Shown here: positions 1 through 64,000 of the stretch, in pieces
Layout of the letters: each line of letters begins with the position of its first letter
Numbering within the stretch: position 1 is the stretch's first letter
Origin: Chloroflexota bacterium
Lineage (GTDB): Bacteria > Chloroflexota > Anaerolineae > UBA2200 > JACIWT01
Reading direction: 5' to 3'
NCBI GenBank assembly: GCA_014360825.1
Contig: JACIWT010000001.1
Coordinates: 1-64,000, forward strand
Length of the DNA: 64,000 nt
Notes under the pieces: generated by a model
Told to the model about the DNA's origin: nothing
Seen by the model: only the letters and a program-made list of their open reading frames with translations
Database searches by the model: none
Program-made: the position numbers and the translations under genes

Positions 1-258
1 CTGGCCTACCTGCGTTGCCCGCTGGCACACCACAAAGCGATCCGCACCACCAACCTGCTGGAGCGCGCTTTTCAGGAGAGCCGTCGGCGCACCAGGGTGA
101 TCCCACATTTCTTCACCGAGAAAGCGTGCCTGAAACTGGTCTTCTCGGCCTTGTGGCAGGCAAGTCAGCGTTGGCGACGGGTGAGCATGACCGAGTTGGA
201 GCAGCAACAACTGCATCTCCTGCGCCGCGAACTCGGATTGCCATTGTACAACACATAG
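1..258 (+). CDS. IS256-family transposase, C-terminal fragment (5' end outside window)
   Basis: The first reading frame is open from base 1 to a TAG at 256-258 and encodes the last 85 residues of a transposase. The motif RTTNLLERAFQESRRRTRVI followed by F.TE.A.L.L..A is the usual C-terminal signature of IS256/Mutator transposases, which move by a DDE mechanism. The catalytic part lies upstream of the window, so intactness cannot be judged. It sits about 100 bp before a second, unrelated transposase, so this edge is a nested or tandem insertion site. Confidence 0.85.
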   Translation: MAYLRCPLAHHKAIRTTNLLERAFQESRRRTRVIPHFFTEKACLKLVFSALWQASQRWRRVSMTELEQQQLHLLRRELGLPLYNT

Positions 259-260
259 GA

Positions 261-1445
261 GGGCTGTACTGATCATAGCGTACCTACGTCGCCTATTTTA
301 CAGGAAAAACCTGACTTGACCTACCTGAGGACCACTTCCTGGTCAAACTGAATCACGTGGTCCCTTGGGAGCAATTCACCGCGAAACTAGTTCAATATTA
401 CAGAGGCCGCGCCCAGGAGGGGCGTCCGCCCTATGACCCGGTCGTGGTCTTAAAAATGCTGCTCGTCTCCTACTTGTACAATATCTCTGAGCGTGATACA
501 GAAGACCTGGCTAACTTCTACCTGCCGGTAAAGTATTTCTTGGGCCTGGGGGTAGACGAGAAGGCCCCTGATCACAGCACTCTGACCGCTTTCAAGAATC
601 GCATCCTGGAGAATGGCAAACTGGCTGCCTACCAGAGCCTGCTCCAAGAGATCGTCCGCCTAGCCCAGGAACGGGGCGTGGCCTTCGGCTCCATCCAGGT
701 TGTAGATAGCACCCATTCCATCGCTGATGTGAACGTGGAGAAGGAGGAACATAGGCAGAAGGAAGGCAAACCCCCTCGGGACAACCACGCCAGTTGGGGG
801 TGAAGGGAAGCAAAAAAGTGCGAGGGGAGAGGGGAGTCCGAAAACAGCCACAATACTTTTACGGGTACAAGCAGCATGTCAGTTTCAACGCCCAGGCAGA
901 GATCATCACCAGCCTTTGTTGCTCCACAGGTCATGATTACGATGGGCACTACCTTCCTCGCCTGGTCGAAGCCGACCTGGCATTAGGACTACCGGTAGAG
1001 ACTTACGCTGCAGATCGGGGCTACGACGACTCAGAGAATCACGTTTTCCTGGCTGAAAACGGTTTGCATTCCGCTATTCGGCTGAACAGTTATCGGACTC
1101 GGAAGAAAGACCTCAACAAGAGGGTGTGGCTGGAAAAGGAAGTTAGTGAGCCATATCAGGCCGGTTTGAAAGAGAGGTACAAGATCGAGCGCAAGTTTGG
1201 TGAGGGCAAGAGATATCACGGGATGGGGAGGTGCCGCTACCTTGGCCTGGTCCGCTACGCCATTCAGAGCATTCTGACGGCCATCGTATTGAATCTCAAG
1301 CGGTTGGTGAAGTTGCTCACTGGAGTCTCATTCCGAGGCCGGGCCAAAGTAGTGGTCTAGACCGAGGGAGGAGTGCGTCTGAGAGAGGAAGAGGGTAGAG
1401 CGAAAGGCGGTTAGAGGATGGAAAATGGCCTGATCAGCACTAGGC
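261..1445 (+). mobile_element. Possible extent of the IS carrying the frameshifted transposase
   Basis: Bases 261-275 and the reverse complement of 1431-1445 match at 10 of 15 positions and share the block CTGATCA, so they may be the terminal inverted repeats that flank the transposase. I could not confirm a target-site duplication. The boundaries are tentative. Confidence 0.25.
357..1360 (+). pseudogene. IS5/IS1182-type transposase split by a -1 frameshift
   Basis: Two overlapping frames (357-803 and 794-1360) together make one DDE transposase of about 334 residues. The first part has the DUF772-like N-terminus (YDPVVVLKMLLVSYLY) and the first catalytic Asp (VVDSTH). The second has YGYKQHVSFN, the second Asp (ADRGYDD) and the Y-R-E signature around ERYKIERKFGE. 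The break is at a run of five G (796-800): one more G, or a -1 slip, joins SWG to VKGSKK, which looks like the normal uninterrupted family sequence. It is therefore a single-base deletion, an assembly error or, less likely, programmed frameshifting. The codon use looks ordinary. Confidence 0.8.
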
Positions 1446-1604
1446 TTGGCTTTCTAAGAGGTTCTCACAAGCCTGTGATAGGTTTGTAACCTGTCAATTT
1501 TTCCTCTCCGCTAGAGAGTTAGCTCTCAATAACCCACTTTTTCAACACTCTCTTTAACGACGGTTTTGAAAAGTCAACTTTGTCGGCGGCAACTTCGACA
1601 CACA

Positions 1605-1620
1605 ACTGGATGCATCCAGT
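1605..1620. repeat. Perfect 16-bp palindrome
   Basis: ACTGGATGCATCCAGT equals its own reverse complement with no spacer. It lies 80 bp upstream of the -35-like element for the following membrane-protein gene. It may be an operator for a dimeric regulator; it is not linked to any known site. Confidence 0.5.
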
Positions 1621-1684
1621 ACCTTACAGTAGTGTTTGTCTAATCCAAGCATCCTGAATTTGTACTGTATGAGATGCGAGGTCT

Positions 1685-1714
1685 TTGACGAAAATTGCGA
1701 GTTTGTGTTAGTAT
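1685..1714 (+). promoter_or_regulatory. Candidate promoter for the 1790-3982 gene
   Basis: TTGACG at 1685-1690 and TAGTAT at 1709-1714 are separated by 18 bp, leaving a leader of about 70 nt before the chosen start. The -35 is good and the -10 is fair. Confidence 0.35.
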
Positions 1715-1789
1715 GACAACACTCTGTTAGGATCTCCCGAAAAGGGCGTTTTGCTGTTACTCGGGCGAGAACGAGAGAGCAATTCGGAT

Positions 1790-3982
1790 ATGTGTGATCG
1801 AGCCAGTAGATTTGTAAGCGTTCTATTGTTGGGTTTTCTCGTGCTAGGGATAGCCTACAGCTTTGCTAACCCGCCCTTCGAGAGCCCCGATGAGATGCAG
1901 CACTTTGCTTACGTGCGCCATCTGGCCGAGGGACGTGGCCTACCTCCACAGGGGAAGGAAGCGCTGACAAGCCCTAGCCGGCAAGAGGGCAGCCAGCCAC
2001 CCCTCTATTATGTCCTCGCCGGCATAGTAACCACCTGGGTGGATGCCAACAACTTCCCCGCTATAGTGCGTCTCAATCCACACTACTGGCCCGAGGCGTA
2101 TGGTACGGAGTACGACAACAAGAATGTGGTGTTGCACACGACCCAAGAATGGCCGCCCGAGCATACGTACCTCGCACTATATCTCTCACGCTGGGTATCG
2201 CTTCTCATGGGCATGGTAGCAGTGTTCACGACGTATCTTCTCTCTCGCGAGGTGTTTCACGGAGATCGGTGGCTGGTGCTCGCACCGCCGCTATTGCTAT
2301 CTTGCACCCCGCAGTTTCTCTTTATCAGTGCATCAGTGAACAACGATGCGACAGCAGCAGCTACCTGTGGCTTGGCCTTATGGACCATGGCCCATCTAAT
2401 ACGCTCGGGACCCTCATGGCGGTGGATCATTGCCTTAGGCGTGGCAGTAGGTCTAGCCTGTCTTGCTAAGATAAGTGCTCTGGGCTTGATACCCTTGGCC
2501 ATATTGACATTACTGGCAGCCAAAGATCACTTTCACTCATCTCGACCGCTCATTCTTATGGGTGCGGTCCTCCTAGTACTCGTTTCCCTCATTGCAGGCT
2601 GGTGGTATGTGCGCAATTGGCTGCTCTATGGTAATCCCTTGGGTTGGGACACACACTTCGCTATGGATTGGGTCCGGACGACGCCTGCACCGCTATCCCG
2701 TCTCTGGGCGCAACTGCCCGCCGTTGGAAGGTCCTACTTCGCTGCTTTTGGCTGGGGTAATGTGCAGTTCCCTTCTCGGGTTTATAGCGCCATTGCCACA
2801 TTCGGACTTGCGGCTTTCGTCGGTTTGATAATCTACGCTGTAAAACCCCTGCCTGCCTCTGGGTCTCGTGTGATATGCCTCCTGACGCTTTGGGTAGGAG
2901 TAATGCTGGCTGCGTTGTTACTATGGATGCGATGGGTTACGGCTCCACACGGGCGCTTGCTCTTCCCTGCCGCTCCCGCTATCTCGGTCCTGCTTGTATT
3001 AGGCTGGCGGCGTTTGGTGCCCGCAAAGTGGGAACGAATTCTGCTCCTACCGCTGGCTGCGGTGTTCGTATTCGCACTGGCCGCGCCAGTTGCCGTGATC
3101 CGACCCACCTACGCTCGCCCACAGCAAGTAGCGCCTTCAGAGATCCCTTTGCGCTACTACGGGGATTTGGCTGCACTTTGGGATTTCCGCATTTCGCCTG
3201 AACGAGTGGTAGCAGGTGAGAACGCGTGGGTCACCCTTTGCTGGCGCGCATTAGGGGAGACCACAAAGGATTACAGCGTATTCGTGCAAATAGTGGGGCA
3301 TGGCGATGAGATCGTGGCCGACCGTTATACATATCCTGGGCTTGGTTCCTATCCTACGAGCCAATGGCAACTTGGCGACGCCTTTTGCGATACTCTGCGT
3401 GTCCCTATCCCCCCTCGAGCACCCGCGCCCAGCCTTTACCGCGTGGCCGTAGGGCTGTTTAACCATCAGACCCAAGAGCGATTACCCATTTACTTGGCGG
3501 ATGGGACGCCAACCGATGATCCCTTTGTGGGTCAGATCAAGGTACGTTCTCCAACGGAGAAAACTGTCACTATACCCAACCCCTTAGTTGCCCAGTTTGG
3601 GGAGGAGATCGCTTTGCTTGGATATAGGATAGATCAGCAGCCAAGCAAGCCCGGTAGTCGTGTCTCCTTAGCTTTGTACTGGCAAGCGTTACGGATGCCC
3701 TCAGCAGATCACACGGTATTCGTGCATCTGTGCGACCAGAAGGGCAAAATCGTGGCCCAGGCCGATGGTGAGCCGCAGGACGGCAATTATCCCACTTCCT
3801 GGTGGGATGCTGGGGAAACAGTGGTGGACGAGCGTTCGCTGACAGCGCCATTGAAGCCAGGGAAATATTCCCTGGTGGTAGGATTATATGACCGGACAAC
3901 AGGTACTCGGCTATCAGTGTCCGGTGGAGCATTTGAAAGCATAGAAGAGGTTGTGCTGCCAGTTCAAGTAACGGTGCAATGA
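1790..3982 (+). CDS. Polytopic membrane protein, DUF2142/GT39-like, with two C-terminal beta-sandwich repeats
   Basis: This 730-residue protein starts with a membrane segment and then the motif NPPFESPDEMQHF, a conserved acidic loop typical of DUF2142 and ArnT/PMT-like (GT-C) glycosyltransferases that use lipid-linked sugars outside the membrane. About ten hydrophobic segments follow. The last third is soluble and contains two copies of a repeat (near residues 450-570 and 590-715) with the pattern LYW.A..-VFVHL-P..YPTSWW..GE.V.DE-PG.Y.L.VGLYD. ATG 1790 is chosen because the hydrophobic leader follows directly; an upstream TTG at 1751 would add 13 polar residues. It overlaps the next gene by 4 bp, so the two are cotranslated. 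The sugar donor and acceptor are unknown. Confidence 0.7.
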   Translation: MCDRASRFVSVLLLGFLVLGIAYSFANPPFESPDEMQHFAYVRHLAEGRGLPPQGKEALTSPSRQEGSQPPLYYVLAGIVTTWVDANNFPAIVRLNPHYWPEAYGTEYDNKNVVLHTTQEWPPEHTYLALYLSRWVSLLMGMVAVFTTYLLSREVFHGDRWLVLAPPLLLSCTPQFLFISASVNNDATAAATCGLALWTMAHLIRSGPSWRWIIALGVAVGLACLAKISALGLIPLAILTLLAAKDHFHSSRPLILMGAVLLVLVSLIAGWWYVRNWLLYGNPLGWDTHFAMDWVRTTPAPLSRLWAQLPAVGRSYFAAFGWGNVQFPSRVYSAIATFGLAAFVGLIIYAVKPLPASGSRVICLLTLWVGVMLAALLLWMRWVTAPHGRLLFPAAPAISVLLVLGWRRLVPAKWERILLLPLAAVFVFALAAPVAVIRPTYARPQQVAPSEIPLRYYGDLAALWDFRISPERVVAGENAWVTLCWRALGETTKDYSVFVQIVGHGDEIVADRYTYPGLGSYPTSQWQLGDAFCDTLRVPIPPRAPAPSLYRVAVGLFNHQTQERLPIYLADGTPTDDPFVGQIKVRSPTEKTVTIPNPLVAQFGEEIALLGYRIDQQPSKPGSRVSLALYWQALRMPSADHTVFVHLCDQKGKIVAQADGEPQDGNYPTSWWDAGETVVDERSLTAPLKPGKYSLVVGLYDRTTGTRLSVSGGAFESIEEVVLPVQVTVQ

Positions 3983-6804
3983 TGTCTTGCCACGCGATGC
4001 CCATCCGGCTGCTATTGGCAGCCCTCATACTCATCGCCTTCGGCGTGCGCGTTTACCGCTTGGAGGCTCAACCGCTCTGGACCGACGAAGGATTAAGTCT
4101 TTATCGCGCTCGATTGGATTTACCAGGCATCTTGAGCAACGAGATCGTGGTGCGCGGTGTAGTCACCAAGGACACGACCCCGCCGTTTTATTTCCTGCTG
4201 TTGCATTTTCTGAGAGCAGGAGCAGGTGAATCAGTCTTTGCCCTGCGCATGTTAGGCGTAATGGCTGGCGTACTGATGGTGCCATTGCTATTCTTGTTAG
4301 GGCAACGGCTTTTCTCTAAGCAAGCCGGCCTAGCAACAGCGTTCTTAGGTGCACTCTCACCATTCCATGTCTGGTACAGCCAGGATGCGCGTACCTATTC
4401 CCTGCTCATTGCGCTGAGTCTAATCTCAGTATACGCTTTGTTGCGCATGAGAGATCACCTTGCGTCACGTTCCCAGCGGGTTATGTGGGTCGGTGCTTGG
4501 GTACTGGCAGGGGTGACAATGCTCTACACCCATTACACGGGCTTCTTAGTCCTCGCTTTTGAAGGCGTGGTGCTCATTGTGGACAGTGTACTGCGGTCAC
4601 GGAGACGTTGGCTACTGGCTGTAGGCATCCTTGCCAGCCTGCCTACCATCCCCCTAGTGCAATACGCTGTCTGGAGAACTCAGCACGTTAGTGAATACGG
4701 CGTGGCTTTTCGCCCGCTGGATCGCATTTTTCAGGAACTCATCAGCGCGTTCAGTCTGGGTCTCTCAGAGACGCTGGTACATCCCTGGTGGGCAATTCTG
4801 CCTTTCTTGGCGCTCGCGATCTTGGGCGCATTTTGGGTGCGAGATAGGCAATGGAGACCCTCACTGTTTTTGCTGGCCTATTTTCTCGTCCCGGTGCTCA
4901 TCTTTTTCGTCATCACTTTATTCAAGCCCCTTTATACCGGCCCTCGCCACCTGATCATCGTGCTGCCGGCTTTCCTACTGCTGATGGGGCAGGGCCTGGC
5001 TCTTCTCTGGGAGCGACAGAAATTCCTGTTCGCTATGGCTGCCCTGTGGGTAACCGCAGGTATGATCATCTGGCTGAATACCCAGTTCACCGACATTCGG
5101 TTTGTGAAAGATGATATCCGCTCCGCAGCGGCTTACATAACGGAAAATGCCCGGGCGGATGATATCGTGATACTACATGATGCCATCATCGGCTTTGTGT
5201 TCGATTACTACTATGAAGGCGCTGCCCCGTGGACTGTCATCCCAGAATACACCCAGAATGACCAAAATACTGCCCTAATGGAGTTCCAAGAGGCTGCAGA
5301 GACCCATCGCCGCACGTGGTTTCTCTACTGGCCACCGCCCCGGGCGGCCTTTCCCCCAGATTTGCTGCCCAATTGGGCCGACGCCAACCTCCTGAAATAC
5401 GACCAGGTGGTTTTCCCGTTCATGTGGCTACCGATGGGTGTAGCAGTCTATGGGCCGCGATACCCCGCGGTTTCCACCCCCCCGGATGATGCAGTGCCAA
5501 TCTACAGAGAATGGGAGACTGGCCTGCAGTTGGCAGCAGTCAGCCTGCCGACGAGTCCATCGTTGGCGGGAGAAAAGATATCTTTCCATTTGTACTGGTT
5601 GGCAGGACCCGATAACCAGCCTGATTACCACCTCCAGTTCCGCCTCATTGATCCTCAAGGGCAGGAATGGGCGGGATGGGATGGCCCTATTTTCAAATTC
5701 TTACCGACACGCGCCTGGCCAAAAGGACAGTTCATGGTCCAGGAAGTAGAGTTCAGGCTACCACCCGATTTGCCACCCATTGAATACGGCGTGCAAGTGC
5801 GCATCGCTGATGAGAAAACAGGGCATACTTTCGTCCTGACCGGCAAAGGTGATCAGGAAAGAGACGCTGCTCTGCTTCTCGGTACGATACGTGTGGCACG
5901 CTGCACTGATCCAACGAAATTCTATGCCAAGGAAATGGGGACGCCAACGCGGGTTCGTTTCGTCCCCGATCTGGAACTAATAGCCTATCGCCTACCTCAG
6001 TCGCCAACACGACCGGGCTATGCGCTGCCTGTGGAACTCCACTGGCGAGCGACACGAACATTGCAGAGCGATTATCGCCTGAGGGTTTGGCTGGCTGGGC
6101 AGTGGGGTCAGCGCTGGGGGGAAATGGAAACCACACTATCGGCCATTGACTTTCCCACATTTCTTTGGCAGCAGGGAGATCGCGCGTGGGGAAGGCTGAA
6201 ATTCCGCCTCCCGAGAGAGATACCGAGCGGTGATTATGACTTGTGTCTGCAGGTGTTCGATGTGGCGGTCGGCGAAGCCCTGGGCGTCGTTGGTGCTGGG
6301 CCTTGGCCAACAAACTTTGTCACCTTGGGCCGAGTTCGCGTCGAGAGCTGGCCCTTTGTCACCGAAACCCCACCGATGGTGCACGAGACGAATGCACTGG
6401 TGGGAGGAGCGGCTCGACTAGAAGGCTACAACCTCTCCGCCAGTCGCCTCACGCCGGGTCCCCTGACACTCACACTCTACTGGCGAGCCGTAGAAACATT
6501 TGACAGAAGTTATCATGTTTTCGTGCATCTGGTCAGTGCGCACGAGGTCATCGTAAGTCAATCCGATGGTGTGCCGGTGAACTGGACCCGACCCACAGAC
6601 AGTTGGCGGCGCGGCGAAGTCATTGTGGATGAGCACCACCTTACGATTGGTGAGCAGATTCCACCAGGGGTGTATTCGCTTTATGTCGGGCTTTATGACC
6701 CCAAATCCAAGGTGTTAGAACGGCTGAAAGTCGTTCTCGATGGCATCGAGCGCGTGGATGGGCGTGTTCCCCTAGGGACCATCGAAGTGGTTGGGCCCCC
6801 ATGA
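3979..6804 (+). CDS. GT39-family (PMT/ArnT-like) membrane glycosyltransferase with three C-terminal beta-sandwich repeats
   Basis: The 941-residue protein has an N-terminal membrane domain of about 430 residues. The first extracellular loop carries WTDEG, the acidic motif at the catalytic centre of GT-C enzymes, and HVWYSQDARTYSLL is the usual second conserved loop of this family. Three copies of the same beta-sandwich repeat seen in the upstream protein follow (near residues 510-630, 655-770 and 800-935), the last being the best (LYWRAVETFDRSYHVFVHL ... GLYD). ATG 3979 overlaps the preceding stop. It probably transfers a sugar from a polyprenyl carrier to a surface protein or polymer, with the repeats binding the polymer or wall. 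The specificity cannot be read from the sequence. Confidence 0.8.
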   Translation: MMSCHAMPIRLLLAALILIAFGVRVYRLEAQPLWTDEGLSLYRARLDLPGILSNEIVVRGVVTKDTTPPFYFLLLHFLRAGAGESVFALRMLGVMAGVLMVPLLFLLGQRLFSKQAGLATAFLGALSPFHVWYSQDARTYSLLIALSLISVYALLRMRDHLASRSQRVMWVGAWVLAGVTMLYTHYTGFLVLAFEGVVLIVDSVLRSRRRWLLAVGILASLPTIPLVQYAVWRTQHVSEYGVAFRPLDRIFQELISAFSLGLSETLVHPWWAILPFLALAILGAFWVRDRQWRPSLFLLAYFLVPVLIFFVITLFKPLYTGPRHLIIVLPAFLLLMGQGLALLWERQKFLFAMAALWVTAGMIIWLNTQFTDIRFVKDDIRSAAAYITENARADDIVILHDAIIGFVFDYYYEGAAPWTVIPEYTQNDQNTALMEFQEAAETHRRTWFLYWPPPRAAFPPDLLPNWADANLLKYDQVVFPFMWLPMGVAVYGPRYPAVSTPPDDAVPIYREWETGLQLAAVSLPTSPSLAGEKISFHLYWLAGPDNQPDYHLQFRLIDPQGQEWAGWDGPIFKFLPTRAWPKGQFMVQEVEFRLPPDLPPIEYGVQVRIADEKTGHTFVLTGKGDQERDAALLLGTIRVARCTDPTKFYAKEMGTPTRVRFVPDLELIAYRLPQSPTRPGYALPVELHWRATRTLQSDYRLRVWLAGQWGQRWGEMETTLSAIDFPTFLWQQGDRAWGRLKFRLPREIPSGDYDLCLQVFDVAVGEALGVVGAGPWPTNFVTLGRVRVESWPFVTETPPMVHETNALVGGAARLEGYNLSASRLTPGPLTLTLYWRAVETFDRSYHVFVHLVSAHEVIVSQSDGVPVNWTRPTDSWRRGEVIVDEHHLTIGEQIPPGVYSLYVGLYDPKSKVLERLKVVLDGIERVDGRVPLGTIEVVGPP

Positions 6805-6811
6805 ACCCCAT

Positions 6812-6840
6812 TTGACAAGTCAGGCCACGTATGCTACAAT
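6812..6840 (+). promoter_or_regulatory. Sigma-70-type promoter of the Rrf2 gene
   Basis: TTGACA (6812-6817) and TACAAT (6835-6840) are separated by exactly 17 bp, close to consensus. The start codon of the regulator lies 45 bp downstream. Confidence 0.85.
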
Positions 6841-6862
6841 TTCTATTAAGATAATAGAAATT
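6838..6862. promoter_or_regulatory. Perfect inverted repeat over the -10 region: probable Rrf2 operator
   Basis: Two 11-bp arms, AATTTCTATTA (6838-6848) and TAATAGAAATT (6852-6862), are perfect reverse complements around a 3-bp spacer. The left arm overlaps the last three bases of the -10 box and the right arm covers the expected transcription start, so a bound dimer would block initiation. Rrf2 regulators commonly repress their own gene from such palindromes. Assigning it to this protein is inference from position. Confidence 0.65.
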
Positions 6863-6884
6863 ATAAACAAGTGGTTTGCAGAGG

Positions 6885-7304
6885 ATGAAACTCTCGACCC
6901 GGGGTGAATACGCAGCGCGGGCGGTCATGGAAATCGCCCTCCGGGGGAGTCAACGCCCGGTGAAAATCCGCGACATCGCCCAGCGCCAGGATATCCCTCT
7001 CAAGTATCTGGAATCCATCCTGCTCACTTTGCAGCGCGCAGGTGTCGTGCGCAGCAAACGCGGGGCCAACGGCGGATATTATTTGGCTCGTCCAGCGGAG
7101 GCTATTACGGTCGGCGAGGTCATTCGGGCCATGGATGGACCTCTCGCACCGATTGGTTGCGTGAGCGTAAGCGCCTACGAGTTCTGTCCCCGGGAAGGCA
7201 TCTGTGGCCTCAAATGGGTGTGGCAGGAAACACGGAATGCGATCGCGGAAGTTTTAGATAACACTACTTTCGCCGAGGTATGTGAGAGAGCGCCGAAACG
7301 TTAG
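6885..7304 (+). CDS. Rrf2-family transcriptional regulator
   Basis: This 139-residue protein opens with MKLSTRGEYAARAV and continues through a winged helix (IRDIAQ..DIPLKYLESIL..L..AG.V.S.RG..GGY.LA), the classic Rrf2 layout shared with IscR, CymR and NsrR. Three cysteines near residues 90-106 (GCVSVSAYEFCPREGICGL) match the position of the Fe-S or redox-sensing cysteines of the family, so sensing of iron-sulphur status, nitric oxide or redox is possible. ATG 6885 is preferred; a TTG at 6876 would add three residues. An autoregulatory palindrome lies over its promoter. The gene precedes pstSCAB, an unusual neighbour; no co-regulation is shown. Confidence 0.9.
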   Translation: MKLSTRGEYAARAVMEIALRGSQRPVKIRDIAQRQDIPLKYLESILLTLQRAGVVRSKRGANGGYYLARPAEAITVGEVIRAMDGPLAPIGCVSVSAYEFCPREGICGLKWVWQETRNAIAEVLDNTTFAEVCERAPKR

Positions 7305-7324
7305 ATCCGCGTCAAAACCCGAAC

Positions 7325-7340
7325 TTACAAAACGATTACG
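7325..7340 (+). promoter_or_regulatory. Pho-box-like direct repeat upstream of pstS
   Basis: TTACA (7325-7329) recurs as TTACG (7336-7340) with an 11-bp period, the spacing of half-sites in PhoB/PhoP boxes. The match is short and 120 bp from pstS, so it is only suggestive. Confidence 0.2.
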
Positions 7341-7345
7341 CACTA

Positions 7346-7380
7346 CTGGGAGCCAGAAGGCGTGTAGCCGAGGCTCCCAG
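7346..7380 (+). other. Hairpin between the Rrf2 gene and pstS
   Basis: CTGGGAGCC (7346-7354) and GGCTCCCAG (7372-7380) form a perfect 9-bp stem around a 17-nt loop. No U tract follows, so it is not a standard intrinsic terminator. It could slow or process the transcript ahead of the pst operon. Confidence 0.4.
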
Positions 7381-7462
7381 TGCCGTTTCCGAAGCCAAAT
7401 ACCCCTTTATACGCAGGGAATTAGGAGTTAGCCCAATTTCAGACCCGGAGGAAGACATTGCG

Positions 7463-8437
7463 ATGCGACGATGTACGTTGTTCTATGCTTTATTGTCCAT
7501 CGTACTGGCTTTGACTTCAGCGGTGGGTTGTAGGGAAAAGCAGCAGATTACAGGCTCTACCACCGAGAATACAGGTAAACCTATCTCCATTTCTGGCGCG
7601 TATGCTCTCTACCCCATGGTCGTGCGCTGGAGTGAAGAGTACAAAGCCCGCCATCCAGGCATCCAGTTCGACGTACAGGCTGGTGGTGCAGGCAAGGGTA
7701 TGACCGATGTGCTGGCCGGGGCTGTGGACATAGCCATGATCTCGCGGAGCATCAAAGAAGTGGAAGTAGAGCAGGGCGCAGTGCCCTTCGCCGTCTGCAA
7801 GGATGCCGTGGTCTTTGTGGTCAACGCACAGAACCCCGTGTTGGACTTGCTATCAGCGCACGGCCTGACGAAAGAGCAGTTGGCGCGGCTCTTTCTTAAC
7901 CCGGAACCCATTACTTGGGGTGCACTTCTGGGCACTGGTCATACTGAGCGGGTCAACGTTTACACCCGCGCGGATTCTTGCGGCGCGGCCGAGATGGTTG
8001 CCAAGTATCTGGGTGTGGAGGCACAGGAAGATTTGCACGGGATTGCTGTAAATGGCGACCCCGGTGTAGCCGAAGCAGTGCGTCGAGATCCACTAGGCAT
8101 CGGCTACAACAACATTGGCTTCGCTTACGACCTGACGACTGGGGTAGCGGTTTCTGGGCTTCAGGTGGTGCCACTTGACCTAAACGGCAACTATCAACTC
8201 GATCCAGATGAATCCTTCTATGCTACCAAAACCGACATTGTGGCTGCTATCGCTGCTGGGCGCTACCCCTCACCGCCGGCTCGCGCGCTTTACCTGGTAA
8301 CGAAAGGTTCCCCAGATCCCGTTGAGGCAGATTTCATCCGCTGGGTGTTGACGGATGGACAAGCATTTGTGGACGAGGTGGGCTACGTCAGCCTACCCGA
8401 GACAGTACTGCAAACTGAATTGGGGCGTCTGCCATGA
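7463..8437 (+). CDS. pstS: Phosphate ABC transporter substrate-binding lipoprotein
   Basis: The 324-residue protein has a lipoprotein signal peptide ending in SAVGC (Cys23) and then a PstS-type periplasmic-binding fold. SISGAYALYPMVVRW and AGGAGKGMTDVLAGAVDIAMISR are the characteristic anion-binding segments, and the later GIGYNNIGFAYD segment fits the second lobe. It captures phosphate outside the membrane and delivers it to PstCA. GGAGGAAG precedes ATG 7463. The stop overlaps the pstC start (ATGA). It is the first gene of pstSCAB. No phoU follows. A related oxyanion cannot be excluded, but the whole gene order is that of Pst. Confidence 0.88.
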   Translation: MRRCTLFYALLSIVLALTSAVGCREKQQITGSTTENTGKPISISGAYALYPMVVRWSEEYKARHPGIQFDVQAGGAGKGMTDVLAGAVDIAMISRSIKEVEVEQGAVPFAVCKDAVVFVVNAQNPVLDLLSAHGLTKEQLARLFLNPEPITWGALLGTGHTERVNVYTRADSCGAAEMVAKYLGVEAQEDLHGIAVNGDPGVAEAVRRDPLGIGYNNIGFAYDLTTGVAVSGLQVVPLDLNGNYQLDPDESFYATKTDIVAAIAAGRYPSPPARALYLVTKGSPDPVEADFIRWVLTDGQAFVDEVGYVSLPETVLQTELGRLP

Positions 8438-9393
8438 ATTCCACCGGGAACCTTGCTCCGAACCGAGGCGCGAGCAGAGGAACATTCATACAATACCGCG
8501 CTCGCCACGTCATCTCGTGGGTGACAGGGATACTGTTCACCAGCCTGTCCACTTTGATCGTGATCCTGGTTCCCGCGCTCTTGGGGGCCTTGCTTGTGCG
8601 CTCCTGGACTCTCGTGAGCGCTATCCCTCTGCCACGACTTCTAATCGGCACCGAGTGGCGCCCCCTCTCCGGCGCTTTTGGCTTTGCCCCTTTCATTGCA
8701 GGCAGCCTATGGGTGACAGCGATCGCCCTCGCAGTTGCCGTGCCAGTGGCCCTGCTCGGCGCCATCTATCTGGCCGAATACGCACACCCACGGACCAGGA
8801 CCTCGCTTAAGCCACTTATTGAACTGCTGGCCGGCATTCCATCGGTAGTCTATGGCCTCTGGGGGATATTGGTCATCGTCCCCGTGGTGCGCCAACTGGC
8901 GGCATTTACCAGAACAGACAACCCCACTGGCTACAGCGTGCTTAGTGGTGGATTGGTGTTGGCGGTAATGGTAATCCCCTTCATCCTAGCGCTGAGCGAG
9001 GAGGTTCTACGTGCTGTGCCCCAGGGTTTGCGCGAGGCAACCCTGGCATTAGGGGCAACGCAATGGGAAGTGGTGAAACACGTCCTTCTGAGACAAGCGC
9101 GCAGTGGGATCATCGCTGCAGTGGTATTGGGCTTCGCGCGGGCTTTCGGCGAGACGCTGGCGGTGTTGATGGTAGTCGGCAATGTAGTACAACTGCCGCG
9201 CTCACCCTTCGACGCAGCTTATACCTTGCCCGCCCTGATCGCCAACAATTTCGGCGAAATGATGTCCATCCCATTGTATGATGCAGCACTGATGACCGCC
9301 GCGTTGATCCTTTTCCTGATCGTGTTTTCCTTCAACTTTGGCGCACGCCTCGTTTTGCGGAGGGTAGGAGGTACTGACGATGTCAGCCAATGA
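8434..9393 (+). CDS. pstC: Phosphate ABC transporter permease PstC
   Basis: This 319-residue inner-membrane permease has six or so hydrophobic segments and the binding-protein-dependent transport motif ([22 protein letters not shown], the EAA loop that contacts PstB). [17 protein letters not shown] is the signature of PstC/PstA permeases. It starts in a 4-bp overlap with pstS and overlaps pstA by 14 bp, which shows tight translational coupling. The N-terminus has about 25 polar residues before the first membrane segment. Confidence 0.9.
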
Positions 9394-10261
9394 ACGCTCA
9401 CGCCTTCGGCAGCGCTATCGAGAAGGCCGCTTGATGTACTTTTTGATGCGGGTGGCATTGGCATTGATCGTGGGCATACTTGGACTGATTGTGGGAGTGA
9501 TCGCCTGGCGCGGGGCGCGCGAACTAAACTGGGAGATGCTCACGCAGCCGCCCACAGCCGGCTATTACCTAGGTGGGGGTGGCGGTATCTGCAACGCGAT
9601 ACTGGGTTCTTGGTGGCTTGCAGTAGGGGCAACGTTCACAGCCTTTTTGCTGAGCCTGCCCCTGGTCCTGTTCCTTAATGTCTATGCCCGCCGAAACGGT
9701 TTTATAAACCGGTTAGCAGTGGTCACGAGATTGTCACTAGACATCCTGTGGGGCATACCCTCCATCGTATATGGTATTTTCGGCTTCGCGCTCATGCTGG
9801 CTGTGGGCTTGCGAGCCTCACTCTTAGGTGGCATTATCGCCTTAACACTAGTGGAATTGCCCATCCTTGCCCGCAGTCTGGATGAGGTGCTGCGTCTCGC
9901 CCCTGAGGAACTCTATACCGGTACCTTGGCCCTAGGGGCGACGCCGCTGGAGTATGCGCAAGTGCTCCTTCGCCAGGCAGCACCTAGCGTGCCAACCGCT
10001 CTCCTGCTGGCTTTCGGGCGGGGTATTGGTGATGCGGCGGCAGTGCTGTTTACGGCAGGCTACACGGACCGCCTGCCGGGCGGGCTGCTTGAGCCGGTAG
10101 CCTCGTTGCCCCTGGCGGTGTTTTTCCAACTGGCGACACCGTTCCCGGCCACTCAGGCCCGGGCTTACGCCGCAGCGCTTGTACTGACCATCATTGTATT
10201 GACTACCGGCGTGCTCGGTCGGGCATTAAGCGCTCGTTTGAGCCGCTACGTAGTGCGATAA
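9380..10261 (+). CDS. pstA: Phosphate ABC transporter permease PstA
   Basis: The 293-residue partner of PstC carries [18 protein letters not shown] and the EAA loop [22 protein letters not shown]. Together the two form the transmembrane channel of the phosphate importer. A start ATG at 9380 lies inside the end of pstC. The gene is followed after 14 nt by pstB with a GGGAG ribosome-binding site. Confidence 0.9.
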
Positions 10262-10275
10262 AAGGGGTTTGGGAG

Positions 10276-11025
10276 ATGGATATCCACATTCAGGTCGAGG
10301 ATCTGTGGGTTGAATACCCGGGGTTCACTGCCTTGCAAGGGGTATCATTCGTTATTCCGCGTCAGCAGATCACAACTATCATTGGACCATCGGGTTGTGG
10401 CAAGTCCACCCTGCTGAAGTCACTCAACCGGTTGGTAGAAGTACAGCCGGGGGTGAGGGTTCGTGGTCGAGTGTTCCTCGATGGGGCCGATATCTACGCA
10501 CCCGGTGTAGATGAGATTGATGTTCGCCGCCGGGTGGGGTTATTGGCACAACGCCCTTTTCCGCTGCCCATGTCTATCTATGACAATGTGGCCTATGGCC
10601 CGCGCCTACACGGTTTGGCCAGGGGACAGGAACTCGATGACTTAGTGGAGCACTACCTGCGACTGGCTGGGTTGTGGGACGAGGTGAAGGACCGGCTGCA
10701 CGCCCCAGCGCGGGCGCTATCGCAAGGACAGCAGCAACGACTGTGTCTGGCCCGCGGGTTGGCGGTGGAACCAGAGGTGTTGCTCTGCGACGAATCCACG
10801 TCCTCGCTCGATCCCATCTCGGCTCGCTATATCGAAGACCGGTTGTTGGAACTGAAGCAGCAGTACACCATCGTCATCGTAACCCACATCTTGCGCCAAG
10901 CGCGGCGGCTGGCCGATTACGCTGCCTTCCTTTGGCTAGGCGAACTGGTGGAACATGGCCCAGCGACGCAAGTATTCAACGCCCCGCGCCAGCCCCGCAC
11001 GCAGGCGTATGTGGCTGGGCAGTAG
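10276..11025 (+). CDS. pstB: Phosphate ABC transporter ATP-binding protein PstB
   Basis: The 249-residue ATPase has Walker [10 protein letters not shown] near residue 40, the PstB-typical LLKSLNRL after it, the signature [17 protein letters not shown] (LSQGQ in place of LSGGQ), and Walker [14 protein letters not shown]. It powers phosphate import through PstCA on the cytoplasmic face. It is the last gene of the operon; a hairpin with a short T run lies 45 bp downstream. Confidence 0.92.
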
Positions 11026-11058
11026 GTGTAGCGAGTGTTGCTTAGCCTGCCCGCATGA

Positions 11059-11111
11059 CGCTGGAGGGGTGCCAGCGCTACTCAGGAGATATAAGACACG
11101 CTGGCGTTTTC
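11059..11111 (+). terminator. Terminator-like hairpin after pstB with a competing alternative stem
   Basis: GCCAGCG (11071-11077) pairs with CGCTGGC (11099-11105), followed by GTTTTCT. The same CCAGCG (11072-11077) can instead pair with an upstream CGCTGG (11059-11064). The two stems are mutually exclusive. The 21-nt loop and short T run make it a weak terminator. Confidence 0.4.
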
Positions 11112-11148
11112 TCCACACCTCCGATTGATTCGCTTTTGATACTTGTTA

Positions 11149-11157
11149 TGTTATAAT
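11149..11157 (+). promoter_or_regulatory. Extended -10 promoter for the 11264 lipoprotein gene
   Basis: TGTTATAAT is an extended -10 element (TG-N-TATAAT at 11149-11157). No good -35 exists at 17 bp, which fits the extended -10 class. The leader is about 100 nt. Confidence 0.55.
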
Positions 11158-11263
11158 TTGCATGGGGAGAAGTGAGCATTCATCTGCAGGCCGGTGGTCT
11201 TTTCGCTTGCGGTGCGATTAGCGGAGAAGATAGAAAATCCTCTCTGGTTTACGGAGGTGAACA

Positions 11264-12142
11264 ATGAACGCGCGATTTCATTTGTGCTGTCTGCTATTGG
11301 CACTGTCGCTAGTTACTGCCTGTGGCGCCGCTCCGGCGCCACAGCCTTCGCCTACACTTGCTCTAACAGATACGCCGGTCCCCATTCATACCGCTCGTCC
11401 TACTTTTACTCTAACACTTGTTCCCACAGCAACATCCATCCCAACGACTACTTGTACACCGACCATATCCCCCACCCTGACGCCTCTAGCAGACCCTTGT
11501 TCAAGGAAGCCCCAACTACTTGCTCCCGCTAACGACAGCGTCGTAAACACCTTGCTCCCAGTCTTTAAGTGGGAGAGCACTGGCATACCGAACGAATCGA
11601 TATGGAAAATAGAAGTGGCAACAGACCCCGATTTCGCCAACATAGACCCATATCACAGTATGCGTCTTTCTCAAGAGCACTACAAGGGTAACGGAGAGAG
11701 GGTGCAATTTGAGCTCACCAACTTGAACCCCGGGACAACCTATTACTGGCGAGTACGTTTGTCCTGCGATGAACTGGTTTCCGACTACTCAGATGCTTGG
11801 TCCTTTACTACTACTTCTACAGGCATAATCCCAGCTGCACCGCGACTGCTGTCACCCGCTAATGGGATCACGCTCTCGTCGCTGCCAGTGACCTTGCGGT
11901 GGGAGCCAGTTGAGGGGGCTACGGAATACCTGGTGTGGGTTCATCTCAGTGGAGTAGGGGGATTCGGCTTTCCGGTGAGTGACACGGAATTCGCACTCAC
12001 ATGGACACCTGTACCTGAAATGCCCGAAAGGTCACTTATGCCTGGCTCCACTTATTCATGGGACGTGCAGGCAATGACGGATTACGCTGCAGGAGAACCG
12101 TCGGAGCGGTGGCAATTCACGACACCACAACAATCGCCGTGA
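11264..12142 (+). CDS. Lipoprotein with Thr/Pro-rich linker and two fibronectin-III-like domains
   Basis: The 292-residue protein has a lipobox VTAC (Cys20), then a 55-residue low-complexity Pro/Thr/Ser stalk (T.TP, P.PT repeats), then two Fn3-like modules. Each has an 'LLxPANG' start, a W in strand B or C, and PGTTYYWRVRL / PGSTYSWDVQA, followed by W.FTT at its end (near residues 80-185 and 190-290). Such architecture is typical of surface lipoproteins that bind carbohydrate or hold a partner off the membrane. CGGAGGTGAACA precedes ATG 11264. It has its own promoter and no operon partner. The precise role is unknown. Confidence 0.75.
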   Translation: MNARFHLCCLLLALSLVTACGAAPAPQPSPTLALTDTPVPIHTARPTFTLTLVPTATSIPTTTCTPTISPTLTPLADPCSRKPQLLAPANDSVVNTLLPVFKWESTGIPNESIWKIEVATDPDFANIDPYHSMRLSQEHYKGNGERVQFELTNLNPGTTYYWRVRLSCDELVSDYSDAWSFTTTSTGIIPAAPRLLSPANGITLSSLPVTLRWEPVEGATEYLVWVHLSGVGGFGFPVSDTEFALTWTPVPEMPERSLMPGSTYSWDVQAMTDYAAGEPSERWQFTTPQQSP

Positions 12143-12416
12143 ATCAAAACTGGTCAGATCAGTCCTCGCCGCGTCGCCAGTTGCTGTGAAGCTGTGGATT
12201 GGCCGCCGTATGGCGGTATACCAGCGTGAGCCTACACCTCCTCGATATTTTTGCACTGGTAGAACAAAGCCTCGCCTGACGTCAAGTCCAGCGGAGCTAC
12301 ATGTCTGCTCTTGAGAATCTTATGCTGACCGGCTCACTACTACCGGGTGAAGCAGGCCAATATCATGAAACTATCATCGAGGTGATTCGAACACCTGACT
12401 GGCTGCAAGCCCTCAG

Positions 12417-12656
12417 TCATAGTGAATACACGGGCACAAGGATTTCTCGTTGTGCCTTTCGACGGCCGCGAATACTCTCTTCAATGGTCTTGAGCACGTT
12501 GGCTGCAAAGTAGCGCATGCCACACTGTGTGCATACGCCTGCGGGGACGCCCTCAATGAGCACATAGTTTCCTTTGACTTTACGATGCAGAGTCACGCGC
12601 TTTTCAACAATTTCTCCGCCGCAACACTCGCACGTTTCGCCTTCCCAAAAACTCAT
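12417..12656 (-). CDS. YgiT-type zinc-finger antitoxin-like protein
   Basis: This 79-residue protein has an N-terminal zinc site made of TCECCGG and GVCTQCG (Cys pairs about 30 residues apart), a GIP/GVPA..C turn and a short helical tail, which is the MqsA/YgiT N-terminal domain that neutralises a partner toxin. The DNA-binding HTH of full MqsA is absent. ATG 12656 has GAGG 7 nt upstream. It lies 18 nt downstream of a DUF4258 gene on the same strand, the usual toxin-antitoxin order for this pair. Confidence 0.75.
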   Translation of the reverse strand: MSFWEGETCECCGGEIVEKRVTLHRKVKGNYVLIEGVPAGVCTQCGMRYFAANVLKTIEESIRGRRKAQREILVPVYSL

Positions 12657-12674
12657 GCTTACCTCTTCCTACCC

Positions 12675-12950
12675 TCATTGCGGCATGGGCTGGTCTTCGT
12701 AAATCGTGATGATGCGAACCTTCCCTGCCTTGGTTATGCGACATACAACTCCAATCCGTCGCCCATCCAGTGCCGATCCCACCAGCTCGTATTTGCCTTC
12801 CTGTGGCCATGTTTTTCTAATCTTGCCGGTTAGGATCCCATGCTCTACATCATAGATGTCAAAGCCATCAGCCATGGCTTCGTCGTCAGCGTGCTCAGTG
12901 AGATAATACAGGCCATTGCGAACCAATGCCTGAATTTGTCTGATGCCCAA
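12675..12950 (-). CDS. DUF4258 domain protein, probable toxin of a type II TA pair
   Basis: The 91-residue product contains LTEHADDEAMADGFDIYDVEHGILTG, then a beta-hairpin (GRRIGVVCRI) and VRIITIYE at the end, the pattern of DUF4258 proteins, which share a RelE/BrnT-like fold and often pair with YgiT-type antitoxins. TTG 12950 is chosen because GGAGAG lies just upstream. The activity, probably mRNA cleavage, is inferred from the family. The pair lies just downstream of tRNA-Gly, a common place for acquired modules. Confidence 0.7.
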   Translation of the reverse strand: MGIRQIQALVRNGLYYLTEHADDEAMADGFDIYDVEHGILTGKIRKTWPQEGKYELVGSALDGRRIGVVCRITKAGKVRIITIYEDQPMPQ

Positions 12951-13086
12951 GGATGCTCTCCGTTAATGCTATCAGGTTTGGCAACCACTGACCAAACTGG
13001 CGAACGCTGACGGGCCCTACTGCATTTAGCCAGCGACCTGCCTCGCTGAACGAGGCCGGCAGCGGCAGGCAGCACAACAATTAAAG

Positions 13087-13158
13087 AGCGGGTGATGGGA
13101 TTTGAACCCACGGCATTCTGCTTGGGAAGCAGCTACTCTACCCCTGAGTTACACCCGC
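13087..13158 (-). tRNA. tRNA-Gly (anticodon CCC)
   Basis: On the minus strand the acceptor stem GCGGGTG pairs with CACCCGC. The D arm has CTCAGGGGTAGAG, the anticodon stem CTGC/GCAG encloses TTCCCAA, giving anticodon CCC, and the T arm has GGGTTCAAATCCC. The discriminator base is T and CCA is not encoded. A consensus promoter lies just upstream. Confidence 0.95.
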
Positions 13159-13166
13159 TTATTTTT

Positions 13167-13194
13167 ATTATAGCGCGAATGCGGCAATTGTCAA
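13167..13194 (-). promoter_or_regulatory. Promoter of tRNA-Gly
   Basis: Read on the minus strand, TTGACA (13189-13194) and TATAAT (13167-13172) are separated by 16 bp. Both hexamers are perfect. The promoter is embedded in the last codons and stop of the adjacent membrane-protein gene. Confidence 0.8.
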
Positions 13195-14481
13195 AGTTTC
13201 AACCGCCCCGGCCAGCGGCTTGAGCAGGATCTTCGGCTGCAAGCTCAACAAGGCGATCAGCCCGACCAGCGCGATGACTGCCCCAGCCATCACCATTGTG
13301 GAACGCGCCGGTACTTCTCCTTGCCCCTCCCCCTCCAGGCCGACGAAGACAATCCATAGCCAGGCTAGACAGGTGACCGCTGAGGCAATCAGTAGCATCC
13401 CCAGCCAGATCTTTTCGCCCCCAGCGAGGCGATTGTAGATAAACCGCCGGGCCACGAACCCTGCTGTCAAAGGGAGGCCGCCCGCCGTCAGCCCTCCGAC
13501 CAACAACCCCATCTTGGCGATTGTTGTGTATTTTTTATGGCCGACGAGACCCCGCCCTGCTTCTATGAGCGCCATCGCCGCTGAGCGTACGATGAGATGA
13601 AAGAATGCCAGTGTCGCGCCCTCCGCCGTGCCCGCCGCCAGGCAGAGGAGCACAACGCCTAGGTCGGTGATGCCGGAAAGCCCCACCAGTCGACCTGGCT
13701 GCCGGACCACTGAAGCCAGGAGGCTCACCGCACTGAGCAGTAATCCCCCCATCCAGATCAGTGCATTTGCCTCCTCCAGCGACAAAGAGGATAAAGCGAG
13801 GATACGGAGAAATAGGTAAATCATCCCGATGTCCCGGGTGAGCAGAAATCCGGTGATAGCACCAGGCGAGGTGACGTCGGCCAGCGAAAGCAACCCGGTT
13901 CCCAGGGGCGAGACTCCCAACAAGCAGGCCAGACCAACGTAAGCAGCCATCGTCGAAATCCGGGGTAACTTCAGTTGGTCAGGGTTCAGCGCGAAGACCT
14001 CTGCAGCCCAGAATGCCGCCAGCAATGCGATCACCCCCGGGGGCACGGGAAGCAGGGAGTACACTCCAGCCAGTCCTGCTCTGCGTCCTCCGCGCTGCAC
14101 CATCAGCATGCTAACTGCCGTGGCCACGCCCAGAAGGATGACCGCTAGCCGAATGTCTTGCACGAGGATGGAACCCGCCAGAACAGCAACTGTTGCCAGC
14201 AAAACCCCGTGGTAGGCGATGTGCTGGTCGTGTCCCGCGCCCAGAGCGAGAAATGCAGCAGCACCAAACAGGATGAGCAGGAATGCTCGCGACAATGTAT
14301 TTACACTCAATTGCAGCCCATAGAGAGCCATATTCTCATCGCTCACTCTCGCGCTAAGGATGAAACACGCGACCAGCGCGATCGCGGAAAGTAGTGCCGC
14401 TGCCCAGGGTATGCGGTGTAGCAGGTAGGCGAGGATAGCCGTGGCAAGGAGTACACCAAGTCCGAGCACCAGATCACTCAT
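13168..14481 (-). CDS. NuoN/HyfF/MrpD-like membrane subunit (orphan)
   Basis: The 437-residue protein is almost entirely hydrophobic, with about 13-14 membrane helices. The segment GLSGITDLGVVLLCLAAGT..GATLAFFHLIVRSAAMALIEAG and later GGLPLTAGFVARRFIYN resemble the proton-translocating core of NuoL/M/N and Mrp antiporter subunits (A.SSI.H.G, FH....A.. and GLP.T.GF). The helix-7 Lys and the Glu usually found in helix 5 are not obvious, so it is a divergent member and proton pumping is not assured. It overlaps the upstream gene by 4 bp. No other complex I or Mrp genes are in the window. Confidence 0.6.
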   Translation of the reverse strand: MSDLVLGLGVLLATAILAYLLHRIPWAAALLSAIALVACFILSARVSDENMALYGLQLSVNTLSRAFLLILFGAAAFLALGAGHDQHIAYHGVLLATVAVLAGSILVQDIRLAVILLGVATAVSMLMVQRGGRRAGLAGVYSLLPVPPGVIALLAAFWAAEVFALNPDQLKLPRISTMAAYVGLACLLGVSPLGTGLLSLADVTSPGAITGFLLTRDIGMIYLFLRILALSSLSLEEANALIWMGGLLLSAVSLLASVVRQPGRLVGLSGITDLGVVLLCLAAGTAEGATLAFFHLIVRSAAMALIEAGRGLVGHKKYTTIAKMGLLVGGLTAGGLPLTAGFVARRFIYNRLAGGEKIWLGMLLIASAVTCLAWLWIVFVGLEGEGQGEVPARSTMVMAGAVIALVGLIALLSLQPKILLKPLAGAVETLTIAAFAL

Positions 14482-15101
14482 GGCTGGCTCTCCAACTCCG
14501 ATTGCGCCACGGCCTCCACAGATACCAAGTGAGCAACCGCCAGCCCCAGCAAAATGTGCATAGCATTCAGCGCGCCTCCGACCAGCAGGCTACTGTGCAG
14601 CGACGTGTAGGCGACCTCCAGCCCATTTGCCAGGGAGAGCAAACCCAACGCGGCAGGGAGAGCATCACGGCTGCTCGCCACCAACAGCAGGCCGGATAGG
14701 ATCAGAAGATACACAGCCGGTTGGATGACGGGTGACAACATAGGTAGCGGGTGGCTCTGCCACAGACCGTACGCGCCGAGAAGGGCAAACAAAGCCACTA
14801 ACAGGCGGACTAACCATCGGGCAATAGCAACGCGCGGCGTCACTGGGATTGGCGGTTGCCGCTTGGATAGCAGTATAAGAATGCAGACGGCAAATCCGCC
14901 CAGGCCCTTCGTGAGCGCAAGGGGTGGCGTCAGCCTATAGAGCAATGAAGTCAAGAGGAGGTATTGCGTGGCGAGGACAAGCAATGACCAACGGTATGGA
15001 GAGAGTAGGATCAGCAGCCCGGCGCTGAGGAACAAGGCTGATAAGATCTCCTCGACAGGCAGGTTAAACACCATCACCAAAAGGCTGATTAGCATGTCCA
15101 T
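14478..15101 (-). CDS. Membrane protein, possibly HyfE/NuoK-like partner
   Basis: About 207 residues with six or seven hydrophobic segments. Its last part (LGLLSLANGLEVAYTSL ... GALNAMHILLGLAVAHLV) recalls the NuoK/HyfE pattern, and HyfE-type proteins are encoded beside NuoN-like subunits in group 4 hydrogenase and Mbh-type clusters. ATG 15101 is chosen; a longer frame from 15233 would run through the divergent maoC promoter and begins with unrelated residues. No good Shine-Dalgarno was seen. It is translationally coupled to the downstream NuoN-like gene. The identity is a guess from topology and context. Confidence 0.45.
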   Translation of the reverse strand: MDMLISLLVMVFNLPVEEILSALFLSAGLLILLSPYRWSLLVLATQYLLLTSLLYRLTPPLALTKGLGGFAVCILILLSKRQPPIPVTPRVAIARWLVRLLVALFALLGAYGLWQSHPLPMLSPVIQPAVYLLILSGLLLVASSRDALPAALGLLSLANGLEVAYTSLHSSLLVGGALNAMHILLGLAVAHLVSVEAVAQSELESQP

Positions 15102-15178
15102 GATGAATACAAATGGGATTCTAACACGAAAGGGGAATGAGCACAAAGTCGGGAAGATGCCCGCAGCGCTGTTGTAAC

Positions 15179-15209
15179 TTGCCAGTACCAAGCAAATCTG
15201 CGCTATAAT
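15179..15209 (+). promoter_or_regulatory. Promoter of the MaoC-like gene
   Basis: A perfect -10 TATAAT (15204-15209) is preceded by TTGCCA (15179-15184) at 19 bp. The start codon lies 57 bp downstream. Confidence 0.6.
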
Positions 15210-15265
15210 GGGGTCCCAAAAGAGAATAAGCACAGACGCAAAGTCCTACAGTTTAGGAGGTCAAC

Positions 15266-15742
15266 ATGGGCAGAGATATGCGCACGGTGATCAGTCGGGA
15301 CATGTATTTCGAAGACTTCCACATCGGTGATTATATGGTCAGTCCTTCGCGTACCATCACCGAGACAGATGTGGTGAACTTTGCAGGCATCTCGGGCGAC
15401 TACAATCCCATCCACACCGATGTCGAATTCGCCAAGACGAGCATGTTCGGCAAGCCAATCGCCCATGGCATTCTGGGATTGTCGGTGGCCACGGGTCTGG
15501 CTGCTCGGTTAGGTTTCATTGAGAACACTGCTCAGGCATTTCTGGGCTTGGACTGGAAATTCAAGGGCCCCATTTTTATTGGCGACACCATCCATCTGCG
15601 TGGCGAGGTCGCTCGTACCAAGGCTTTGGGCCGACTGGGCGGTGGGGTAGTGGTGCTGAAAGTCTCACTTGTGAACCAGCGCGACGAGGTGGTACAGGAA
15701 GGAGAGTGGACGGTGCTGGTGAAAAGCAGGCTTAGCAAGTAA
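15266..15742 (+). CDS. MaoC-family hot-dog-fold dehydratase/hydratase
   Basis: The 158-residue protein shows FAGISGDYNPIHTDVEFA, which contains the catalytic Asp and His of R-specific enoyl-CoA hydratases, then KPIAHGILGLSVATGL and FKGPIFIGDTIHLRGEV, all standard for a single MaoC hot-dog domain. It probably hydrates or dehydrates an acyl-CoA thioester; the substrate is unknown. A strong Shine-Dalgarno (TAGGAGGTCAAC) precedes ATG 15266. It is a single-gene unit facing the convergent histidine kinase gene. Confidence 0.85.
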   Translation: MGRDMRTVISRDMYFEDFHIGDYMVSPSRTITETDVVNFAGISGDYNPIHTDVEFAKTSMFGKPIAHGILGLSVATGLAARLGFIENTAQAFLGLDWKFKGPIFIGDTIHLRGEVARTKALGRLGGGVVVLKVSLVNQRDEVVQEGEWTVLVKSRLSK

Positions 15743-15795
15743 TGCCGCCCCCCATACATCGAGGAAACAATCAAAGTTGAAAAACAACTTGCCCT

Positions 15796-17238
15796 TCACT
15801 TGGGTAGCGGCTTATCGGCTGGCGGCAAGAACACAGTAAAAACCGATCCCTGCCCTTCTTCGCTCTCCACCGTTATGCGGCCCCCATGCGCGGACACGAT
15901 TTCCTTAACAATGGCCAGTCCTAGCCCTGCGCCCACGGTCTCGCCTCGAGACTTATCAGCACGATAGAATCGCTCGAAAATACGAGGTAGATCTTCTCTC
16001 GGAATACCCCGGCCCGTATCGGCAACCGCAACGGCCACCCACTTCCCATCCTGGCGAATACTGACTGTTACCGTGCCTCCCGATGGGGTGTATTTGATAG
16101 CGTTGTCCAGCAAATTATCGAAGACCTGCTTCAGCCGACTCTCGTCGCCTATTACAGCGGGCACGCCTGTTCCCTCGGCTCGCAGGGTCACTCCAGCTGC
16201 CACGGCCTGTGGAGTCCGCGCCTCGATGCTGCTACGTACGAGAGCAGTCAGGTCAAGCCGCTCCCTGGCCATCTTCACATTGCCTGCCTCCAGTCGCGCC
16301 AGGTCTAGCAGTTCCTCGACTAGATCGGACATACGCCCAGCTTCTTCCTGGATGATCGCTGCAGCATGAATGTACCCTTCGGTGTCGCTGACTTGCCCAT
16401 CCAGAATAGCCTGCGCGAACCCACGAATGGAGGTGAGAGGCGTTCTGAGATCATGCGATACATTGGCCAAGAAGTCTCGCTGAGATTGACGGGCTTGCTC
16501 CACCGCGCGAGCCATGCGGTTAAAACCGGTCGCTAAACGTGCTATCTCGTCCTCGCCTGCCACAGAGATAGACTGCTGATAGTCGCCACGCGCCATTGCC
16601 TCTGTGGCACGCGTTATCGCTGCCAGTGGGCGGGTTATGGAGTTGGACAGGAAAAACGCCACGATGGTGGAGACCACCAACGCAATCGCGCCCGATGCAA
16701 TCAACGGCGTTGCCAACTCGCGCCATGGTGGCTGTATGTCGCGTACCGGAACGGCCAGCATTACAAAGCGCGCCTGAGAAGTCGGAGGAGTCTGGTCGTC
16801 CGACTGAGGGAACAATCGGATGGGCGCGATGACCAAAAAGAAGTCCTGCCCATTCTTTGCTGTGTAAGGTAGAATCAGCGGACGCTGTCGGTCATCCAAG
16901 ATCTTTTGTATGGGTATTCGGATCTGTGCGCCCTCGAGACTCCCTTCTTTTTCAGTATCGCGTAATACGATTCCTTCCGCTGAGACTACGAGCAACCGTA
17001 CCCCCAGCGAGACCGCCTCTTCCTGCACCCTATCGAAGAGTTCAGCAGAGTGTAATTGGGTGGCGTAGAAGGCCAGCCGCTGAGACACAGTGCTTGCCAC
17101 AGCCCGCCGCTGAACGAGAGCCAGTTCTCGCTGGTAGTGCCGGATGAGGATCAGTGCAGAGAACCCAGCCAACGAAAGGCAAAGGAGGATGATCAACGTG
17201 TAAGAAAAAATGAGCCGATTCCGTAGAGTCTTAAACAT
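15796..17238 (-). CDS. Membrane sensor histidine kinase, PhoR-like
   Basis: In 480 residues the order is TM1 (about 9-33), an extracytoplasmic sensor of about 140 residues, TM2 (about 179-198), HAMP (about 199-251), HisKA with FLANVSHDLRTPLTS (His262), and HATPase with N box DNLLDNAIKYT, G1 DTGRGIP, F box FERFYRADKS and G2 GAGLGLAIVKE. It autophosphorylates His262 and passes the phosphate to the regulator encoded 6 bp upstream. The sensor region has the cache-like mix of strands seen in PhoR/ResE kinases. The ligand is unknown; control of pst 5 kb away is possible but unproven. Confidence 0.92.
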   Translation of the reverse strand: MFKTLRNRLIFSYTLIILLCLSLAGFSALILIRHYQRELALVQRRAVASTVSQRLAFYATQLHSAELFDRVQEEAVSLGVRLLVVSAEGIVLRDTEKEGSLEGAQIRIPIQKILDDRQRPLILPYTAKNGQDFFLVIAPIRLFPQSDDQTPPTSQARFVMLAVPVRDIQPPWRELATPLIASGAIALVVSTIVAFFLSNSITRPLAAITRATEAMARGDYQQSISVAGEDEIARLATGFNRMARAVEQARQSQRDFLANVSHDLRTPLTSIRGFAQAILDGQVSDTEGYIHAAAIIQEEAGRMSDLVEELLDLARLEAGNVKMARERLDLTALVRSSIEARTPQAVAAGVTLRAEGTGVPAVIGDESRLKQVFDNLLDNAIKYTPSGGTVTVSIRQDGKWVAVAVADTGRGIPREDLPRIFERFYRADKSRGETVGAGLGLAIVKEIVSAHGGRITVESEEGQGSVFTVFLPPADKPLPK

Positions 17239-17244
17239 TGCTTT

Positions 17245-17919
17245 CTACCTAATAACCAATTTATAACCAACACCCCATACTGTTTCGATATGCACTTCGC
17301 TGCCAGCCAGTCTTTCTCGTAATCGTGCCACGTGCACGTCTACCGTGCGCGTGCCGCCGAAATAGTCGTACCCCCAAACTTGATCGAGGAGTTGGTCACG
17401 GGTGAAAACACGGCCCGGGTTTTCGGCGAGGGTTGTGAGCAAGTCGAATTCCTTGCTGCGCAGACGGATGGGTTGACCCTTGACGGTTACTTCCCGTCGA
17501 TCACGATCAATGCGCAATTGGCCGAGGTCAATGGTGAGGTGCGGACGATGAGGCATCTGGGCACGGCGCAAGACAGCCTTCACCCGCGCTACCAACTCCC
17601 GTGGGTTGAAGGGCTTGGTGATGTAATCGTCAGCCCCCAGTTCTAGACCCACCACCTTATCTACATCATCGCTTTTCGCAGTCAGCATAATAATGGGTAC
17701 AAAGTTACCCTCTCGTCGCAACTGCCGGCATACTTCCCAGCCGTCTATCTGGGGTAACATGATGTCCAGCACAATGAGGTCCGGCTTTTGCTCGCGAACC
17801 AGCTTCAGAGCATCGGCTCCATTCCGTGCGCCATACACTTGAAAGCCCTCTTTGCTTAAATAGAGCCTCGCCAGTTCCACGATGTTCTTTTCATCATCCA
17901 CAATCAGAACGGTAGTCAT
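17245..17919 (-). CDS. OmpR/PhoB-family response regulator
   Basis: The 224-residue protein has a receiver domain with DDE at 8-10, phosphoacceptor Asp52 (IVLDIMLPQIDGWE), Thr in MLTAKSDD and Lys in ITKPF, then a winged-helix DNA-binding domain (RLRSKEFDLLTTLAENPGRV, RTVDVHVARLRERL). ATG 17919 (MTTVLIVDDE) is used; an upstream start would add 13 residues not found in the family. The cognate kinase gene follows after 6 nt. A -10-like TATAAT lies just upstream, giving a very short leader. Confidence 0.93.
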   Translation of the reverse strand: MTTVLIVDDEKNIVELARLYLSKEGFQVYGARNGADALKLVREQKPDLIVLDIMLPQIDGWEVCRQLRREGNFVPIIMLTAKSDDVDKVVGLELGADDYITKPFNPRELVARVKAVLRRAQMPHRPHLTIDLGQLRIDRDRREVTVKGQPIRLRSKEFDLLTTLAENPGRVFTRDQLLDQVWGYDYFGGTRTVDVHVARLRERLAGSEVHIETVWGVGYKLVIR

Positions 17920-17943
17920 AAGGTCTTTAGCCAGTCCTCGAAC

Positions 17944-17973
17944 ATTATACTTTAGCAATCTCTGCTACGCCAA
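17944..17973 (-). promoter_or_regulatory. Promoter of the two-component operon
   Basis: On the minus strand TTGGCG (17968-17973) and TATAAT (17944-17949) are separated by 18 bp. The predicted start of transcription is only about 15-20 nt from the regulator's ATG. Confidence 0.5.
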
Positions 17974-18034
17974 CAGCCAAAAACCGTACTGCGCCAACAG
18001 ATCGTTACCAAGTGATGAGTGCCATTTTGGGAAA

Positions 18035-18095
18035 AGCTGGTGCTTCTCCGGTAAAATTGTTATGGAAAACTATCGACCAGGAGGAAGCACCAGCT
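18035..18095. repeat. Inverted repeat at the relic transposase, possible IS end
   Basis: AGCTGGTGCTTC (18035-18046) and GAAGCACCAGCT (18084-18095) are perfect 12-bp inverted repeats, and the match extends with TCC/GGA allowing a one-base bulge. The right arm abuts an ATG (18096). Confidence 0.55.
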
Positions 18096-18167
18096 ATGGC
18101 CGATTTGGCCTACCGGGAAGTATATCTTATGAACCAGATCGACGCAAGAAAACACCTCATCCAGTGA
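18096..18167 (+). pseudogene. Relic of an IS481-like transposase start
   Basis: A frame beginning at ATG 18096 after GGAGGAAG reads MADLAYREVYLMNQIDARKH and then LIQ before a stop. The NQIDARKHLIQ part resembles the N-terminus of transposases or HTH proteins that continue with a 'TY..TGS...AR.W' helix-turn-helix, which is missing here. It is only 23 codons long. Together with the inverted repeat just upstream it suggests a decayed insertion. Bases 17974-18181 otherwise hold no gene. Confidence 0.35.
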
Positions 18168-18181
18168 GGCAATACGGCGAA

Positions 18182-18211
18182 TTGACAACGTCCAAAGGAG
18201 CGATATATAAT
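18182..18211 (+). promoter_or_regulatory. Promoter of ogt
   Basis: TTGACA (18182-18187) and TATAAT (18206-18211) are perfect hexamers separated by 18 bp, 31 bp before the GTG start of ogt. Confidence 0.8.
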
Positions 18212-18242
18212 GTGTGTACAACGACCATAGGATACGAGAATA

Positions 18243-18755
18243 GTGAAAAGCCTGATCACATGTTGTCGCACCTCTTTCGGCTGGGTGAGCATCGCCGTCT
18301 CCGAAGATTCTATTCTGGCTTTGAGCCTCCCTGCGCCGACACGCGCCAAAGCAGAAACATCTCTCGACCAGTATCGAGGCCCAGAGCACGCTTCAGAGCC
18401 GTTATTTCTGGCTGGGTTGAAAGAAGATCTGCAGCGGTACTTTGAAGGTCTCCCTGTGGATTTCGAACATTACCCCCTCGCGAATGCAGGCACGGCATTC
18501 CAACGCCGGGTATGGGCCATCACGCGGACGATTCCCCGGGGCGAGACGCGCAGTTACGGGTGGATAGCGCGGCAATTAGGCAACCTGGGCTGGGCACGAG
18601 CCGTAGGCCAGGCACTGGCTGCCAACCCGTGGCCGGTAATTGTGCCGTGTCATCGCGTAGTAGGAGCAGGGGGCCGATTGACAGGCTTCGGTGGCGGCCT
18701 GGGGATGAAGGCACGCCTGCTAATGCTTGAGGGGGCAATTACTCTGTCTCGTTGA
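18243..18755 (+). CDS. ogt: Methylated-DNA-[protein]-cysteine S-methyltransferase
   Basis: The 170-residue protein has the active-site motif IVPCHRVV (Cys136), the DNA-binding TIPRGETRSYGWIARQLGN and ARAVGQALAANPWP, and the C-terminal GFGGGLGMKARLLMLEG. It removes methyl groups from O6-methylguanine by irreversible transfer to Cys136. The start is GTG 18243. A consensus promoter lies just upstream and an intrinsic terminator 55 bp downstream, so it is a single-gene unit. No Ada regulatory domain is present. Confidence 0.95.
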   Translation: MKSLITCCRTSFGWVSIAVSEDSILALSLPAPTRAKAETSLDQYRGPEHASEPLFLAGLKEDLQRYFEGLPVDFEHYPLANAGTAFQRRVWAITRTIPRGETRSYGWIARQLGNLGWARAVGQALAANPWPVIVPCHRVVGAGGRLTGFGGGLGMKARLLMLEGAITLSR

Positions 18756-18810
18756 GCCACTAGATGAGACGTATAGCCAGCCACATACTTGGCAAAAGGG
18801 GTCATTGTTG

Positions 18811-18845
18811 CCCCCATTTCGCGCGAGAGATGGGGGTATTTTTAT
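18811..18845 (+). terminator. Intrinsic terminator after ogt
   Basis: CCCCCATTTC (18811-18820) pairs with GAGATGGGGG (18827-18836), giving about ten base pairs with one G-U, followed by TATTTTTAT. This is a good Rho-independent terminator between ogt and the glycosyltransferase operon. Confidence 0.75.
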
Positions 18846-18887
18846 CAACAAGACGGCTCAGTGGGTGTGACATCTAAGGATGGACCC

Positions 18888-19994
18888 ATGCGTATCGGGA
18901 TAGATGCCCGTTTGGTGTATTATCATAAGGCAGGCATTGGCCAATACATTCTCCGCTTGGTGGAGGCACTGGCCAAAGTGAATACCGAGGATGAATTCAT
19001 CATTTGGCAGAGCCGGAAAGATCATGAGCCTATCGTAAATCAACCTAATTTCCAACATCGCCCGCTTTGGACCCCATCCCATCATCGCTTCGAACAGATC
19101 ACTTTGCCACTGGAATTGGCCACAGGCAAAATGGACGTGCTCCATAGCCCCGACTTTATCCCTCCCTTTCGCCGCAACTATCGCTCGGTGATCACCATTC
19201 ATGATCTCGCCTTCTTGCTCTATCCACAATTTCTCACTCGCGAAAGTGCACGCTATTATGGACAGATTGACCAAGCCGTGCGCCATACGGATGCCATCAT
19301 TGCCGTGTCCGAAAGCACCAAGCGCGATGTGATGCGGCTCTTAGGTGTGCCTGCCGATAAAATCGTGGTGGTTTACGAGGCCGCCAACCCCATTTTTCGC
19401 CCCATCTCAAACGCTGAATTGGTGCAGTGGGTGGGGCGTCGCTACCGAATTGGTGGCGATTTTATCCTCTTCGTAAGCACCATTGAGCCTCGCAAAAATG
19501 TATCTACTTTACTGCGGGCTTACCATCGTCTGCTACGTGATTATCGGCCTTCGGTGAAACTAGTATTGGCTGGGGCAACCGGCTGGCTTTTCCAGGATGT
19601 ACTCGATTTGGTAGCGGAACTAGGGCTTAGAGACGATGTGCTTTTCCTAGGTCATGTCACTGCGGAGGAACTGCTCTGGCTTTACAATGCTGCCCGCGTG
19701 TTAGTACATCCGGCTTTCTATGAGGGTTTTGGTTTGACCCCCCTTGAGGCCATGGCCTGTGGCACACCGGTAATTGTATCGAATGTCTCCTCGCTGCCAG
19801 AAGTAGTGGGTGATGCGGGACTGTTTGTCGCCCCTGAGGATGTGGAAGGATGGACGGTTGCAATCTGGCGTGTCCTTAGCGAGGCAGACCTGCGTGCTCA
19901 ACTGCGAGAGAAAGGTTTGCGTCGGGCTAGAGTTTTCTCCTGGAAACGGGCAGCTCTCCAGACGCTCGAGGTCTATCGTCGAGTTACAGGATGA
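18888..19994 (+). CDS. GT4-family glycosyltransferase
   Basis: The 368-residue GT-B protein begins MRIGIDARLVYYHKAGIGQY, with the N-terminal Gly-rich acceptor-side loop, followed by DVLHSPDFIPP and VITIHDLAFLLYP. The nucleotide-sugar lobe shows FVSTIEPRKNVSTLL and FYEGFGLTPLEAMACGTPVI, the EX7E motif of retaining GT4 enzymes. ATG 18888 is chosen; the upstream extension to 18789 runs through the terminator hairpin. It is first of three glycosyltransferase genes on this strand (next start 28 bp away), pointing to assembly of a surface polysaccharide or glycolipid. The sugar is not predictable. Confidence 0.9.
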   Translation: MRIGIDARLVYYHKAGIGQYILRLVEALAKVNTEDEFIIWQSRKDHEPIVNQPNFQHRPLWTPSHHRFEQITLPLELATGKMDVLHSPDFIPPFRRNYRSVITIHDLAFLLYPQFLTRESARYYGQIDQAVRHTDAIIAVSESTKRDVMRLLGVPADKIVVVYEAANPIFRPISNAELVQWVGRRYRIGGDFILFVSTIEPRKNVSTLLRAYHRLLRDYRPSVKLVLAGATGWLFQDVLDLVAELGLRDDVLFLGHVTAEELLWLYNAARVLVHPAFYEGFGLTPLEAMACGTPVIVSNVSSLPEVVGDAGLFVAPEDVEGWTVAIWRVLSEADLRAQLREKGLRRARVFSWKRAALQTLEVYRRVTG

Positions 19995-20022
19995 CAAATA
20001 CTAGTGCAGTAAAGGCGATGAG

Positions 20023-21261
20023 ATGAATGGCGATGACACACGCAAGCGGATCCTTTTCCTCACTCCCCAATTGCCTTATCCTCCAGAACAAGGCACAGCC
20101 ATTCGCAACTACAACATTATCGCCAACGTAGCCCAGCGACATGAGATTCACCTTCTCTCATTTGTCTCATCCCCGGCGGCCTTGAAAGCCGCGGCACCAT
20201 TACATAGCCTGTGCTGTACACTGGAGTCTGTGCCTGCCCCTAAGCGCACGATATGGCAGCGGCTCTCTTTGTTGGCGACTCCTTGGCCCGACATCGCCCA
20301 TCGCCTGGCCTCGCCCCTGTTCTCTGAGCGCCTTGCCATGATGCTATCGACTCACGACTTCGACGTGCTCCAAGTGGAAGGATTGGAAATGGCTCCGTAC
20401 GGTTATCAGGCACTGGCCCGAAGACAAAACCACCGCCCCTTGCTCGTCTTCGATGCACATAATGCTGAATACCTACTACAACATCGCATTGCCAAGATCG
20501 ATTGGCACACTGCGTGGCGCTGGCCAGGCGCGCTTTATTCCACTGTTCAGTGGCTCAAATTACGCCGCTATGAAGGTGATTTCTGCCATCGCGTTGATGC
20601 AGTGGTGGCCGTCTCAGATGCCGATGCCCAAGCACTGGCCCGGCTCGTCCCCGGGCTCAAGCCTCTGGTACTTCCCAACGGCGTGGACATCGCTTACTAC
20701 CAGGCTCCGGATATCGTGCCCGCTGCCTTAGGTCCTGAGGCCTTGGTTTTCACTGGTAAAATGGACTTCCGGCCCAATGTGGATGCGGTGCTCTGGTTTG
20801 CAAACGAAGTTTTGCCGCTCATCCGCGAGCGCGCGCCACAGGCACGTTTCTACATCGTTGGCAAGAATCCTCACGCCCGCCTCGATGTCCTCCGTGAACG
20901 ACCTGAGGTGGTGGTTACTGGTTATGTGGAAGATGTACGGCCTTATATCGCCGCAGCAGCAGTCTACGTCGTCCCAATGCGCACAGGGGGTGGCACCCGG
21001 CTCAAAGTACTGGAGGCGATGGCAATGGGCAAAGCCATTGTCTCGACCACCCTTGGCTGCGAAGGTGTGTACCTCCAAAATGGCTACGAAGCCCTATTGG
21101 CAGACACACCGCGTGACTTCGCTGATGCAGTGTTAGCCCTCCTGGCCAACGGGCCACGTCGAGCCGAGTTGGGGCAAGCCGCCGCTTTTTTCGTCGCTGA
21201 ACATTACGACTGGCGAAGGTTGGTTCCACGCCTGGAACAAGTGTACGAAGGTGATCCATGA
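20023..21261 (+). CDS. GT4-family glycosyltransferase
   Basis: The 412-residue GT-B protein opens with ILFLTPQLPYPPEQGTAIRNYN, typical of sugar transferases of the PEP-CTERM/EpsH type. It has the donor-site motifs FTGKMDFRPNVDAVLWFANEVLP and GGGTRLKVLEAMAMGKAIVSTTLGCEGV in its C-terminal half. It overlaps the next gene by 4 bp (ATGA) and follows another GT4 gene. It likely adds one sugar in the pathway encoded by this operon, on the cytoplasmic membrane face. No membrane segment is seen. Confidence 0.88.
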   Translation: MNGDDTRKRILFLTPQLPYPPEQGTAIRNYNIIANVAQRHEIHLLSFVSSPAALKAAAPLHSLCCTLESVPAPKRTIWQRLSLLATPWPDIAHRLASPLFSERLAMMLSTHDFDVLQVEGLEMAPYGYQALARRQNHRPLLVFDAHNAEYLLQHRIAKIDWHTAWRWPGALYSTVQWLKLRRYEGDFCHRVDAVVAVSDADAQALARLVPGLKPLVLPNGVDIAYYQAPDIVPAALGPEALVFTGKMDFRPNVDAVLWFANEVLPLIRERAPQARFYIVGKNPHARLDVLRERPEVVVTGYVEDVRPYIAAAAVYVVPMRTGGGTRLKVLEAMAMGKAIVSTTLGCEGVYLQNGYEALLADTPRDFADAVLALLANGPRRAELGQAAAFFVAEHYDWRRLVPRLEQVYEGDP

Positions 21262-22412
21262 GCCAGACAACGCGTCAGCGGGTGCGCCTGGCCCTACTAC
21301 GTGCAGTGGCAAAATGGCCCCGTCCACGCTCACAGCGATTGGGTCATCGCATCTTGATTATTCGCCCTGATCACCTCGGTGATTTACTGTTCCTTACACC
21401 CGCCTTACGCATCCTACGCATTGTTTATCCGGGAGCCCACATTACCGCTCTTGTAGGCCCTTGGGCTACTCCTGTGGTAGCGCACAATCCTCACCTCAAT
21501 GCTATCTCGACCTGCGAGTTCCCTGCTTTCACACGTAGAGCCAAGGGTGGGATACTTGCTCCTTACCGGCAATTGTGGCGTGAGGCAAACGAGTTGCGCC
21601 GAGGAACGTATGACTCGGCGGTTATCTTCCGCTTCGATCACTGGTGGGGAGCGATGCTGGTCTGGTTAGCGGGCATCCCCTTCCGCTTAGGCTACGACGT
21701 CCCCGAGTGTAGACCCTTCCTAACGGAGGCAGTGCCCTATATTTGCGGCCGCCACGAGGTAGAACAAAACCTGCACTTGGTCGAGGCCTTGTGCGGCAGG
21801 CCGTTGGCAAAGCCAATAGATCCACGCTTTTATCCATTGGAATACACGCCCACCAATGAGGACCGAGAATCCGTCAGCCAATATCTGGTTGCACGAGGTG
21901 TAGAGCGTGATGCCATTCTTGTAGCAATCCACCCGGGTGCAGGTGCGCCGGTCAAACTGTGGGACCCGGCGAAATATGCGGTTGTGGCCGATGCTTTAGT
22001 CCGCGGATTCAAAGCACAAGTGGTCATCACCGGCGGGCGGGATGAACTGAGTCTGGCCTGGTCCGTAGCCGCGCGCATGATGGCGCCCGCCATTGTTGCT
22101 GCCGGAGAAACGACCATCGGGCAACTGGCAGCCCTTTTCGAGCGCTGTGCCTTGGTCATCGGACCTGATAGTGGGCCGCTGCACTTAGCCGTGGCTGTTG
22201 GCGTGCCCACCGTGCACCTCTATGGGCCAGTGGATACCAACACCTTCGGTCCATGGGGCGACCCAGCCAGGCACATCGTTGTACGCTCAGAGCGGGATTG
22301 TATACCCTGCAATCGCTTGGATTATTCTCCCCAGGAACTTGCTGCCCACCCTTGTGTGCAGGAGATCACCACGGAATCTGTACTGAATGCGGCGCAAAGA
22401 ATATTAGGTTAA
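21258..22412 (+). CDS. GT9 (heptosyltransferase-family) glycosyltransferase
   Basis: In 384 residues the protein shows ILIIRPDHLGDLLFLTPALRILR, the GT9 acceptor-side motif, then AIHPGAGAPVKLWDP and IGPDSGPLHLAVAVGVPTVHLYGPVD, the ADP-heptose/sugar-nucleotide site. GT9 proteins outside lipopolysaccharide makers build other surface glycans, so heptose is not implied. It ends the three-gene operon. A second GT9 gene lies at 51031-52191, sharing the same motifs but not adjacent. Confidence 0.88.
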   Translation: MSQTTRQRVRLALLRAVAKWPRPRSQRLGHRILIIRPDHLGDLLFLTPALRILRIVYPGAHITALVGPWATPVVAHNPHLNAISTCEFPAFTRRAKGGILAPYRQLWREANELRRGTYDSAVIFRFDHWWGAMLVWLAGIPFRLGYDVPECRPFLTEAVPYICGRHEVEQNLHLVEALCGRPLAKPIDPRFYPLEYTPTNEDRESVSQYLVARGVERDAILVAIHPGAGAPVKLWDPAKYAVVADALVRGFKAQVVITGGRDELSLAWSVAARMMAPAIVAAGETTIGQLAALFERCALVIGPDSGPLHLAVAVGVPTVHLYGPVDTNTFGPWGDPARHIVVRSERDCIPCNRLDYSPQELAAHPCVQEITTESVLNAAQRILG

Positions 22413-22433
22413 GACTTTTCACCCAAGTTTTGC

Positions 22434-22456
22434 ATTCTACTGTGTTTCAGTAGAAT
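22434..22456 (+). promoter_or_regulatory. Perfect hairpin/palindrome upstream of the small gene
   Basis: ATTCTACTG (22434-22442) and CAGTAGAAT (22448-22456) form a 9-bp perfect inverted repeat around 5 nt. TTTGCA (22429-22434) and TAGAAT (22451-22456) could be a promoter with the palindrome in its spacer. There is no T tract. The half-site TTCTAYT also occurs in the Rrf2 palindrome at 6838-6862, with a spacing two bases shorter. Confidence 0.45.
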
Positions 22457-22498
22457 ATGAGATGCAGCCTGAGAACGTAAGGGGAGGTGAGTGTTCTA

Positions 22499-22715
22499 AT
22501 GGCAGAGAAAGAATTCTCTCTTGAGAATTGGCTGGTGGAAGGGATGAGAGGCATGCGATCCAGGCTGGAAACAACGCGCATCATGCCCGAGGCGTTCTGG
22601 GAACATCTGCGCAACGCGCGAATCACTCCTCGCGTTCCGTAGTTTAATTGATGCAGCCATCGAGCGAACGGAAAAGAAGCCGGAGAAAAAGACCACCAGA
22701 ATCAAAGTTGAATAG
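22499..22715 (+). pseudogene. Small protein gene broken by a +1 frameshift
   Basis: GGGGAGGTGA 7 nt upstream gives a very strong start at ATG 22499. The frame reads MAEKEFSLENWLVEGMRGMR and on to HLRNAR, then hits TAG after 47 codons. One base further along, the sequence continues in frame as ESLLAFRSLIDAAIERTEKK with a Lys-rich tail ending at TAG 22713-22715. Removing one base near 22619 would give a continuous 71-residue helical, charged protein. Both halves look coding, so this is a recent indel, an assembly error or a programmed shift. I do not recognise the family; the shape is phasin- or nucleoid-like. Confidence 0.6.
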
Positions 22716-22727
22716 GCGACCCTGAAC

Positions 22728-23507
22728 TTGCCACTATTACCGATAGCCAACTTGCCCACAGCATCGAACATCGTCCTCTGTGGATTCCTGGCAACTCTTG
22801 GCACTGGCCTGGCTACGGGCGCAGGGGCATTACCAGTGCTCTTCACGCGCAATGTGTCTGAGCGGGTCCTTGATGCCATGCTTGGTTTCGCCGCAGGGGT
22901 GATGTTGGCTGCTACCGCATTTAGTTTGCTCGTCCCTGCTATCCAACAGGGCGGTGTGTGGATCACCATCTGCGGCTTGCTTCTGGGGGCAGCCTTTTTA
23001 TCCCTGATGGACCGGCTGGTTCCGCACGCGCATTTCATCGCCGGTCCTGAGGGTCCCTCATCTTCGCTGCGCCGCATCTGGTTGCTCGTGCTGGCTATTA
23101 CGCTGCACAATTTTCCCGAAGGTCTAGCGGTTGGCGTCGGCTTCGGCAGCGGCAATCTCTCCAGAGCAGTCGTGCTCGCTATCGCTATCGCCTTGCAAAA
23201 CATGCCCGAGGGCCTGGCTGTAGCATTGCCCCTGGCCCGTGAGGGCTACTCTCGTCTACGCGCATTTGGATATGCTGCCCTCACCGGTATGGCCGAACCA
23301 ATCGCTGGCCTTCTCGGCGCAGCGGCGGTGAGTGCAGCGCAATCGGTATTGCCCCTGGGTTTGGCATTTGCCGGCGGGGCTATGCTTTTCGTGGTCAGCG
23401 ATGAGATCATTCCCGAAACTCACCGCCGAGGCTTTGAGCGTGAGGGCACTTTTGGGGTCATCCTTGGTTTCGCAGTGATGATGCTGCTAGATAACCTTTT
23501 TGGTTGA
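22728..23507 (+). CDS. ZIP-family divalent metal transporter (GufA/ZupT-like)
   Basis: The 259-residue membrane protein has eight predicted helices and the two metal-binding helices with HNFPEGLAVGVGFG and QNMPEGLAVALPLA, the paired motif of the GufA branch of ZIP importers of Zn, Fe or Mn. The Gln in the second copy is usual for that branch. The start is probably TTG 22728, although no clear Shine-Dalgarno is present and an upstream frame could have been disturbed. It lies 12 bp after the broken small gene. It has no operon partner downstream. Confidence 0.88.
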   Translation: MPLLPIANLPTASNIVLCGFLATLGTGLATGAGALPVLFTRNVSERVLDAMLGFAAGVMLAATAFSLLVPAIQQGGVWITICGLLLGAAFLSLMDRLVPHAHFIAGPEGPSSSLRRIWLLVLAITLHNFPEGLAVGVGFGSGNLSRAVVLAIAIALQNMPEGLAVALPLAREGYSRLRAFGYAALTGMAEPIAGLLGAAAVSAAQSVLPLGLAFAGGAMLFVVSDEIIPETHRRGFEREGTFGVILGFAVMMLLDNLFG

Positions 23508-23581
23508 AGCATCGCATAGCCCAGAATCGCGGCATCTGGGAGAGGCTAGCTCTTCTGGGATGACCGCGCAGTTTCCACCAC

Positions 23582-23636
23582 TTGGCGAAAAACAAAATAA
23601 CACATTATAATCTGTGACTGTTATAATCTGTGACTG
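23582..23636 (+). repeat. 16-bp tandem duplication carrying a -10 box, upstream of secG
   Basis: TTATAATCTGTGACTG occurs twice in perfect tandem (23605-23620 and 23621-23636). Each copy carries TATAAT (23606-23611, 23622-23627). TTGGCG at 23582-23587 is 18 bp from the first TATAAT, so the upstream copy is the better promoter; the second would start transcription one and a half turns later. Confidence 0.75.
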
Positions 23637-23641
23637 GCAAA

Positions 23642-23661
23642 AGGCAGGAGTTGTCCTGCCT
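23642..23661 (+). other. Hairpin in the secG leader
   Basis: AGGCAGGA (23642-23649), loop GTTG and TCCTGCCT (23654-23661) make a perfect 8-bp stem with a 4-nt loop directly after the duplicated -10 boxes. It may protect the 5' end of the transcript or be a protein site. It has no U tract. Confidence 0.5.
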
Positions 23662-23692
23662 CAAGCAAATAAATTCAGCGTGAGGGGTTGCA

Positions 23693-23914
23693 TTGACCAT
23701 CTATCTCAACATTGTTCAGATCATTCTGTCCATCGCTTTGATCGCTTTGATCATATTGCAGGCGAAAGGCGGGAGCCTGCAACGCATGTTCGGTGGCGAA
23801 GGCGTAGTGTTCACCAAGCGCCGGGGTGCAGAGAAGGTGCTTTTCAATATCACCGTCGGTCTGATTGTAGTTTTCTTTGCATTTTCCTTGCTTAACGTTA
23901 TTCTGCAGAGATAA
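23693..23914 (+). CDS. secG: Preprotein translocase subunit SecG
   Basis: The 73-residue protein has two hydrophobic helices (about 4-22 and 52-70) joined by the SecG loop ILQAKGGSLQRMFGGEG with the GG-containing amphipathic segment. It assists SecYE during protein export. The start is TTG 23693 with GAGGGG upstream. The tandem promoter repeat and hairpin precede it. A binding-protein gene follows 17 bp downstream and may be cotranscribed. Confidence 0.92.
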   Translation: MTIYLNIVQIILSIALIALIILQAKGGSLQRMFGGEGVVFTKRRGAEKVLFNITVGLIVVFFAFSLLNVILQR

Positions 23915-23931
23915 CCCTGTCGGGGGCTGTC

Positions 23932-25608
23932 TTGTTGGAGCGCACGCGCTGGCAAGTACTTGTGGCTCTGGTGGCCCTTGGCGTCATATTGGGCCTATTA
24001 GCACATACTGCCTACAGCCGTACGATGGTGATCGTTCCCGATTTCGGGGGAACGTATATCGAGGGTGTGGCGGGAAACCCGCGTTATATCAATCCCCTCC
24101 TCTGCTACTACAACACCGTTGATCGCGACTTAGTGGCCTTGATCTTCGGCGGACTGACGACGGCAAATGAGCGGGGCGAAATCGTCCCCGATCTGGCCAC
24201 CGATTGGCAGATCTCTGACGACAACTTGGTTTACACTTTTCACCTGCGCGATGGAGTACGTTGGCACGATGGTGTACCCTTTACCGCCGATGACGTGCTT
24301 TTCACCATTCATGCCATTCAGGACCCCGACTTTCAGGGTCTACCCGCATTAGCAGACCTCTGGCGTAGCGTGAAAGTAGAAGCGCCGGACGCCCATACCG
24401 TCCGCTTCACCCTTCAGGAACCATTTGCTCCCTTCTTAGACTACACCACTATTGGCATTCTACCAGCTCACCTACTAGCCGATGTGCCTGCGAAACTATT
24501 GCCCGATAGTCAGTTCAATGCCCAGCCCATCGGCACCGGCCCCTTCGAATTGGCCGAGATCAGTGCCGAGCATGCTCTCCTGGAAGCCAACACCCACTAC
24601 TATGACCAGCGCCCTTTACTTGACAAGATCGAGTTCCGCTTCTATCCAGATTATCCCTCAGTAGTCCAAGCCTATCAGCGCGGTGAGGTGCACGGCATCT
24701 GTCGCGTGCTACCAGAGCAATTAGAAGAAGTGCGCCGTGATGAGACACTGACTCTCTATACTGCGCCGCTCTCTGGTTATACATTGGTTTTCTTGAATCT
24801 GGACCGACCTTTCTTCCGGGATGCAAGAGTGCGCCAGGCTCTGCTGTGGGCTACGGACCGCCAAGGCATCGTGGATCGTCTGCTAAACGGACAAGGTATC
24901 GTAGCACATAGCCCCATCATGCCTTCCTCGTGGGCCTATGACCCAAATATCCTCAAATACACTTACGATCCCGCTAAGGCCGAGGCTTTGCTAAATGAGG
25001 CTGGTTGGCTGGATATGGATGGCGACGGGGTGAGAGAAAAAGAGGGAATACGGCTCGAATTTGCATTGCTTACTAATGACGATCCAACCCGCGTCCGCAT
25101 TATCGAGGAATTGGCCCGCCAGTGGGGTCAAGTGGGGGTGAAGGCAATCCCGCAGACGGCTGGCGTTGCAGGAGTAGTGCGGGACTTTCTAGTACCACGC
25201 CAGTTCGATGCACTTCTCTATGCCTGGCAGAGCTTTCCACCCGACCCAGACCCTTATCCCCAGTGGCACGTTTCGCAGATTGGAGAAGATGGGCAGAACT
25301 TTTCTGGCTACAACAATGATGCTGCCAACTTGGTGATGGAAGAAGCGCGGGTCATTGCCGATCGAAGTCGCCGGGCGGAATTGTATAAAGAATTCCAGCG
25401 ATATTTCGCCGAGGATGTGCCATCGCTCCTGCTTTACTACCCCGTTTACAACTACGCGATCAGTAAGACGGTATTCGGAGTCCAAGTTGGGCCAATGATC
25501 GAGGCCAGCGACCGCTTTCGCACGGTGACAGATTGGTATATGCTAACAAAGCGCGTCATCCTCAGCGAGTCGCGTTGGTGGGAATTTGACAAACCAAGTA
25601 AAGAATGA
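23932..25608 (+). CDS. Family 5 extracellular solute-binding protein (oligopeptide/nickel type)
   Basis: The 558-residue protein has an N-terminal membrane segment (about 5-25) without a lipobox Cys, then the SBP_bac_5 fold. FHLRDGVRWHDGVPFTADDVLFT, DARVRQALLWATDRQGIV and YDPAKAEALLNEAGW are diagnostic for DppA/OppA-like proteins. The start is TTG TTG at 23932 or 23935. It binds peptides or a related ligand outside the cell. No permease or ATPase genes are adjacent, so it is an orphan; it follows secG closely. The tRNA-Leu promoter lies in its last codons. Confidence 0.88.
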   Translation: MLERTRWQVLVALVALGVILGLLAHTAYSRTMVIVPDFGGTYIEGVAGNPRYINPLLCYYNTVDRDLVALIFGGLTTANERGEIVPDLATDWQISDDNLVYTFHLRDGVRWHDGVPFTADDVLFTIHAIQDPDFQGLPALADLWRSVKVEAPDAHTVRFTLQEPFAPFLDYTTIGILPAHLLADVPAKLLPDSQFNAQPIGTGPFELAEISAEHALLEANTHYYDQRPLLDKIEFRFYPDYPSVVQAYQRGEVHGICRVLPEQLEEVRRDETLTLYTAPLSGYTLVFLNLDRPFFRDARVRQALLWATDRQGIVDRLLNGQGIVAHSPIMPSSWAYDPNILKYTYDPAKAEALLNEAGWLDMDGDGVREKEGIRLEFALLTNDDPTRVRIIEELARQWGQVGVKAIPQTAGVAGVVRDFLVPRQFDALLYAWQSFPPDPDPYPQWHVSQIGEDGQNFSGYNNDAANLVMEEARVIADRSRRAELYKEFQRYFAEDVPSLLLYYPVYNYAISKTVFGVQVGPMIEASDRFRTVTDWYMLTKRVILSESRWWEFDKPSKE

Positions 25609-25614
25609 TAAAGT
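25586..25614 (+). promoter_or_regulatory. Promoter of tRNA-Leu
   Basis: TTGACA (25586-25591) and TAAAGT (25609-25614) are separated by 17 bp, ending 12 bp before the tRNA. It overlaps the end of the binding-protein gene. Confidence 0.65.
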
Positions 25615-25626
25615 ATCACTACCCCG

Positions 25627-25710
<84 letters not shown>

Positions 25711-25726
25711 TCAAGAGATATCCCGG

Positions 25727-26275
25727 TCAGCGAGCCTGGCTGGGATTTTTGTGTGCTGCAGATTGGCCGTTGGCCAATCGTACCACATCTAACACCTGCC
25801 GCAATTCGGCAATGATGCGTTCCCCACGAGCGAATTGACCCGGCACTGCACCCTTTTCGAAATATTGGTTGCTATCATACACTAGATATTGCCCTACCAG
25901 AGTATACCATTGTTCCAAACGCCAGGGAAGAGCGGTACGGCGCTCACGGAGAATATGCAGGCAGGGATAAAACTCCATTTCCTCATCAACAGCCGTTATT
26001 TCAGGGGGCAAGTCACCCATTTCTTGAGTTAATGCAGGCTGGGGCTCACCTTCGCGTCGCACAATCACCCGCTCATATCCGGCCGGCAGCGGATAGCGTG
26101 CAATGCCCACGGCAAATTCCCCAAATAGGGTTGAATCAGTTACCTCTGCCAATGAATACGCTTCGCCCAGGTATACCCCTGTCGGGCGCCCTTCGACCAT
26201 AAGTTGGAAGTTGAGTCTTCCATCGGGAAAAACAGCGACCAGAAAGTTCTCATTCCAGACGTCTAAACTATTCAT
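25727..26275 (-). CDS. Hypothetical protein coupled to panE-like gene
   Basis: This 182-residue soluble protein is not recognised. It begins MNSLDVWNENFLVAVFPDGR, rich in beta-strand-forming residues, and has a helical C-terminal half (LPWRLEQWYTLVGQYLVY ... FARGERIIAELRQVLDVVRLA). ATG 26275 is chosen because AAAGGAGCTCTG lies directly upstream; the start overlaps the panE stop by 8 bp, so it is translationally coupled. There are no signal peptide, membrane segments or metal motifs. It is last in a two-gene unit facing tRNA-Leu. Confidence 0.6.
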   Translation of the reverse strand: MNSLDVWNENFLVAVFPDGRLNFQLMVEGRPTGVYLGEAYSLAEVTDSTLFGEFAVGIARYPLPAGYERVIVRREGEPQPALTQEMGDLPPEITAVDEEMEFYPCLHILRERRTALPWRLEQWYTLVGQYLVYDSNQYFEKGAVPGQFARGERIIAELRQVLDVVRLANGQSAAHKNPSQAR

Positions 26276-27320
26276 CAGAGCTCCTTTGTTCAAATAAGGC
26301 GAGTAAGGCTTCGGGTCGCCGGCGGAAAGTTTGCCACGGCAACTCCTGCTGGACAATGTTCCTCAGAGTGCTGTAAAGCAGTTGGTTAACGGGTGTGGGT
26401 ATACCGACCTCCACCCCTGCTCGCACAACTGCACCGTTCAGAAAATCCACCTCCGACTCAGCCTTACCTCGAACCAGGTCCAAGTGTAAAGAAGGTGCTT
26501 TGCCTCCTCGCCCTCCAGCAATGATATATCGCAGCGTAGTATGTAATACTGGCTGAGGAAAATGCCGCATCGCGTAGGCGAAAAGGCGCACCGGATATCC
26601 CACTAGGTCCACCGGTCGCAGTCTGAGTGCAGCCATTACAGCGAGTGCCTCTCTGAGAGCCGCTCGTTCAAGCGCAAACAGGCGGGGGTCGGCGTACACC
26701 TCTTCGGGCTTCATATCTAGGATGGCAGGGATAGCGTTAGCCAGGAGGTTGAGGAGTAATTTAGACCATTTCACCTCCCGATAATCTTTGCAGATGGCAG
26801 TTCTGAACCCTGTGGCAGCGAACGTTTTCGCTATCTTGACCACTGGTACTTCCCCATGCACAGGAGCAAAGGTTAGGCCGCCTTTTTGGGTAACCAGGCT
26901 GACACAACCTGGCGCGTCTACAGCCACCGCCAACGTAACAACTGCCGAAAGAAAGGGCACGTGGCCTAATACATTGAGCGCGATCTCCTCTCCACCAACA
27001 CCATTTTGAAGCAAAAGCACAACGGTTGAACGAGTCAGAATAGTTCGCACTTGTTGGGCTGCTGTAGCGGTATCGTAGGCTTTTGTTGTAATCAAAACGA
27101 CGTCAAAGGAGCGCTCCTCTATCTCCCCTACGCCAGTTATGGCCTGTGGATGTGTTATCAAGGAATTTCCTTGCTCCTGCTGTTTGACAACGAGCCCGCG
27201 CTCTCGCACCGCATTCACATAATCCCGCCGTCCAACCAGGGTCACATCGTGCCCACTCGCAGCCAGATATCCACCTACAAGGGAACCTATCGCTCCCGCC
27301 CCCATGACCAGTATGCGCAA
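26268..27320 (-). CDS. panE: 2-dehydropantoate 2-reductase (ketopantoate reductase family)
   Basis: The 350-residue protein has an N-terminal Rossmann motif GAGAIGSLVGGYLAASGHDV, the substrate loop LLLQNGVGGEE, the catalytic Lys region EVKWSKLLLNLLANAIPA and the downstream ESEVDFLNGAVV. These match NADPH-dependent ketopantoate reductases of pantothenate synthesis. It is about 40 residues longer than E. coli PanE. No panB or panC is nearby, so a related 2-oxo-acid reductase is possible. Confidence 0.82.
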   Translation of the reverse strand: MRILVMGAGAIGSLVGGYLAASGHDVTLVGRRDYVNAVRERGLVVKQQEQGNSLITHPQAITGVGEIEERSFDVVLITTKAYDTATAAQQVRTILTRSTVVLLLQNGVGGEEIALNVLGHVPFLSAVVTLAVAVDAPGCVSLVTQKGGLTFAPVHGEVPVVKIAKTFAATGFRTAICKDYREVKWSKLLLNLLANAIPAILDMKPEEVYADPRLFALERAALREALAVMAALRLRPVDLVGYPVRLFAYAMRHFPQPVLHTTLRYIIAGGRGGKAPSLHLDLVRGKAESEVDFLNGAVVRAGVEVGIPTPVNQLLYSTLRNIVQQELPWQTFRRRPEALLALFEQRSSDE

Positions 27321-27495
27321 TTTTCTCCCCTATCTTGGCATTCACCACTGCTCTGTTCTGATTTCGCGCCAGTACACAGATAATGGAAAAGACGGGTATC
27401 TCGGTGCCATCGTAATTCTACAGGAAACTTGCCGCAACTTCAACTGCCCTCCCGTGTTGCTAATTTATGAAGAAAAATCGAAGGATTATGACAGC

Positions 27496-28113
27496 ATGTG
27501 GGACATCTTCTCTTATGCAATTGTTACTGCAACAGCCTATTTATTAGGCTCTTTCCCCACCGGCTATCTTATTGTCCGCCTGCTCAAAGGCGTGGATGTA
27601 CGCCAGTGTGCAAGTGGTCGCATCGGGGGTACAAATGTCTATCGAGTGGCCGGTTGGAGGGCGGCTGCACTTACTGTTCTAGGCGATGCACTGAAGGGCG
27701 GGGTGGCCATCTTGTTAGCTCGGACTCTGGTGGGCACACACCTCGCTCTCGTACTGGCGGGTGTAGCAGCAGTATGGGGACATAACCACTCTGTTTTCCT
27801 GAGCCTAAAAGGAGGCGCTGGCACTGTGACCAACATCGGTGTACTCGCGGTTATTTTCCCCGAAATTGCTGTTATCTTGGTCCTTTTGGCGCTTGTTACG
27901 GCTCTGCTCACGCATTATGCCTCGGTCGCTTCACTTACTGCAGCGGTGGCAACGCCTATCGCCCTACTGATCGCTTTTTGGGCTATCCACTCGCCAGGTG
28001 AATATGTGCTTTATGGCCTCCTGGCGGCGCTCATCATCATTTGGGCGCTGAGACCGAATGTCGTGAGATTGCTGCGGGGTACGGAAAGACGCGTCGAGTT
28101 CGGGCCATATTAA
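27496..28113 (+). CDS. plsY: Glycerol-3-phosphate acyltransferase PlsY
   Basis: The 205-residue membrane protein has five hydrophobic segments and the three PlsY loops: LLGSFPTGYLIVR, a GRIGGTNVYRVAGWRAA loop and GHNHSVFLSLKGGAGT, which bind acyl phosphate and glycerol 3-phosphate. It makes lysophosphatidate, the first step of phospholipid synthesis. ATG 27496 is used; a 64-residue upstream extension overlaps the divergent panE start and is not coding. The usual GS.N..R in the second loop reads G-GTNVYR, a mild variant. A bidirectional terminator follows. Confidence 0.88.
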   Translation: MWDIFSYAIVTATAYLLGSFPTGYLIVRLLKGVDVRQCASGRIGGTNVYRVAGWRAAALTVLGDALKGGVAILLARTLVGTHLALVLAGVAAVWGHNHSVFLSLKGGAGTVTNIGVLAVIFPEIAVILVLLALVTALLTHYASVASLTAAVATPIALLIAFWAIHSPGEYVLYGLLAALIIIWALRPNVVRLLRGTERRVEFGPY

Positions 28114-28124
28114 CTCTAAAACCC

Positions 28125-28158
28125 AAAAGGCTCTCGCTTATCCTCCCGAGAGCCTTTT
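28125..28158. terminator. Bidirectional intrinsic terminator between plsY and ybeY
   Basis: AAAAGGCTCTCG (28125-28136) and CGAGAGCCTTTT (28147-28158) are perfect 12-bp complements around a 10-nt loop, with T runs on both strands. It serves both convergent operons. Confidence 0.92.
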
Positions 28159-28167
28159 TATTTGTCC

Positions 28168-28650
28168 TTATACCTGTAGTGAGAGGCCCAGTGCCCGCAA
28201 TGCCCTTCCCTGGGCTGCCCACATACGTTGGCGAGCTGCCTTTTCTTGATCGTCATACCCCAATAGATGCAAGACGCCATGCACGGTTAGTAACATAAGT
28301 TCATCGCGCACAGGATGCCCTCCCAACTGTGATTGCTCTACGGCATTGGGGTAAGAGATAACTACATCGCCCAAATAAGGGATGAGAGCGGTGGGTAGCA
28401 CAAAACGGTCTGTGCCTTCGCGCATAGCAAATGCGAGCACGTCAGTTGGCGCGTCCAGACTTCGGTATGTTCGATTCATTCCGCGAATGGTTTCTGCGTC
28501 GGTAATTACGACGGAGAGTTCGAGTGGTCCCGCAGCATTTTCCAGACTCAAGACTGTGCGCGCTGCACGGATCAGATCCTCTACTGGGACGCTGCCAGTG
28601 ACCTCTGGCGAAATTTCCACCGTTATATAGTAGGTGGGCTCTTCCGTCAT
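28168..28650 (-). CDS. ybeY: Endoribonuclease YbeY (rRNA maturation), with altered third zinc ligand
   Basis: This 160-residue protein matches YbeY: ELSVVITDAETIRGMNRTYR, PTDVLAFAMREG and YLGDVVISYPNA. The zinc motif H-x3-H-x5-H reads HGVLHLLGYDD, so the third His is Asp. Asp can still ligate zinc, but the change is unusual. It matures the 16S rRNA 3' end. ATG 28650 follows AGGAGCATC; it overlaps the upstream pgpH stop by 4 bp. It is last of the rpsU-yqeY-pgpH-ybeY operon. Confidence 0.9.
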   Translation of the reverse strand: MTEEPTYYITVEISPEVTGSVPVEDLIRAARTVLSLENAAGPLELSVVITDAETIRGMNRTYRSLDAPTDVLAFAMREGTDRFVLPTALIPYLGDVVISYPNAVEQSQLGGHPVRDELMLLTVHGVLHLLGYDDQEKAARQRMWAAQGRALRALGLSLQV

Positions 28651-30830
28651 GATGCTCCTGGGTCGCTCTTGCATGTCCCGGCTGTGCCCGCAGGATATTG
28701 GACACGAGGGTGAAAGATGCCAACCAGAACATCAATGAAAGCCGTGCGGATGCTATCGAGGTTACCCAATGTCAAGTCACATTGATCTAACTCCCCTGCT
28801 GTCAGTTTCTCATCGATGACCGTGCGCACAATACGCTCGACTTCGCTGGGAGAGGTAGGGCGCGCCGCACGCACAGCGGCTTCCGCGCTGTCGGCCAACA
28901 TCACGATAGCCGCCTCCTTGGTTTGAGGTCGTGGCCCACCATAATGAAAGTCTGACTCATCCAATACTTGGCCGTTTGTCTCTTCTATGGCCCTTTGATA
29001 GAAGTAGCCATAACTGACGGTGCTTGTGCCATGATGCTCGGCAATGATGTCAAGCACTCGATCGGGCAAGCCGTATTTTCGCCCTAGTTCTACGCCATCC
29101 CTAACATGATTGATGATGATTTGTGCACTTGTTCTGGCATCCAATCGTTCATGGTAACTTTGGCCGTCAACCTGGTTCTCGGCGAAAAAGTAAGGACACT
29201 TGATTTTGCCGATATCATGATAATATGCACCAACGCGGGCCAACAGACTATCGGCACCCACTAATTCGGCTGCTCGTTCTGCGAGGTTGCCCACAATAAT
29301 ACTATGGTGATAGGTTCCCGGTGCCCCAAGCAAGAGTTGTCGCAAAAGGGGATGGGTGGGACGAGCCATTTCGAGCAACTGGAGTGAGGTGGTAATGCCG
29401 AAGACCCGGCCGAAGGTCGAAAAAGTAGCGAAGGCCAGGCTAGTCGAAAGAGCGCCATTAAAAATGCCGGCCCCGGCGATCTGCAAAAGACCAATGGGAT
29501 CATAGTTTTGGTTGTAAAGGCGGAAGGCTAAGCCTATTACCACATTCGCTAAAGCCACGTAAGCGGCTGCCCACACGAATTCGCCCAACCTCTCTACCTG
29601 GTACACACTGACCGCGCCTATCAAACCGCCCAGTAGGGCGTAGACGCTCAGTTCCAACGAGCTGCCTGCAATGACCCCGACAGCGAAACTGAGCATTGTC
29701 GTCACCATCAGCGCCACAGAGATATCGAAAAGCAGGGCAAGTAGCATCGAGATAGCGGCCATAGGAAATACGTAGGGTAGTACTACGTGACCCGGTATCA
29801 TCGCCTTTGCCAGGATGAGTGAAGAGAGGATGGTCAGCACCAATAGGACCCTTCGTTTGTGGCTCGTAAGCATCTCTGGTCGGAAACGATACATGAAGAC
29901 CAATAGTACCAGCACCATACTGGCAACAAAGAAGAATGTGCCGACTACTTTTTGCCATCCCTGTGGGCCACGCAAGAGACCCAGGGCTTCGAGTTCCTCA
30001 ATATCCAGAGCAGTTACCACATCACCACTGCGCACAATGATCTCGCCACGTTCGATAGTGCGCTGTATCGGGGCAACACTCGCGCGGGCCTGCTGACGCA
30101 GTGCTTCGGTTGCTTCCGCGTCAAGGAAACTATTGGGAACAAGGAGATCTCGCGCTATCTCGGCTACCACGTTCGCCTGGTCTGCAGGAAGGGCATAACT
30201 TACTAATCTTGGAACCTGTGTCCGTGCCTCGTTCAGTCGCCCCTGCGGGATGTCCATGCGGAACATCTGCTCTAAAACACTGTACACATCCGCCACCACT
30301 CGTTGCCAGGCGGTTTCTTCCAAGGAAATAACCGTACTGATGGTCCCTGTGGAGAGAGTCAGGTCAGGTATCTCGGCCACCCAACGTGCCTTGACTTCGG
30401 GCGGGGCATAATCGTCGTGTCGAACAGAATCGATGTAAGCGACGATTTCTCGGGCCCGATTGAGTTGGGCGCGGGTAATGCTGGGATCAGGAGCAGTGTA
30501 TACATTCCCCACTGCTGTCGCGGCTCTCTCTCGCTCGGCCTGAGTGAGCAACGCGCTCTCATAACTGATGCGCCTTGGTGCAGGTATGTCACGAGGGGCC
30601 ACTGCACCCACAGTGAGATCTAACTCCTGTGGTGCAATAGAGAAATTCAGAACAAACGTGAGCCCCAATATCAGAAGCACTGTGGTTAGAGCCATCTCCA
30701 GAAACCACAGTGTTCTCTTTCTGTGCACAAAGAGCAGGCGACGCTCACTGATCTCGCCCGGCACAATCCCGGCTGTGCGGCTTGCCCCATTCGAGGCATG
30801 CCTCAGCGTGTCGAGGTGGGTATTACCCAT
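28647..30830 (-). CDS. pgpH: 7TM-HD membrane phosphohydrolase (PgpH-like c-di-AMP phosphodiesterase)
   Basis: The 727-residue protein has one N-terminal membrane helix (about 45-65), an extracellular 7TMR-HDED domain of about 250 residues (DLTVGAVAPRDIPAPRRISYES ... GEIIVRSGDVVT), seven membrane helices, and a cytoplasmic HD domain with YHHSIIVGNLAERAA, AYYHDIGKI and EHHGTSTVSYGYFY. PgpH proteins hydrolyse cyclic di-AMP and sit next to ybeY in Firmicutes. The neighbour order here is the same, which supports the call. The start at 30830 lies 12 bp after the yqeY stop. Confidence 0.88.
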   Translation of the reverse strand: MGNTHLDTLRHASNGASRTAGIVPGEISERRLLFVHRKRTLWFLEMALTTVLLILGLTFVLNFSIAPQELDLTVGAVAPRDIPAPRRISYESALLTQAERERAATAVGNVYTAPDPSITRAQLNRAREIVAYIDSVRHDDYAPPEVKARWVAEIPDLTLSTGTISTVISLEETAWQRVVADVYSVLEQMFRMDIPQGRLNEARTQVPRLVSYALPADQANVVAEIARDLLVPNSFLDAEATEALRQQARASVAPIQRTIERGEIIVRSGDVVTALDIEELEALGLLRGPQGWQKVVGTFFFVASMVLVLLVFMYRFRPEMLTSHKRRVLLVLTILSSLILAKAMIPGHVVLPYVFPMAAISMLLALLFDISVALMVTTMLSFAVGVIAGSSLELSVYALLGGLIGAVSVYQVERLGEFVWAAAYVALANVVIGLAFRLYNQNYDPIGLLQIAGAGIFNGALSTSLAFATFSTFGRVFGITTSLQLLEMARPTHPLLRQLLLGAPGTYHHSIIVGNLAERAAELVGADSLLARVGAYYHDIGKIKCPYFFAENQVDGQSYHERLDARTSAQIIINHVRDGVELGRKYGLPDRVLDIIAEHHGTSTVSYGYFYQRAIEETNGQVLDESDFHYGGPRPQTKEAAIVMLADSAEAAVRAARPTSPSEVERIVRTVIDEKLTAGELDQCDLTLGNLDSIRTAFIDVLVGIFHPRVQYPAGTAGTCKSDPGAS

Positions 30831-30842
30831 CGGGTCTTACTC

Positions 30843-31352
30843 TCAACGTGTCAGAAGATCCCGGACGACTTCATTCACCGTACGGCCGTCAGCCCGATCC
30901 TTGATTCGCGGCAAAAGCACACGCATGACTGTACCCAGATCCCCTGGCCCTTTAGCCCCTGTTTCCTCGATCACTACGAGAGCGGCCGCAGCGATCTCTT
31001 CTCTGGTCATTTGCTTGGGCAAGTAACTTTCTAAAGTAGCCAGTATGGCCTTTTCCTCAGCAATGAGGTCCTGTCGCCCTGCTTTCTGAAAAGCGTCCAG
31101 AGAGTCGCGGTGCTGTTTGATCTCTCGTCGGATCACATCGAGGATTTCTTGGTCAGTTAGTTGGTATCGGATCTGTGTCCCCTCTACATCCTTGCCAGCC
31201 CGTTCCAAGTCTTGGTAGGCGGTCGCAGAGCGAGCCAGTTCTTCGTTGGTGATAGCAGCGCGTACCATGCGGATAGCCGATTTGCGCGCTGCATCGCCAT
31301 CGCGCATAGCCTGCTTTAAGTCACTGGCTAACTTGTCTCTAAGTGTTTCCAC
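30843..31352 (-). CDS. yqeY: GatB/YqeY family protein
   Basis: The 169-residue helical protein shows LRDKLASDLKQAMRDGDAARKSAIRM at its N-terminus, EEKAILATLESYLPKQMTREEIAA in the middle and GDLGTVMRVLLPRIKDRADGRTVNEVVRDLL at the end. These are hallmarks of YqeY, related to the tRNA-binding tail of GatB. Its molecular role is unproven; it might aid tRNA-dependent amidation. It follows rpsU by about 135 bp and leads pgpH. Confidence 0.92.
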   Translation of the reverse strand: METLRDKLASDLKQAMRDGDAARKSAIRMVRAAITNEELARSATAYQDLERAGKDVEGTQIRYQLTDQEILDVIRREIKQHRDSLDAFQKAGRQDLIAEEKAILATLESYLPKQMTREEIAAAALVVIEETGAKGPGDLGTVMRVLLPRIKDRADGRTVNEVVRDLLTR

Positions 31353-31488
31353 CTGTTCCCCTCAGCGAAATGAGTTTCTTAGTACAGCCTTTGATGATAA
31401 ATATGGGCCCTGCCCCACGTTACATAAAGACTCTGCTTGAACGTTTTTAGGGAGGACCCGCGTATTTATGATGTTGGTATCCAGGCAC

Positions 31489-31689
31489 TTATTCGTACTG
31501 GTTCTTCAGACTTTGCTTGCGGCTTTTGCGCCGCTTGGCCGCCGCTTTCTTCTTGCGAAGGACGCTGGGCTTCTCATAGAAGCGGCGACGACGGACCTCC
31601 GAGAGAACCCGATCGGCTTGCACTTTCTTGTTGAAGCGCTTGAGAGCTGCCTCGAAGGTCTCGTTCTTTTCGACAATAATCTGCGTCAC
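31489..31689 (-). CDS. rpsU: Small ribosomal subunit protein bS21
   Basis: The 66-residue, Lys/Arg-rich protein contains NETFEAALKRFNKKVQADRVLSEVRRRRFYEKPSVLRKKK, the bS21 signature. It sits near the anti-Shine-Dalgarno of 16S rRNA and aids initiation. The start is GTG 31689 with an AGGGGGG ribosome site. The operon promoter, a perfect consensus, lies about 80 bp upstream. Confidence 0.95.
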   Translation of the reverse strand: MTQIIVEKNETFEAALKRFNKKVQADRVLSEVRRRRFYEKPSVLRKKKAAAKRRKSRKQSLKNQYE

Positions 31690-31765
31690 ACGTGACCCCC
31701 CTTTCTTCCACAGTCAATGACCCAGGAACAAATGCTCGAGTCTACACTGCGTATTTACAATCTAA

Positions 31766-31794
31766 ATTATAAAGGCAAGAAACGACCCTGTCAA
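31766..31794 (-). promoter_or_regulatory. Perfect consensus promoter of the rpsU operon
   Basis: On the minus strand TTGACA (31789-31794), a 17-bp spacer and TATAAT (31766-31771) match the sigma-70/SigA consensus exactly. The leader to the rpsU GTG is about 70 nt. Confidence 0.92.
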
Positions 31795-31847
31795 ACACAG
31801 AGTCGCGTTCCCACAGCGCTGGTTGAATCTTCTGACAATCCCCTTTT

Positions 31848-34227
<2,380 letters not shown>

Positions 34228-34231
<4 letters not shown>

Positions 34232-36333
34232 TCTGTCCCTCCTTCTTTGAGGACGCATCTCATATCTACAGCCACTACTCCCTCCCCGGCAGCCTGTACC
34301 ATCAAAGGATTGATGTCCATTTCCATGATCTCGGGGAAATCTATGACCATCTGGGAAACGCGCATGATACAGTCGGCCACTGCGTTTAGGTCCGATGGTC
34401 TCTCGCCACGCACGCCGCGCAACAAGTGGGCAGAGCGAATCTCACCGATCATTTCGGCTGCTTCTTGACGGGAGACTGGAGCAATGCGAAAGGTGACATC
34501 TTTCAGTACCTCTACGTAGATGCCGCCTAAACCGAACATGATTAATGGACCGAACTGGGGGTCGCGGTTCATGCCGATAATTACTTCCTTGCCCCCACTG
34601 ACCATCTCCTGGATCTGCACACCCCAGATCTGCGCATCTGCCATATAGCGCTGAGCCCGGTAAATAAGCAAATCAAACAGGTCACGCACTTGATCGCGGT
34701 CGCGCACATTCAAACGGACCCCACCGATGTCTGATTTGTGTAAAATATCGGGCGAAGCGATTTTCATCACCACCGGAAAACCGATCTCTTCGGCGTAAGC
34801 CACGGCTTCATCCACTGTCTTTGCTAATTTGGATTTCGGGATGCGGATGCCATAGGCAGCTATCACATCGCGGATCTCCGCATCACCAAGTGTCAGACGC
34901 CCTTCGCTTCGTGCTCTATTGAAGACCTCACGGACTCGCTCTTTGTCTATGTCGAAATGTACGATCTCCGGCTCCGGGCGTTTGGTCCACTGCCAGTGTT
35001 GGTACATAGCCTTCATTGCACCCACCGCTCGCTCAGGAAAAAGGTAATTGGGAACGCGGTAATCGTGAAGTATCCGGATGCCGGAACGCACCTTCTTCTC
35101 GCCCATAAAACAGGCTAATACTGGCTTATCAGCCTGAGCAGCGAGCCGACCGATAACCTCCGCCGTTTCTTCAACCTCGGTCATCACCTGTGGCGTCAGG
35201 ATCACTATGACGCCGTGAACCTGCTCATCTTTGAGCACGGCATCAAGAGCCCATTCGTATCGGTCGGCTCGGGCGTCGCCGATGACATCCACGGGGTTAT
35301 AGACATTGGCTGCTGCAGGCAACCTCTCCCGGAGCCGTTCAATGGTCCCCCGTGATAAGGAAGCCAGTTTGAGACCACTGCGCTCCAACGCGTCGGTGGC
35401 CATAATCCCAGGCCCACCCGCATTGGTAACCACAGCGATTTGGTCCCCCTTCAACATTGGCTGATAAGCAAAGGCAAGAGAGTAGTCGAAAAGTTGTTCG
35501 ATAGATTCAGCGCGCAGCACGCCCGACTGCTGGAAAGCAGCATCGTAAGCCCTGTCGGAACCGGCGAGGGAACCCGTATGTGAGGAGACAGCCCGTTGTC
35601 CGGCCGTGGTCTTGCCAGATTTCACTGCGATAACCGGTGTATGTCGTGTAACGCGGCGGGCTATCTCCATGAACTTCCGTCCGTCGGCCAGACCCTCCAT
35701 ATAAGTGATGATCACCCGAGAATCGGGATCATTCTCCCATGCTTCCAGCATGTCCACTTCGTTCACATCCGCTTTGTTGCCCAGGCTGACGAACCGCGAG
35801 AATCCGATTCCCTCAGCCAGAGCCCAATCGAGGATGGCCGTGCATAATGCGCCCGATTGGGAGGTAAAAGCAATGGTGCCCTTCTCCGGCATGCCAGCGG
35901 CAAAAGAGGCGTTCAGAGGCTGCACGGTGTCAATTAAGCCCAGACAGTTTGGCCCGATGATGCGGATATTATTTGCTTCCGCGAGTTTGACCAACTCTCG
36001 CTCCAGTTTGGCTCCTTCGAGGCCTGCCTCACGGAACCCGGCGGTGATGATGATCACCCCTCGCACACCTTTCTTAGCGCAATCTTCCATAACGGATAGT
36101 ACGAGTGTGTTAGGCACTACAATCACAGCCAGGTCTACTTCACCCGGACAGGCAGAAACTGTGGGATAGCACTTCAAGCCCAGAATTTCATCGGCCTTGG
36201 GATTGATCGGGTAGACATTGCCAGTGTATTTGTACTGGATAATGTTGTTCAGCACGCTGTAACCCAGTTTCTCGGGGTCACGGGAGGCACCGACAACCGC
36301 AACGCTACGAGGATTGAAAAACATGTCCAGCAT
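34228..36333 (-). CDS. Acetate-CoA ligase (ADP-forming), fused alpha-beta subunits
   Basis: The 701-residue protein has the alpha part (CoA-binding FFNPRSVAVVGASRDPEKLG; IIGPNCLGLIDT; ITSQSG-like FTSQSGALCTAILDWA; phospho-His loop SSHTGSLAGSD) and the beta ATP-grasp part from about residue 480 (YGIRIPKSKLAKTVDEAVAYA, FPVVMKIASPDILHKSDIGGV). It conserves energy by turning acyl-CoA, ADP and phosphate into acid, CoA and ATP. ATG 36333, 9 nt after GAGGAG, is chosen; TTG 36357 would add eight residues. It heads the acs-DRTGG-eno operon. Confidence 0.92.
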
Positions 36334-36474
36334 GAACGGATTCTCCTCAAGACTCAAATATGATGCAGTCCCTCGCTACTCATGGGTCTCCCAATGCAGC
36401 AACTCGTAATGTCTAAAGCCTGAGCACGCATAGTGTATGGTGCAAAATAGTTGCCTTTAGATGGCGTCCAGGCA

Positions 36475-36503
36475 ATTATACTTGAAATTGACAAAAAGAC
36501 GAA
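36475..36503 (-). promoter_or_regulatory. Candidate promoter of the acs operon
   Basis: On the minus strand TATAAT (36475-36480) is perfect; the -35 at 17 bp reads TTCGTC (36498-36503), which is weak. The leader would be about 130 nt. Confidence 0.35.
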
Positions 36504-36537
36504 GGACGCTCTCCCGCTTTCTTGGAGAATGTCTTTC
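36501..36537. other. Long imperfect hairpin in the divergent intergenic region
   Basis: GAAGGACGCTCTCC (36501-36514) and GGAGAATGTCTTTC (36524-36537) pair over 14 positions with two G-U pairs and one mismatch. It lies between the divergent acs and spermidine-synthase-like genes, just upstream of the latter's -35, and may be a regulator site. Confidence 0.35.
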
Positions 36538-36553
36538 TGAGGCGCCCTTTACT

Positions 36554-36582
36554 TTGACCCTCTTTAGCCTTTCTGTTATAGT
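36554..36582 (+). promoter_or_regulatory. Promoter of the spermidine-synthase-like gene
   Basis: TTGACC (36554-36559) and TATAGT (36577-36582) are separated by 17 bp, 25 bp before the start codon, leaving a short leader. Confidence 0.75.
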
Positions 36583-36606
36583 ATCGTAAGGCATGAAAGC
36601 GAGGAT

Positions 36607-39006
36607 GTGACTATGTCACCCACCGAAGTGGGTCTTTTTATGTTGTCAGCGGCAACAATCCTTTTTCAGATCACTCTTACCCGCATCTTTTCCGTCGCCC
36701 AGGGGTACCACTTCGCCTTCATGAGTGTGAGTTTGGCGCTGCTGGGCTCAGGGGCGAGCGGCTCTCTTCTGACACTTTTCCCCCATTGGGTGACTCGCGT
36801 CCGCGCAAGAGAAAGCACCCTCGGGGTGGTAGCCCTTTTCTTTTCTGCGAGTACTCTTGGGGCTTACCTGGTTATGAACTACATTCCCTTCGACTCCTAC
36901 CGCATCGCTTGGGAGCGGATACAGTTATTCTACCTGGTACTCTATTATCTGTCATTGACCGTGCCTTTCCTATGCGGCGGGTTAATCGTTGGGTTGTTGC
37001 TGGCTGCAGAGCAGAGTCGGGTAGGTCGCGTGTACGCGGTCAATTTGATTGGTTCCGCACTGGGTTGTTTTGCCGTCGTGATCTTGCTGCCCCTTTTGGG
37101 TGGCGCAGGCACAGTCGTGGCGGCGGCGCTCTTAGGCGCACTGGGCGCGCTTGCTTTCGACTGGGGCTGCCTGCAGCGCACGAAAACAGGGTGGATCTAT
37201 GGGATGGCGCTGGTTCTGGTAATCCTGCTCGCTATCCGACCAGCATTCTTGGAAGTGCGCATGTCGCCTTACAAAACGCTGAGCCAAGCGCTTCTGTATC
37301 CTGGCACCGAAGTGGTTTTCGAGAGATGGAACGCCTTCTCCCGCGTGGAGGTGGTACGCGGTGCTGGTATTCGCTCCGCACCAGGGTTGAGCCTGGCCTA
37401 CGGCGCACCTCCACCGCCACAATTGGGCCTTACCATAGACGGCGACAATTTGACGCCAATCACACGACAAACCTTGCCGGAAGACGCACATTTCTTAGAG
37501 TATCTGGCCCCTTCTGCGGCCTACGTCCTTGTGCCAAAAGCCCATGCTTTAGTTATCGAACCGCGGGGTGGACTGGACGTGCTCGTCGCTTATCAAGGTG
37601 GCGCACAGTCCATAGTAGTGGTCGAATCTAACCCACTGGTCGTAGCAGCCACGCGTGATAAGTTCGGTGATTATTCCGGCAGCATTTTTCGCGATCCTCG
37701 GATAGATTTTGTGGTTGCAGACTCCCGCAGTTATCTCGCCCGGACAAGTGCGACTTTTGACGTGATTGACCTTTGTCTGGTAGATAGCTATAAACCAGTC
37801 ACCTCTGGCGCTTATAGCCTTTCCGAAAACTATCTGTACACGATCGAATCCTTTGTTGAGTGTCTAGAACATCTCTCGGAGAACGGCCTGCTGGTGGCGA
37901 CACGTTGGTTACAGTTACCGCCCAGCGAGACGTTGCGCTTGTGGGCCATTGCCTTAGAAGCACTGGAACGAGTGGGGGTAAGCGATCCGGCAGCGCACGT
38001 AGCAGCAATTCGCAGCTGGTCCACTGGCACAGTATTTGTCAAACGAACACCTTTTACCCAGCAGGATATTGATGCTCTGCGTCGTTTCTGTGCCTCTCGC
38101 AAGTTCGACCTGGTGTATTACAAAGGGATGCCCGCATCAGAAGCAAACCGCTACAATGTTCTCCAAGAGCCAGTATACTACAATACCTTCTGCGAACTCG
38201 TCCAGAGCGAAGATCGGCGTGAGTTCTATCGAAATTACCCTTATGAAATCTCACCGCCTACCGATGACCGGCCTTTCTTCTTTCATTTCTTTAAGTGGGC
38301 ACAGACTCCGACGATTTTGCAGCATCTGGGGCAGTTCTGGTTGCCATTTGGTGGAAGCGGGTACCTGGTATTGATCATCCTGCTGACCTTCGCTATGCTT
38401 GCCTCGGTATTGCTCATCGCCGGGCCGCTGCTTGTCCGTCAGCGAGTAGTTCAAGCGGGCAAATATCGGGGACGATTTTTGCTCTACTTCCTGCTGCTGG
38501 GGTTGGCATTTTTCTTCGTGGAGATGCCCCTCATGCAGCGCTTTATATTGCTCTTAGGCCAACCTACTTATGCCTTCGCTGCAGTGCTCTTCGCTCTCTT
38601 GCTCTCATCAGGTGTGGGAAGTGCTCTCTCCCCACGGCTACCTCTGCGGGCGGCATTAGGGGCGCTCGTCGCGCTCCTTTTGGTGTACATTGCTTTCATG
38701 CCGACTCTATTCCAAGCGACATTGGCTGCACCGTTGGTGGTGCGCCTGATGGTCACTATCATTGCCTTGTGCCCACCCGGTTTTCTGATGGGCGTTGCTT
38801 TCCCCTCCGGGGTGCGCATTGTAGGGCGAATAACACCTGGTCTAGTGCCCTGGGTGTGGGCGGTGAATGGCTGTGCCTCGGTAATCAGTTCCATCCTGGC
38901 AGTGATGTTGGCCATGTCGGCAGGATTCTCGGCTGTCGCCGTAGCTGCTGTTCTCGCCTACGGTGGGGCTCTGTGTGTCCTGTGGTCATTTGCAGATCTA
39001 CGATAA
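36607..39006 (+). CDS. Membrane-embedded spermidine-synthase-like protein
   Basis: The 799-residue protein has about six N-terminal membrane helices, a Rossmann methyltransferase-like domain related to spermidine synthases (IEPRGGLDVLVAYQGGAQSIVVVESNPLVV, DPRIDFVVADSRSYLA, FDVIDLCLVDSYKP), and six or so C-terminal helices (LLYFLLLGLAFFFVEMPLMQRFILLLG). Proteins of this build are common in environmental bacteria but their product is unproven; the Asp pair for putrescine binding is not evident, so an altered substrate is likely. The start is GTG 36607 or ATG 36613. The MFS gene follows 20 bp later. Confidence 0.75.
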   Translation: MTMSPTEVGLFMLSAATILFQITLTRIFSVAQGYHFAFMSVSLALLGSGASGSLLTLFPHWVTRVRARESTLGVVALFFSASTLGAYLVMNYIPFDSYRIAWERIQLFYLVLYYLSLTVPFLCGGLIVGLLLAAEQSRVGRVYAVNLIGSALGCFAVVILLPLLGGAGTVVAAALLGALGALAFDWGCLQRTKTGWIYGMALVLVILLAIRPAFLEVRMSPYKTLSQALLYPGTEVVFERWNAFSRVEVVRGAGIRSAPGLSLAYGAPPPPQLGLTIDGDNLTPITRQTLPEDAHFLEYLAPSAAYVLVPKAHALVIEPRGGLDVLVAYQGGAQSIVVVESNPLVVAATRDKFGDYSGSIFRDPRIDFVVADSRSYLARTSATFDVIDLCLVDSYKPVTSGAYSLSENYLYTIESFVECLEHLSENGLLVATRWLQLPPSETLRLWAIALEALERVGVSDPAAHVAAIRSWSTGTVFVKRTPFTQQDIDALRRFCASRKFDLVYYKGMPASEANRYNVLQEPVYYNTFCELVQSEDRREFYRNYPYEISPPTDDRPFFFHFFKWAQTPTILQHLGQFWLPFGGSGYLVLIILLTFAMLASVLLIAGPLLVRQRVVQAGKYRGRFLLYFLLLGLAFFFVEMPLMQRFILLLGQPTYAFAAVLFALLLSSGVGSALSPRLPLRAALGALVALLLVYIAFMPTLFQATLAAPLVVRLMVTIIALCPPGFLMGVAFPSGVRIVGRITPGLVPWVWAVNGCASVISSILAVMLAMSAGFSAVAVAAVLAYGGALCVLWSFADLR

Positions 39007-39026
39007 ACGCAAGGCGGAGGCATCTC

Positions 39027-40262
39027 TTGACTTTCCTCGGAGGTGGAAGCCGGAATAAAACTGCACGTAACGTGCGCGTTCTCTCTGTGATAACCTTCTT
39101 AAGCGGTCTCCGTCTCAGCATGATGTCTGTCGTGTGGCAACCTTTCGTCTTGAGCCTGGGTGGCTCGGTGGCCACCATCGGGTTGTTAGAGAGCCTGGGC
39201 GGCTTCCGCGGTGTGATCCCCGCACTCATCCAACCTATCGCTGGTTGGCTTTCTGACCGTCGCGGGCGGGTGATGTTCATCGCCGCTGCCAGCGCACTCG
39301 TGCTTCTGGCCCACGCCACCTACATAATAGCGGGAACCGTTGGCCAGTGGCAGTTGTTGTTGCCCGGCGTGATTTTGCTGGGTCTGGGTGGTTTCGGTGC
39401 ACCAGTCCGGGATTCACTTGTAGCCGAGTCGTCGGGGACAGGGGAACGAATGCGGGCTTACACGGAGGTGATATTCGCCTTCGCACTAGCCGGAATTTTC
39501 GCTGCTTTGAGCGCGGGTTTCATCGCCGATCATTGGGGAGCAGTGATCGTGTTCGGCCTTGGCGCCTTCCTAGAACTCTGCTCCTTAGCGATCGCCTTAC
39601 GCTATCTGCAAGAGCCGAATAATGGGGTATCCAAACGTACCTTGGCATTCAGGGAATTATGGCCTGTAGTCCAGCGCTTATTTCTACCGCCGACTCACAT
39701 GCGAGGCTTTTACCTAGCCACCACCATGGATGCATTGGTGTGGAGTATAGGAGCCGGGATCATCTACGGTATGTTGCGCGATACGTATCATTTCAGCAAC
39801 ACCCAGTTGGGCATTTTGTCTACCGTCGCGTCGGTAGCCTGGGCTGTCTCCCAAATACCGTTAGGGCGACTCGCCGAACGCTGGGGACCACGCCTACTTA
39901 TGGCTATATCCGAAGCGATTGGGGTGGTTATGATGCTTGGTTGGCTAATGGCAGTTCATTTCGAGGCCTTCGCTGCGCTGCAACTGCTGAATGGCCTGGT
40001 GCCAGCAACCTGGGTGCCTGCTGTTCTGACGTGGGTATCACACCACGTGCCTGAAACATCGCGTGCTGAGGAAATGGGGCGATTAAGTGCCTTCCGTGGC
40101 ATCTTGTCGTTTCCGGGGCCGGCCATCGGTGGTCTAATCTATGAGGCGGTTGGGTTCCGTGGTCCTATTCTCGTGAACTTGCTCGGAGCTGCCCTGTGCG
40201 TATTTCTGATACTCTGCTTGATGCATGACACCGCGCCAAATATTAAGGCCCCCTCGTCATAG
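39027..40262 (+). CDS. Major facilitator superfamily transporter
   Basis: The 411-residue protein has 12 predicted helices and the MFS motif GWLSDRRGRVMFI between helices 2 and 3, with a second-half copy GRLAERWGPRLLM. It is likely an exporter of a drug-like or small organic molecule. The start is TTG 39027 with GGCGGAGG 6-7 nt upstream; the frame is open far upstream but there it is only the shadow of the preceding gene. It ends in a 20-bp convergent overlap with the isoaspartate methyltransferase gene. Confidence 0.82.
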   Translation: MTFLGGGSRNKTARNVRVLSVITFLSGLRLSMMSVVWQPFVLSLGGSVATIGLLESLGGFRGVIPALIQPIAGWLSDRRGRVMFIAAASALVLLAHATYIIAGTVGQWQLLLPGVILLGLGGFGAPVRDSLVAESSGTGERMRAYTEVIFAFALAGIFAALSAGFIADHWGAVIVFGLGAFLELCSLAIALRYLQEPNNGVSKRTLAFRELWPVVQRLFLPPTHMRGFYLATTMDALVWSIGAGIIYGMLRDTYHFSNTQLGILSTVASVAWAVSQIPLGRLAERWGPRLLMAISEAIGVVMMLGWLMAVHFEAFAALQLLNGLVPATWVPAVLTWVSHHVPETSRAEEMGRLSAFRGILSFPGPAIGGLIYEAVGFRGPILVNLLGAALCVFLILCLMHDTAPNIKAPSS

Positions 40263-41004
40263 GCACAAACATAACACCACCATAGTTGTTGGTGATGATC
40301 TGATCACCTCGCTTCTCAATTTGCCACAGGGTCTGGTAACCCCCAGGCGGCCCCACGGGGATGACCAGTCGACCACCATCTGCCAATTGGTCTACCAAGG
40401 GCGGGGGCACGTGGTCCGGAGCGCAAGTAACAATGATCGCATCGAAGGGGGCATATTCTTCCCATCCATAGTAGCCATCGCCTTGCTTGGTGTGTATACA
40501 GGTATAGCCCAGACGCTTTAGAGTCTCCGATGCCCGTGTAGCCAGTTCGGGGATGATCTCGATACTGTACACCTGATCGGTTAATTCAGCCAGAATAGCC
40601 GCTTGGTAGCCGGAGCCAGTGCCGATCTCGAGCACTCGGTCACCGGGCTCGAGCCGGAGCAGTTCACTCATCAGGGCGACGATATAGGGTTGGGAAATGG
40701 TCTGGCCGTAGCCAATAGGTAGTGGGTGATCGGCGTAGGCGCTATCGCGTTGTTCGGGGGGCACGAACTCGTGGCGAGGCACGGCACGCATAGCGGCTAG
40801 TACCCTCTCGTCCGCAACGCCTCGCACCTTGATCTGAAAATCAACCATGTGATTTCTCAAGACAACGTAGGGATCATGTTCTGTTGGCTGCGGACTGGCG
40901 GTAGGAGTGGGAAGGATCGGGGTGGGTGTATTCTGGATCGGCGCTGCGCACGCGACAAAAGCCCATAGAAAAACTATCAGCAAGAGCACAAAGTGCCGTG
41001 ACAC
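40243..41004 (-). CDS. pcm: Protein-L-isoaspartate O-methyltransferase with lipoprotein signal peptide
   Basis: After GTG 41004, which follows a strong TAGGAGGTGAGAGC, the 253-residue protein has a signal peptide (MSRHFVLLLIVFLWAFVAC) with Cys19 as lipidation site and a Thr/Pro-rich linker (TPTPILPTPTASPQPT). The rest is a normal PIMT: PLPIGYGQTISQPYIVALM and the SAM site VLEIGTGSGYQAAILAEL, then GDGYYGWEEYAPFDAIIVT. The enzyme methylates isoaspartyl residues with S-adenosylmethionine, so an extracytoplasmic location is odd. The 3' end overlaps the convergent MFS gene. Confidence 0.88.
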   Translation of the reverse strand: MSRHFVLLLIVFLWAFVACAAPIQNTPTPILPTPTASPQPTEHDPYVVLRNHMVDFQIKVRGVADERVLAAMRAVPRHEFVPPEQRDSAYADHPLPIGYGQTISQPYIVALMSELLRLEPGDRVLEIGTGSGYQAAILAELTDQVYSIEIIPELATRASETLKRLGYTCIHTKQGDGYYGWEEYAPFDAIIVTCAPDHVPPPLVDQLADGGRLVIPVGPPGGYQTLWQIEKRGDQIITNNYGGVMFVPMTRGP

Positions 41005-41104
41005 GCTCTCACCTCCTAGACAGCCTAGGATGCAGGCCTTTTTTTCTTTTATTAATTGTATCACACCATAATCCAGCCGGCAAGCAAGAACATTTGGCTT
41101 CCTT

Positions 41105-41133
41105 TTGACGAAACAGTCTTCACGTGTTATACT
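41105..41133 (+). promoter_or_regulatory. Promoter of tdh-kbl
   Basis: TTGACG (41105-41110) and TATACT (41128-41133) are separated by 17 bp. The leader to tdh is about 55 nt. Confidence 0.8.
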
Positions 41134-41192
41134 GCCAGCGGTAACCCGTTCTTTGAAGTGTGGCACGAGATTACTCAAAGGAGAGTGAAACG

Positions 41193-42263
41193 ATGCCTAA
41201 CCAAAAGATGAGAGCGCTGGTGAAACCGAAGTCCGGTCCCGGGCTCGAGATGCGCATGGTAGATATCCCCACCATCGGTCCTCACGACGTACTGGTGAAG
41301 GTCAAGGCGACTTCCATTTGTGGAACCGACCGCCACATCTATGAATGGAACGCGTGGGCGCAAAGTCGCATCAAACCCCCACTGATCATTGGACACGAGT
41401 TTTGCGGTTATGTAGTCGCAGTGGGCAAAGATGTAACCTTGCTCAAAGAGGGGGACTTTGTATCGGCGGAAAGCCACATCCCTGACACCACTTGTCCCGT
41501 CTGCCGCCAGGGAGCGCAGCACATTTGCGCGAACTTGAAGATCCTGGGGGTGGATACGCCGGGTTGTTTTGCTGATTACGCCGTCCTGCCCGAGATCTGC
41601 GCCTGGAAGAACGATCCCGATCTGGACCCCGCCATTGCCTCCATCCAAGAACCATTAGGCAACGCCGTCTACACGGTCCTGGCCGAACCCATTACTGGCA
41701 AAACGGTCGCTGTGTTCGGCGATGGTCCCGCTGGCTTGAATGCTGTGGCTGTGGCGCGAGCTTCCGGAGCAGGAACAATCTTTCACGTGGGAAAATATCC
41801 CTTCCGTCTGGATATTGGGAAGAAACTGGGGGCTACTTTTTCAATCAATATCACGGAACCAGGCGTGGATGTGGTCAGGATCATCCTCGATGCTACAGAG
41901 GGTGTGGGAGTGGATGTAACCTTGGAGATGACCGGCAACCAAGATGCGATTACACAAGGGTTTGCAGTGTTGCGAAAGGCTGGGCGTTTCTCCGCCTTTG
42001 GGCTGCCCTCTGGCCCTATCCAATTGGATTTGAACAACGCGATTATCTTTAAGGGGGCTAGAGTACTTGGCATCAACGGACGTCTGATGTGGGACACTTG
42101 GTACCAGATGGCTGGGCTTCTCAAATCGGGCAAATTGGACCCCTCGCCAGTAATCACCCATAAGATACCACTGGATGATTTCGAGAAGGGCTTCGAAGCG
42201 ATGTGCGCGCCTGACCGTAAGTGTGGCAAAGTTGTGATGTTTCCAGATCCAGCGGATATTTAA
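41193..42263 (+). CDS. tdh: L-threonine 3-dehydrogenase
   Basis: The 356-residue zinc alcohol dehydrogenase has the catalytic zinc ligands in TSICGTDRHIYEWN and IGHEFCG, and the NAD motif VAVFGDGPAGLNAVAVARA. It oxidises L-threonine to 2-amino-3-ketobutyrate, which the next gene's product cleaves. The structural zinc loop reads DTTCPVCRQGAQHIC, so only three of the four usual cysteines remain, with Asp where the first Cys is expected. ATG 41193 after AAAGGAGAGTGAAACG is used. The pairing with kbl makes the substrate call firm. Confidence 0.9.
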   Translation: MPNQKMRALVKPKSGPGLEMRMVDIPTIGPHDVLVKVKATSICGTDRHIYEWNAWAQSRIKPPLIIGHEFCGYVVAVGKDVTLLKEGDFVSAESHIPDTTCPVCRQGAQHICANLKILGVDTPGCFADYAVLPEICAWKNDPDLDPAIASIQEPLGNAVYTVLAEPITGKTVAVFGDGPAGLNAVAVARASGAGTIFHVGKYPFRLDIGKKLGATFSINITEPGVDVVRIILDATEGVGVDVTLEMTGNQDAITQGFAVLRKAGRFSAFGLPSGPIQLDLNNAIIFKGARVLGINGRLMWDTWYQMAGLLKSGKLDPSPVITHKIPLDDFEKGFEAMCAPDRKCGKVVMFPDPADI

Positions 42264-42353
42264 AAGGGTTTATCGCAACGAAATCCCACTGGTCAATCGC
42301 TGCAGGAAAACGCAAATCCTATCCATTAGTGAGGGAAGAGGAGGACGAGGAAA

Positions 42354-43538
42354 ATGCCGAAAGACAAACTGGATTTTATTCGCGAGGATATCGCGCAGTT
42401 GGAAGAGTCGAAACTTTTCATCAACATCCGTACCATGGGATCGCCTGTGGGTCCATGGATGCTAGTAGATAGCAAACGAGTGCTCAACTTCTGCACCAAT
42501 GATTATTTGGGGCTGGCCAATCACCCCAAATTGAAAGAGGCAGCCAAACGGGCCATCGACGAGTGGGGCGTCGGCCCAGCAGCAGTGCGCTCTATCGCTG
42601 GTACACAAACATTACATCTCGAACTGGAGAGACGGTTGGCAGCATTCAAGGGTGTAGAGGCCTCTTTGTTTGTGCAGTCTGGTTTCTGCGCCAACCAAGT
42701 TGCGATCCCCGCATTAGTGGGCCGGGAAGATGTGATATTCTCCGACCGGTTGAACCATGCCTCTATCATTGATGGTTGCCGGCTTTCTGGTGCCAAGATC
42801 GTTGTCTATGAGCACTGCGATGCCGAAGACGCCGAGCGCAAAATCAGAGAGAATATTGGCAATTACCGACGCGGCCTGCTGGTCACAGACGGGGTTTTTA
42901 GCATGGACGGCGACATCGCTCCCTTGGATAAATTGTACGAGGTAGCACAGAGGTACAACGTGCTGACCATGGTAGATGATGCTCATGGCGAAGGTGTGCT
43001 GGGCCGAGGAGGGCGCGGCATCGTTGACCACTTCAATTTACATGGCAAATTCGACGTTGAGATGGGAACCCTTTCCAAAGCATTCGGCGTAGTAGGGGGT
43101 TCCCTTTCTGGCAAGAAAATCATCATTGATTATCTGCGACAAAAGGGGCGCCCATTCCTCTTTTCCAGCGCCACTACGCCCGCGGATACCGCCGCTTGTC
43201 TGGCAGCCATAGATCTCCTGGAAGAGTCCACAGAACTGGTGGATAGGCTGTGGGCGAATGCACGCTACTTCAAAGCGGAGATGAAACGCCTGGGCTTTGA
43301 CATTGGCAAAAGCGAGACACCTATTACCCCGGTCATGTTGGGTGAAGCCCCGCTGGCGAAGGATTTCTCCAGACGGCTCTTTGAGGAGGGTGTATTTGCG
43401 ATGGCCATAGGTTTCCCAACTGTTCCGAGGGGGCAGGCCCGTATCCGAGTTATGATATCAGCAAATCATAGCCGTGAGGATCTCGATCAGGGGTTAGCCA
43501 CCTTCAAGAAAGTCGGTGAAGAACTGGGCGTGATTTGA
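42354..43538 (+). CDS. kbl: 2-amino-3-ketobutyrate coenzyme A ligase
   Basis: The 394-residue fold-type I PLP enzyme has [52 protein letters not shown] and the PLP-binding Lys region [12 protein letters not shown]. It cleaves 2-amino-3-ketobutyrate with CoA to glycine and acetyl-CoA, finishing threonine breakdown started by tdh 90 bp upstream. A strong terminator follows. Related 8-amino-7-oxononanoate synthase (BioF) is the alternative, but the tdh neighbour decides against it. Confidence 0.93.
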
Positions 43539-43571
43539 CATCCCTAGCCGAAAAGGACGATTTCTATAGCG

Positions 43572-43606
43572 AAGCGGCAGAGGAGTTTGTGGGCTCTGCC
43601 GCTTTT
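43572..43606 (+). terminator. Intrinsic terminator after kbl
   Basis: AAGCGGCAGAG (43572-43582) and CTCTGCCGCTT (43594-43604) are perfect 11-bp complements around an 11-nt loop, followed by TTACT. It closes the tdh-kbl operon. Confidence 0.85.
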
Positions 43607-43642
43607 ACTCCACTCTATCGCTGTCGTTAAGGAAGTGCGATC

Positions 43643-45418
43643 ATGAAAAGAATATCCTGTTGTTTCAGATTGCTGGTCCTTGGCATTCTAATAGTATTGG
43701 TGAGCGGATGTGGCATGGCATTGCCTAAGACGCCGAAGGTGATTGCGGATTGGAGCCGTGGTAAGAACCTGGGCCAGACGAGGAACAATTTGCCAGTCTC
43801 AGTTGTATGGCAGGATGAAAGTATTTACTTGACATGGGTGGCTCAAAACGAAGCCGCTATACATTTCATGGCTCTAGACACGATGGGGAACACCCTCGTC
43901 GAACTGGACTTGCCCCTCACGACGCAGCGGCCCAGGGAGCCGCATCTTTTTCCCGCGGGAGTTGGCGAACTGCATCTCCTCTACCTGGACAATCCCAAAA
44001 TACCCCGCGCCGTCTTCTACACGCATCTGAGCAGGAATGGGGACATACTCGTGCAGCCCGTTCGGATATCCACGCTCGATGTGGAGGCCGAAAGCGTGGT
44101 CGCTGCCCCTGGTCCAGATGGCGAACTGGATGTCTTCTGGACGACTGAAGATAAAAGCACTGGTGGGCTTTACCATGTGCGAGTGGACGGACTAGGCACG
44201 GTCACCTCGGACTCGACACTCATCGCTCCCGCCGGAGGAAAACCTCACTTGCAAGTAGACCGTCAGGGCAGGATCCACCTCGTTTGGGTCCAGGAGTCCA
44301 CGCTGTACCAGAATGATGTGTATTATGCAGTCTTTGATCCAGCAACGGGCTTGCTATATGCCAGGACGCTTGTAGGACGTTTTTCCACCGGGACGGGGTT
44401 AATCGCTTACGGGCCCGTCTTGGGATTGGATAATCAGAACGCTTATGTGTTCTGGGCTTTGGAAAAACGCGGGGGCGGGCTTACGGCAGGAGGTGCTGAG
44501 ACCTGGTACGTCACATTCCCTCTCTCCCAACCAGCCTACCGAGAACCCGTTCGCCTTACCATACCAGGCGCTATGAAGCCTGACTATCAGTCTGCTAAGG
44601 GCGCTTTCACTTACGAACGATTGGCATATCGTTCCCCAGATCCAGGCGCGATCTACGGAGACACAGACTTCTTGTACATGCCCAGTGTGGTGCCGGGTCA
44701 GCACGCGGAATTGGCCCTGTTTCTATCTGGGAAATTCAGTACACGAACCCACTCTAGCGTGGATGTTGTCGCTGCTTACCTCGAGGCTGGCACATTGAAG
44801 GGCTACCAAATTGCTGCTCGGACCAGTTCCAACTCCATGCGCCCTGTCGCTACAGCAGATGACGCATCCAACCTTCACCTGGTCTGGATTAGCCCAGGTG
44901 GGTTCGGCAGATACGAAGTCTACTATGCGAGCACGAGAACCGATGTGAAGGGTAATTTCGACCGACGCACACTCAGCGATGTGGTAGGTGATTTGTTGGG
45001 CTCAGTGTGGAGCATTGCGCCAGCACTGGGCTTTTTCCCTCCCATCCTCTTGGTATGGGCTTTCCCGTCCTTCGTTTTCGTTGTCGTATATTACATCACC
45101 CAATTGGAGGGCGGCCTCGACCGTCGGGGGCCGAGAGTAGCGCTAGTCATCGCTATCGGCTTATATCTTTTCGCCAAACTTTTCCTAATGCCGTCCGTGC
45201 TCTTTTATTCGCCATTGCTGGATATGATGCCCAGGCAATACGAGGCCTTGGCGATCGTTGCTGTACCCCTGCTTACATTTCTGATCTCCTGCGGAGCGCT
45301 TGTCATCTACTATAAGCGGTCTGAGTATCCCACTTTGTTCGGGTCTTACCTGATTTTTATACTAACGGATACAATGCTTTCTCTACTGATTTACGTACCT
45401 ACCATGCTGGTCTCGTAG
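43643..45418 (+). CDS. Lipoprotein with beta-propeller-like repeats and a C-terminal four-helix membrane domain
   Basis: The 591-residue protein has a lipobox VSGC (Cys23). A beta-rich region of about 420 residues repeats a pattern 'hxLxW(v/t)..' (SVVWQDESIYLTWVAQ, LDVFWTTEDK, IHLVWVQEST, AYVFWALEKR, LHLVWISPGG) like blades of a BNR/propeller fold. Four hydrophobic helices follow (from about 455: APALGFFPPILLVWAF ... IFILTDTMLSLLIYVP). It would be anchored at both ends with a large outside domain. I do not recognise a function. It starts at ATG 43643 and has its own unit after the kbl terminator. Confidence 0.65.
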   Translation: MKRISCCFRLLVLGILIVLVSGCGMALPKTPKVIADWSRGKNLGQTRNNLPVSVVWQDESIYLTWVAQNEAAIHFMALDTMGNTLVELDLPLTTQRPREPHLFPAGVGELHLLYLDNPKIPRAVFYTHLSRNGDILVQPVRISTLDVEAESVVAAPGPDGELDVFWTTEDKSTGGLYHVRVDGLGTVTSDSTLIAPAGGKPHLQVDRQGRIHLVWVQESTLYQNDVYYAVFDPATGLLYARTLVGRFSTGTGLIAYGPVLGLDNQNAYVFWALEKRGGGLTAGGAETWYVTFPLSQPAYREPVRLTIPGAMKPDYQSAKGAFTYERLAYRSPDPGAIYGDTDFLYMPSVVPGQHAELALFLSGKFSTRTHSSVDVVAAYLEAGTLKGYQIAARTSSNSMRPVATADDASNLHLVWISPGGFGRYEVYYASTRTDVKGNFDRRTLSDVVGDLLGSVWSIAPALGFFPPILLVWAFPSFVFVVVYYITQLEGGLDRRGPRVALVIAIGLYLFAKLFLMPSVLFYSPLLDMMPRQYEALAIVAVPLLTFLISCGALVIYYKRSEYPTLFGSYLIFILTDTMLSLLIYVPTMLVS

Positions 45419-45456
45419 GGAGTTTGCACAGCCTATTCAGGTAGTGGGGGTAGGAA

Positions 45457-46446
45457 TTGCCTACAGAGAATCGAGTAACTAAATTGGGACGCAACGACCC
45501 TTGCCCCTGTGGCAGTGGGAAAAAATACAAACAGTGCTGCATGAGGAAAGAGCAGACATCGAGGGCCAGAGAAATTGGCATCCGGCGCGATGAGGCGGCA
45601 CTGGATCGTCGGCTTTTTGCATTCAGCCAAGACGCAGCCCAAAAACTGGATCTTGTTTCCGCTTTCAATTTATATTGGGGTGGTAACTACGGCGTGGCCG
45701 GTGCAGAGGCCCTGGGCGAAGCAGATATGCTGCGCTTTTTCGATTGGTATATCCATGATTATCGGACCAGTCGAGACCGCAAGCGGATCATCGAACTTTT
45801 CTTGGAAGGACCAGGACGCCACATACCCGCTCATGAACGCGAGGTCCTACAAAGTTGGCTGAACACGCACCTCAGTTTGTATCGCGTCGAGAACGTCCAG
45901 ACAGGGACTTCCACCCTCTACCTGCGCGATGTTTTACAAGGCCACACATACGAAGTCACAGATAACACCTTGGCACGGCTGGCCAGCCGAGAGGACATAT
46001 TAGTGGCCAGACTCCGTGGTCTGCCCGAAGAACCGCACTTGTCGTGGGGCATCACACTCTTGCCACCATGGCCCCAGGATTTGCTGGCCAAGCAAATCGG
46101 CAGTGCCTTCATCTCTTATCGGCAGGAATATGCGACGGCCACTTGGTTCGAATTTCTATCGTCAAATGGCCACCTTTTCAATGTGTACTTGCTACAGGCT
46201 ATCACAGAAGGGCGAGGCACCACGCGGGTTCGTGGCCACGCGTACTACGACGCGGAGGATGCAGTACGGAAACTGCAACATGTGCAAGAAGAAGCACGCC
46301 GAAAAAGGGAAGAAGCACTCCGGGAAGCGGAAGCAGAAGAACGCCGCAAAGAGGGAGCAGATGAGAGATTAGAAGATCTCACCCGCACTGCAGCCGGCAT
46401 TATCTTGCCCAGCGGCGTAGAGTACAAGCCACCGCAAACGACATAG
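45457..46446 (+). CDS. SEC-C zinc-motif protein
   Basis: This 329-residue protein starts with a SEC-C zinc motif, GRNDPCPCGSGKKYKQCC, at residues 11-28; in SecA this binds zinc and SecB or ribosomes, and here it is N-terminal. The middle (about 45-250) is an unrecognised domain with FFDWYIHDYRTSRDRKRIIELFLE, and the tail is a charged coiled coil (VQEEARRKREEALREAEAEERR). The TTG start at 45457 follows GGGGGTAGGA. It stands alone between a lipoprotein gene and a convergent membrane-protein gene. The function is unknown; a protein-quality or translation role would fit the motif. Confidence 0.75.
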   Translation: MPTENRVTKLGRNDPCPCGSGKKYKQCCMRKEQTSRAREIGIRRDEAALDRRLFAFSQDAAQKLDLVSAFNLYWGGNYGVAGAEALGEADMLRFFDWYIHDYRTSRDRKRIIELFLEGPGRHIPAHEREVLQSWLNTHLSLYRVENVQTGTSTLYLRDVLQGHTYEVTDNTLARLASREDILVARLRGLPEEPHLSWGITLLPPWPQDLLAKQIGSAFISYRQEYATATWFEFLSSNGHLFNVYLLQAITEGRGTTRVRGHAYYDAEDAVRKLQHVQEEARRKREEALREAEAEERRKEGADERLEDLTRTAAGIILPSGVEYKPPQTT

Positions 46447-46516
46447 CCGCAGATGCTAAGGCCCCTTGCTCTGAATAGCAGGTGACTCGTGCCAGAGACT
46501 CTGCCTTATCCGTTAT

Positions 46517-46948
46517 CTAAATACTTTGCCCACAATAAGGACAGATATCCCAATTCAGATTAAGCAGTCGCCCACAGTGGGCGCATTTCCCCTTGAGTTT
46601 GGTATGGCAATGAGGGCAGATCACGTAATCCGCCTCAATGCGCCTCTTGCAGCCGGGACAACTAAACTGCTGTTCAATATCCAGAAGCAATGCCTCCTCT
46701 TCCAAAGAACGTTGGTAGGCATCACTGAGCGTTTCGGCTGGCCGTAGAACCAGGTAGAGCAATAGTCCGGGTACATTGAACACCAATACGATGAGTGTGG
46801 CCAGAATTTGCGCCAGGATGTCACGAGTGCGTGAATGGATGTCGCGTGCCGTCCAGATCACTAAGGTGATCCAAAAGAGAGCGACGTAAGCGCCGATCAA
46901 AGCGACAGTGACGCGCAAGATGTGGAGGAGATTAGCAGGTATAGTCAT
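46517..46948 (-). CDS. Membrane protein with double zinc ribbon
   Basis: The 143-residue protein has two membrane helices (about 10-30 and 45-65) and then a cytoplasmic part with CPGCKRRIEADYVICPHC and CAHCGRLLNLNWDICPYC, i.e. two adjacent four-Cys zinc ribbons. Similar double zinc ribbon (DZR) proteins are seen in many bacteria without known function. ATG 46948 follows GGGAGTACCTGC; a longer start at 46999 would begin inside the promoter region. TATAAT is present on the minus strand at 46979-46984. Confidence 0.65.
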   Translation of the reverse strand: MTIPANLLHILRVTVALIGAYVALFWITLVIWTARDIHSRTRDILAQILATLIVLVFNVPGLLLYLVLRPAETLSDAYQRSLEEEALLLDIEQQFSCPGCKRRIEADYVICPHCHTKLKGKCAHCGRLLNLNWDICPYCGQSI

Positions 46949-47024
46949 GCAGGTACTCCCTGTTCTAGAAGTCGGCATATTATAGCACTGTTCGCCCATT
47001 TTTCATAGTTGGCTGAGGTGGACT

Positions 47025-47053
47025 TTGGCATTGCGAAAGGGGTGTGCTATAAT
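47025..47053 (+). promoter_or_regulatory. Promoter of the replication operon
   Basis: TTGGCA (47025-47030) and TATAAT (47048-47053) are separated by 17 bp, about 45 bp before the bifunctional nuclease gene. Confidence 0.82.
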
Positions 47054-47098
47054 GAGTATTGATAAATCCGATGGGCGGATCTTATTAAGGAGTGCGAA

Positions 47099-47605
47099 AT
47101 GATTAAGGTAAAAATTGATAGGATTATGGCCAGCCTTCTAAACCAACAACGCGTGATTGTTCTGAAAGAACTCAATAGCGACCGTATTTTGCCCATCTGG
47201 ATAGGCCCAGTCGAGGCTGACGCGATCACCCTTGCCTTGCAAGGTATCCAGGTAGCCCGTCCCTTGACCCATGATCTCCTCAAGAACCTGATTATGGAAC
47301 TGGGGGCCACTGTTTCACATGTCCTGATCAATGATCTGCACGACAACACCTTTTTTGCGCGCATCGTGATGGATGCGAACGGGCGGCATATAGAGGTGGA
47401 TTCCCGACCCAGTGATGCAGTCGCTCTGGCAGTGCGCTTGCAGGTGCCCATATTTGTAGCCGAAGAGGTGCTGGCTGCTGCGGCAGTGGGTCCCAGCAGG
47501 GAAATTGACCTGACCACCCTTTCGCCAGAGGAAGAGGAAAGACTCTCTGCCTTTCGCGAATTTGTGAATACCCTAGACTTCGACGAGCCAGAAGACGAGG
47601 AGTAA
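47099..47605 (+). CDS. Bifunctional nuclease family protein (BFN, DUF151)
   Basis: The 168-residue protein has [35 protein letters not shown], then [19 protein letters not shown], a beta sheet and [24 protein letters not shown], the complete DUF151 fold. In Thermotoga and plants the fold has been linked to nuclease activity. ATG 47099. Its stop is 4 bp before dnaB, so it is coupled to replication genes here; that link is suggestive. Confidence 0.9.
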
Positions 47606-47609
47606 GTCC

Positions 47610-48953
47610 GTGTCGTTGGACCGCCTGCCGCCACAGAACATTGAGGCCGAACAGTCCGTTCTCGGAAGTTTGCTCATTGACCGAGATGCCATAGTTCGCA
47701 TCTCGGATTTCTTGAAAGCCGAAGATTTCTACCGTGAGAGCCACGGTCAAATCTTCGCCGCTATCCTCAATTTATACGAGCGTCGTGAACCCTCAGACTT
47801 CATCACCCTCTGCGATGAATTGGAGAGGCGTGGGCAACTCGACGCCGTTGGTGGTCCCGAATATCTCACCTCCCTCATCAATGCTGTCCCCACCTCTATC
47901 CATGTAGAGTATTACGCCCGCATCGTGGAACGGACGGCAATCTTGCGTCGCTTGATCGAGGCAGCCGGGAAGATCGCACAATTGGCCTACGGGGAAGCCG
48001 AGGACATTGACCAGGTTGTAGACCGAGCGGAACAAATTTTGTTTGATGTCTCACAACGGCGTGTACGGCAAGCCCTGGTGCCCATCAAAAGTATCCTCAC
48101 CCAATACTACGACCGTCTCGATTACTTACATAAGCACCGCGACGAAAGTATGGGCCTGCCCACCGGTTTTGTGGATCTGGATCGCTTGTTAGGGGGGCTG
48201 CAACCATCGGATCTCATCATCGTGGCTGGCCGGCCGGGTATGGGTAAATCTTCATTCGGTTTAACCGTCGCCCATAACGCAGCAACGAAGTATAACGCCG
48301 TGGTCGCCTTCTTCAGTCTGGAAATGTCTGCCGAACAGGTTGTTCAGCGGCTTATCGCGGGGGAAACAGGCATCAGTTCCCAACGGCTGCGTACTGGTGA
48401 CATCCGCGATGTGGAATGGGACAAACTCATGAAAGCGACGGGTATGCTCTCCGAAACGCTGATCTTCATTGATGACACGCCCACCCCCTCCCCCCTAGAA
48501 ATACGCACGAAGTGCCGCCGCTTGGCTGCCGAATATGGCCTGGACCTGGTTATCATTGATTATTTGCAGCTGATGCAAGGCGGCACGCGAGTAGAAAACA
48601 GGGTGCAAGAAATCTCATACATCTCGCGTTCGCTCAAAAGCCTGGCCCGTGAACTTAATGTACCGATCGTTGCGGTATCACAACTTTCGCGCGCAGTCGA
48701 GTCGCGGCAGGACCGCAGACCCATACTATCGGACCTAAGAGAAAGTGGCTCTATCGAGCAAGATAGCGACGTGGTGCTCTTCATCTACCGCGATGAACTC
48801 TACCACGAGGATTCTGACCGCCGCAATATCGCCGATATCATTGTGGCGAAACACCGTAATGGCCCTACTGGGCAGATATCACTGCGTTTCATGGGTGAAC
48901 AGACCCGCTTCGTGGATCTGGATACCATTCATACCGAAGAAGAGTACTACTAA
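47610..48953 (+). CDS. dnaB: Replicative DNA helicase DnaB
   Basis: The 447-residue helicase has the N-terminal domain ([38 protein letters not shown]) and the RecA-like domain with Walker [57 protein letters not shown] and [16 protein letters not shown]. It unwinds DNA at the fork. The start is GTG 47610. It is followed within 40 bp by a DnaD-like gene and a DnaC-like gene, i.e. the helicase with its own loading pair. Confidence 0.96.
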
Positions 48954-48991
48954 GTACTCCCTTGCGAAATGAATTGCTGGAGGTGAAGTCA

Positions 48992-49690
48992 GTGCAGGGT
49001 TTTTCTGGCTTCCCAGGAGGCAAGGTTCGGTTCACTTCTGTGCCCGATCTCTTTTTCAGCGAACTTCTGCCTTCCATTGATGATTTGGCCGAACTTAAAG
49101 TCACGCTGCACATCATTTGGCTGCTGAATCGTAGGCGGGGTTATCCACGTTGCGTGCAATTACGCGAACTCCTCAGTGATGGAACGCTCCTCCGCGGATT
49201 GTCGGGCCTTGATGAGTCGCCGGAAAAGTCCCTCCAGAAGGCGCTAGAGCGAGCCACTACCCGCGGAACATTGCTGCACATCATGACTCGCGACGGTGAG
49301 ACGGAAGCGCACTACTATTTCCTGAACACTGAGCAAGGACGAAAGACCGTGGAGAAGATCGAATGCGGTGAAATTGCGCTGGGTGGCCCCGCGACAGTTT
49401 GTGGCCCACGTCTCACTGCCGAGAAACCCAACATCTTCGTGCTCTACGAACAGAACATTGGACTCTTGCAGCCGATGATCGCAGAGGAACTGAGAGAAGC
49501 GGAGAGAGATTATCCAGCAGATTGGATCGCTGATGCTTTCCGCATCGCCGCCGAGAACAACGTGCGGAATTGGCGCTACGTGCGCGCCATCCTGGAGCGG
49601 TGGGCTACTGAAGGCAAGAAAGAATTGCGGTCCGAAGAGAACGGCCGGCGCTATATAGAAGGGAAGTATGCCGACTACATCAAACACTGA
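48992..49690 (+). CDS. DnaD/DnaB_2-domain replication initiation protein
   Basis: About 232 residues. The N-terminal part is a winged helix (VPDLFFSELLPSIDDLAELKVTLHIIWLLNRRRG), and the C-terminal DnaB_2/DnaD domain shows YPADWIADAFRIAAENNVRNWRYVRAILERW with the final Trp-rich helix. DnaD remodels DNA and brings in the helicase loader in Firmicutes. GTG 48992 is chosen since GGAGGTGA lies 5 nt upstream; a TTG at 48962 has no such site. It overlaps the loader gene by 23 bp. Confidence 0.82.
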   Translation: MQGFSGFPGGKVRFTSVPDLFFSELLPSIDDLAELKVTLHIIWLLNRRRGYPRCVQLRELLSDGTLLRGLSGLDESPEKSLQKALERATTRGTLLHIMTRDGETEAHYYFLNTEQGRKTVEKIECGEIALGGPATVCGPRLTAEKPNIFVLYEQNIGLLQPMIAEELREAERDYPADWIADAFRIAAENNVRNWRYVRAILERWATEGKKELRSEENGRRYIEGKYADYIKH

Positions 49691-51014
49691 GGAAAAGAAC
49701 GTTTGCCCTATCTGTCACGGCGCTGGTTATCTCCGCCGCGATGTTCCGCCGGGTCATCCCGATTTCGGGATCGCGATACCTTGCCGTTGTAAGGAGGAAG
49801 AACGGCGGCAGAAGCGCCTCGAACAATTACAACGATCCAGTAATCTCAGTCAAGTCGCACGGATGACCTTCGACTCCTTTGTCCCAGAGGGTTACGGCCT
49901 TACTGACGAACAGCGCGATAATCTACGTCGGGCTTATGAGACAGCCCGCAGATATGCCGAAAATCCCGACCGCTGGCTGATCCTGAAGGGTGCCTTTGGG
50001 TGCGGCAAGACTCACCTGGCAGCGGCTATTGCCAATGAACAATTGGCGCGGGGACGGGAAGTCCTTTTTGTGGTCGTCCCCGATTTGCTCGATCACTTGC
50101 GTGCTACGTTTGCTCCCATCAGCCGGGTTTCCTACGATGAATTATTTGACGCTGTGCGCAATACGCCCTTGCTTATTCTGGACGATTTGGGCACCCAGAG
50201 CACGACACCTTGGGCGTACGAGAAACTATACCAGCTCCTGAACTATCGTTACAACGCACGCTTGCCCACCGTCATCACTACGAATCAAGAATTCGAGGAC
50301 ATCGATATCCGGCTGCGTTCCCGTATAGTAGATCCGGATATTTCCACTATCGTGCATATCCAGGCTCGCGATTTTCGTGCCGCTGCTGAGACCACACACT
50401 TCGACCTCAGTTCACTTGGCCTGCACGCCGACCAGACTTTCGACCGCTTCGATTTGCGTACCGGGTTGCCACAAGAAGAAAGGACGAATCTCAGGCGCAC
50501 CTATGAGGCCGCCAAAAAGTTCGCCGCCAAACCCAAAGGTTGGTTTGTGCTGACCGGAGTTTCGGGTTGTGGCAAAACACACCTTGCGGCTGCCATTGCC
50601 AATGCACTCCAAGCCCAAGGACGCCCCGTCCTGTTCGTGGTGGTGCCCGATCTCTTGGATTATCTGCGCGCCGCTTTTAGCCCCACCAGCCACATTTCTC
50701 TCGACCGCCGCTTTGAGGAAATCCGCAATGCACCCTGCCTCATCCTCGATGACTTGGGCACTGAAAACGCCACCCCTTGGGCCAAAGAAAAAATGTTTCA
50801 ACTCATTAACCACCGCTGGAGTGCGCGTCTGCCTACGGTGATAACCACGCAGCAAAGCGTAGAAGACTTGGAACCCCGGTTGCGTTCGCGCCTGCTCGAT
50901 CCATCCCGATGCCAAGTTTGGGCTATCATCGCGCCCAGTTACTTCGGACCACAAGACAGTCGTGCCACGCCAACCAATCGGGCTAAACGTCGTGGCGTGG
51001 GCGTGCGACGCTGA
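49668..51014 (+). CDS. DnaC/DnaI-like helicase loader with two tandem AAA+ domains
   Basis: The 448-residue protein has a zinc finger CPIC...CRC (Cys13, 16, 39, 41) and then two successive copies of a DnaC/IstB-type AAA+ ATPase. Walker A is GAFGCGKTH (108-116) and GVSGCGKTH (297-305); Walker B is LLILDDLGT and CLILDDLGT; RLRSR (215-219, 404-408) provides Arg fingers in both. Sensor 1 is VITTN in copy 1 but VITTQ in copy 2. Normal DnaC and DnaI have one AAA+ domain. It shares an operon with dnaB and the DnaD-like gene, so it should load DnaB at origins. The tail (about 425-448) is basic. Confidence 0.85.
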   Translation: MPTTSNTEEKNVCPICHGAGYLRRDVPPGHPDFGIAIPCRCKEEERRQKRLEQLQRSSNLSQVARMTFDSFVPEGYGLTDEQRDNLRRAYETARRYAENPDRWLILKGAFGCGKTHLAAAIANEQLARGREVLFVVVPDLLDHLRATFAPISRVSYDELFDAVRNTPLLILDDLGTQSTTPWAYEKLYQLLNYRYNARLPTVITTNQEFEDIDIRLRSRIVDPDISTIVHIQARDFRAAAETTHFDLSSLGLHADQTFDRFDLRTGLPQEERTNLRRTYEAAKKFAAKPKGWFVLTGVSGCGKTHLAAAIANALQAQGRPVLFVVVPDLLDYLRAAFSPTSHISLDRRFEEIRNAPCLILDDLGTENATPWAKEKMFQLINHRWSARLPTVITTQQSVEDLEPRLRSRLLDPSRCQVWAIIAPSYFGPQDSRATPTNRAKRRGVGVRR

Positions 51015-51030
51015 CCGTCCGGAGCCATCC

Positions 51031-52191
51031 ATGGCCCTCGCTCGGAAAGACATAATAATAAGCAGCCTCTGTCGCCTGCTCCGCCCCTTTTTCCATCTAA
51101 CGACATCGTCTATCCCCCCACGCCAGATTGCGGCTATTCTCATCATCAAGCCCTGCTGCCGCGGCGATGTGCTTATGACTACGCCGCTTATCACTACTTT
51201 ACGCCAGGCTTATCCCAAAGCACGACTTGACTTTGCTGTTGGCCCTCATTCGCGGGCTATGGTGGAGGCGAACCCGAAGTTGGATGGCCTGGTGGACTGC
51301 GGCCAAGTGGGCAGTGGGCGATATAGCCTACGTGACTATCTGGCACTGGTCAACCGAATACGGCAGGGTCATTATGAGGCCTGCTTTGTCCCCGACCGTT
51401 CCCCGCTTATTACGCTCCTGCCTGCGCTCGCGGGTATCCCGTGGCGTGTGGGATTAGACAGCCATGGGCGGGGATTTTCACTGTCTGTTCGCATTCCAGT
51501 CAATGAGATAAAACACGAGGTGGAACTTTACTTGGACTTGGCGCGGGCAATAGGCATTCCAGTTCAGAATCCCCATTTGGAGTTTTACCCGATAGATGAA
51601 GATAGGGCGCGCGTGGCCAGCCTTTTGGCAAGGGCTGGGGATATGAGTTCAGGGCTCCAGCGCACAGTGGTCATCCATCCTGGCGGTGGCGTTAATCCCG
51701 GCATGGTACTCTCTGCAAAGCGCTGGCCGCCAGAGCGATTTGGAGCAGTTGCCCAACGATTGTCCGATGCTGGACATACGATCATCCTCGTGGGTGGGCC
51801 AGACGATATACCTATTGCAGCAGCAGTGCGAGCGGCGATGAAACGCGAGCCGATAGATCTGACGGGTCGGCTCTCATTTGGGGAACTAGGCGCACTGATG
51901 GAGAGAGTGCACATGTTCATCGGCAACGACACAGGTGCATTGCATTTGGCGGTCGCTATGGGAGTGCCAGTGGTCGCTCTCTATGGCCCCTCCGACCCCC
52001 GTATATATGGACCATACGGAGGTCGCAGCGTGGTCCTGTGGCATCCACCCGAATGTAGCCCTTGTCTGGTAAGCGGACGCTGGAATCAGGCTTGCTGCGA
52101 TTACCAATGTATCCGTGCGATTGCAGTTGAGGAGGTGTATGAGGCTGCGCTCTCATTGCTGGAGGCAGAAACAAAGCCCCCATCTTTGTGA
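51031..52191 (+). CDS. GT9 (heptosyltransferase-family) glycosyltransferase
   Basis: The 386-residue protein has AAILIIKPCCRGDVLMTTPLITTLR at its acceptor side, then VVIHPGGGVNPGMVLSAKRWPP and FIGNDTGALHLAVAMGVPVVALYGPSD at the nucleotide site, all GT9 features. CSPCLVSGRWNQACC near the end is a Cys cluster that is found in part of the family and may bind metal. ATG 51031 after GGAG is used, 17 bp past the loader gene. It likely belongs with the following glycan genes rather than with replication. Confidence 0.88.
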   Translation: MALARKDIIISSLCRLLRPFFHLTTSSIPPRQIAAILIIKPCCRGDVLMTTPLITTLRQAYPKARLDFAVGPHSRAMVEANPKLDGLVDCGQVGSGRYSLRDYLALVNRIRQGHYEACFVPDRSPLITLLPALAGIPWRVGLDSHGRGFSLSVRIPVNEIKHEVELYLDLARAIGIPVQNPHLEFYPIDEDRARVASLLARAGDMSSGLQRTVVIHPGGGVNPGMVLSAKRWPPERFGAVAQRLSDAGHTIILVGGPDDIPIAAAVRAAMKREPIDLTGRLSFGELGALMERVHMFIGNDTGALHLAVAMGVPVVALYGPSDPRIYGPYGGRSVVLWHPPECSPCLVSGRWNQACCDYQCIRAIAVEEVYEAALSLLEAETKPPSL

Positions 52192-52227
52192 AACGTGTAC
52201 TGAATGTTCGATCTTGTATGCATGAGG

Positions 52228-52262
52228 CAACGGCAGGAACTCCAGGTGTTTGTCGGCCGTTG
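52228..52262 (+). other. Hairpin between GT9 and glycosidase-like genes
   Basis: CAACGGC (52228-52234) and GCCGTTG (52256-52262) form a 7-bp stem with a 21-nt loop; no U tract follows. It may be a weak transcript element. Confidence 0.25.
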
Positions 52263-52296
52263 AATAGAGTGCAAACCACCATAGGAGGACGTTCCT

Positions 52297-54021
52297 TTGT
52301 CTAACCCTGTGCGAGGTATGTTGATCCTGTTTCTTCTCCTGGCCTTGGTGATCCTGGTTGCCTGGCAGGCGAGAGATTATATCACAGATACTCTTGTAAA
52401 TCTCACCGGGGAAGAGGATCACGTTGAGCAAATCAAAGGGTTAGGCGCACTGATCCTCTTGCGTTTCACCCAGGCTCCGCTGGAACTAGCCCCCTATGTG
52501 CCTATTCAGCACACGGGCATCAACCCGTTCGGGATCAATACCTTTCTGGAGCAGGAAGTCGAACCTGAGAAAGTGGAGCGTTCGCTACGCATGATACGAG
52601 ATGCAGGCTTTCACTGGATCCGCCAAGAGTTCCCTTGGGAGGACATTGAGATCAGTGGCAAAGGAGACTTCTGGGACCACAAATGGAACGTAAGTGCCTG
52701 GGCTAAGTACGACCGGATCGTAGAACTGGCGAATCAATATGGTTTGGAAATCATCGCTCGACTGGATAACCCACCTGCTTGGTCGCGTGCCCGTGGCGAT
52801 GAGATCGGCACCCGCGCCCCGCCAGACAATTTTGAGGATTTCGGTGACTTTGTGTACGCCGTGGTCTCTCGCTATAAGGGCAAAATCCGCTATTACCAGA
52901 TCTGGAACGAGCCAAATATCTATCCAGAATGGGGCGAACAGCCCCCCGATCCGGAGGGCTATGTGGAGTTGCTGCGGATCGCATACCAGAGAGCAAAAGA
53001 AGCCGATCCCAATTGCGTGATCCTCTGCGCAGGGTTGGCCCAGACGATCGAGCACAACGATCGTAACATGGACGATCTCATGTATCTCCAGCGCATGTAT
53101 GACGCTGGCGCTGCGCCCTATTTCGACATCATGGGCGTGATGGCTTACGGCCTCTGGACTGGGCCGACCGACCGGCGAGTTAGCCCTGATCGGACGAATT
53201 TTGCCCGCCCCCAGCTCATTCGCGACATCATGGTGCGCAATGGTGATGCTCACAAGCCTATCTGGGCTACTGAGATCGGGTGGAACGCACTGCCGTCAGA
53301 TTTCCCAGGCGTAGCCAATTTTGGGCGCGTTACGCTGGAGAAACAGGCTGAGTACGCCGTTCAGGCCTACCAGCGTGCCCAGGATGAATGGCCGTGGATG
53401 GGAGTGATGAATTACTGGTTCTTTAAACGCGCTACTGATGCAGAGCGTGACCAGAGTTTTTACTATTTTCGCCTAGTCGAGCCAGATTTCACGCCCTTGC
53501 CAGTCTATGAGGCCCTGAGGGACTATGCTCATCAACCCCCGGTGATGTCTATCGGCTATCATCAAGAGAGCCATTGGTCATTGCAGTACTCCGGAAACTG
53601 GATCACTGTACGTGATGACCAGGCAGTCCTAGGCGCTTACAAGATAGCCACAGAACCCGAAAGCACCTTGAATTTTGTGTTCAAGGGAACAGACTTGGAC
53701 CTCGTTGTCCTACGTCAGCCTGAAAGCGGACGAATCCTCGTCTCGATCCAGGGCTGTAGTCCGAAGGAGATAGACCTACACTCACCAACGTTAGTCTATG
53801 GGGAGGTGATTCCCCTGGCACGTGGCCTGCCAAACCAGAAACACAGCGTCGAGATCCGCCTACTATCAGGCACGGCGGCTATAGATGGAGTAATTGTCCG
53901 GCGAGGCGAGGCGTGGGGACACAATGCGTTTGTCGCTGTGCTCTTTTTTCTGCTTTTGCTCGCAGTGGTGGTGGCTCGCAGTTGGATTAAGCATTCGAGC
54001 AAAGGGTACGCAAATGCTTGA
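52297..54021 (+). CDS. Membrane-tethered glycoside hydrolase-like protein (clan GH-A)
   Basis: The 574-residue protein has an N-terminal helix (about 8-24), a (beta/alpha)8 domain of about 330 residues, a beta-sandwich domain (about 420-540) and a C-terminal helix (about 545-563). YYQIWNEPNIYPEWG supplies the acid/base Glu205 and PIWATEIGWN the nucleophile Glu326, as in GH39 and GH5-type retaining glycosidases. It would act outside the cell while bound by both ends. It sits between GT9 and GT39 genes and may trim or remodel a glycan made by them. The TTG start 52297 follows AGGAGGACG. Confidence 0.78.
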   Translation: MSNPVRGMLILFLLLALVILVAWQARDYITDTLVNLTGEEDHVEQIKGLGALILLRFTQAPLELAPYVPIQHTGINPFGINTFLEQEVEPEKVERSLRMIRDAGFHWIRQEFPWEDIEISGKGDFWDHKWNVSAWAKYDRIVELANQYGLEIIARLDNPPAWSRARGDEIGTRAPPDNFEDFGDFVYAVVSRYKGKIRYYQIWNEPNIYPEWGEQPPDPEGYVELLRIAYQRAKEADPNCVILCAGLAQTIEHNDRNMDDLMYLQRMYDAGAAPYFDIMGVMAYGLWTGPTDRRVSPDRTNFARPQLIRDIMVRNGDAHKPIWATEIGWNALPSDFPGVANFGRVTLEKQAEYAVQAYQRAQDEWPWMGVMNYWFFKRATDAERDQSFYYFRLVEPDFTPLPVYEALRDYAHQPPVMSIGYHQESHWSLQYSGNWITVRDDQAVLGAYKIATEPESTLNFVFKGTDLDLVVLRQPESGRILVSIQGCSPKEIDLHSPTLVYGEVIPLARGLPNQKHSVEIRLLSGTAAIDGVIVRRGEAWGHNAFVAVLFFLLLLAVVVARSWIKHSSKGYANA

Positions 54022-56404
54022 CCGGTCCACTCGGACGCGAATAATGCTTGCCACTATTCTGGTCCTGGCACTGGGGTTGCGCCTGTACCGACTAGATGGC
54101 CAGAGTTTCTGGAACGATGAGGGGACAAGCGTTGCCTTAGCAGGGCGCAGCCTCGCCGTGATCACGCGTAGTGCAGCCCATGATATCCATCCGCCGTTAT
54201 ATTATTATTTGTTGCATTTTTGGATCGGTTTGGCGGGGAGCAGCGAGGCCGGTGCGCGTTCATTGTCCGTGCTGACCGGGGTGCTGGTCGTAGCCACCAC
54301 TTATTTGCTCGGAAAACAGCTTTTCGGCTCAAACATCGGGCTTCTTGCAGCACTATTATCGGCCTTCTCTCCATTGGGCGTCTATTACTCTCAAGAGGCG
54401 CGCATGTATATTATGGTTACGCTGTGGGCCGTGTTATCCATTTACTTACTCGTGCGCTTGCTTGACCGGCCAACCTATTTGATGGCCACCTTCTACTTGG
54501 CGACCACAACCCTGGCTCTGTACAGCCACTACTTTGCGGCAGTGCTTTTGGTGATCGAGAATCTTATTTTCCTGGCGTGGTTTGTTGGCCAGTACAGGCG
54601 CCGCCTCAGGTCATTAGCCAAGTGGCTGCTTCTCCAAGTCATCATCCTCGCCCTTTACATCCCCTGGGTTTGGATGACCCGGGAACAATTGGGTATCTGG
54701 CCTGCTATCAGCCAACCCCTGTCCTTGCAACAACTCCTCGCCGATCTGGCTCGTGTGTTCTCGCTGGGCCTTTCCGTTCCCGCAAAAACGACCCCTGTGG
54801 TGCTCATTTTTACGGCGCTATTGTTGATCGGGTTGATGCCCCCGGTTCGTTACCACAAAAGCAATAGAAAGAAAGAAGGAGTCTTTGCGCCCCGCTCGTT
54901 GGGTGCACATATCATCGTTGTACTCTACTTGGCTATACCCATTGGTGCCTTATATCTTGCCTCGCTGCGCCGGCCCATGTACGACCCCAAGTTCCTCCTC
55001 TGGGTAATGCCGGCTTACTATGTTTTGGTGGCGCGGGGAATTTGTACCCTCTTGCCAGAACAGCGATCATACCGCGACGTAAAGGCATGGCTCCGCGCTT
55101 TGTTAGCAGGCATGGGGTTTGCCTTTACGCTACTGGCCCCGCTGACTTCTCTTGCGAATTACTACTTCGACAGCCAATATGCTCGTGATGATTACCGGAG
55201 TATTGCGCATTATATCGAGGTCATCGAAAAAACGGGCGACGCTATTCTCATCAATGCACCAAGCCAAATTGAGACTTTCATGCTCTATTATCGCGGCGGG
55301 TTGCCAATCTACCCTTTGCCCAGGCAACGCCCGCTGGACGAAGATGCCACCCAGGCTGAATTGAAGGAGATGATTACCGGACGCAATCGCATTTTCGCTA
55401 TCTTCTGGGCTACCGATGAGAGTGATCCGCACCGTTTTGTAGAGACATGGTTAGACGAACACGCATACAAGGCTATTGACTCTTGGTACGGAGATGTGCG
55501 CTTCGTTATCTACGCAGTTCCCTGCCAATCGCTCGGCGAACGGATTGTTCACCCAGTGGACGCTCGCTTGGGAGATAGCATTCGGTTCCGGGGTTACAGC
55601 CTACTCACCCCTGAAGTCGAAGCAGGGGATATTTTGCAACTTGCTCTGTTCTGGGAAGCGACTAGTCCGATTGGGCACCGATACAAGGTTTTCGTCCATG
55701 CTATAGACGACCACGGTCACATTGTGGGTCAGCGCGATGCGGAGCCAGGCGGTGGGGCTCGACTGACTACTACGTGGACGCCGAGGGAACTGATAGTGGA
55801 TAATTACGGAGTGCCTATTCTCCCTGCCGTTCCACCCGGTCGCTACCAAATCGAAATTGGCATGTATGGCCTGGATGATGGCGTCCGCCTCCCTATTTAC
55901 GTGCCTGGCAAGGCAGTGGATGACAAACTCCTGTTGGAGCCCGTGGTAGTGCGGCGTGGGTCTGCGCCACCACTGGCCATTCTGGATTTGCAGCACCACC
56001 GCGAAGCAGATTGTGGTCCCCTGCAATTGCTAGGGTTCACCCTGGTTCGCCTCGGTTTCGAGCACGACCCCAATGTGCCACTGCGCCCTGGGGATATTGC
56101 TCACCTGACGCTTTTCTGGCTCGCCAAAGAAACACCCCCATCGGATGCCACCCTAACCTTCCGCCTGCACGACTATTCCGGTCACCCCATCGCCGAGTGG
56201 CACACCTCGGTAACCGAAGGCTTCTACCCAGCATTGATATGGCTGCCAGGAGAGATTGTGCGGGATCAGCACAACCTGCCCCTTCCCAGCGGGCTGACAC
56301 CTGGCCGTTACGACTTGCATTTGAGCCTCGAGTACGCGCCCTCGGCAGGCATTCCCTCCGCCACGCTGATCTTAACAAAGATAACTCTGGAGGAGGGCGG
56401 ATAA
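54014..56404 (+). CDS. GT39-family membrane glycosyltransferase with two C-terminal beta-sandwich repeats
   Basis: The 796-residue protein resembles the 3979-6804 gene: first helix, then FWNDEGTSVALAGRSL with the catalytic acidic pair, HPPLYYYLLHFWIG and SPLGVYYSQEARMYIMV in the membrane domain, and two copies of the beta-sandwich repeat (near 540-660 and 680-790; LALFWEATSPIGHRYKVFVHA, LTLFWLAKETPP). ATG 54014 is used; a longer frame from 53894 is shadow of the preceding gene. It overlaps the glycosidase-like gene by 8 bp. It is likely a polyprenyl-phosphate-sugar-dependent transferase on the outer face. Confidence 0.82.
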   Translation: MLDRSTRTRIMLATILVLALGLRLYRLDGQSFWNDEGTSVALAGRSLAVITRSAAHDIHPPLYYYLLHFWIGLAGSSEAGARSLSVLTGVLVVATTYLLGKQLFGSNIGLLAALLSAFSPLGVYYSQEARMYIMVTLWAVLSIYLLVRLLDRPTYLMATFYLATTTLALYSHYFAAVLLVIENLIFLAWFVGQYRRRLRSLAKWLLLQVIILALYIPWVWMTREQLGIWPAISQPLSLQQLLADLARVFSLGLSVPAKTTPVVLIFTALLLIGLMPPVRYHKSNRKKEGVFAPRSLGAHIIVVLYLAIPIGALYLASLRRPMYDPKFLLWVMPAYYVLVARGICTLLPEQRSYRDVKAWLRALLAGMGFAFTLLAPLTSLANYYFDSQYARDDYRSIAHYIEVIEKTGDAILINAPSQIETFMLYYRGGLPIYPLPRQRPLDEDATQAELKEMITGRNRIFAIFWATDESDPHRFVETWLDEHAYKAIDSWYGDVRFVIYAVPCQSLGERIVHPVDARLGDSIRFRGYSLLTPEVEAGDILQLALFWEATSPIGHRYKVFVHAIDDHGHIVGQRDAEPGGGARLTTTWTPRELIVDNYGVPILPAVPPGRYQIEIGMYGLDDGVRLPIYVPGKAVDDKLLLEPVVVRRGSAPPLAILDLQHHREADCGPLQLLGFTLVRLGFEHDPNVPLRPGDIAHLTLFWLAKETPPSDATLTFRLHDYSGHPIAEWHTSVTEGFYPALIWLPGEIVRDQHNLPLPSGLTPGRYDLHLSLEYAPSAGIPSATLILTKITLEEGG

Positions 56405-56459
56405 ATGAGCGTCTGCGCATCCTCCGACGTGGCTTTTTTCCAAAATTCAACCAACAAGA

Positions 56460-56488
56460 TTGACATTTAACCCGAATAGCAGTATCTT
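56460..56488 (+). promoter_or_regulatory. Promoter of the resB operon
   Basis: TTGACA (56460-56465) and TATCTT (56483-56488) are separated by 17 bp. The expected start lies immediately before a tandem repeat. Confidence 0.7.
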
Positions 56489-56497
56489 TGTATTGGA

Positions 56498-56517
56498 TGT
56501 GCACAGTTGTGCACAGT
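56498..56517 (+). repeat. Tandem palindromic decamer TGTGCACAGT, possible operator
   Basis: TGTGCACAGT occurs twice in perfect tandem (56498-56507, 56508-56517). Each copy contains TGTGCACA, an 8-bp palindrome, and the 10-bp period puts both on the same DNA face. It lies between promoter and the GGAGG of resB, so a bound protein could block initiation or translation. Confidence 0.65.
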
Positions 56518-56527
56518 GGAGGCCGAA

Positions 56528-57565
56528 ATGGGGCGGATTAGGTTCTTTTACCTGCGTTGCCTGGGGCTGTTGAGCTCAAGCAAACTGGCCTTTCCACTAC
56601 TGGTTGCTCTGACGATCGGTGCGATCATAGGAACACTCTTTCCCCAACGACCGTCCGTGAGGGATGAAACGCTCTTGAGTCTCTGGCAGGATGCAGTGAG
56701 TGCCAGGTACGGCGGCTATACCAGGATCTTCGATGCCTTTCACTCCGCATGGTTTTTGGGTTTGGTTGCTGCACTCATAGTAAACATAATAGTATGTACC
56801 ACCACCCGGCTTCGCTCTATCTGGCGTGCGCTGACCCGCACTAGCATGGAGATCACCGATGCACTGCTGACGCACTGTGAGGCTCGTTTCAGTTTCACTG
56901 CCAGGGACCCGGACTCCGCTGTTAAGATAATCGCGCGCAATCTTAAACAGGCAGGCTTCCGTGTGCTATATCAGGAACAGGGTAAAGGAACGCACATCTA
57001 TGCCGAGCGACATGGCTGGGCCCGACTAGGCACTATCCTCGTCCATGGCCCCATTATCCTCATCGTGCTGGCTGCCACTTGGGGCCAAGTGAAGGGTTGG
57101 CGGATAGAGGCATTGGCTCTACCACCGGGCGTTGAAACCCCAGTAGAGCGAGCGGGTTTCCAACTGCGAGGAGAGAGTTTCGAAATCATACCCTATCCCG
57201 ATGGCAGTGCCCGGGATTTCCGCGCCCAGGTTGCCGTATTAGAAGCGGGCCGAGTTGTCCAATCCAGCACCATTCGTATCAACGAACCCCTCTCGTACCA
57301 CGGTGTTGGAATCTATCTCGTCAGTTTCGATGAGGACGAAACGGGATGCCTTTATCCCATAGCGATGGCCGTCTACGATCCGAGTTACCCGTTTGTGATA
57401 TCCGGCGCATTGTGCTTTGTAATCGGTGCCATGCTTCGTTTCTACCTCCCTGTGCGCCGGGTCTGGTGCCGCGTGGGCCGAGATGGAGTGGTCGAAATAG
57501 GCGCGGATGCCAAATACTGGCTCAAAAAATGGGCAGATGAATTGCGGCCTGCAATTGGAGGTTGA
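56528..57565 (+). CDS. resB: ResB-like cytochrome c biogenesis protein
   Basis: The 345-residue membrane protein has LGLLSSSKLAFPLLVALTIGAIIGTLFPQ, the ResB/Ccs1 first helix, FHSAWFLGLVAALIVNIIVCTTTRL, and a third helix (WARLGTILVHGPIILIVLAATWG) with a conserved His for heme, then an outside domain and a last helix. It works with CcsA in system II heme delivery to apocytochrome c. ATG 56528 after GGAGGCCGAA is used. It overlaps ccsA by 4 bp. Confidence 0.86.
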   Translation: MGRIRFFYLRCLGLLSSSKLAFPLLVALTIGAIIGTLFPQRPSVRDETLLSLWQDAVSARYGGYTRIFDAFHSAWFLGLVAALIVNIIVCTTTRLRSIWRALTRTSMEITDALLTHCEARFSFTARDPDSAVKIIARNLKQAGFRVLYQEQGKGTHIYAERHGWARLGTILVHGPIILIVLAATWGQVKGWRIEALALPPGVETPVERAGFQLRGESFEIIPYPDGSARDFRAQVAVLEAGRVVQSSTIRINEPLSYHGVGIYLVSFDEDETGCLYPIAMAVYDPSYPFVISGALCFVIGAMLRFYLPVRRVWCRVGRDGVVEIGADAKYWLKKWADELRPAIGG

Positions 57566-58392
57566 GGGTGCCGGGTGAGAGTGCCTTCATCTCGCTGGCC
57601 TGTGTGATCACAGGGGTAGGCTTCCTGGCCCTCCTGATAGCCTTGATCAGGCGGCAAGAGACGCTGGACCGGTCTGGCCAAGTGCTGACTGTGGTTGCAT
57701 CACTGGCAATGTTAGGCAGCGTCATTGCCCGCGGGTTAGCAACGGGGCATTGGCCGATGGCGACCACCTACGAGTTTGCATTGGCTTTCGCTTGCAGCAC
57801 TCTCCTCGCCGCACTCCTTTTGGCGCGGAGGCTTGGTTCTGGACGCGGCCTGGTGCTCGCCCTGATGATGGCATTGCTTATCGAAATCTATGCGCTCCTA
57901 GGGGTTCCAGATGGGGATAAGATTGCTCGACCGTTGCTCCCAGCGTTGCAGACGATATGGTTTGAGATGCACACCTTCACAGCGGCACTGGCCTATGGTG
58001 CAGGCGCGGCCACAGGGGGGCTGGGATTGATGCGGATCCTCTCCCATCTGGGCTTATGGCAGGACTCGCTACCAGAAGCAGAGCGGCAGGATGAGGTTAT
58101 CGAAAGCGGCGTGGGCTTCGTTTTCTTATTCCTGAGTCTAAGCATTATCACTGGGGCCATTTGGGCTCAGAAGGCCTGGGGAAGTTACTGGAGTTGGGAC
58201 CTTAAAGAGACTTGGGCGTTGATTACATGGTTCGTGTACTTGCTCTACTTTCATAGACGTTCAGCGCGTCATTGGCGCGGGATGCCCCTAGCGACGTTGA
58301 CGGTATTGGGCCTGGCTTGCATTCTATTTACCTACTTGGGTGTAGGACCGTTGGCTCGTGCGGTAGGGGTATACAGTTTACACGCGTATTGA
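57562..58392 (+). CDS. ccsA: CcsA/ResC-like cytochrome c assembly protein
   Basis: The 276-residue protein has eight hydrophobic segments and the Trp-rich heme-handling signature IWAQKAWGSYWSWDLKETWALITW, with flanking His (MHTFTAAL, YFHRRSARHW). It carries heme across the membrane and attaches it with ResB. The start is TTG 57562 (or GTG 57568), overlapping resB. The next gene, a radical SAM enzyme, starts 4 bp after its stop. No cytochrome c gene is in the window. Confidence 0.9.
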   Translation: MRVPGESAFISLACVITGVGFLALLIALIRRQETLDRSGQVLTVVASLAMLGSVIARGLATGHWPMATTYEFALAFACSTLLAALLLARRLGSGRGLVLALMMALLIEIYALLGVPDGDKIARPLLPALQTIWFEMHTFTAALAYGAGAATGGLGLMRILSHLGLWQDSLPEAERQDEVIESGVGFVFLFLSLSIITGAIWAQKAWGSYWSWDLKETWALITWFVYLLYFHRRSARHWRGMPLATLTVLGLACILFTYLGVGPLARAVGVYSLHAY

Positions 58393-58396
58393 TTGG

Positions 58397-59614
58397 ATGA
58401 TAAGCAAGGTGAAATTTACACGGCGAGAGTTCATTGGATTGGCAGGCGCTAGCCTGGGGTTGCTGGGCGTACGCGCTTTGCTGTCAGGGGGAACCAGGCA
58501 AGAGACTGAAGAAACACCGCTGCCACCGAACGCGCGCGAAGCGATGTATTATGCTGGCCTGAGCGGCGATTTACGTTGCGAAGTCTGCCATGGAAATGCC
58601 CTACCGTCTAAGGTGCTCTATTGCCACATTTCCCACGCGAAACGCTATGTTAAATGCCTGCTTTGTCCGAGGGGGTGCGTGATTTCAGAAGGACATCGAG
58701 GCGATTGCCGGGTACGCGAGAATCGAGGCGGCAAACTGTACACGATGGTTTTCGGTAATCCTTGTGCGATGGCGATTGACCCCATTGAAAAGAAACCCTT
58801 CTATCATTTCCTACCCGCAAGTGCCGCTTTCTCTATTGCCACGGCGGGATGTAACTTGCACTGCCTCTATTGCCAGAACTATGACATCTCGCAAGTGCCA
58901 CCGGAGCAGACAGAGAATTACGATCTGCCCCCAGAGAAAGTGGTGGCCGCCGCTTTAGGCTACGGTTGTCCTGTCATTGCTTACACCTATTCGGAACCAA
59001 CGGTATTCTATGAATACACGCTGGCGACGGCAAGGCTTGCACGAAAAGCGGGCATCCGTAATGTGGTCGTCAGCGCTGGGTATATGAACCCTGACCCACT
59101 GCGGGAACTCTGTGGTGCGGTGGATGCGATCAAGATCGATTTCAAAGGTTTCAGCGATGATTTTTACAAAAACGTGTGCTCGGCGACTTTACAACCCGTG
59201 TTGGATGGGATGAAACTCATCCGCGATTCCGGAATTCACCTGGAAATTGTTACTCTGGTCGTACCCGGCATGAACGACTCTGAGGAAAACCTGCGTGATA
59301 TGGCGCGCTGGATTATAGATAACTTAGGGCCAGACGTGCCCACCCATTTCTCTCGTTTTTTCCCTCGCTACAAACTCACTAACCTCCCAGCCACCCCCGC
59401 CGCGACAGTTGAGCGGGCACGAGCCATCGCCTTAGAAGAGGGCATCCACTACGCTTACACCGGAAACTTGCCCGGAAGCCCAGGGGATCACACCTATTGC
59501 GCACGCTGTGGTAAGATTCTGATCCAGCGTTTAGGCTTTCAGGTGATGGAAAACAACATAGTGGACGGCAAATGCCGCTATTGTGGCCAGCCGATACCTG
59601 GAGTGTGGCAATGA
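58397..59614 (+). CDS. AmmeMemoRadiSam radical SAM enzyme with Tat-type N-terminus
   Basis: The 405-residue protein has the radical SAM cluster motif AGCNLHCLYCQN (Cys152, 156, 159), an extra Cys array before it (CEVC at 61-64, CLLCPRGC at 87-94, DCRV at 104), as in PflA-like and AmmeMemoRadiSam enzymes, and a C-terminal zinc ribbon (CARCGK ... CRYCGQ). The N-terminus reads FTRREFIGLAGASLGLLG, a twin-arginine signal with hydrophobic core, unusual for a radical SAM enzyme, which needs SAM and a reductant. It overlaps the Memo-AMMECR1 gene by 4 bp, confirming the three-part system. Its reaction is unknown. Confidence 0.88.
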   Translation: MISKVKFTRREFIGLAGASLGLLGVRALLSGGTRQETEETPLPPNAREAMYYAGLSGDLRCEVCHGNALPSKVLYCHISHAKRYVKCLLCPRGCVISEGHRGDCRVRENRGGKLYTMVFGNPCAMAIDPIEKKPFYHFLPASAAFSIATAGCNLHCLYCQNYDISQVPPEQTENYDLPPEKVVAAALGYGCPVIAYTYSEPTVFYEYTLATARLARKAGIRNVVVSAGYMNPDPLRELCGAVDAIKIDFKGFSDDFYKNVCSATLQPVLDGMKLIRDSGIHLEIVTLVVPGMNDSEENLRDMARWIIDNLGPDVPTHFSRFFPRYKLTNLPATPAATVERARAIALEEGIHYAYTGNLPGSPGDHTYCARCGKILIQRLGFQVMENNIVDGKCRYCGQPIPGVWQ

Positions 59615-61149
59615 GTGGAGTGTACCGTGTTTGGGTAACGCTGGCCTTGGTACTGCTTCTCGCAGGGTGTGTCACGACACCGACAGTTACCGAGCCCACA
59701 GCCACAAAGCCCGCCCCGTTACCCTCCGCCACCCCTATTCCATCTGAGAAAGTCCGTCCAGCCATGTTCGCGGGCCTTTTTTATCCCGCAGATCGGGGCG
59801 AATTACAGAGAACGGTGGATGACTTCTTGGCCCAGGTGCAACCAACTCAAGGCACCCCCATTGTCCTGATGGTACCACACGCTGGCTACACCTTCTCCGG
59901 TCCAGTAGCGGCCTACGCCTACCGCCAGATCCAGGGCGTGTCCTACGATGCCATAGTGGTCATCGGCAACAACCACAGTGTCGCCGACTTCTCGGCAGTC
60001 TCTATCTATAGCGAGGGCGCTTTTGCCACACCCCTGGGAGAGGTGCCAGTAGACGAGGCACTGGCTAAAGCCCTTCTGGATGCTGACGAAACGGGGAGAT
60101 TGGTTGCCGAACCTCGTGTACACTATTACGAACACTCCATCGAGGTCCAACTGCCATTCCTGCAACGAGCCCACCCCGGGTGTAAGATCGTGCCCATCAT
60201 GATGGGCCAGCCCACCGCAGAGAATTGCGAGGCTTTGAGCAAAGCTTTGGTGAAAGTGCTAGCCGGGCGACAGGCGCTGATCATTGTCAGTTCCGATATG
60301 GCCCACTATCCAACCTACAATGATGCTGTGCGAGTGGACAATGCTACACTGAGCGCTATTTGCTCTATGGACCCGCAGGCAGTGCTCCAAAATGATCAGC
60401 GGTACATGAGCGCTGGCATTCCCAATCTAGTGTGTACACTGTGCGGCCTGGGGCCAGTGCTCACCGGGATGATGGTGGCAAGAGAACTCGGCGCAAACGA
60501 GGTCACAGTGCTGAAGTATGCCAATTCTGGCGATGTGCCAGCCGGAGAGAGCAATCTTGACCGCGTAGTTGGCTACAGCGCGGTGATGTTCTGGCATTGG
60601 AATCCGCCTAACTTCACGCCGGAGCAGAAAGCAGAACTGCTGGCCTTGGCGCGGCGCACATTGGAAAGGTACTTGACGGAGCACGAGGTCCCTGTGGAAT
60701 CCCCTTTAGAGTATGCGATGGAGAGATGCGGCGTCTTCGTCACCTTGACCAGAGACGGCCAGTTGCGCGGTTGCATCGGGCGCGTTATCCCGCATGAGCC
60801 ACTCTACCACACCATACAGGAATGCACTGTCTTGGCGGCAACCGAGGACCAGCGCTTCCCTCCGGTGAGTGTCGCAGAACTGGGGGATATTCGCATCGAG
60901 ATCTCAGTGCTCTCACCTCTGCATCCACTTAACAATATTGGTGAAATCCAAATAGGCCGTGATGGCCTGGCCATCCTGCACGGGGAGCATTTTGGCTTGC
61001 TGTTGCCACAGGTGCCCGTGCAGGAAGGATGGGATCGTGATGAATATCTCCGGGCACTTTGTCGCAAAGCGGGTCTGCCCGAAGACGCTTGGGCGAAGGG
61101 TGCCACGCTGTACCGTTTCACTGCAGAGGTTTTCGGAGAGAGCGAGTAG
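59611..61149 (+). CDS. Memo-AMMECR1 fusion lipoprotein (AmmeMemoRadiSam proteins B and A)
   Basis: The 512-residue protein has a lipobox LAGC (Cys20), a Thr/Pro linker, a Memo domain (about 48-330) and an AMMECR1 domain (about 338-510). Memo residues include VPHAGYTFSGP (His90), GNNHS (His122), EHSIEVQLPFLQ, SSDMAHY (Asp229, His232) and TLCGLGPV (Cys278), which match the metal site of human MEMO1. AMMECR1 carries the invariant LRGCIG (385-390). The fused pair plus the radical SAM gene form one system. ATG 59611 overlaps the upstream stop; an earlier start would add residues before the signal peptide. Confidence 0.9.
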   Translation: MSGVYRVWVTLALVLLLAGCVTTPTVTEPTATKPAPLPSATPIPSEKVRPAMFAGLFYPADRGELQRTVDDFLAQVQPTQGTPIVLMVPHAGYTFSGPVAAYAYRQIQGVSYDAIVVIGNNHSVADFSAVSIYSEGAFATPLGEVPVDEALAKALLDADETGRLVAEPRVHYYEHSIEVQLPFLQRAHPGCKIVPIMMGQPTAENCEALSKALVKVLAGRQALIIVSSDMAHYPTYNDAVRVDNATLSAICSMDPQAVLQNDQRYMSAGIPNLVCTLCGLGPVLTGMMVARELGANEVTVLKYANSGDVPAGESNLDRVVGYSAVMFWHWNPPNFTPEQKAELLALARRTLERYLTEHEVPVESPLEYAMERCGVFVTLTRDGQLRGCIGRVIPHEPLYHTIQECTVLAATEDQRFPPVSVAELGDIRIEISVLSPLHPLNNIGEIQIGRDGLAILHGEHFGLLLPQVPVQEGWDRDEYLRALCRKAGLPEDAWAKGATLYRFTAEVFGESE

Positions 61150-61154
61150 GAAAC

Positions 61155-62330
61155 ATGACGGCCGACGTCCTCTCGCTGGAAACGGATTTCAAGGAACGGC
61201 TTTTGTCCCTCAAGCCGCTGGATCTCTGCACCTATGAGTCGCTCCTCCGTACACGCTATCCAGAGACGGAGGGGCTTTTCTCCATCCCAGGGCTGTTAGA
61301 CCACACACAGCAGGTGATGGAAGCAGTGCGCGCTAACGCAGGAACACTGGATACGGCGACGGCGCAGGCACTTTATTTAGCGGCATTACTGCACGCAGTC
61401 GGGCAAAGTGGAGATCAACTGTCCGACTCCATAGGTGTCACCGTGGAACGAGCACGGGAAGTCTGCTTCAGGCTAGGCATCAAACCTTCCGTGCGCGATG
61501 ACGTGGTTTACCTAGTACGCCATCAACACATCCCCTGGCTCTATGGAGTCCGGCATTATAATGTGCTTCGCTATTTACAACTATCCGCTATGCTGAACAC
61601 ACAGGCGCTCTATCTACTCGCCCGCGCGGATATAGAGGCGGATGGCGAACGTTCTAGAATCAGATCAACGCACCCACTGGAGGCTTTCCGGCGCACTTGC
61701 GAGGAGGCCGGTGTCTTTGGTCAGCGGCCGCAAATTTGGCTTAGCGAGGAGGATCTGGATGCTCTGGGTGTCCATGAACCAGATGAACGGCTCCGGCTGC
61801 GCCACGAAGTGTTGGAGAGGCAACTGCGCGGCTTGTTCGATAACCCTGCCCAGGCCCGTGCTTGGGTTTCTGCCATCGTCAGGCGGCCACATGGCACCTT
61901 GTATCTAACTGTGGGGGTGCCAGGCAGTGGCAAGACAACCTGGGTACAACAATCTCTCCCAGGTGTGCGACGGATCTCAATGGACGATCAGCGGGAACTC
62001 CTCCTGGGTAGCCGCAGCGACCAAAGCCTAAACCCAGAAGTCTTTCGTGCCTGCTCGTACCGGCTTCACGAGGCGTTGGCACGAAACGAGACAGTCATCT
62101 GGGATGCACAAAGCCACACCTTGGCTCAGCGGAGAAACGTGCTCCGCGCTGCACGAGGCCATCATGCAACTGTGATCATCATACATTTTGATGTGCCCCT
62201 GTGCGTGGCGTTAGAACGCAATCGAATGCGGGAGTTTGCTGTGCCCGATGAGGTGATAATCCGCAGTTACAGGCGCTTGTTGGAGCCCCGGGATTATGAG
62301 GCAGAAGAAATCCGGCGCATCATCGCCTAG
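61155..62330 (+). CDS. Degenerate HD domain fused to a polynucleotide-kinase-like P-loop domain
   Basis: The 391-residue protein has an HD-type helical region (about 40-165: His50, LLHAVG at 79-83, VRHQHIPW, ARADIEAD) and a C-terminal kinase domain (Walker A GVPGSGKT 254-261; WDAQSH 316-321; ERNRMREF...VP.EVI.R at 354-370), similar to T4 Pnkp and AAA_33 kinases. The HD pair itself reads His-Ala, so phosphohydrolase activity is doubtful. The kinase half may phosphorylate nucleic acid ends or small molecules. ATG 61155 is 6 bp after the Memo-AMMECR1 stop. It is the fifth gene of the operon. Confidence 0.75.
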   Translation: MTADVLSLETDFKERLLSLKPLDLCTYESLLRTRYPETEGLFSIPGLLDHTQQVMEAVRANAGTLDTATAQALYLAALLHAVGQSGDQLSDSIGVTVERAREVCFRLGIKPSVRDDVVYLVRHQHIPWLYGVRHYNVLRYLQLSAMLNTQALYLLARADIEADGERSRIRSTHPLEAFRRTCEEAGVFGQRPQIWLSEEDLDALGVHEPDERLRLRHEVLERQLRGLFDNPAQARAWVSAIVRRPHGTLYLTVGVPGSGKTTWVQQSLPGVRRISMDDQRELLLGSRSDQSLNPEVFRACSYRLHEALARNETVIWDAQSHTLAQRRNVLRAARGHHATVIIIHFDVPLCVALERNRMREFAVPDEVIIRSYRRLLEPRDYEAEEIRRIIA

Positions 62331-62361
62331 TGGCACAGATTTCTCCCGGAAAGGAAAACTC

Positions 62362-63138
62362 ATGACCGAACAGAGCATACAGCCAGATGCCTTCTACTTT
62401 ACCAGCGGCCCTGTGGGGTGTCTGCTTCTCCACGAGTTTATGGGTTCGCCGGCAGAGATGCGATCAATGGGAGAGTACTTGGCAGAGAAAGGATTCACCG
62501 TGAGCGGACCGCTCCTGCCGGGTCACGGTACAGAGCCCAACAATCTGTCCAACATTCATTGGCGGGACTGGTGGGCAGCGGCAGAGGAAGCCTTCTATGA
62601 ACTACGAAACAAGTGCCATCTCGTCTTTGTAGCCGGTTTCTCTATGGGCGCGTTACTCGCACTGCGTCTGGCTGCTTACCATCCAGTACGTGGGCTTATC
62701 CTTATGGCTCCGGCTATTGCCGAAGGGAATCTGCGATCCGGATTGACGCTTCTCAGACATTATGCTCGGGGCGGGTGCGTGCCCCTTGAGAGAGATGACA
62801 GTATTGGGGAGAGTAAAATGTGCCTCAATATCTGGCGTTATGATAAGGCACCTATCCGCGCCATTTTTCAAGTCTATCGGTTGCAGAAAGAGGTGATGCC
62901 TTTTCTGAGCCGCGTTGTTGTTCCCACACTGATCTTCCAGGGGCAGTACGACCAAATACTCGGGCCCGATGCCGGGGCCCTGACTTATGAGGCAATCGCC
63001 TCCAGCGACAAGGAACTCGTATTTTTAGAACACTCCGGTCACTTCTTAACCGTGGGGGCCGATCGAGAATTCGTCTGGCGTAAGGCCGCCGAATGGATGA
63101 TGGCCCGGGCCGGCGGGCGGATCAGCACCGCCTTGTAG
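62362..63138 (+). CDS. Alpha/beta-hydrolase, carboxylesterase (Est30-like)
   Basis: The 258-residue hydrolase shows LLLHEFMGSPAEMRSMGEYLAEKGF (oxyanion region), the nucleophile elbow GFSMGALLAL, Asp in FQGQYDQILGP and His in EHSGHFLTVG, completing a Ser-Asp-His triad. It resembles Geobacillus Est30 and monoacylglycerol lipases. ATG 62362 follows AAAGGAAAACTC. It is the last gene of the operon, 31 bp after the kinase gene. Confidence 0.88.
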   Translation: MTEQSIQPDAFYFTSGPVGCLLLHEFMGSPAEMRSMGEYLAEKGFTVSGPLLPGHGTEPNNLSNIHWRDWWAAAEEAFYELRNKCHLVFVAGFSMGALLALRLAAYHPVRGLILMAPAIAEGNLRSGLTLLRHYARGGCVPLERDDSIGESKMCLNIWRYDKAPIRAIFQVYRLQKEVMPFLSRVVVPTLIFQGQYDQILGPDAGALTYEAIASSDKELVFLEHSGHFLTVGADREFVWRKAAEWMMARAGGRISTAL

Positions 63139-63174
63139 CCCCTTGGGGGTTACCTCGGTAATTCGCAAATCACC

Positions 63175-64000
63175 TTATACTGGATCCTCTTCGCCTCCAT
63201 ATCGGCTGACTAAAACCAATACCGCGAGAGTCAGTGCGCCCAGTAAAATGAGAGCGATCAGTTTGTAGATGCGTGAGGAGATGAGCAGAGCGAGGGCACC
63301 AAAGAAGGCGCAAAAGGCCCAGTAAATCAGCACAATAACGCGGTGAGAGATGCCTATATCCAGCAGCCGGAAATGGAGGTGAGCCCGATCGCCCAGGCCA
63401 GGGGAGCGACCGCGCCGGAGACGATCTACGATTAGCCACGCCACGTCCATAATCGGGACGCCTAAGACGAGCAAGATAGTTGCCATGCGCGCGCCGCCGA
63501 CTATGGAGAGAGTGGCTACTGCGTAGCCCAAGAAGAAGGAGCCCGAACTACCCATGAAAACCTTGGCTGGGTGAAAGTTATACGGCAGGAAGCCCAAAGT
63601 CGCCCCCAGTAATGCGAGTGGCAATAGTGAAACCGTGTATTGTCCCTCACGGATCATGTGGACGGCCAAGACAGTGGCAGTAATGGCCGCCACTCCCGCT
63701 GCTAACCCATCTAGTCCATCTAAGAAGTTGAAGGTGTTGACCATGCCCACGATCCAGAAAATAGTGAAAGCCGCCGTTATAAACCAGGGGAATACGACGA
63801 GTTGGTTGGAAAAGGGGCTCGTGACGCGCTCGATGAAAACCTCCGTGCCAATGGCAATGAGCGCAGCAATTATCTGGAAAATGAGTTGGGTGGGTGCCCC
63901 CAATTCGTGTCGGTCATCCCATAGACCAACGACGAATAGGAAAGTCGAACCCAACAAGATGCCGAAGACATGCAGCGGCTCCTTTGGGTTAGGCCCCTCT
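63175..64000 (-). CDS. WecA/MraY-family UDP-sugar:polyprenyl-phosphate glycosyl-1-phosphate transferase (5' end outside window)
   Basis: The frame is open to the window edge on the minus strand, giving at least 275 residues. It contains LFVVGLWDDRHELGAPTQLIFQ (DD motif for Mg), WIVGMVNTFNFLDGLDGLAAG (NxxNxxDGLDGL, the WecA/TagO/Rgy signature), GFLPYNFHPAKVFMGSSGSFFLGY, and the cytoplasmic loop RGRSPGLGDRAHLHFRLLDIG with the HLH motif. It moves a sugar phosphate onto a polyprenyl carrier, starting a surface polymer. The N-terminal two or so helices are missing from view. It is convergent with the esterase operon. Confidence 0.88.
   Translation of the reverse strand, partial: EGPNPKEPLHVFGILLGSTFLFVVGLWDDRHELGAPTQLIFQIIAALIAIGTEVFIERVTSPFSNQLVVFPWFITAAFTIFWIVGMVNTFNFLDGLDGLAAGVAAITATVLAVHMIREGQYTVSLLPLALLGATLGFLPYNFHPAKVFMGSSGSFFLGYAVATLSIVGGARMATILLVLGVPIMDVAWLIVDRLRRGRSPGLGDRAHLHFRLLDIGISHRVIVLIYWAFCAFFGALALLISSRIYKLIALILLGALTLAVLVLVSRYGGEEDPV

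Follow-up and report, generated by a model that had tools for sequence, protein, structure and literature searches.

We propose that the AmmeMemoRadiSam system encoded in the window (the 64,000-nucleotide stretch of Chloroflexota DNA analyzed here) acts at the cell surface, and that its radical-SAM protein (rS) is a c-type haemoprotein for which a dedicated CcsB-CcsA pair carries out maturation, with the haem serving as electron relay. We give this reading a probability of roughly 0.6. Radical-SAM enzymes are usually taken to be cytoplasmic, since that is where SAM, flavodoxin, and Fe-S repair are located, and a phrase-level literature search for radical SAM enzymes described as exported, periplasmic, secreted, or extracellular gave no paper.

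Results

The gene encoding rS (58397..59614, + strand, ATG start) scored 373.5 bits against TIGR04337 (cut-off 220), and the AF2 model of the protein (pLDDT 93) has the fold of the pyruvate formate-lyase (PFL) activating enzyme (3cb8, TMt 0.81). Its radical-SAM motif, C152-x3-C156-x2-C159 (58850..58873; PF04055), is invariant in 64 rS proteins. A sequence-only reading of this DNA had the family right but overlooked the decisive feature, a CXXCH insert placed directly N-terminal of the radical-SAM domain. This haem-c attachment motif, C61-E-V-C64-H65 (58577..58591, + strand), is invariant in its clade and forms a short helix (residues 61–65) in the AF2 model, in which confidence at residues 61–80 (block means 68 and 61) is lower than elsewhere in rS. 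A candidate distal axial ligand, His80 (58634..58636, + strand), lies at a fixed spacing (H-x4/5-[VI]-x-C) from the four-Cys site C87/C90/C94/C104 (58655..58708, + strand), which comes right after the haem segment, is probably an auxiliary Fe-S or Zn site, and is common to the whole rS family (invariant in 64/64 proteins). Near the N-terminus, residues 8–30 form a predicted twin-arginine signal (TRREFIGLAG..., 58418..58486, + strand), in which RR is followed by a hydrophobic helix. Among 20 aligned CXXCH proteins, R9, R10, C61, C64, and H65 are invariant and H80 is at least 90% conserved. Hence, rS carries the N-terminal twin-arginine and hydrophobic stretch of a Tat substrate together with the CXXCH, predicted export, and conserved axial ligands of a c-type haemoprotein. 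We consider it almost certain that rS is exported and very probable that it carries covalent haem. Because the protein had no Pfam match to the cytochrome c domains PF00034 or PF13442, it would bear a haem-binding insert and not a cytochrome c domain; PF10518 gave weak matches in rS relatives only.

To see how far these features extend, we compared them across the rS family. The CXXCH motif is conserved in one clade that spans Chloroflexota and several other phyla, and CXXCH rS proteins are essentially confined to this clade, with two nested losses. The pattern C-x2-C-H...H-x4/5-[VI]-x-C-x2-C-x3-C is fixed over two branches, the second of which is only approximately 45% to 52% identical to the window rS. 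The RR motif was present in all 35 CXXCH rS proteins (34 called by script and L093 by eye) versus 17 of 78 relatives without CXXCH (Fisher p ~1e-16, ignoring kinship among the sequences). With only three motif changes, the tree offers too little for a test of motif versus linkage to resB/ccsA that corrects for relatedness, which counts against the proposed reading.

The linked resB (56528..57565, + strand, ATG start; PF05140, 199 bits) and ccsA (57568..58392, + strand; PF01578, 119 bits) products both pass their Pfam cut-offs, and CcsA scored 176.4 bits against the equivalog TIGR03144, just below its cut-off of 187.6. System II ligases are recognized by the WWD motif, P-His1/2, and TM-His of CcsA and the TM-His of CcsB (PMC10663686), and the window pair carries all of these residues. 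CcsA, which aligns with H. hepaticus CcsBA (7s9y, E 2.5e-16), has the WWD motif WGSYWSWD, P-His1, TM-His1, and P-His2 (SLHAY) in the alignment, and ResB keeps its TM-His (LVHGPIIL) when aligned with other linked ResB copies. By its sequence, ResB is half of a System II haem-c ligase. A haem-c site in rS makes sense because the adjoining genes would encode a haem-c ligation machine. The host genome has two ResB/CcsA sets. Many CXXCH-rS genomes also contain a CcmF-sized PF01578 ORF elsewhere (for example, G410 of locus L047 and G413 of L050), so the linked pair looks dedicated. We consider it likely that ResB-CcsA is a maturase dedicated to rS. Counting against the proposed reading, P-His2 or the WWD motif is lost in some linked CcsA copies (L008/L037/L009, L044, and L173).

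The arrangement resB-ccsA-rS-Memo/AMMECR1 recurs in many genomes. In 10 of 12 newly drawn CXXCH loci, ResB and CcsA are encoded directly upstream of rS, and in clade I CcsA is adjacent in 22 of 31 scorable loci, with both proteins in 19. In close relatives without CXXCH (L062 and L177–L180), the linkage was found in 0/5. The linkage is beyond chance, and the neighborhood survey bears out the link seen in the sequence-only reading and shows that it recurs across Chloroflexota. Linked ccsA is, however, missing in 9 of the 31 clade-I loci and in every scorable clade-II locus; linkage is therefore not universal, which counts against the proposed reading. Unlinked cytochrome-c assembly genes exist in CXXCH-rS genomes, and PF01578 was detected in 32/32 such genomes tested. 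Two Omnitrophota genomes, in which rS lacks both the signal and the motif, had no PF01578.

The cysteines of the insert could instead form an additional site, either zinc-ribbon or Fe-S, in an exported enzyme, with resB/ccsA serving other cytochromes, a reading that we find decidedly unlikely. The pairs C61/C64 and C87/C90 are 22 residues apart, as in a zinc ribbon, the four Cys that follow the insert form a metal site in all rS proteins, and clade II has no resB/ccsA linkage. However, a ribbon needs neither His65, which is invariant, nor His80, which is nearly so; C87, C90, C94, and C104 are already a full set in relatives without the insert; and the haem-c ligase is linked in clade I but not in relatives that lack the motif. 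In addition, a search of the host genome with three Pfam cytochrome families (PF00034, PF13442, and PF09699) gave no match, and on this limited search cytochromes elsewhere in the genome were set aside as ResB/CcsA clients.

Downstream of rS, a predicted lipoprotein (59611..61149, + strand, ATG start) fuses Memo (TIGR04336, 250 bits, cut-off 26) and AMMECR1 (TIGR04335, 168.7 bits, cut-off 99) in one protein. The signal survey detected a lipobox, LLAGC, with Cys20 at 59668-59670 (+ strand), and because Memo-AMMECR1 is a predicted lipoprotein the whole module looks exported. The sequence-only reading had claimed export-type leaders for two of the proteins, and two of them do carry export signals. 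The Memo partner carries a signal in 39 of 40 cases with an exported rS. An rS with no recognizable signal stands beside a signal-bearing Memo in L055, L057, L072, L075, L111, and L113, which counts against the proposed reading.

In all, six tandem ORFs, all on the + strand, were found at the positions given previously. Their spacing was also as described, with 4 bp between ccsA and rS, a 4-bp overlap of rS and the Memo-AMMECR1 gene, and then gaps of 5 and 31 bp. The 4-bp overlap reported for resB and ccsA holds only with a TTG start at 57562; we prefer the GTG at 57568 because it lies approximately 6 nt downstream of an SD-like GGAGG, and this start leaves a 2-bp gap. The proposal that one promoter precedes all six genes is weak, as a consensus scan found 2 promoter-like sites in the region versus a mean of 4.5 in shuffled sequence; a single sigma-70-like site (56460-56488, 10/12 match) lies ahead of resB. 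The last two genes encode a polynucleotide-kinase-like protein with AAA_33 (PF13671) and weak HD (PF01966) matches (61155..62330, + strand, ATG start) and an esterase-like alpha/beta hydrolase (PF12146; 62362..63138, + strand, ATG start). Both had been read as parts of the system, but no related locus contained a kinase relative, and for the hydrolase these loci gave only two weak matches (E 2e-4 or worse). We rejected them as module members because they do not recur, and both are probably passengers. They look like ordinary co-directional neighbors, and resB/ccsA, too, might lie beside AmmeMemoRadiSam by chance or through general operon packing. For resB/ccsA the chance of this is close to nil, and we rejected it because the newly drawn loci and the recurrence in many genomes contradict it.

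Discussion

Gene order, families, conserved motifs, linkage, and phylogeny can be read from the sequences themselves. In the mechanism that we propose, rS would fold in the cytoplasm, Fe-S cluster included, be exported in folded form by Tat, and be kept on the outer membrane face. ResB-CcsA, encoded directly upstream, would transport haem and ligate it to C61-x-x-C64-H65, with His65 and probably His80 as iron ligands. The haem would replace cytoplasmic flavodoxin/ferredoxin and connect the radical-SAM site with redox carriers in the membrane or outside the cell, and the Memo-AMMECR1 lipoprotein, on the same membrane face, would be the catalytic partner. The sequence order of haem, four-Cys metal site, and SAM cluster makes an electron relay the likeliest role of the haem, and we lean slightly towards it. 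In the full proposal, the radical-SAM enzyme works at the outer face, is a c-type haemoprotein in its own right, owes its maturation to its own CcsB-CcsA, and is driven through the haem; we put this at even odds. Against the proposed reading, a radical-SAM reaction on the far side of the membrane requires SAM as well as an electron of very low potential, and we found no source for either.

Alternatively, the haem may be real but act as an O2, NO, or redox sensor, or have a structural role, and thereby gate the surface-located enzyme. The segment is indeed short, lies beside the catalytic domain, and is variable except for its ligands. We nevertheless regard this as rather unlikely, since the near-invariant second His suggests a six-coordinate haem, which is typical of electron transfer, and other exported rS proteins have an FMN_bind domain (fused, L103) or a neighboring triheme c7 cytochrome (L094, where it occurs with resB and ccsA beside a Tat-rS).

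Extracytoplasmic redox chemistry, as suggested by the sequence-only reading, is the right direction given the real, recurring resB/ccsA link and the two export signals. Its other suggestion was tailoring of haem or a cytochrome; the better reading is that ResB/CcsA have rS itself, as a predicted c-type haemoprotein, for their client. That rS and Memo-AMMECR1 modify the haem brought by ResB-CcsA is very improbable, even though the genes are adjacent and some radical-SAM enzymes, such as AhbD, act on porphyrins (PMC10452713). The PFL-activating enzyme is closest to rS in both sequence and fold, far closer than AhbD, clade II has the system without linked resB/ccsA, and the CXXCH is borne by rS itself.

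Our results suggest that some bacteria wire radical-SAM chemistry to the cell surface. If true, a conserved exported enzyme that bears a haem-c site and has a haem ligase of its own would bring such chemistry into an unexpected compartment, and SAM and low-potential electrons would be available outside the cytoplasm. Many phyla would then have exported AmmeMemoRadiSam systems that differ in their redox input (haem c, an FMN domain, or a triheme cytochrome). Because a surface system narrows the possible substrates, it would also offer a way to approach the unsolved role of Memo and AMMECR1, each of which has human homologues. A JBC 2019 paper on Memo reportedly gives the context as "nucleotide base and isoprenoid modification".

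The window contains all three AmmeMemoRadiSam components (TIGR04335/04336/04337) far over the model cut-offs, with intact radical-SAM and four-Cys sites in rS. It differs in the Tat signal and CXXCH insert of rS, the fusion of Memo and AMMECR1 into a predicted lipoprotein, and the resB-ccsA genes upstream. PMC7159879 cites Burroughs et al. 2019 for Memo-Ammecr1 systems, and the literature searched gave no biochemical function for AmmeMemoRadiSam. The PFL-activating enzyme (3cb8, 3c8f) shares the catalytic-domain fold and radical-SAM motif with rS. It is, however, a cytoplasmic enzyme and has no counterpart of the haem motif, the additional four-Cys site, or the zinc-ribbon-like C-terminal part of rS. 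In System II (CcsB-CcsA/ResB-ResC; PMC10663686), the same ResB and CcsA with WWD, P-His1, P-His2, and TM-His are found, whereas the predicted client here is a radical-SAM enzyme and not a classical cytochrome, and the genome has a second set. Finally, NrfA and SirA have dedicated haem-c maturation factors (PMC6976685, PMC12285233). The likeness to these systems is that a single special client has a maturation factor of its own; in the window, the predicted client carries a plain CXXCH motif and does not belong to the reductases.

Gene layout of the operon

The six open reading frames agree in order, strand and spacing with the sequence-only reading, except at the start of ccsA, and their families were verified with NCBIfam and Pfam. 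The resB (56528-57565) and ccsA (57568-58392) genes are indeed adjacent, but the claimed 4-bp overlap requires a TTG start at 57562; the GTG at 57568, which GGAGG precedes at a normal distance, is the better start and leaves a 2-bp gap. The putative promoter ahead of the operon corresponds to a single sigma-70-like site (56460-56488), and sigma-70-like sites around the operon showed no enrichment over shuffles. Surface-glycan genes surround the operon (50962-56404 and 63175-63999). They encode a GT9 heptosyltransferase-like protein, a protein that matches GH5 weakly, one resembling PMT_2 mannosyltransferases and, from the minus strand, a putative WecA/MraY-type transferase.

The radical-SAM protein has an export signal and a CXXCH segment

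The TIGR04337 match in the radical-SAM protein (rS, 58397-59614, plus strand) begins only at residue 81. The region ahead of it contains a twin-arginine signal (FTRREFIGLAG) as well as a segment reading R-C61-E-V-C64-H65-...-Y-C-H-x-x-H80-...-C87, whose CXXCH was overlooked in the sequence-only reading. CXXCH is the haem-c attachment motif. In the window, CcsA retains the WWD motif, P-His1, P-His2 and TM-His, and ResB retains TM-His; the two proteins form the machine that attaches haem c at the membrane's outer face (PMC10663686).

After the window rS itself, the highest-ranking matches in 400 Chloroflexota genomes were two proteins at 63% identity that share the signal and motif and have resB and ccsA directly upstream. 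The N-terminal part of rS, scanned against the genomes of 84,980 species, identified 80 loci. CXXCH was present in 35 rS proteins of the analysed set, a sample gathered with patterns from close relatives that has little bearing on trait frequency across the whole family. The RR motif is present in every one of the 35 (34 scored by script, L093 by eye), versus 17 of 78 rS lacking CXXCH. The segment follows the pattern C-x2-C-H-x(8-19)-H-x4/5-[VI]-x-C-x2-C-x3-C; R9, R10, C61, C64 and H65 are invariant in 20 representative rows and H80 is at least 90% conserved. On the tree, the CXXCH proteins essentially make up a single clade; losses are nested inside it, and the members concerned lack the whole Cys pair, not the His alone. 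Clade I is from Chloroflexota, and clade II from records titled Bacteroidetes, Melioribacter, Deltaproteobacteria, Syntrophus, KSB1, Calditrichaeota, Acidobacteriota and others.

An AlphaFold2 model of rS (64 rows; pLDDT 93.3, pTM 0.87) places residues 61-65 in a short helix, with lower confidence over residues 61-80 (block means 68 and 61). The closest solved fold is the PFL-activating enzyme 3cb8 (TM-score 0.81 by target). The radical-SAM cysteines (152, 156, 159) do not vary across 64 rS proteins, exported or not, and neither do those of the four-Cys site (87, 90, 94, 104), so the exported forms look catalytically intact.

Linkage of CXXCH proteins to ResB-CcsA

CcsA adjoins rS in 22 of the 31 scorable clade I loci, and ResB and CcsA are both present in 19. 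By comparison, ResB/CcsA was found nearby in none of five Tat-bearing relatives without CXXCH (L062, L177-L180; Fisher p 0.005 for 22/31 versus 0/5, ignoring relatedness of the loci). Independent changes on the rS tree are too scarce to test motif against linkage formally. We judged a set drawn later, from 395 genomes of the class of the L047 genome, the fair test of linkage: it contained 12 new CXXCH proteins, all with signal and motif, and ResB and CcsA lay immediately upstream in 10. The scorable clade II loci had no linked resB/ccsA. A PF01578 haem-handling protein was present in all 32 CXXCH genomes tested and absent from two Omnitrophota genomes with an rS devoid of both signal and motif. 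The linked ResB-CcsA pair looks dedicated, because many clade I genomes (e.g. G410, G413, G414) encode elsewhere a CcmF-sized PF01578 protein, which we read, by ORF size only, as System I. Some linked CcsA copies are decaying (L008/L037/L009, L044, L173). At L008 and L037, where the linked CcsA lacks P-His2, the Memo-AMMECR1 gene behind rS is also frame-broken.

The window's genome (assembly 97.9% complete) encodes two ResB/CcsA sets, on contigs C1 and C15, and had no match to PF00034, PF13442 or PF09699. With these three cytochrome families searched, the window rS is thus the sole candidate haem-c client identified there. Three further AmmeMemoSam-type rS occur in this genome: those on C3 and C42 are without signals, and that on C31 (L126:8514-9899) is a second exported form, a predicted Tat lipoprotein without CXXCH. 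The C31 gene adjoins two BadF/BcrA-type ATPase genes.

Partner proteins and proposed mechanism

By simple hydrophobicity and motif rules rather than a trained predictor, Memo (usually AMMECR1-fused) scored as having a signal peptide or lipobox at 39 of the 40 loci where rS itself bears an export or membrane signal, and at 6 of the 19 with a signal-free rS. The window Memo-AMMECR1 (59611-61149) has the lipobox LLAGC. At L055, L057, L072, L075, L111 and L113, Memo-AMMECR1 has a signal peptide and the neighbouring rS none that is recognisable.

Haem attachment and export of rS are predictions. Folded rS would be exported by Tat and the linked CcsB-CcsA would ligate haem to it; the haem may then serve as an electron relay beside the four-Cys site and the SAM cluster, with the Memo-AMMECR1 lipoprotein as the probable partner. 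Two loci independently hint at outside electron input. In the Elusimicrobia rS at L103 (2399-3985), a membrane anchor precedes an N-terminal FMN_bind domain (PF04205, 64 bits), and a single Syntrophaceae stretch (L094:1535-8963) encodes a triheme c7 cytochrome, ResB, CcsA, Memo, AMMECR1 and a Tat-signalled rS. Downstream of the L103 gene are genes for a small DsbD/ArsG-like membrane protein and for the spermine-synthase protein described below.

We know of no SAM source outside the cytoplasm. At 29 of the 80 loci, spread over many phyla (L047, L050, L067, L076, L081, L086, L090, L091, L093, L097, L110, L103, L055-L085 and others), a membrane protein of 700-800 aa with a spermine-synthase domain (PF01564) is encoded no more than about 8 kb from rS; it also occurs near rS in several later-drawn loci. 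The window's genome has two, one of them at 36607-39006, about 18 kb upstream. A role for this protein in SAM or SAM products is speculation.

Relation to known systems

A phrase search of the open-access literature found no publication on an exported radical-SAM enzyme, and AmmeMemoRadiSam had only five mentions there, all incidental.
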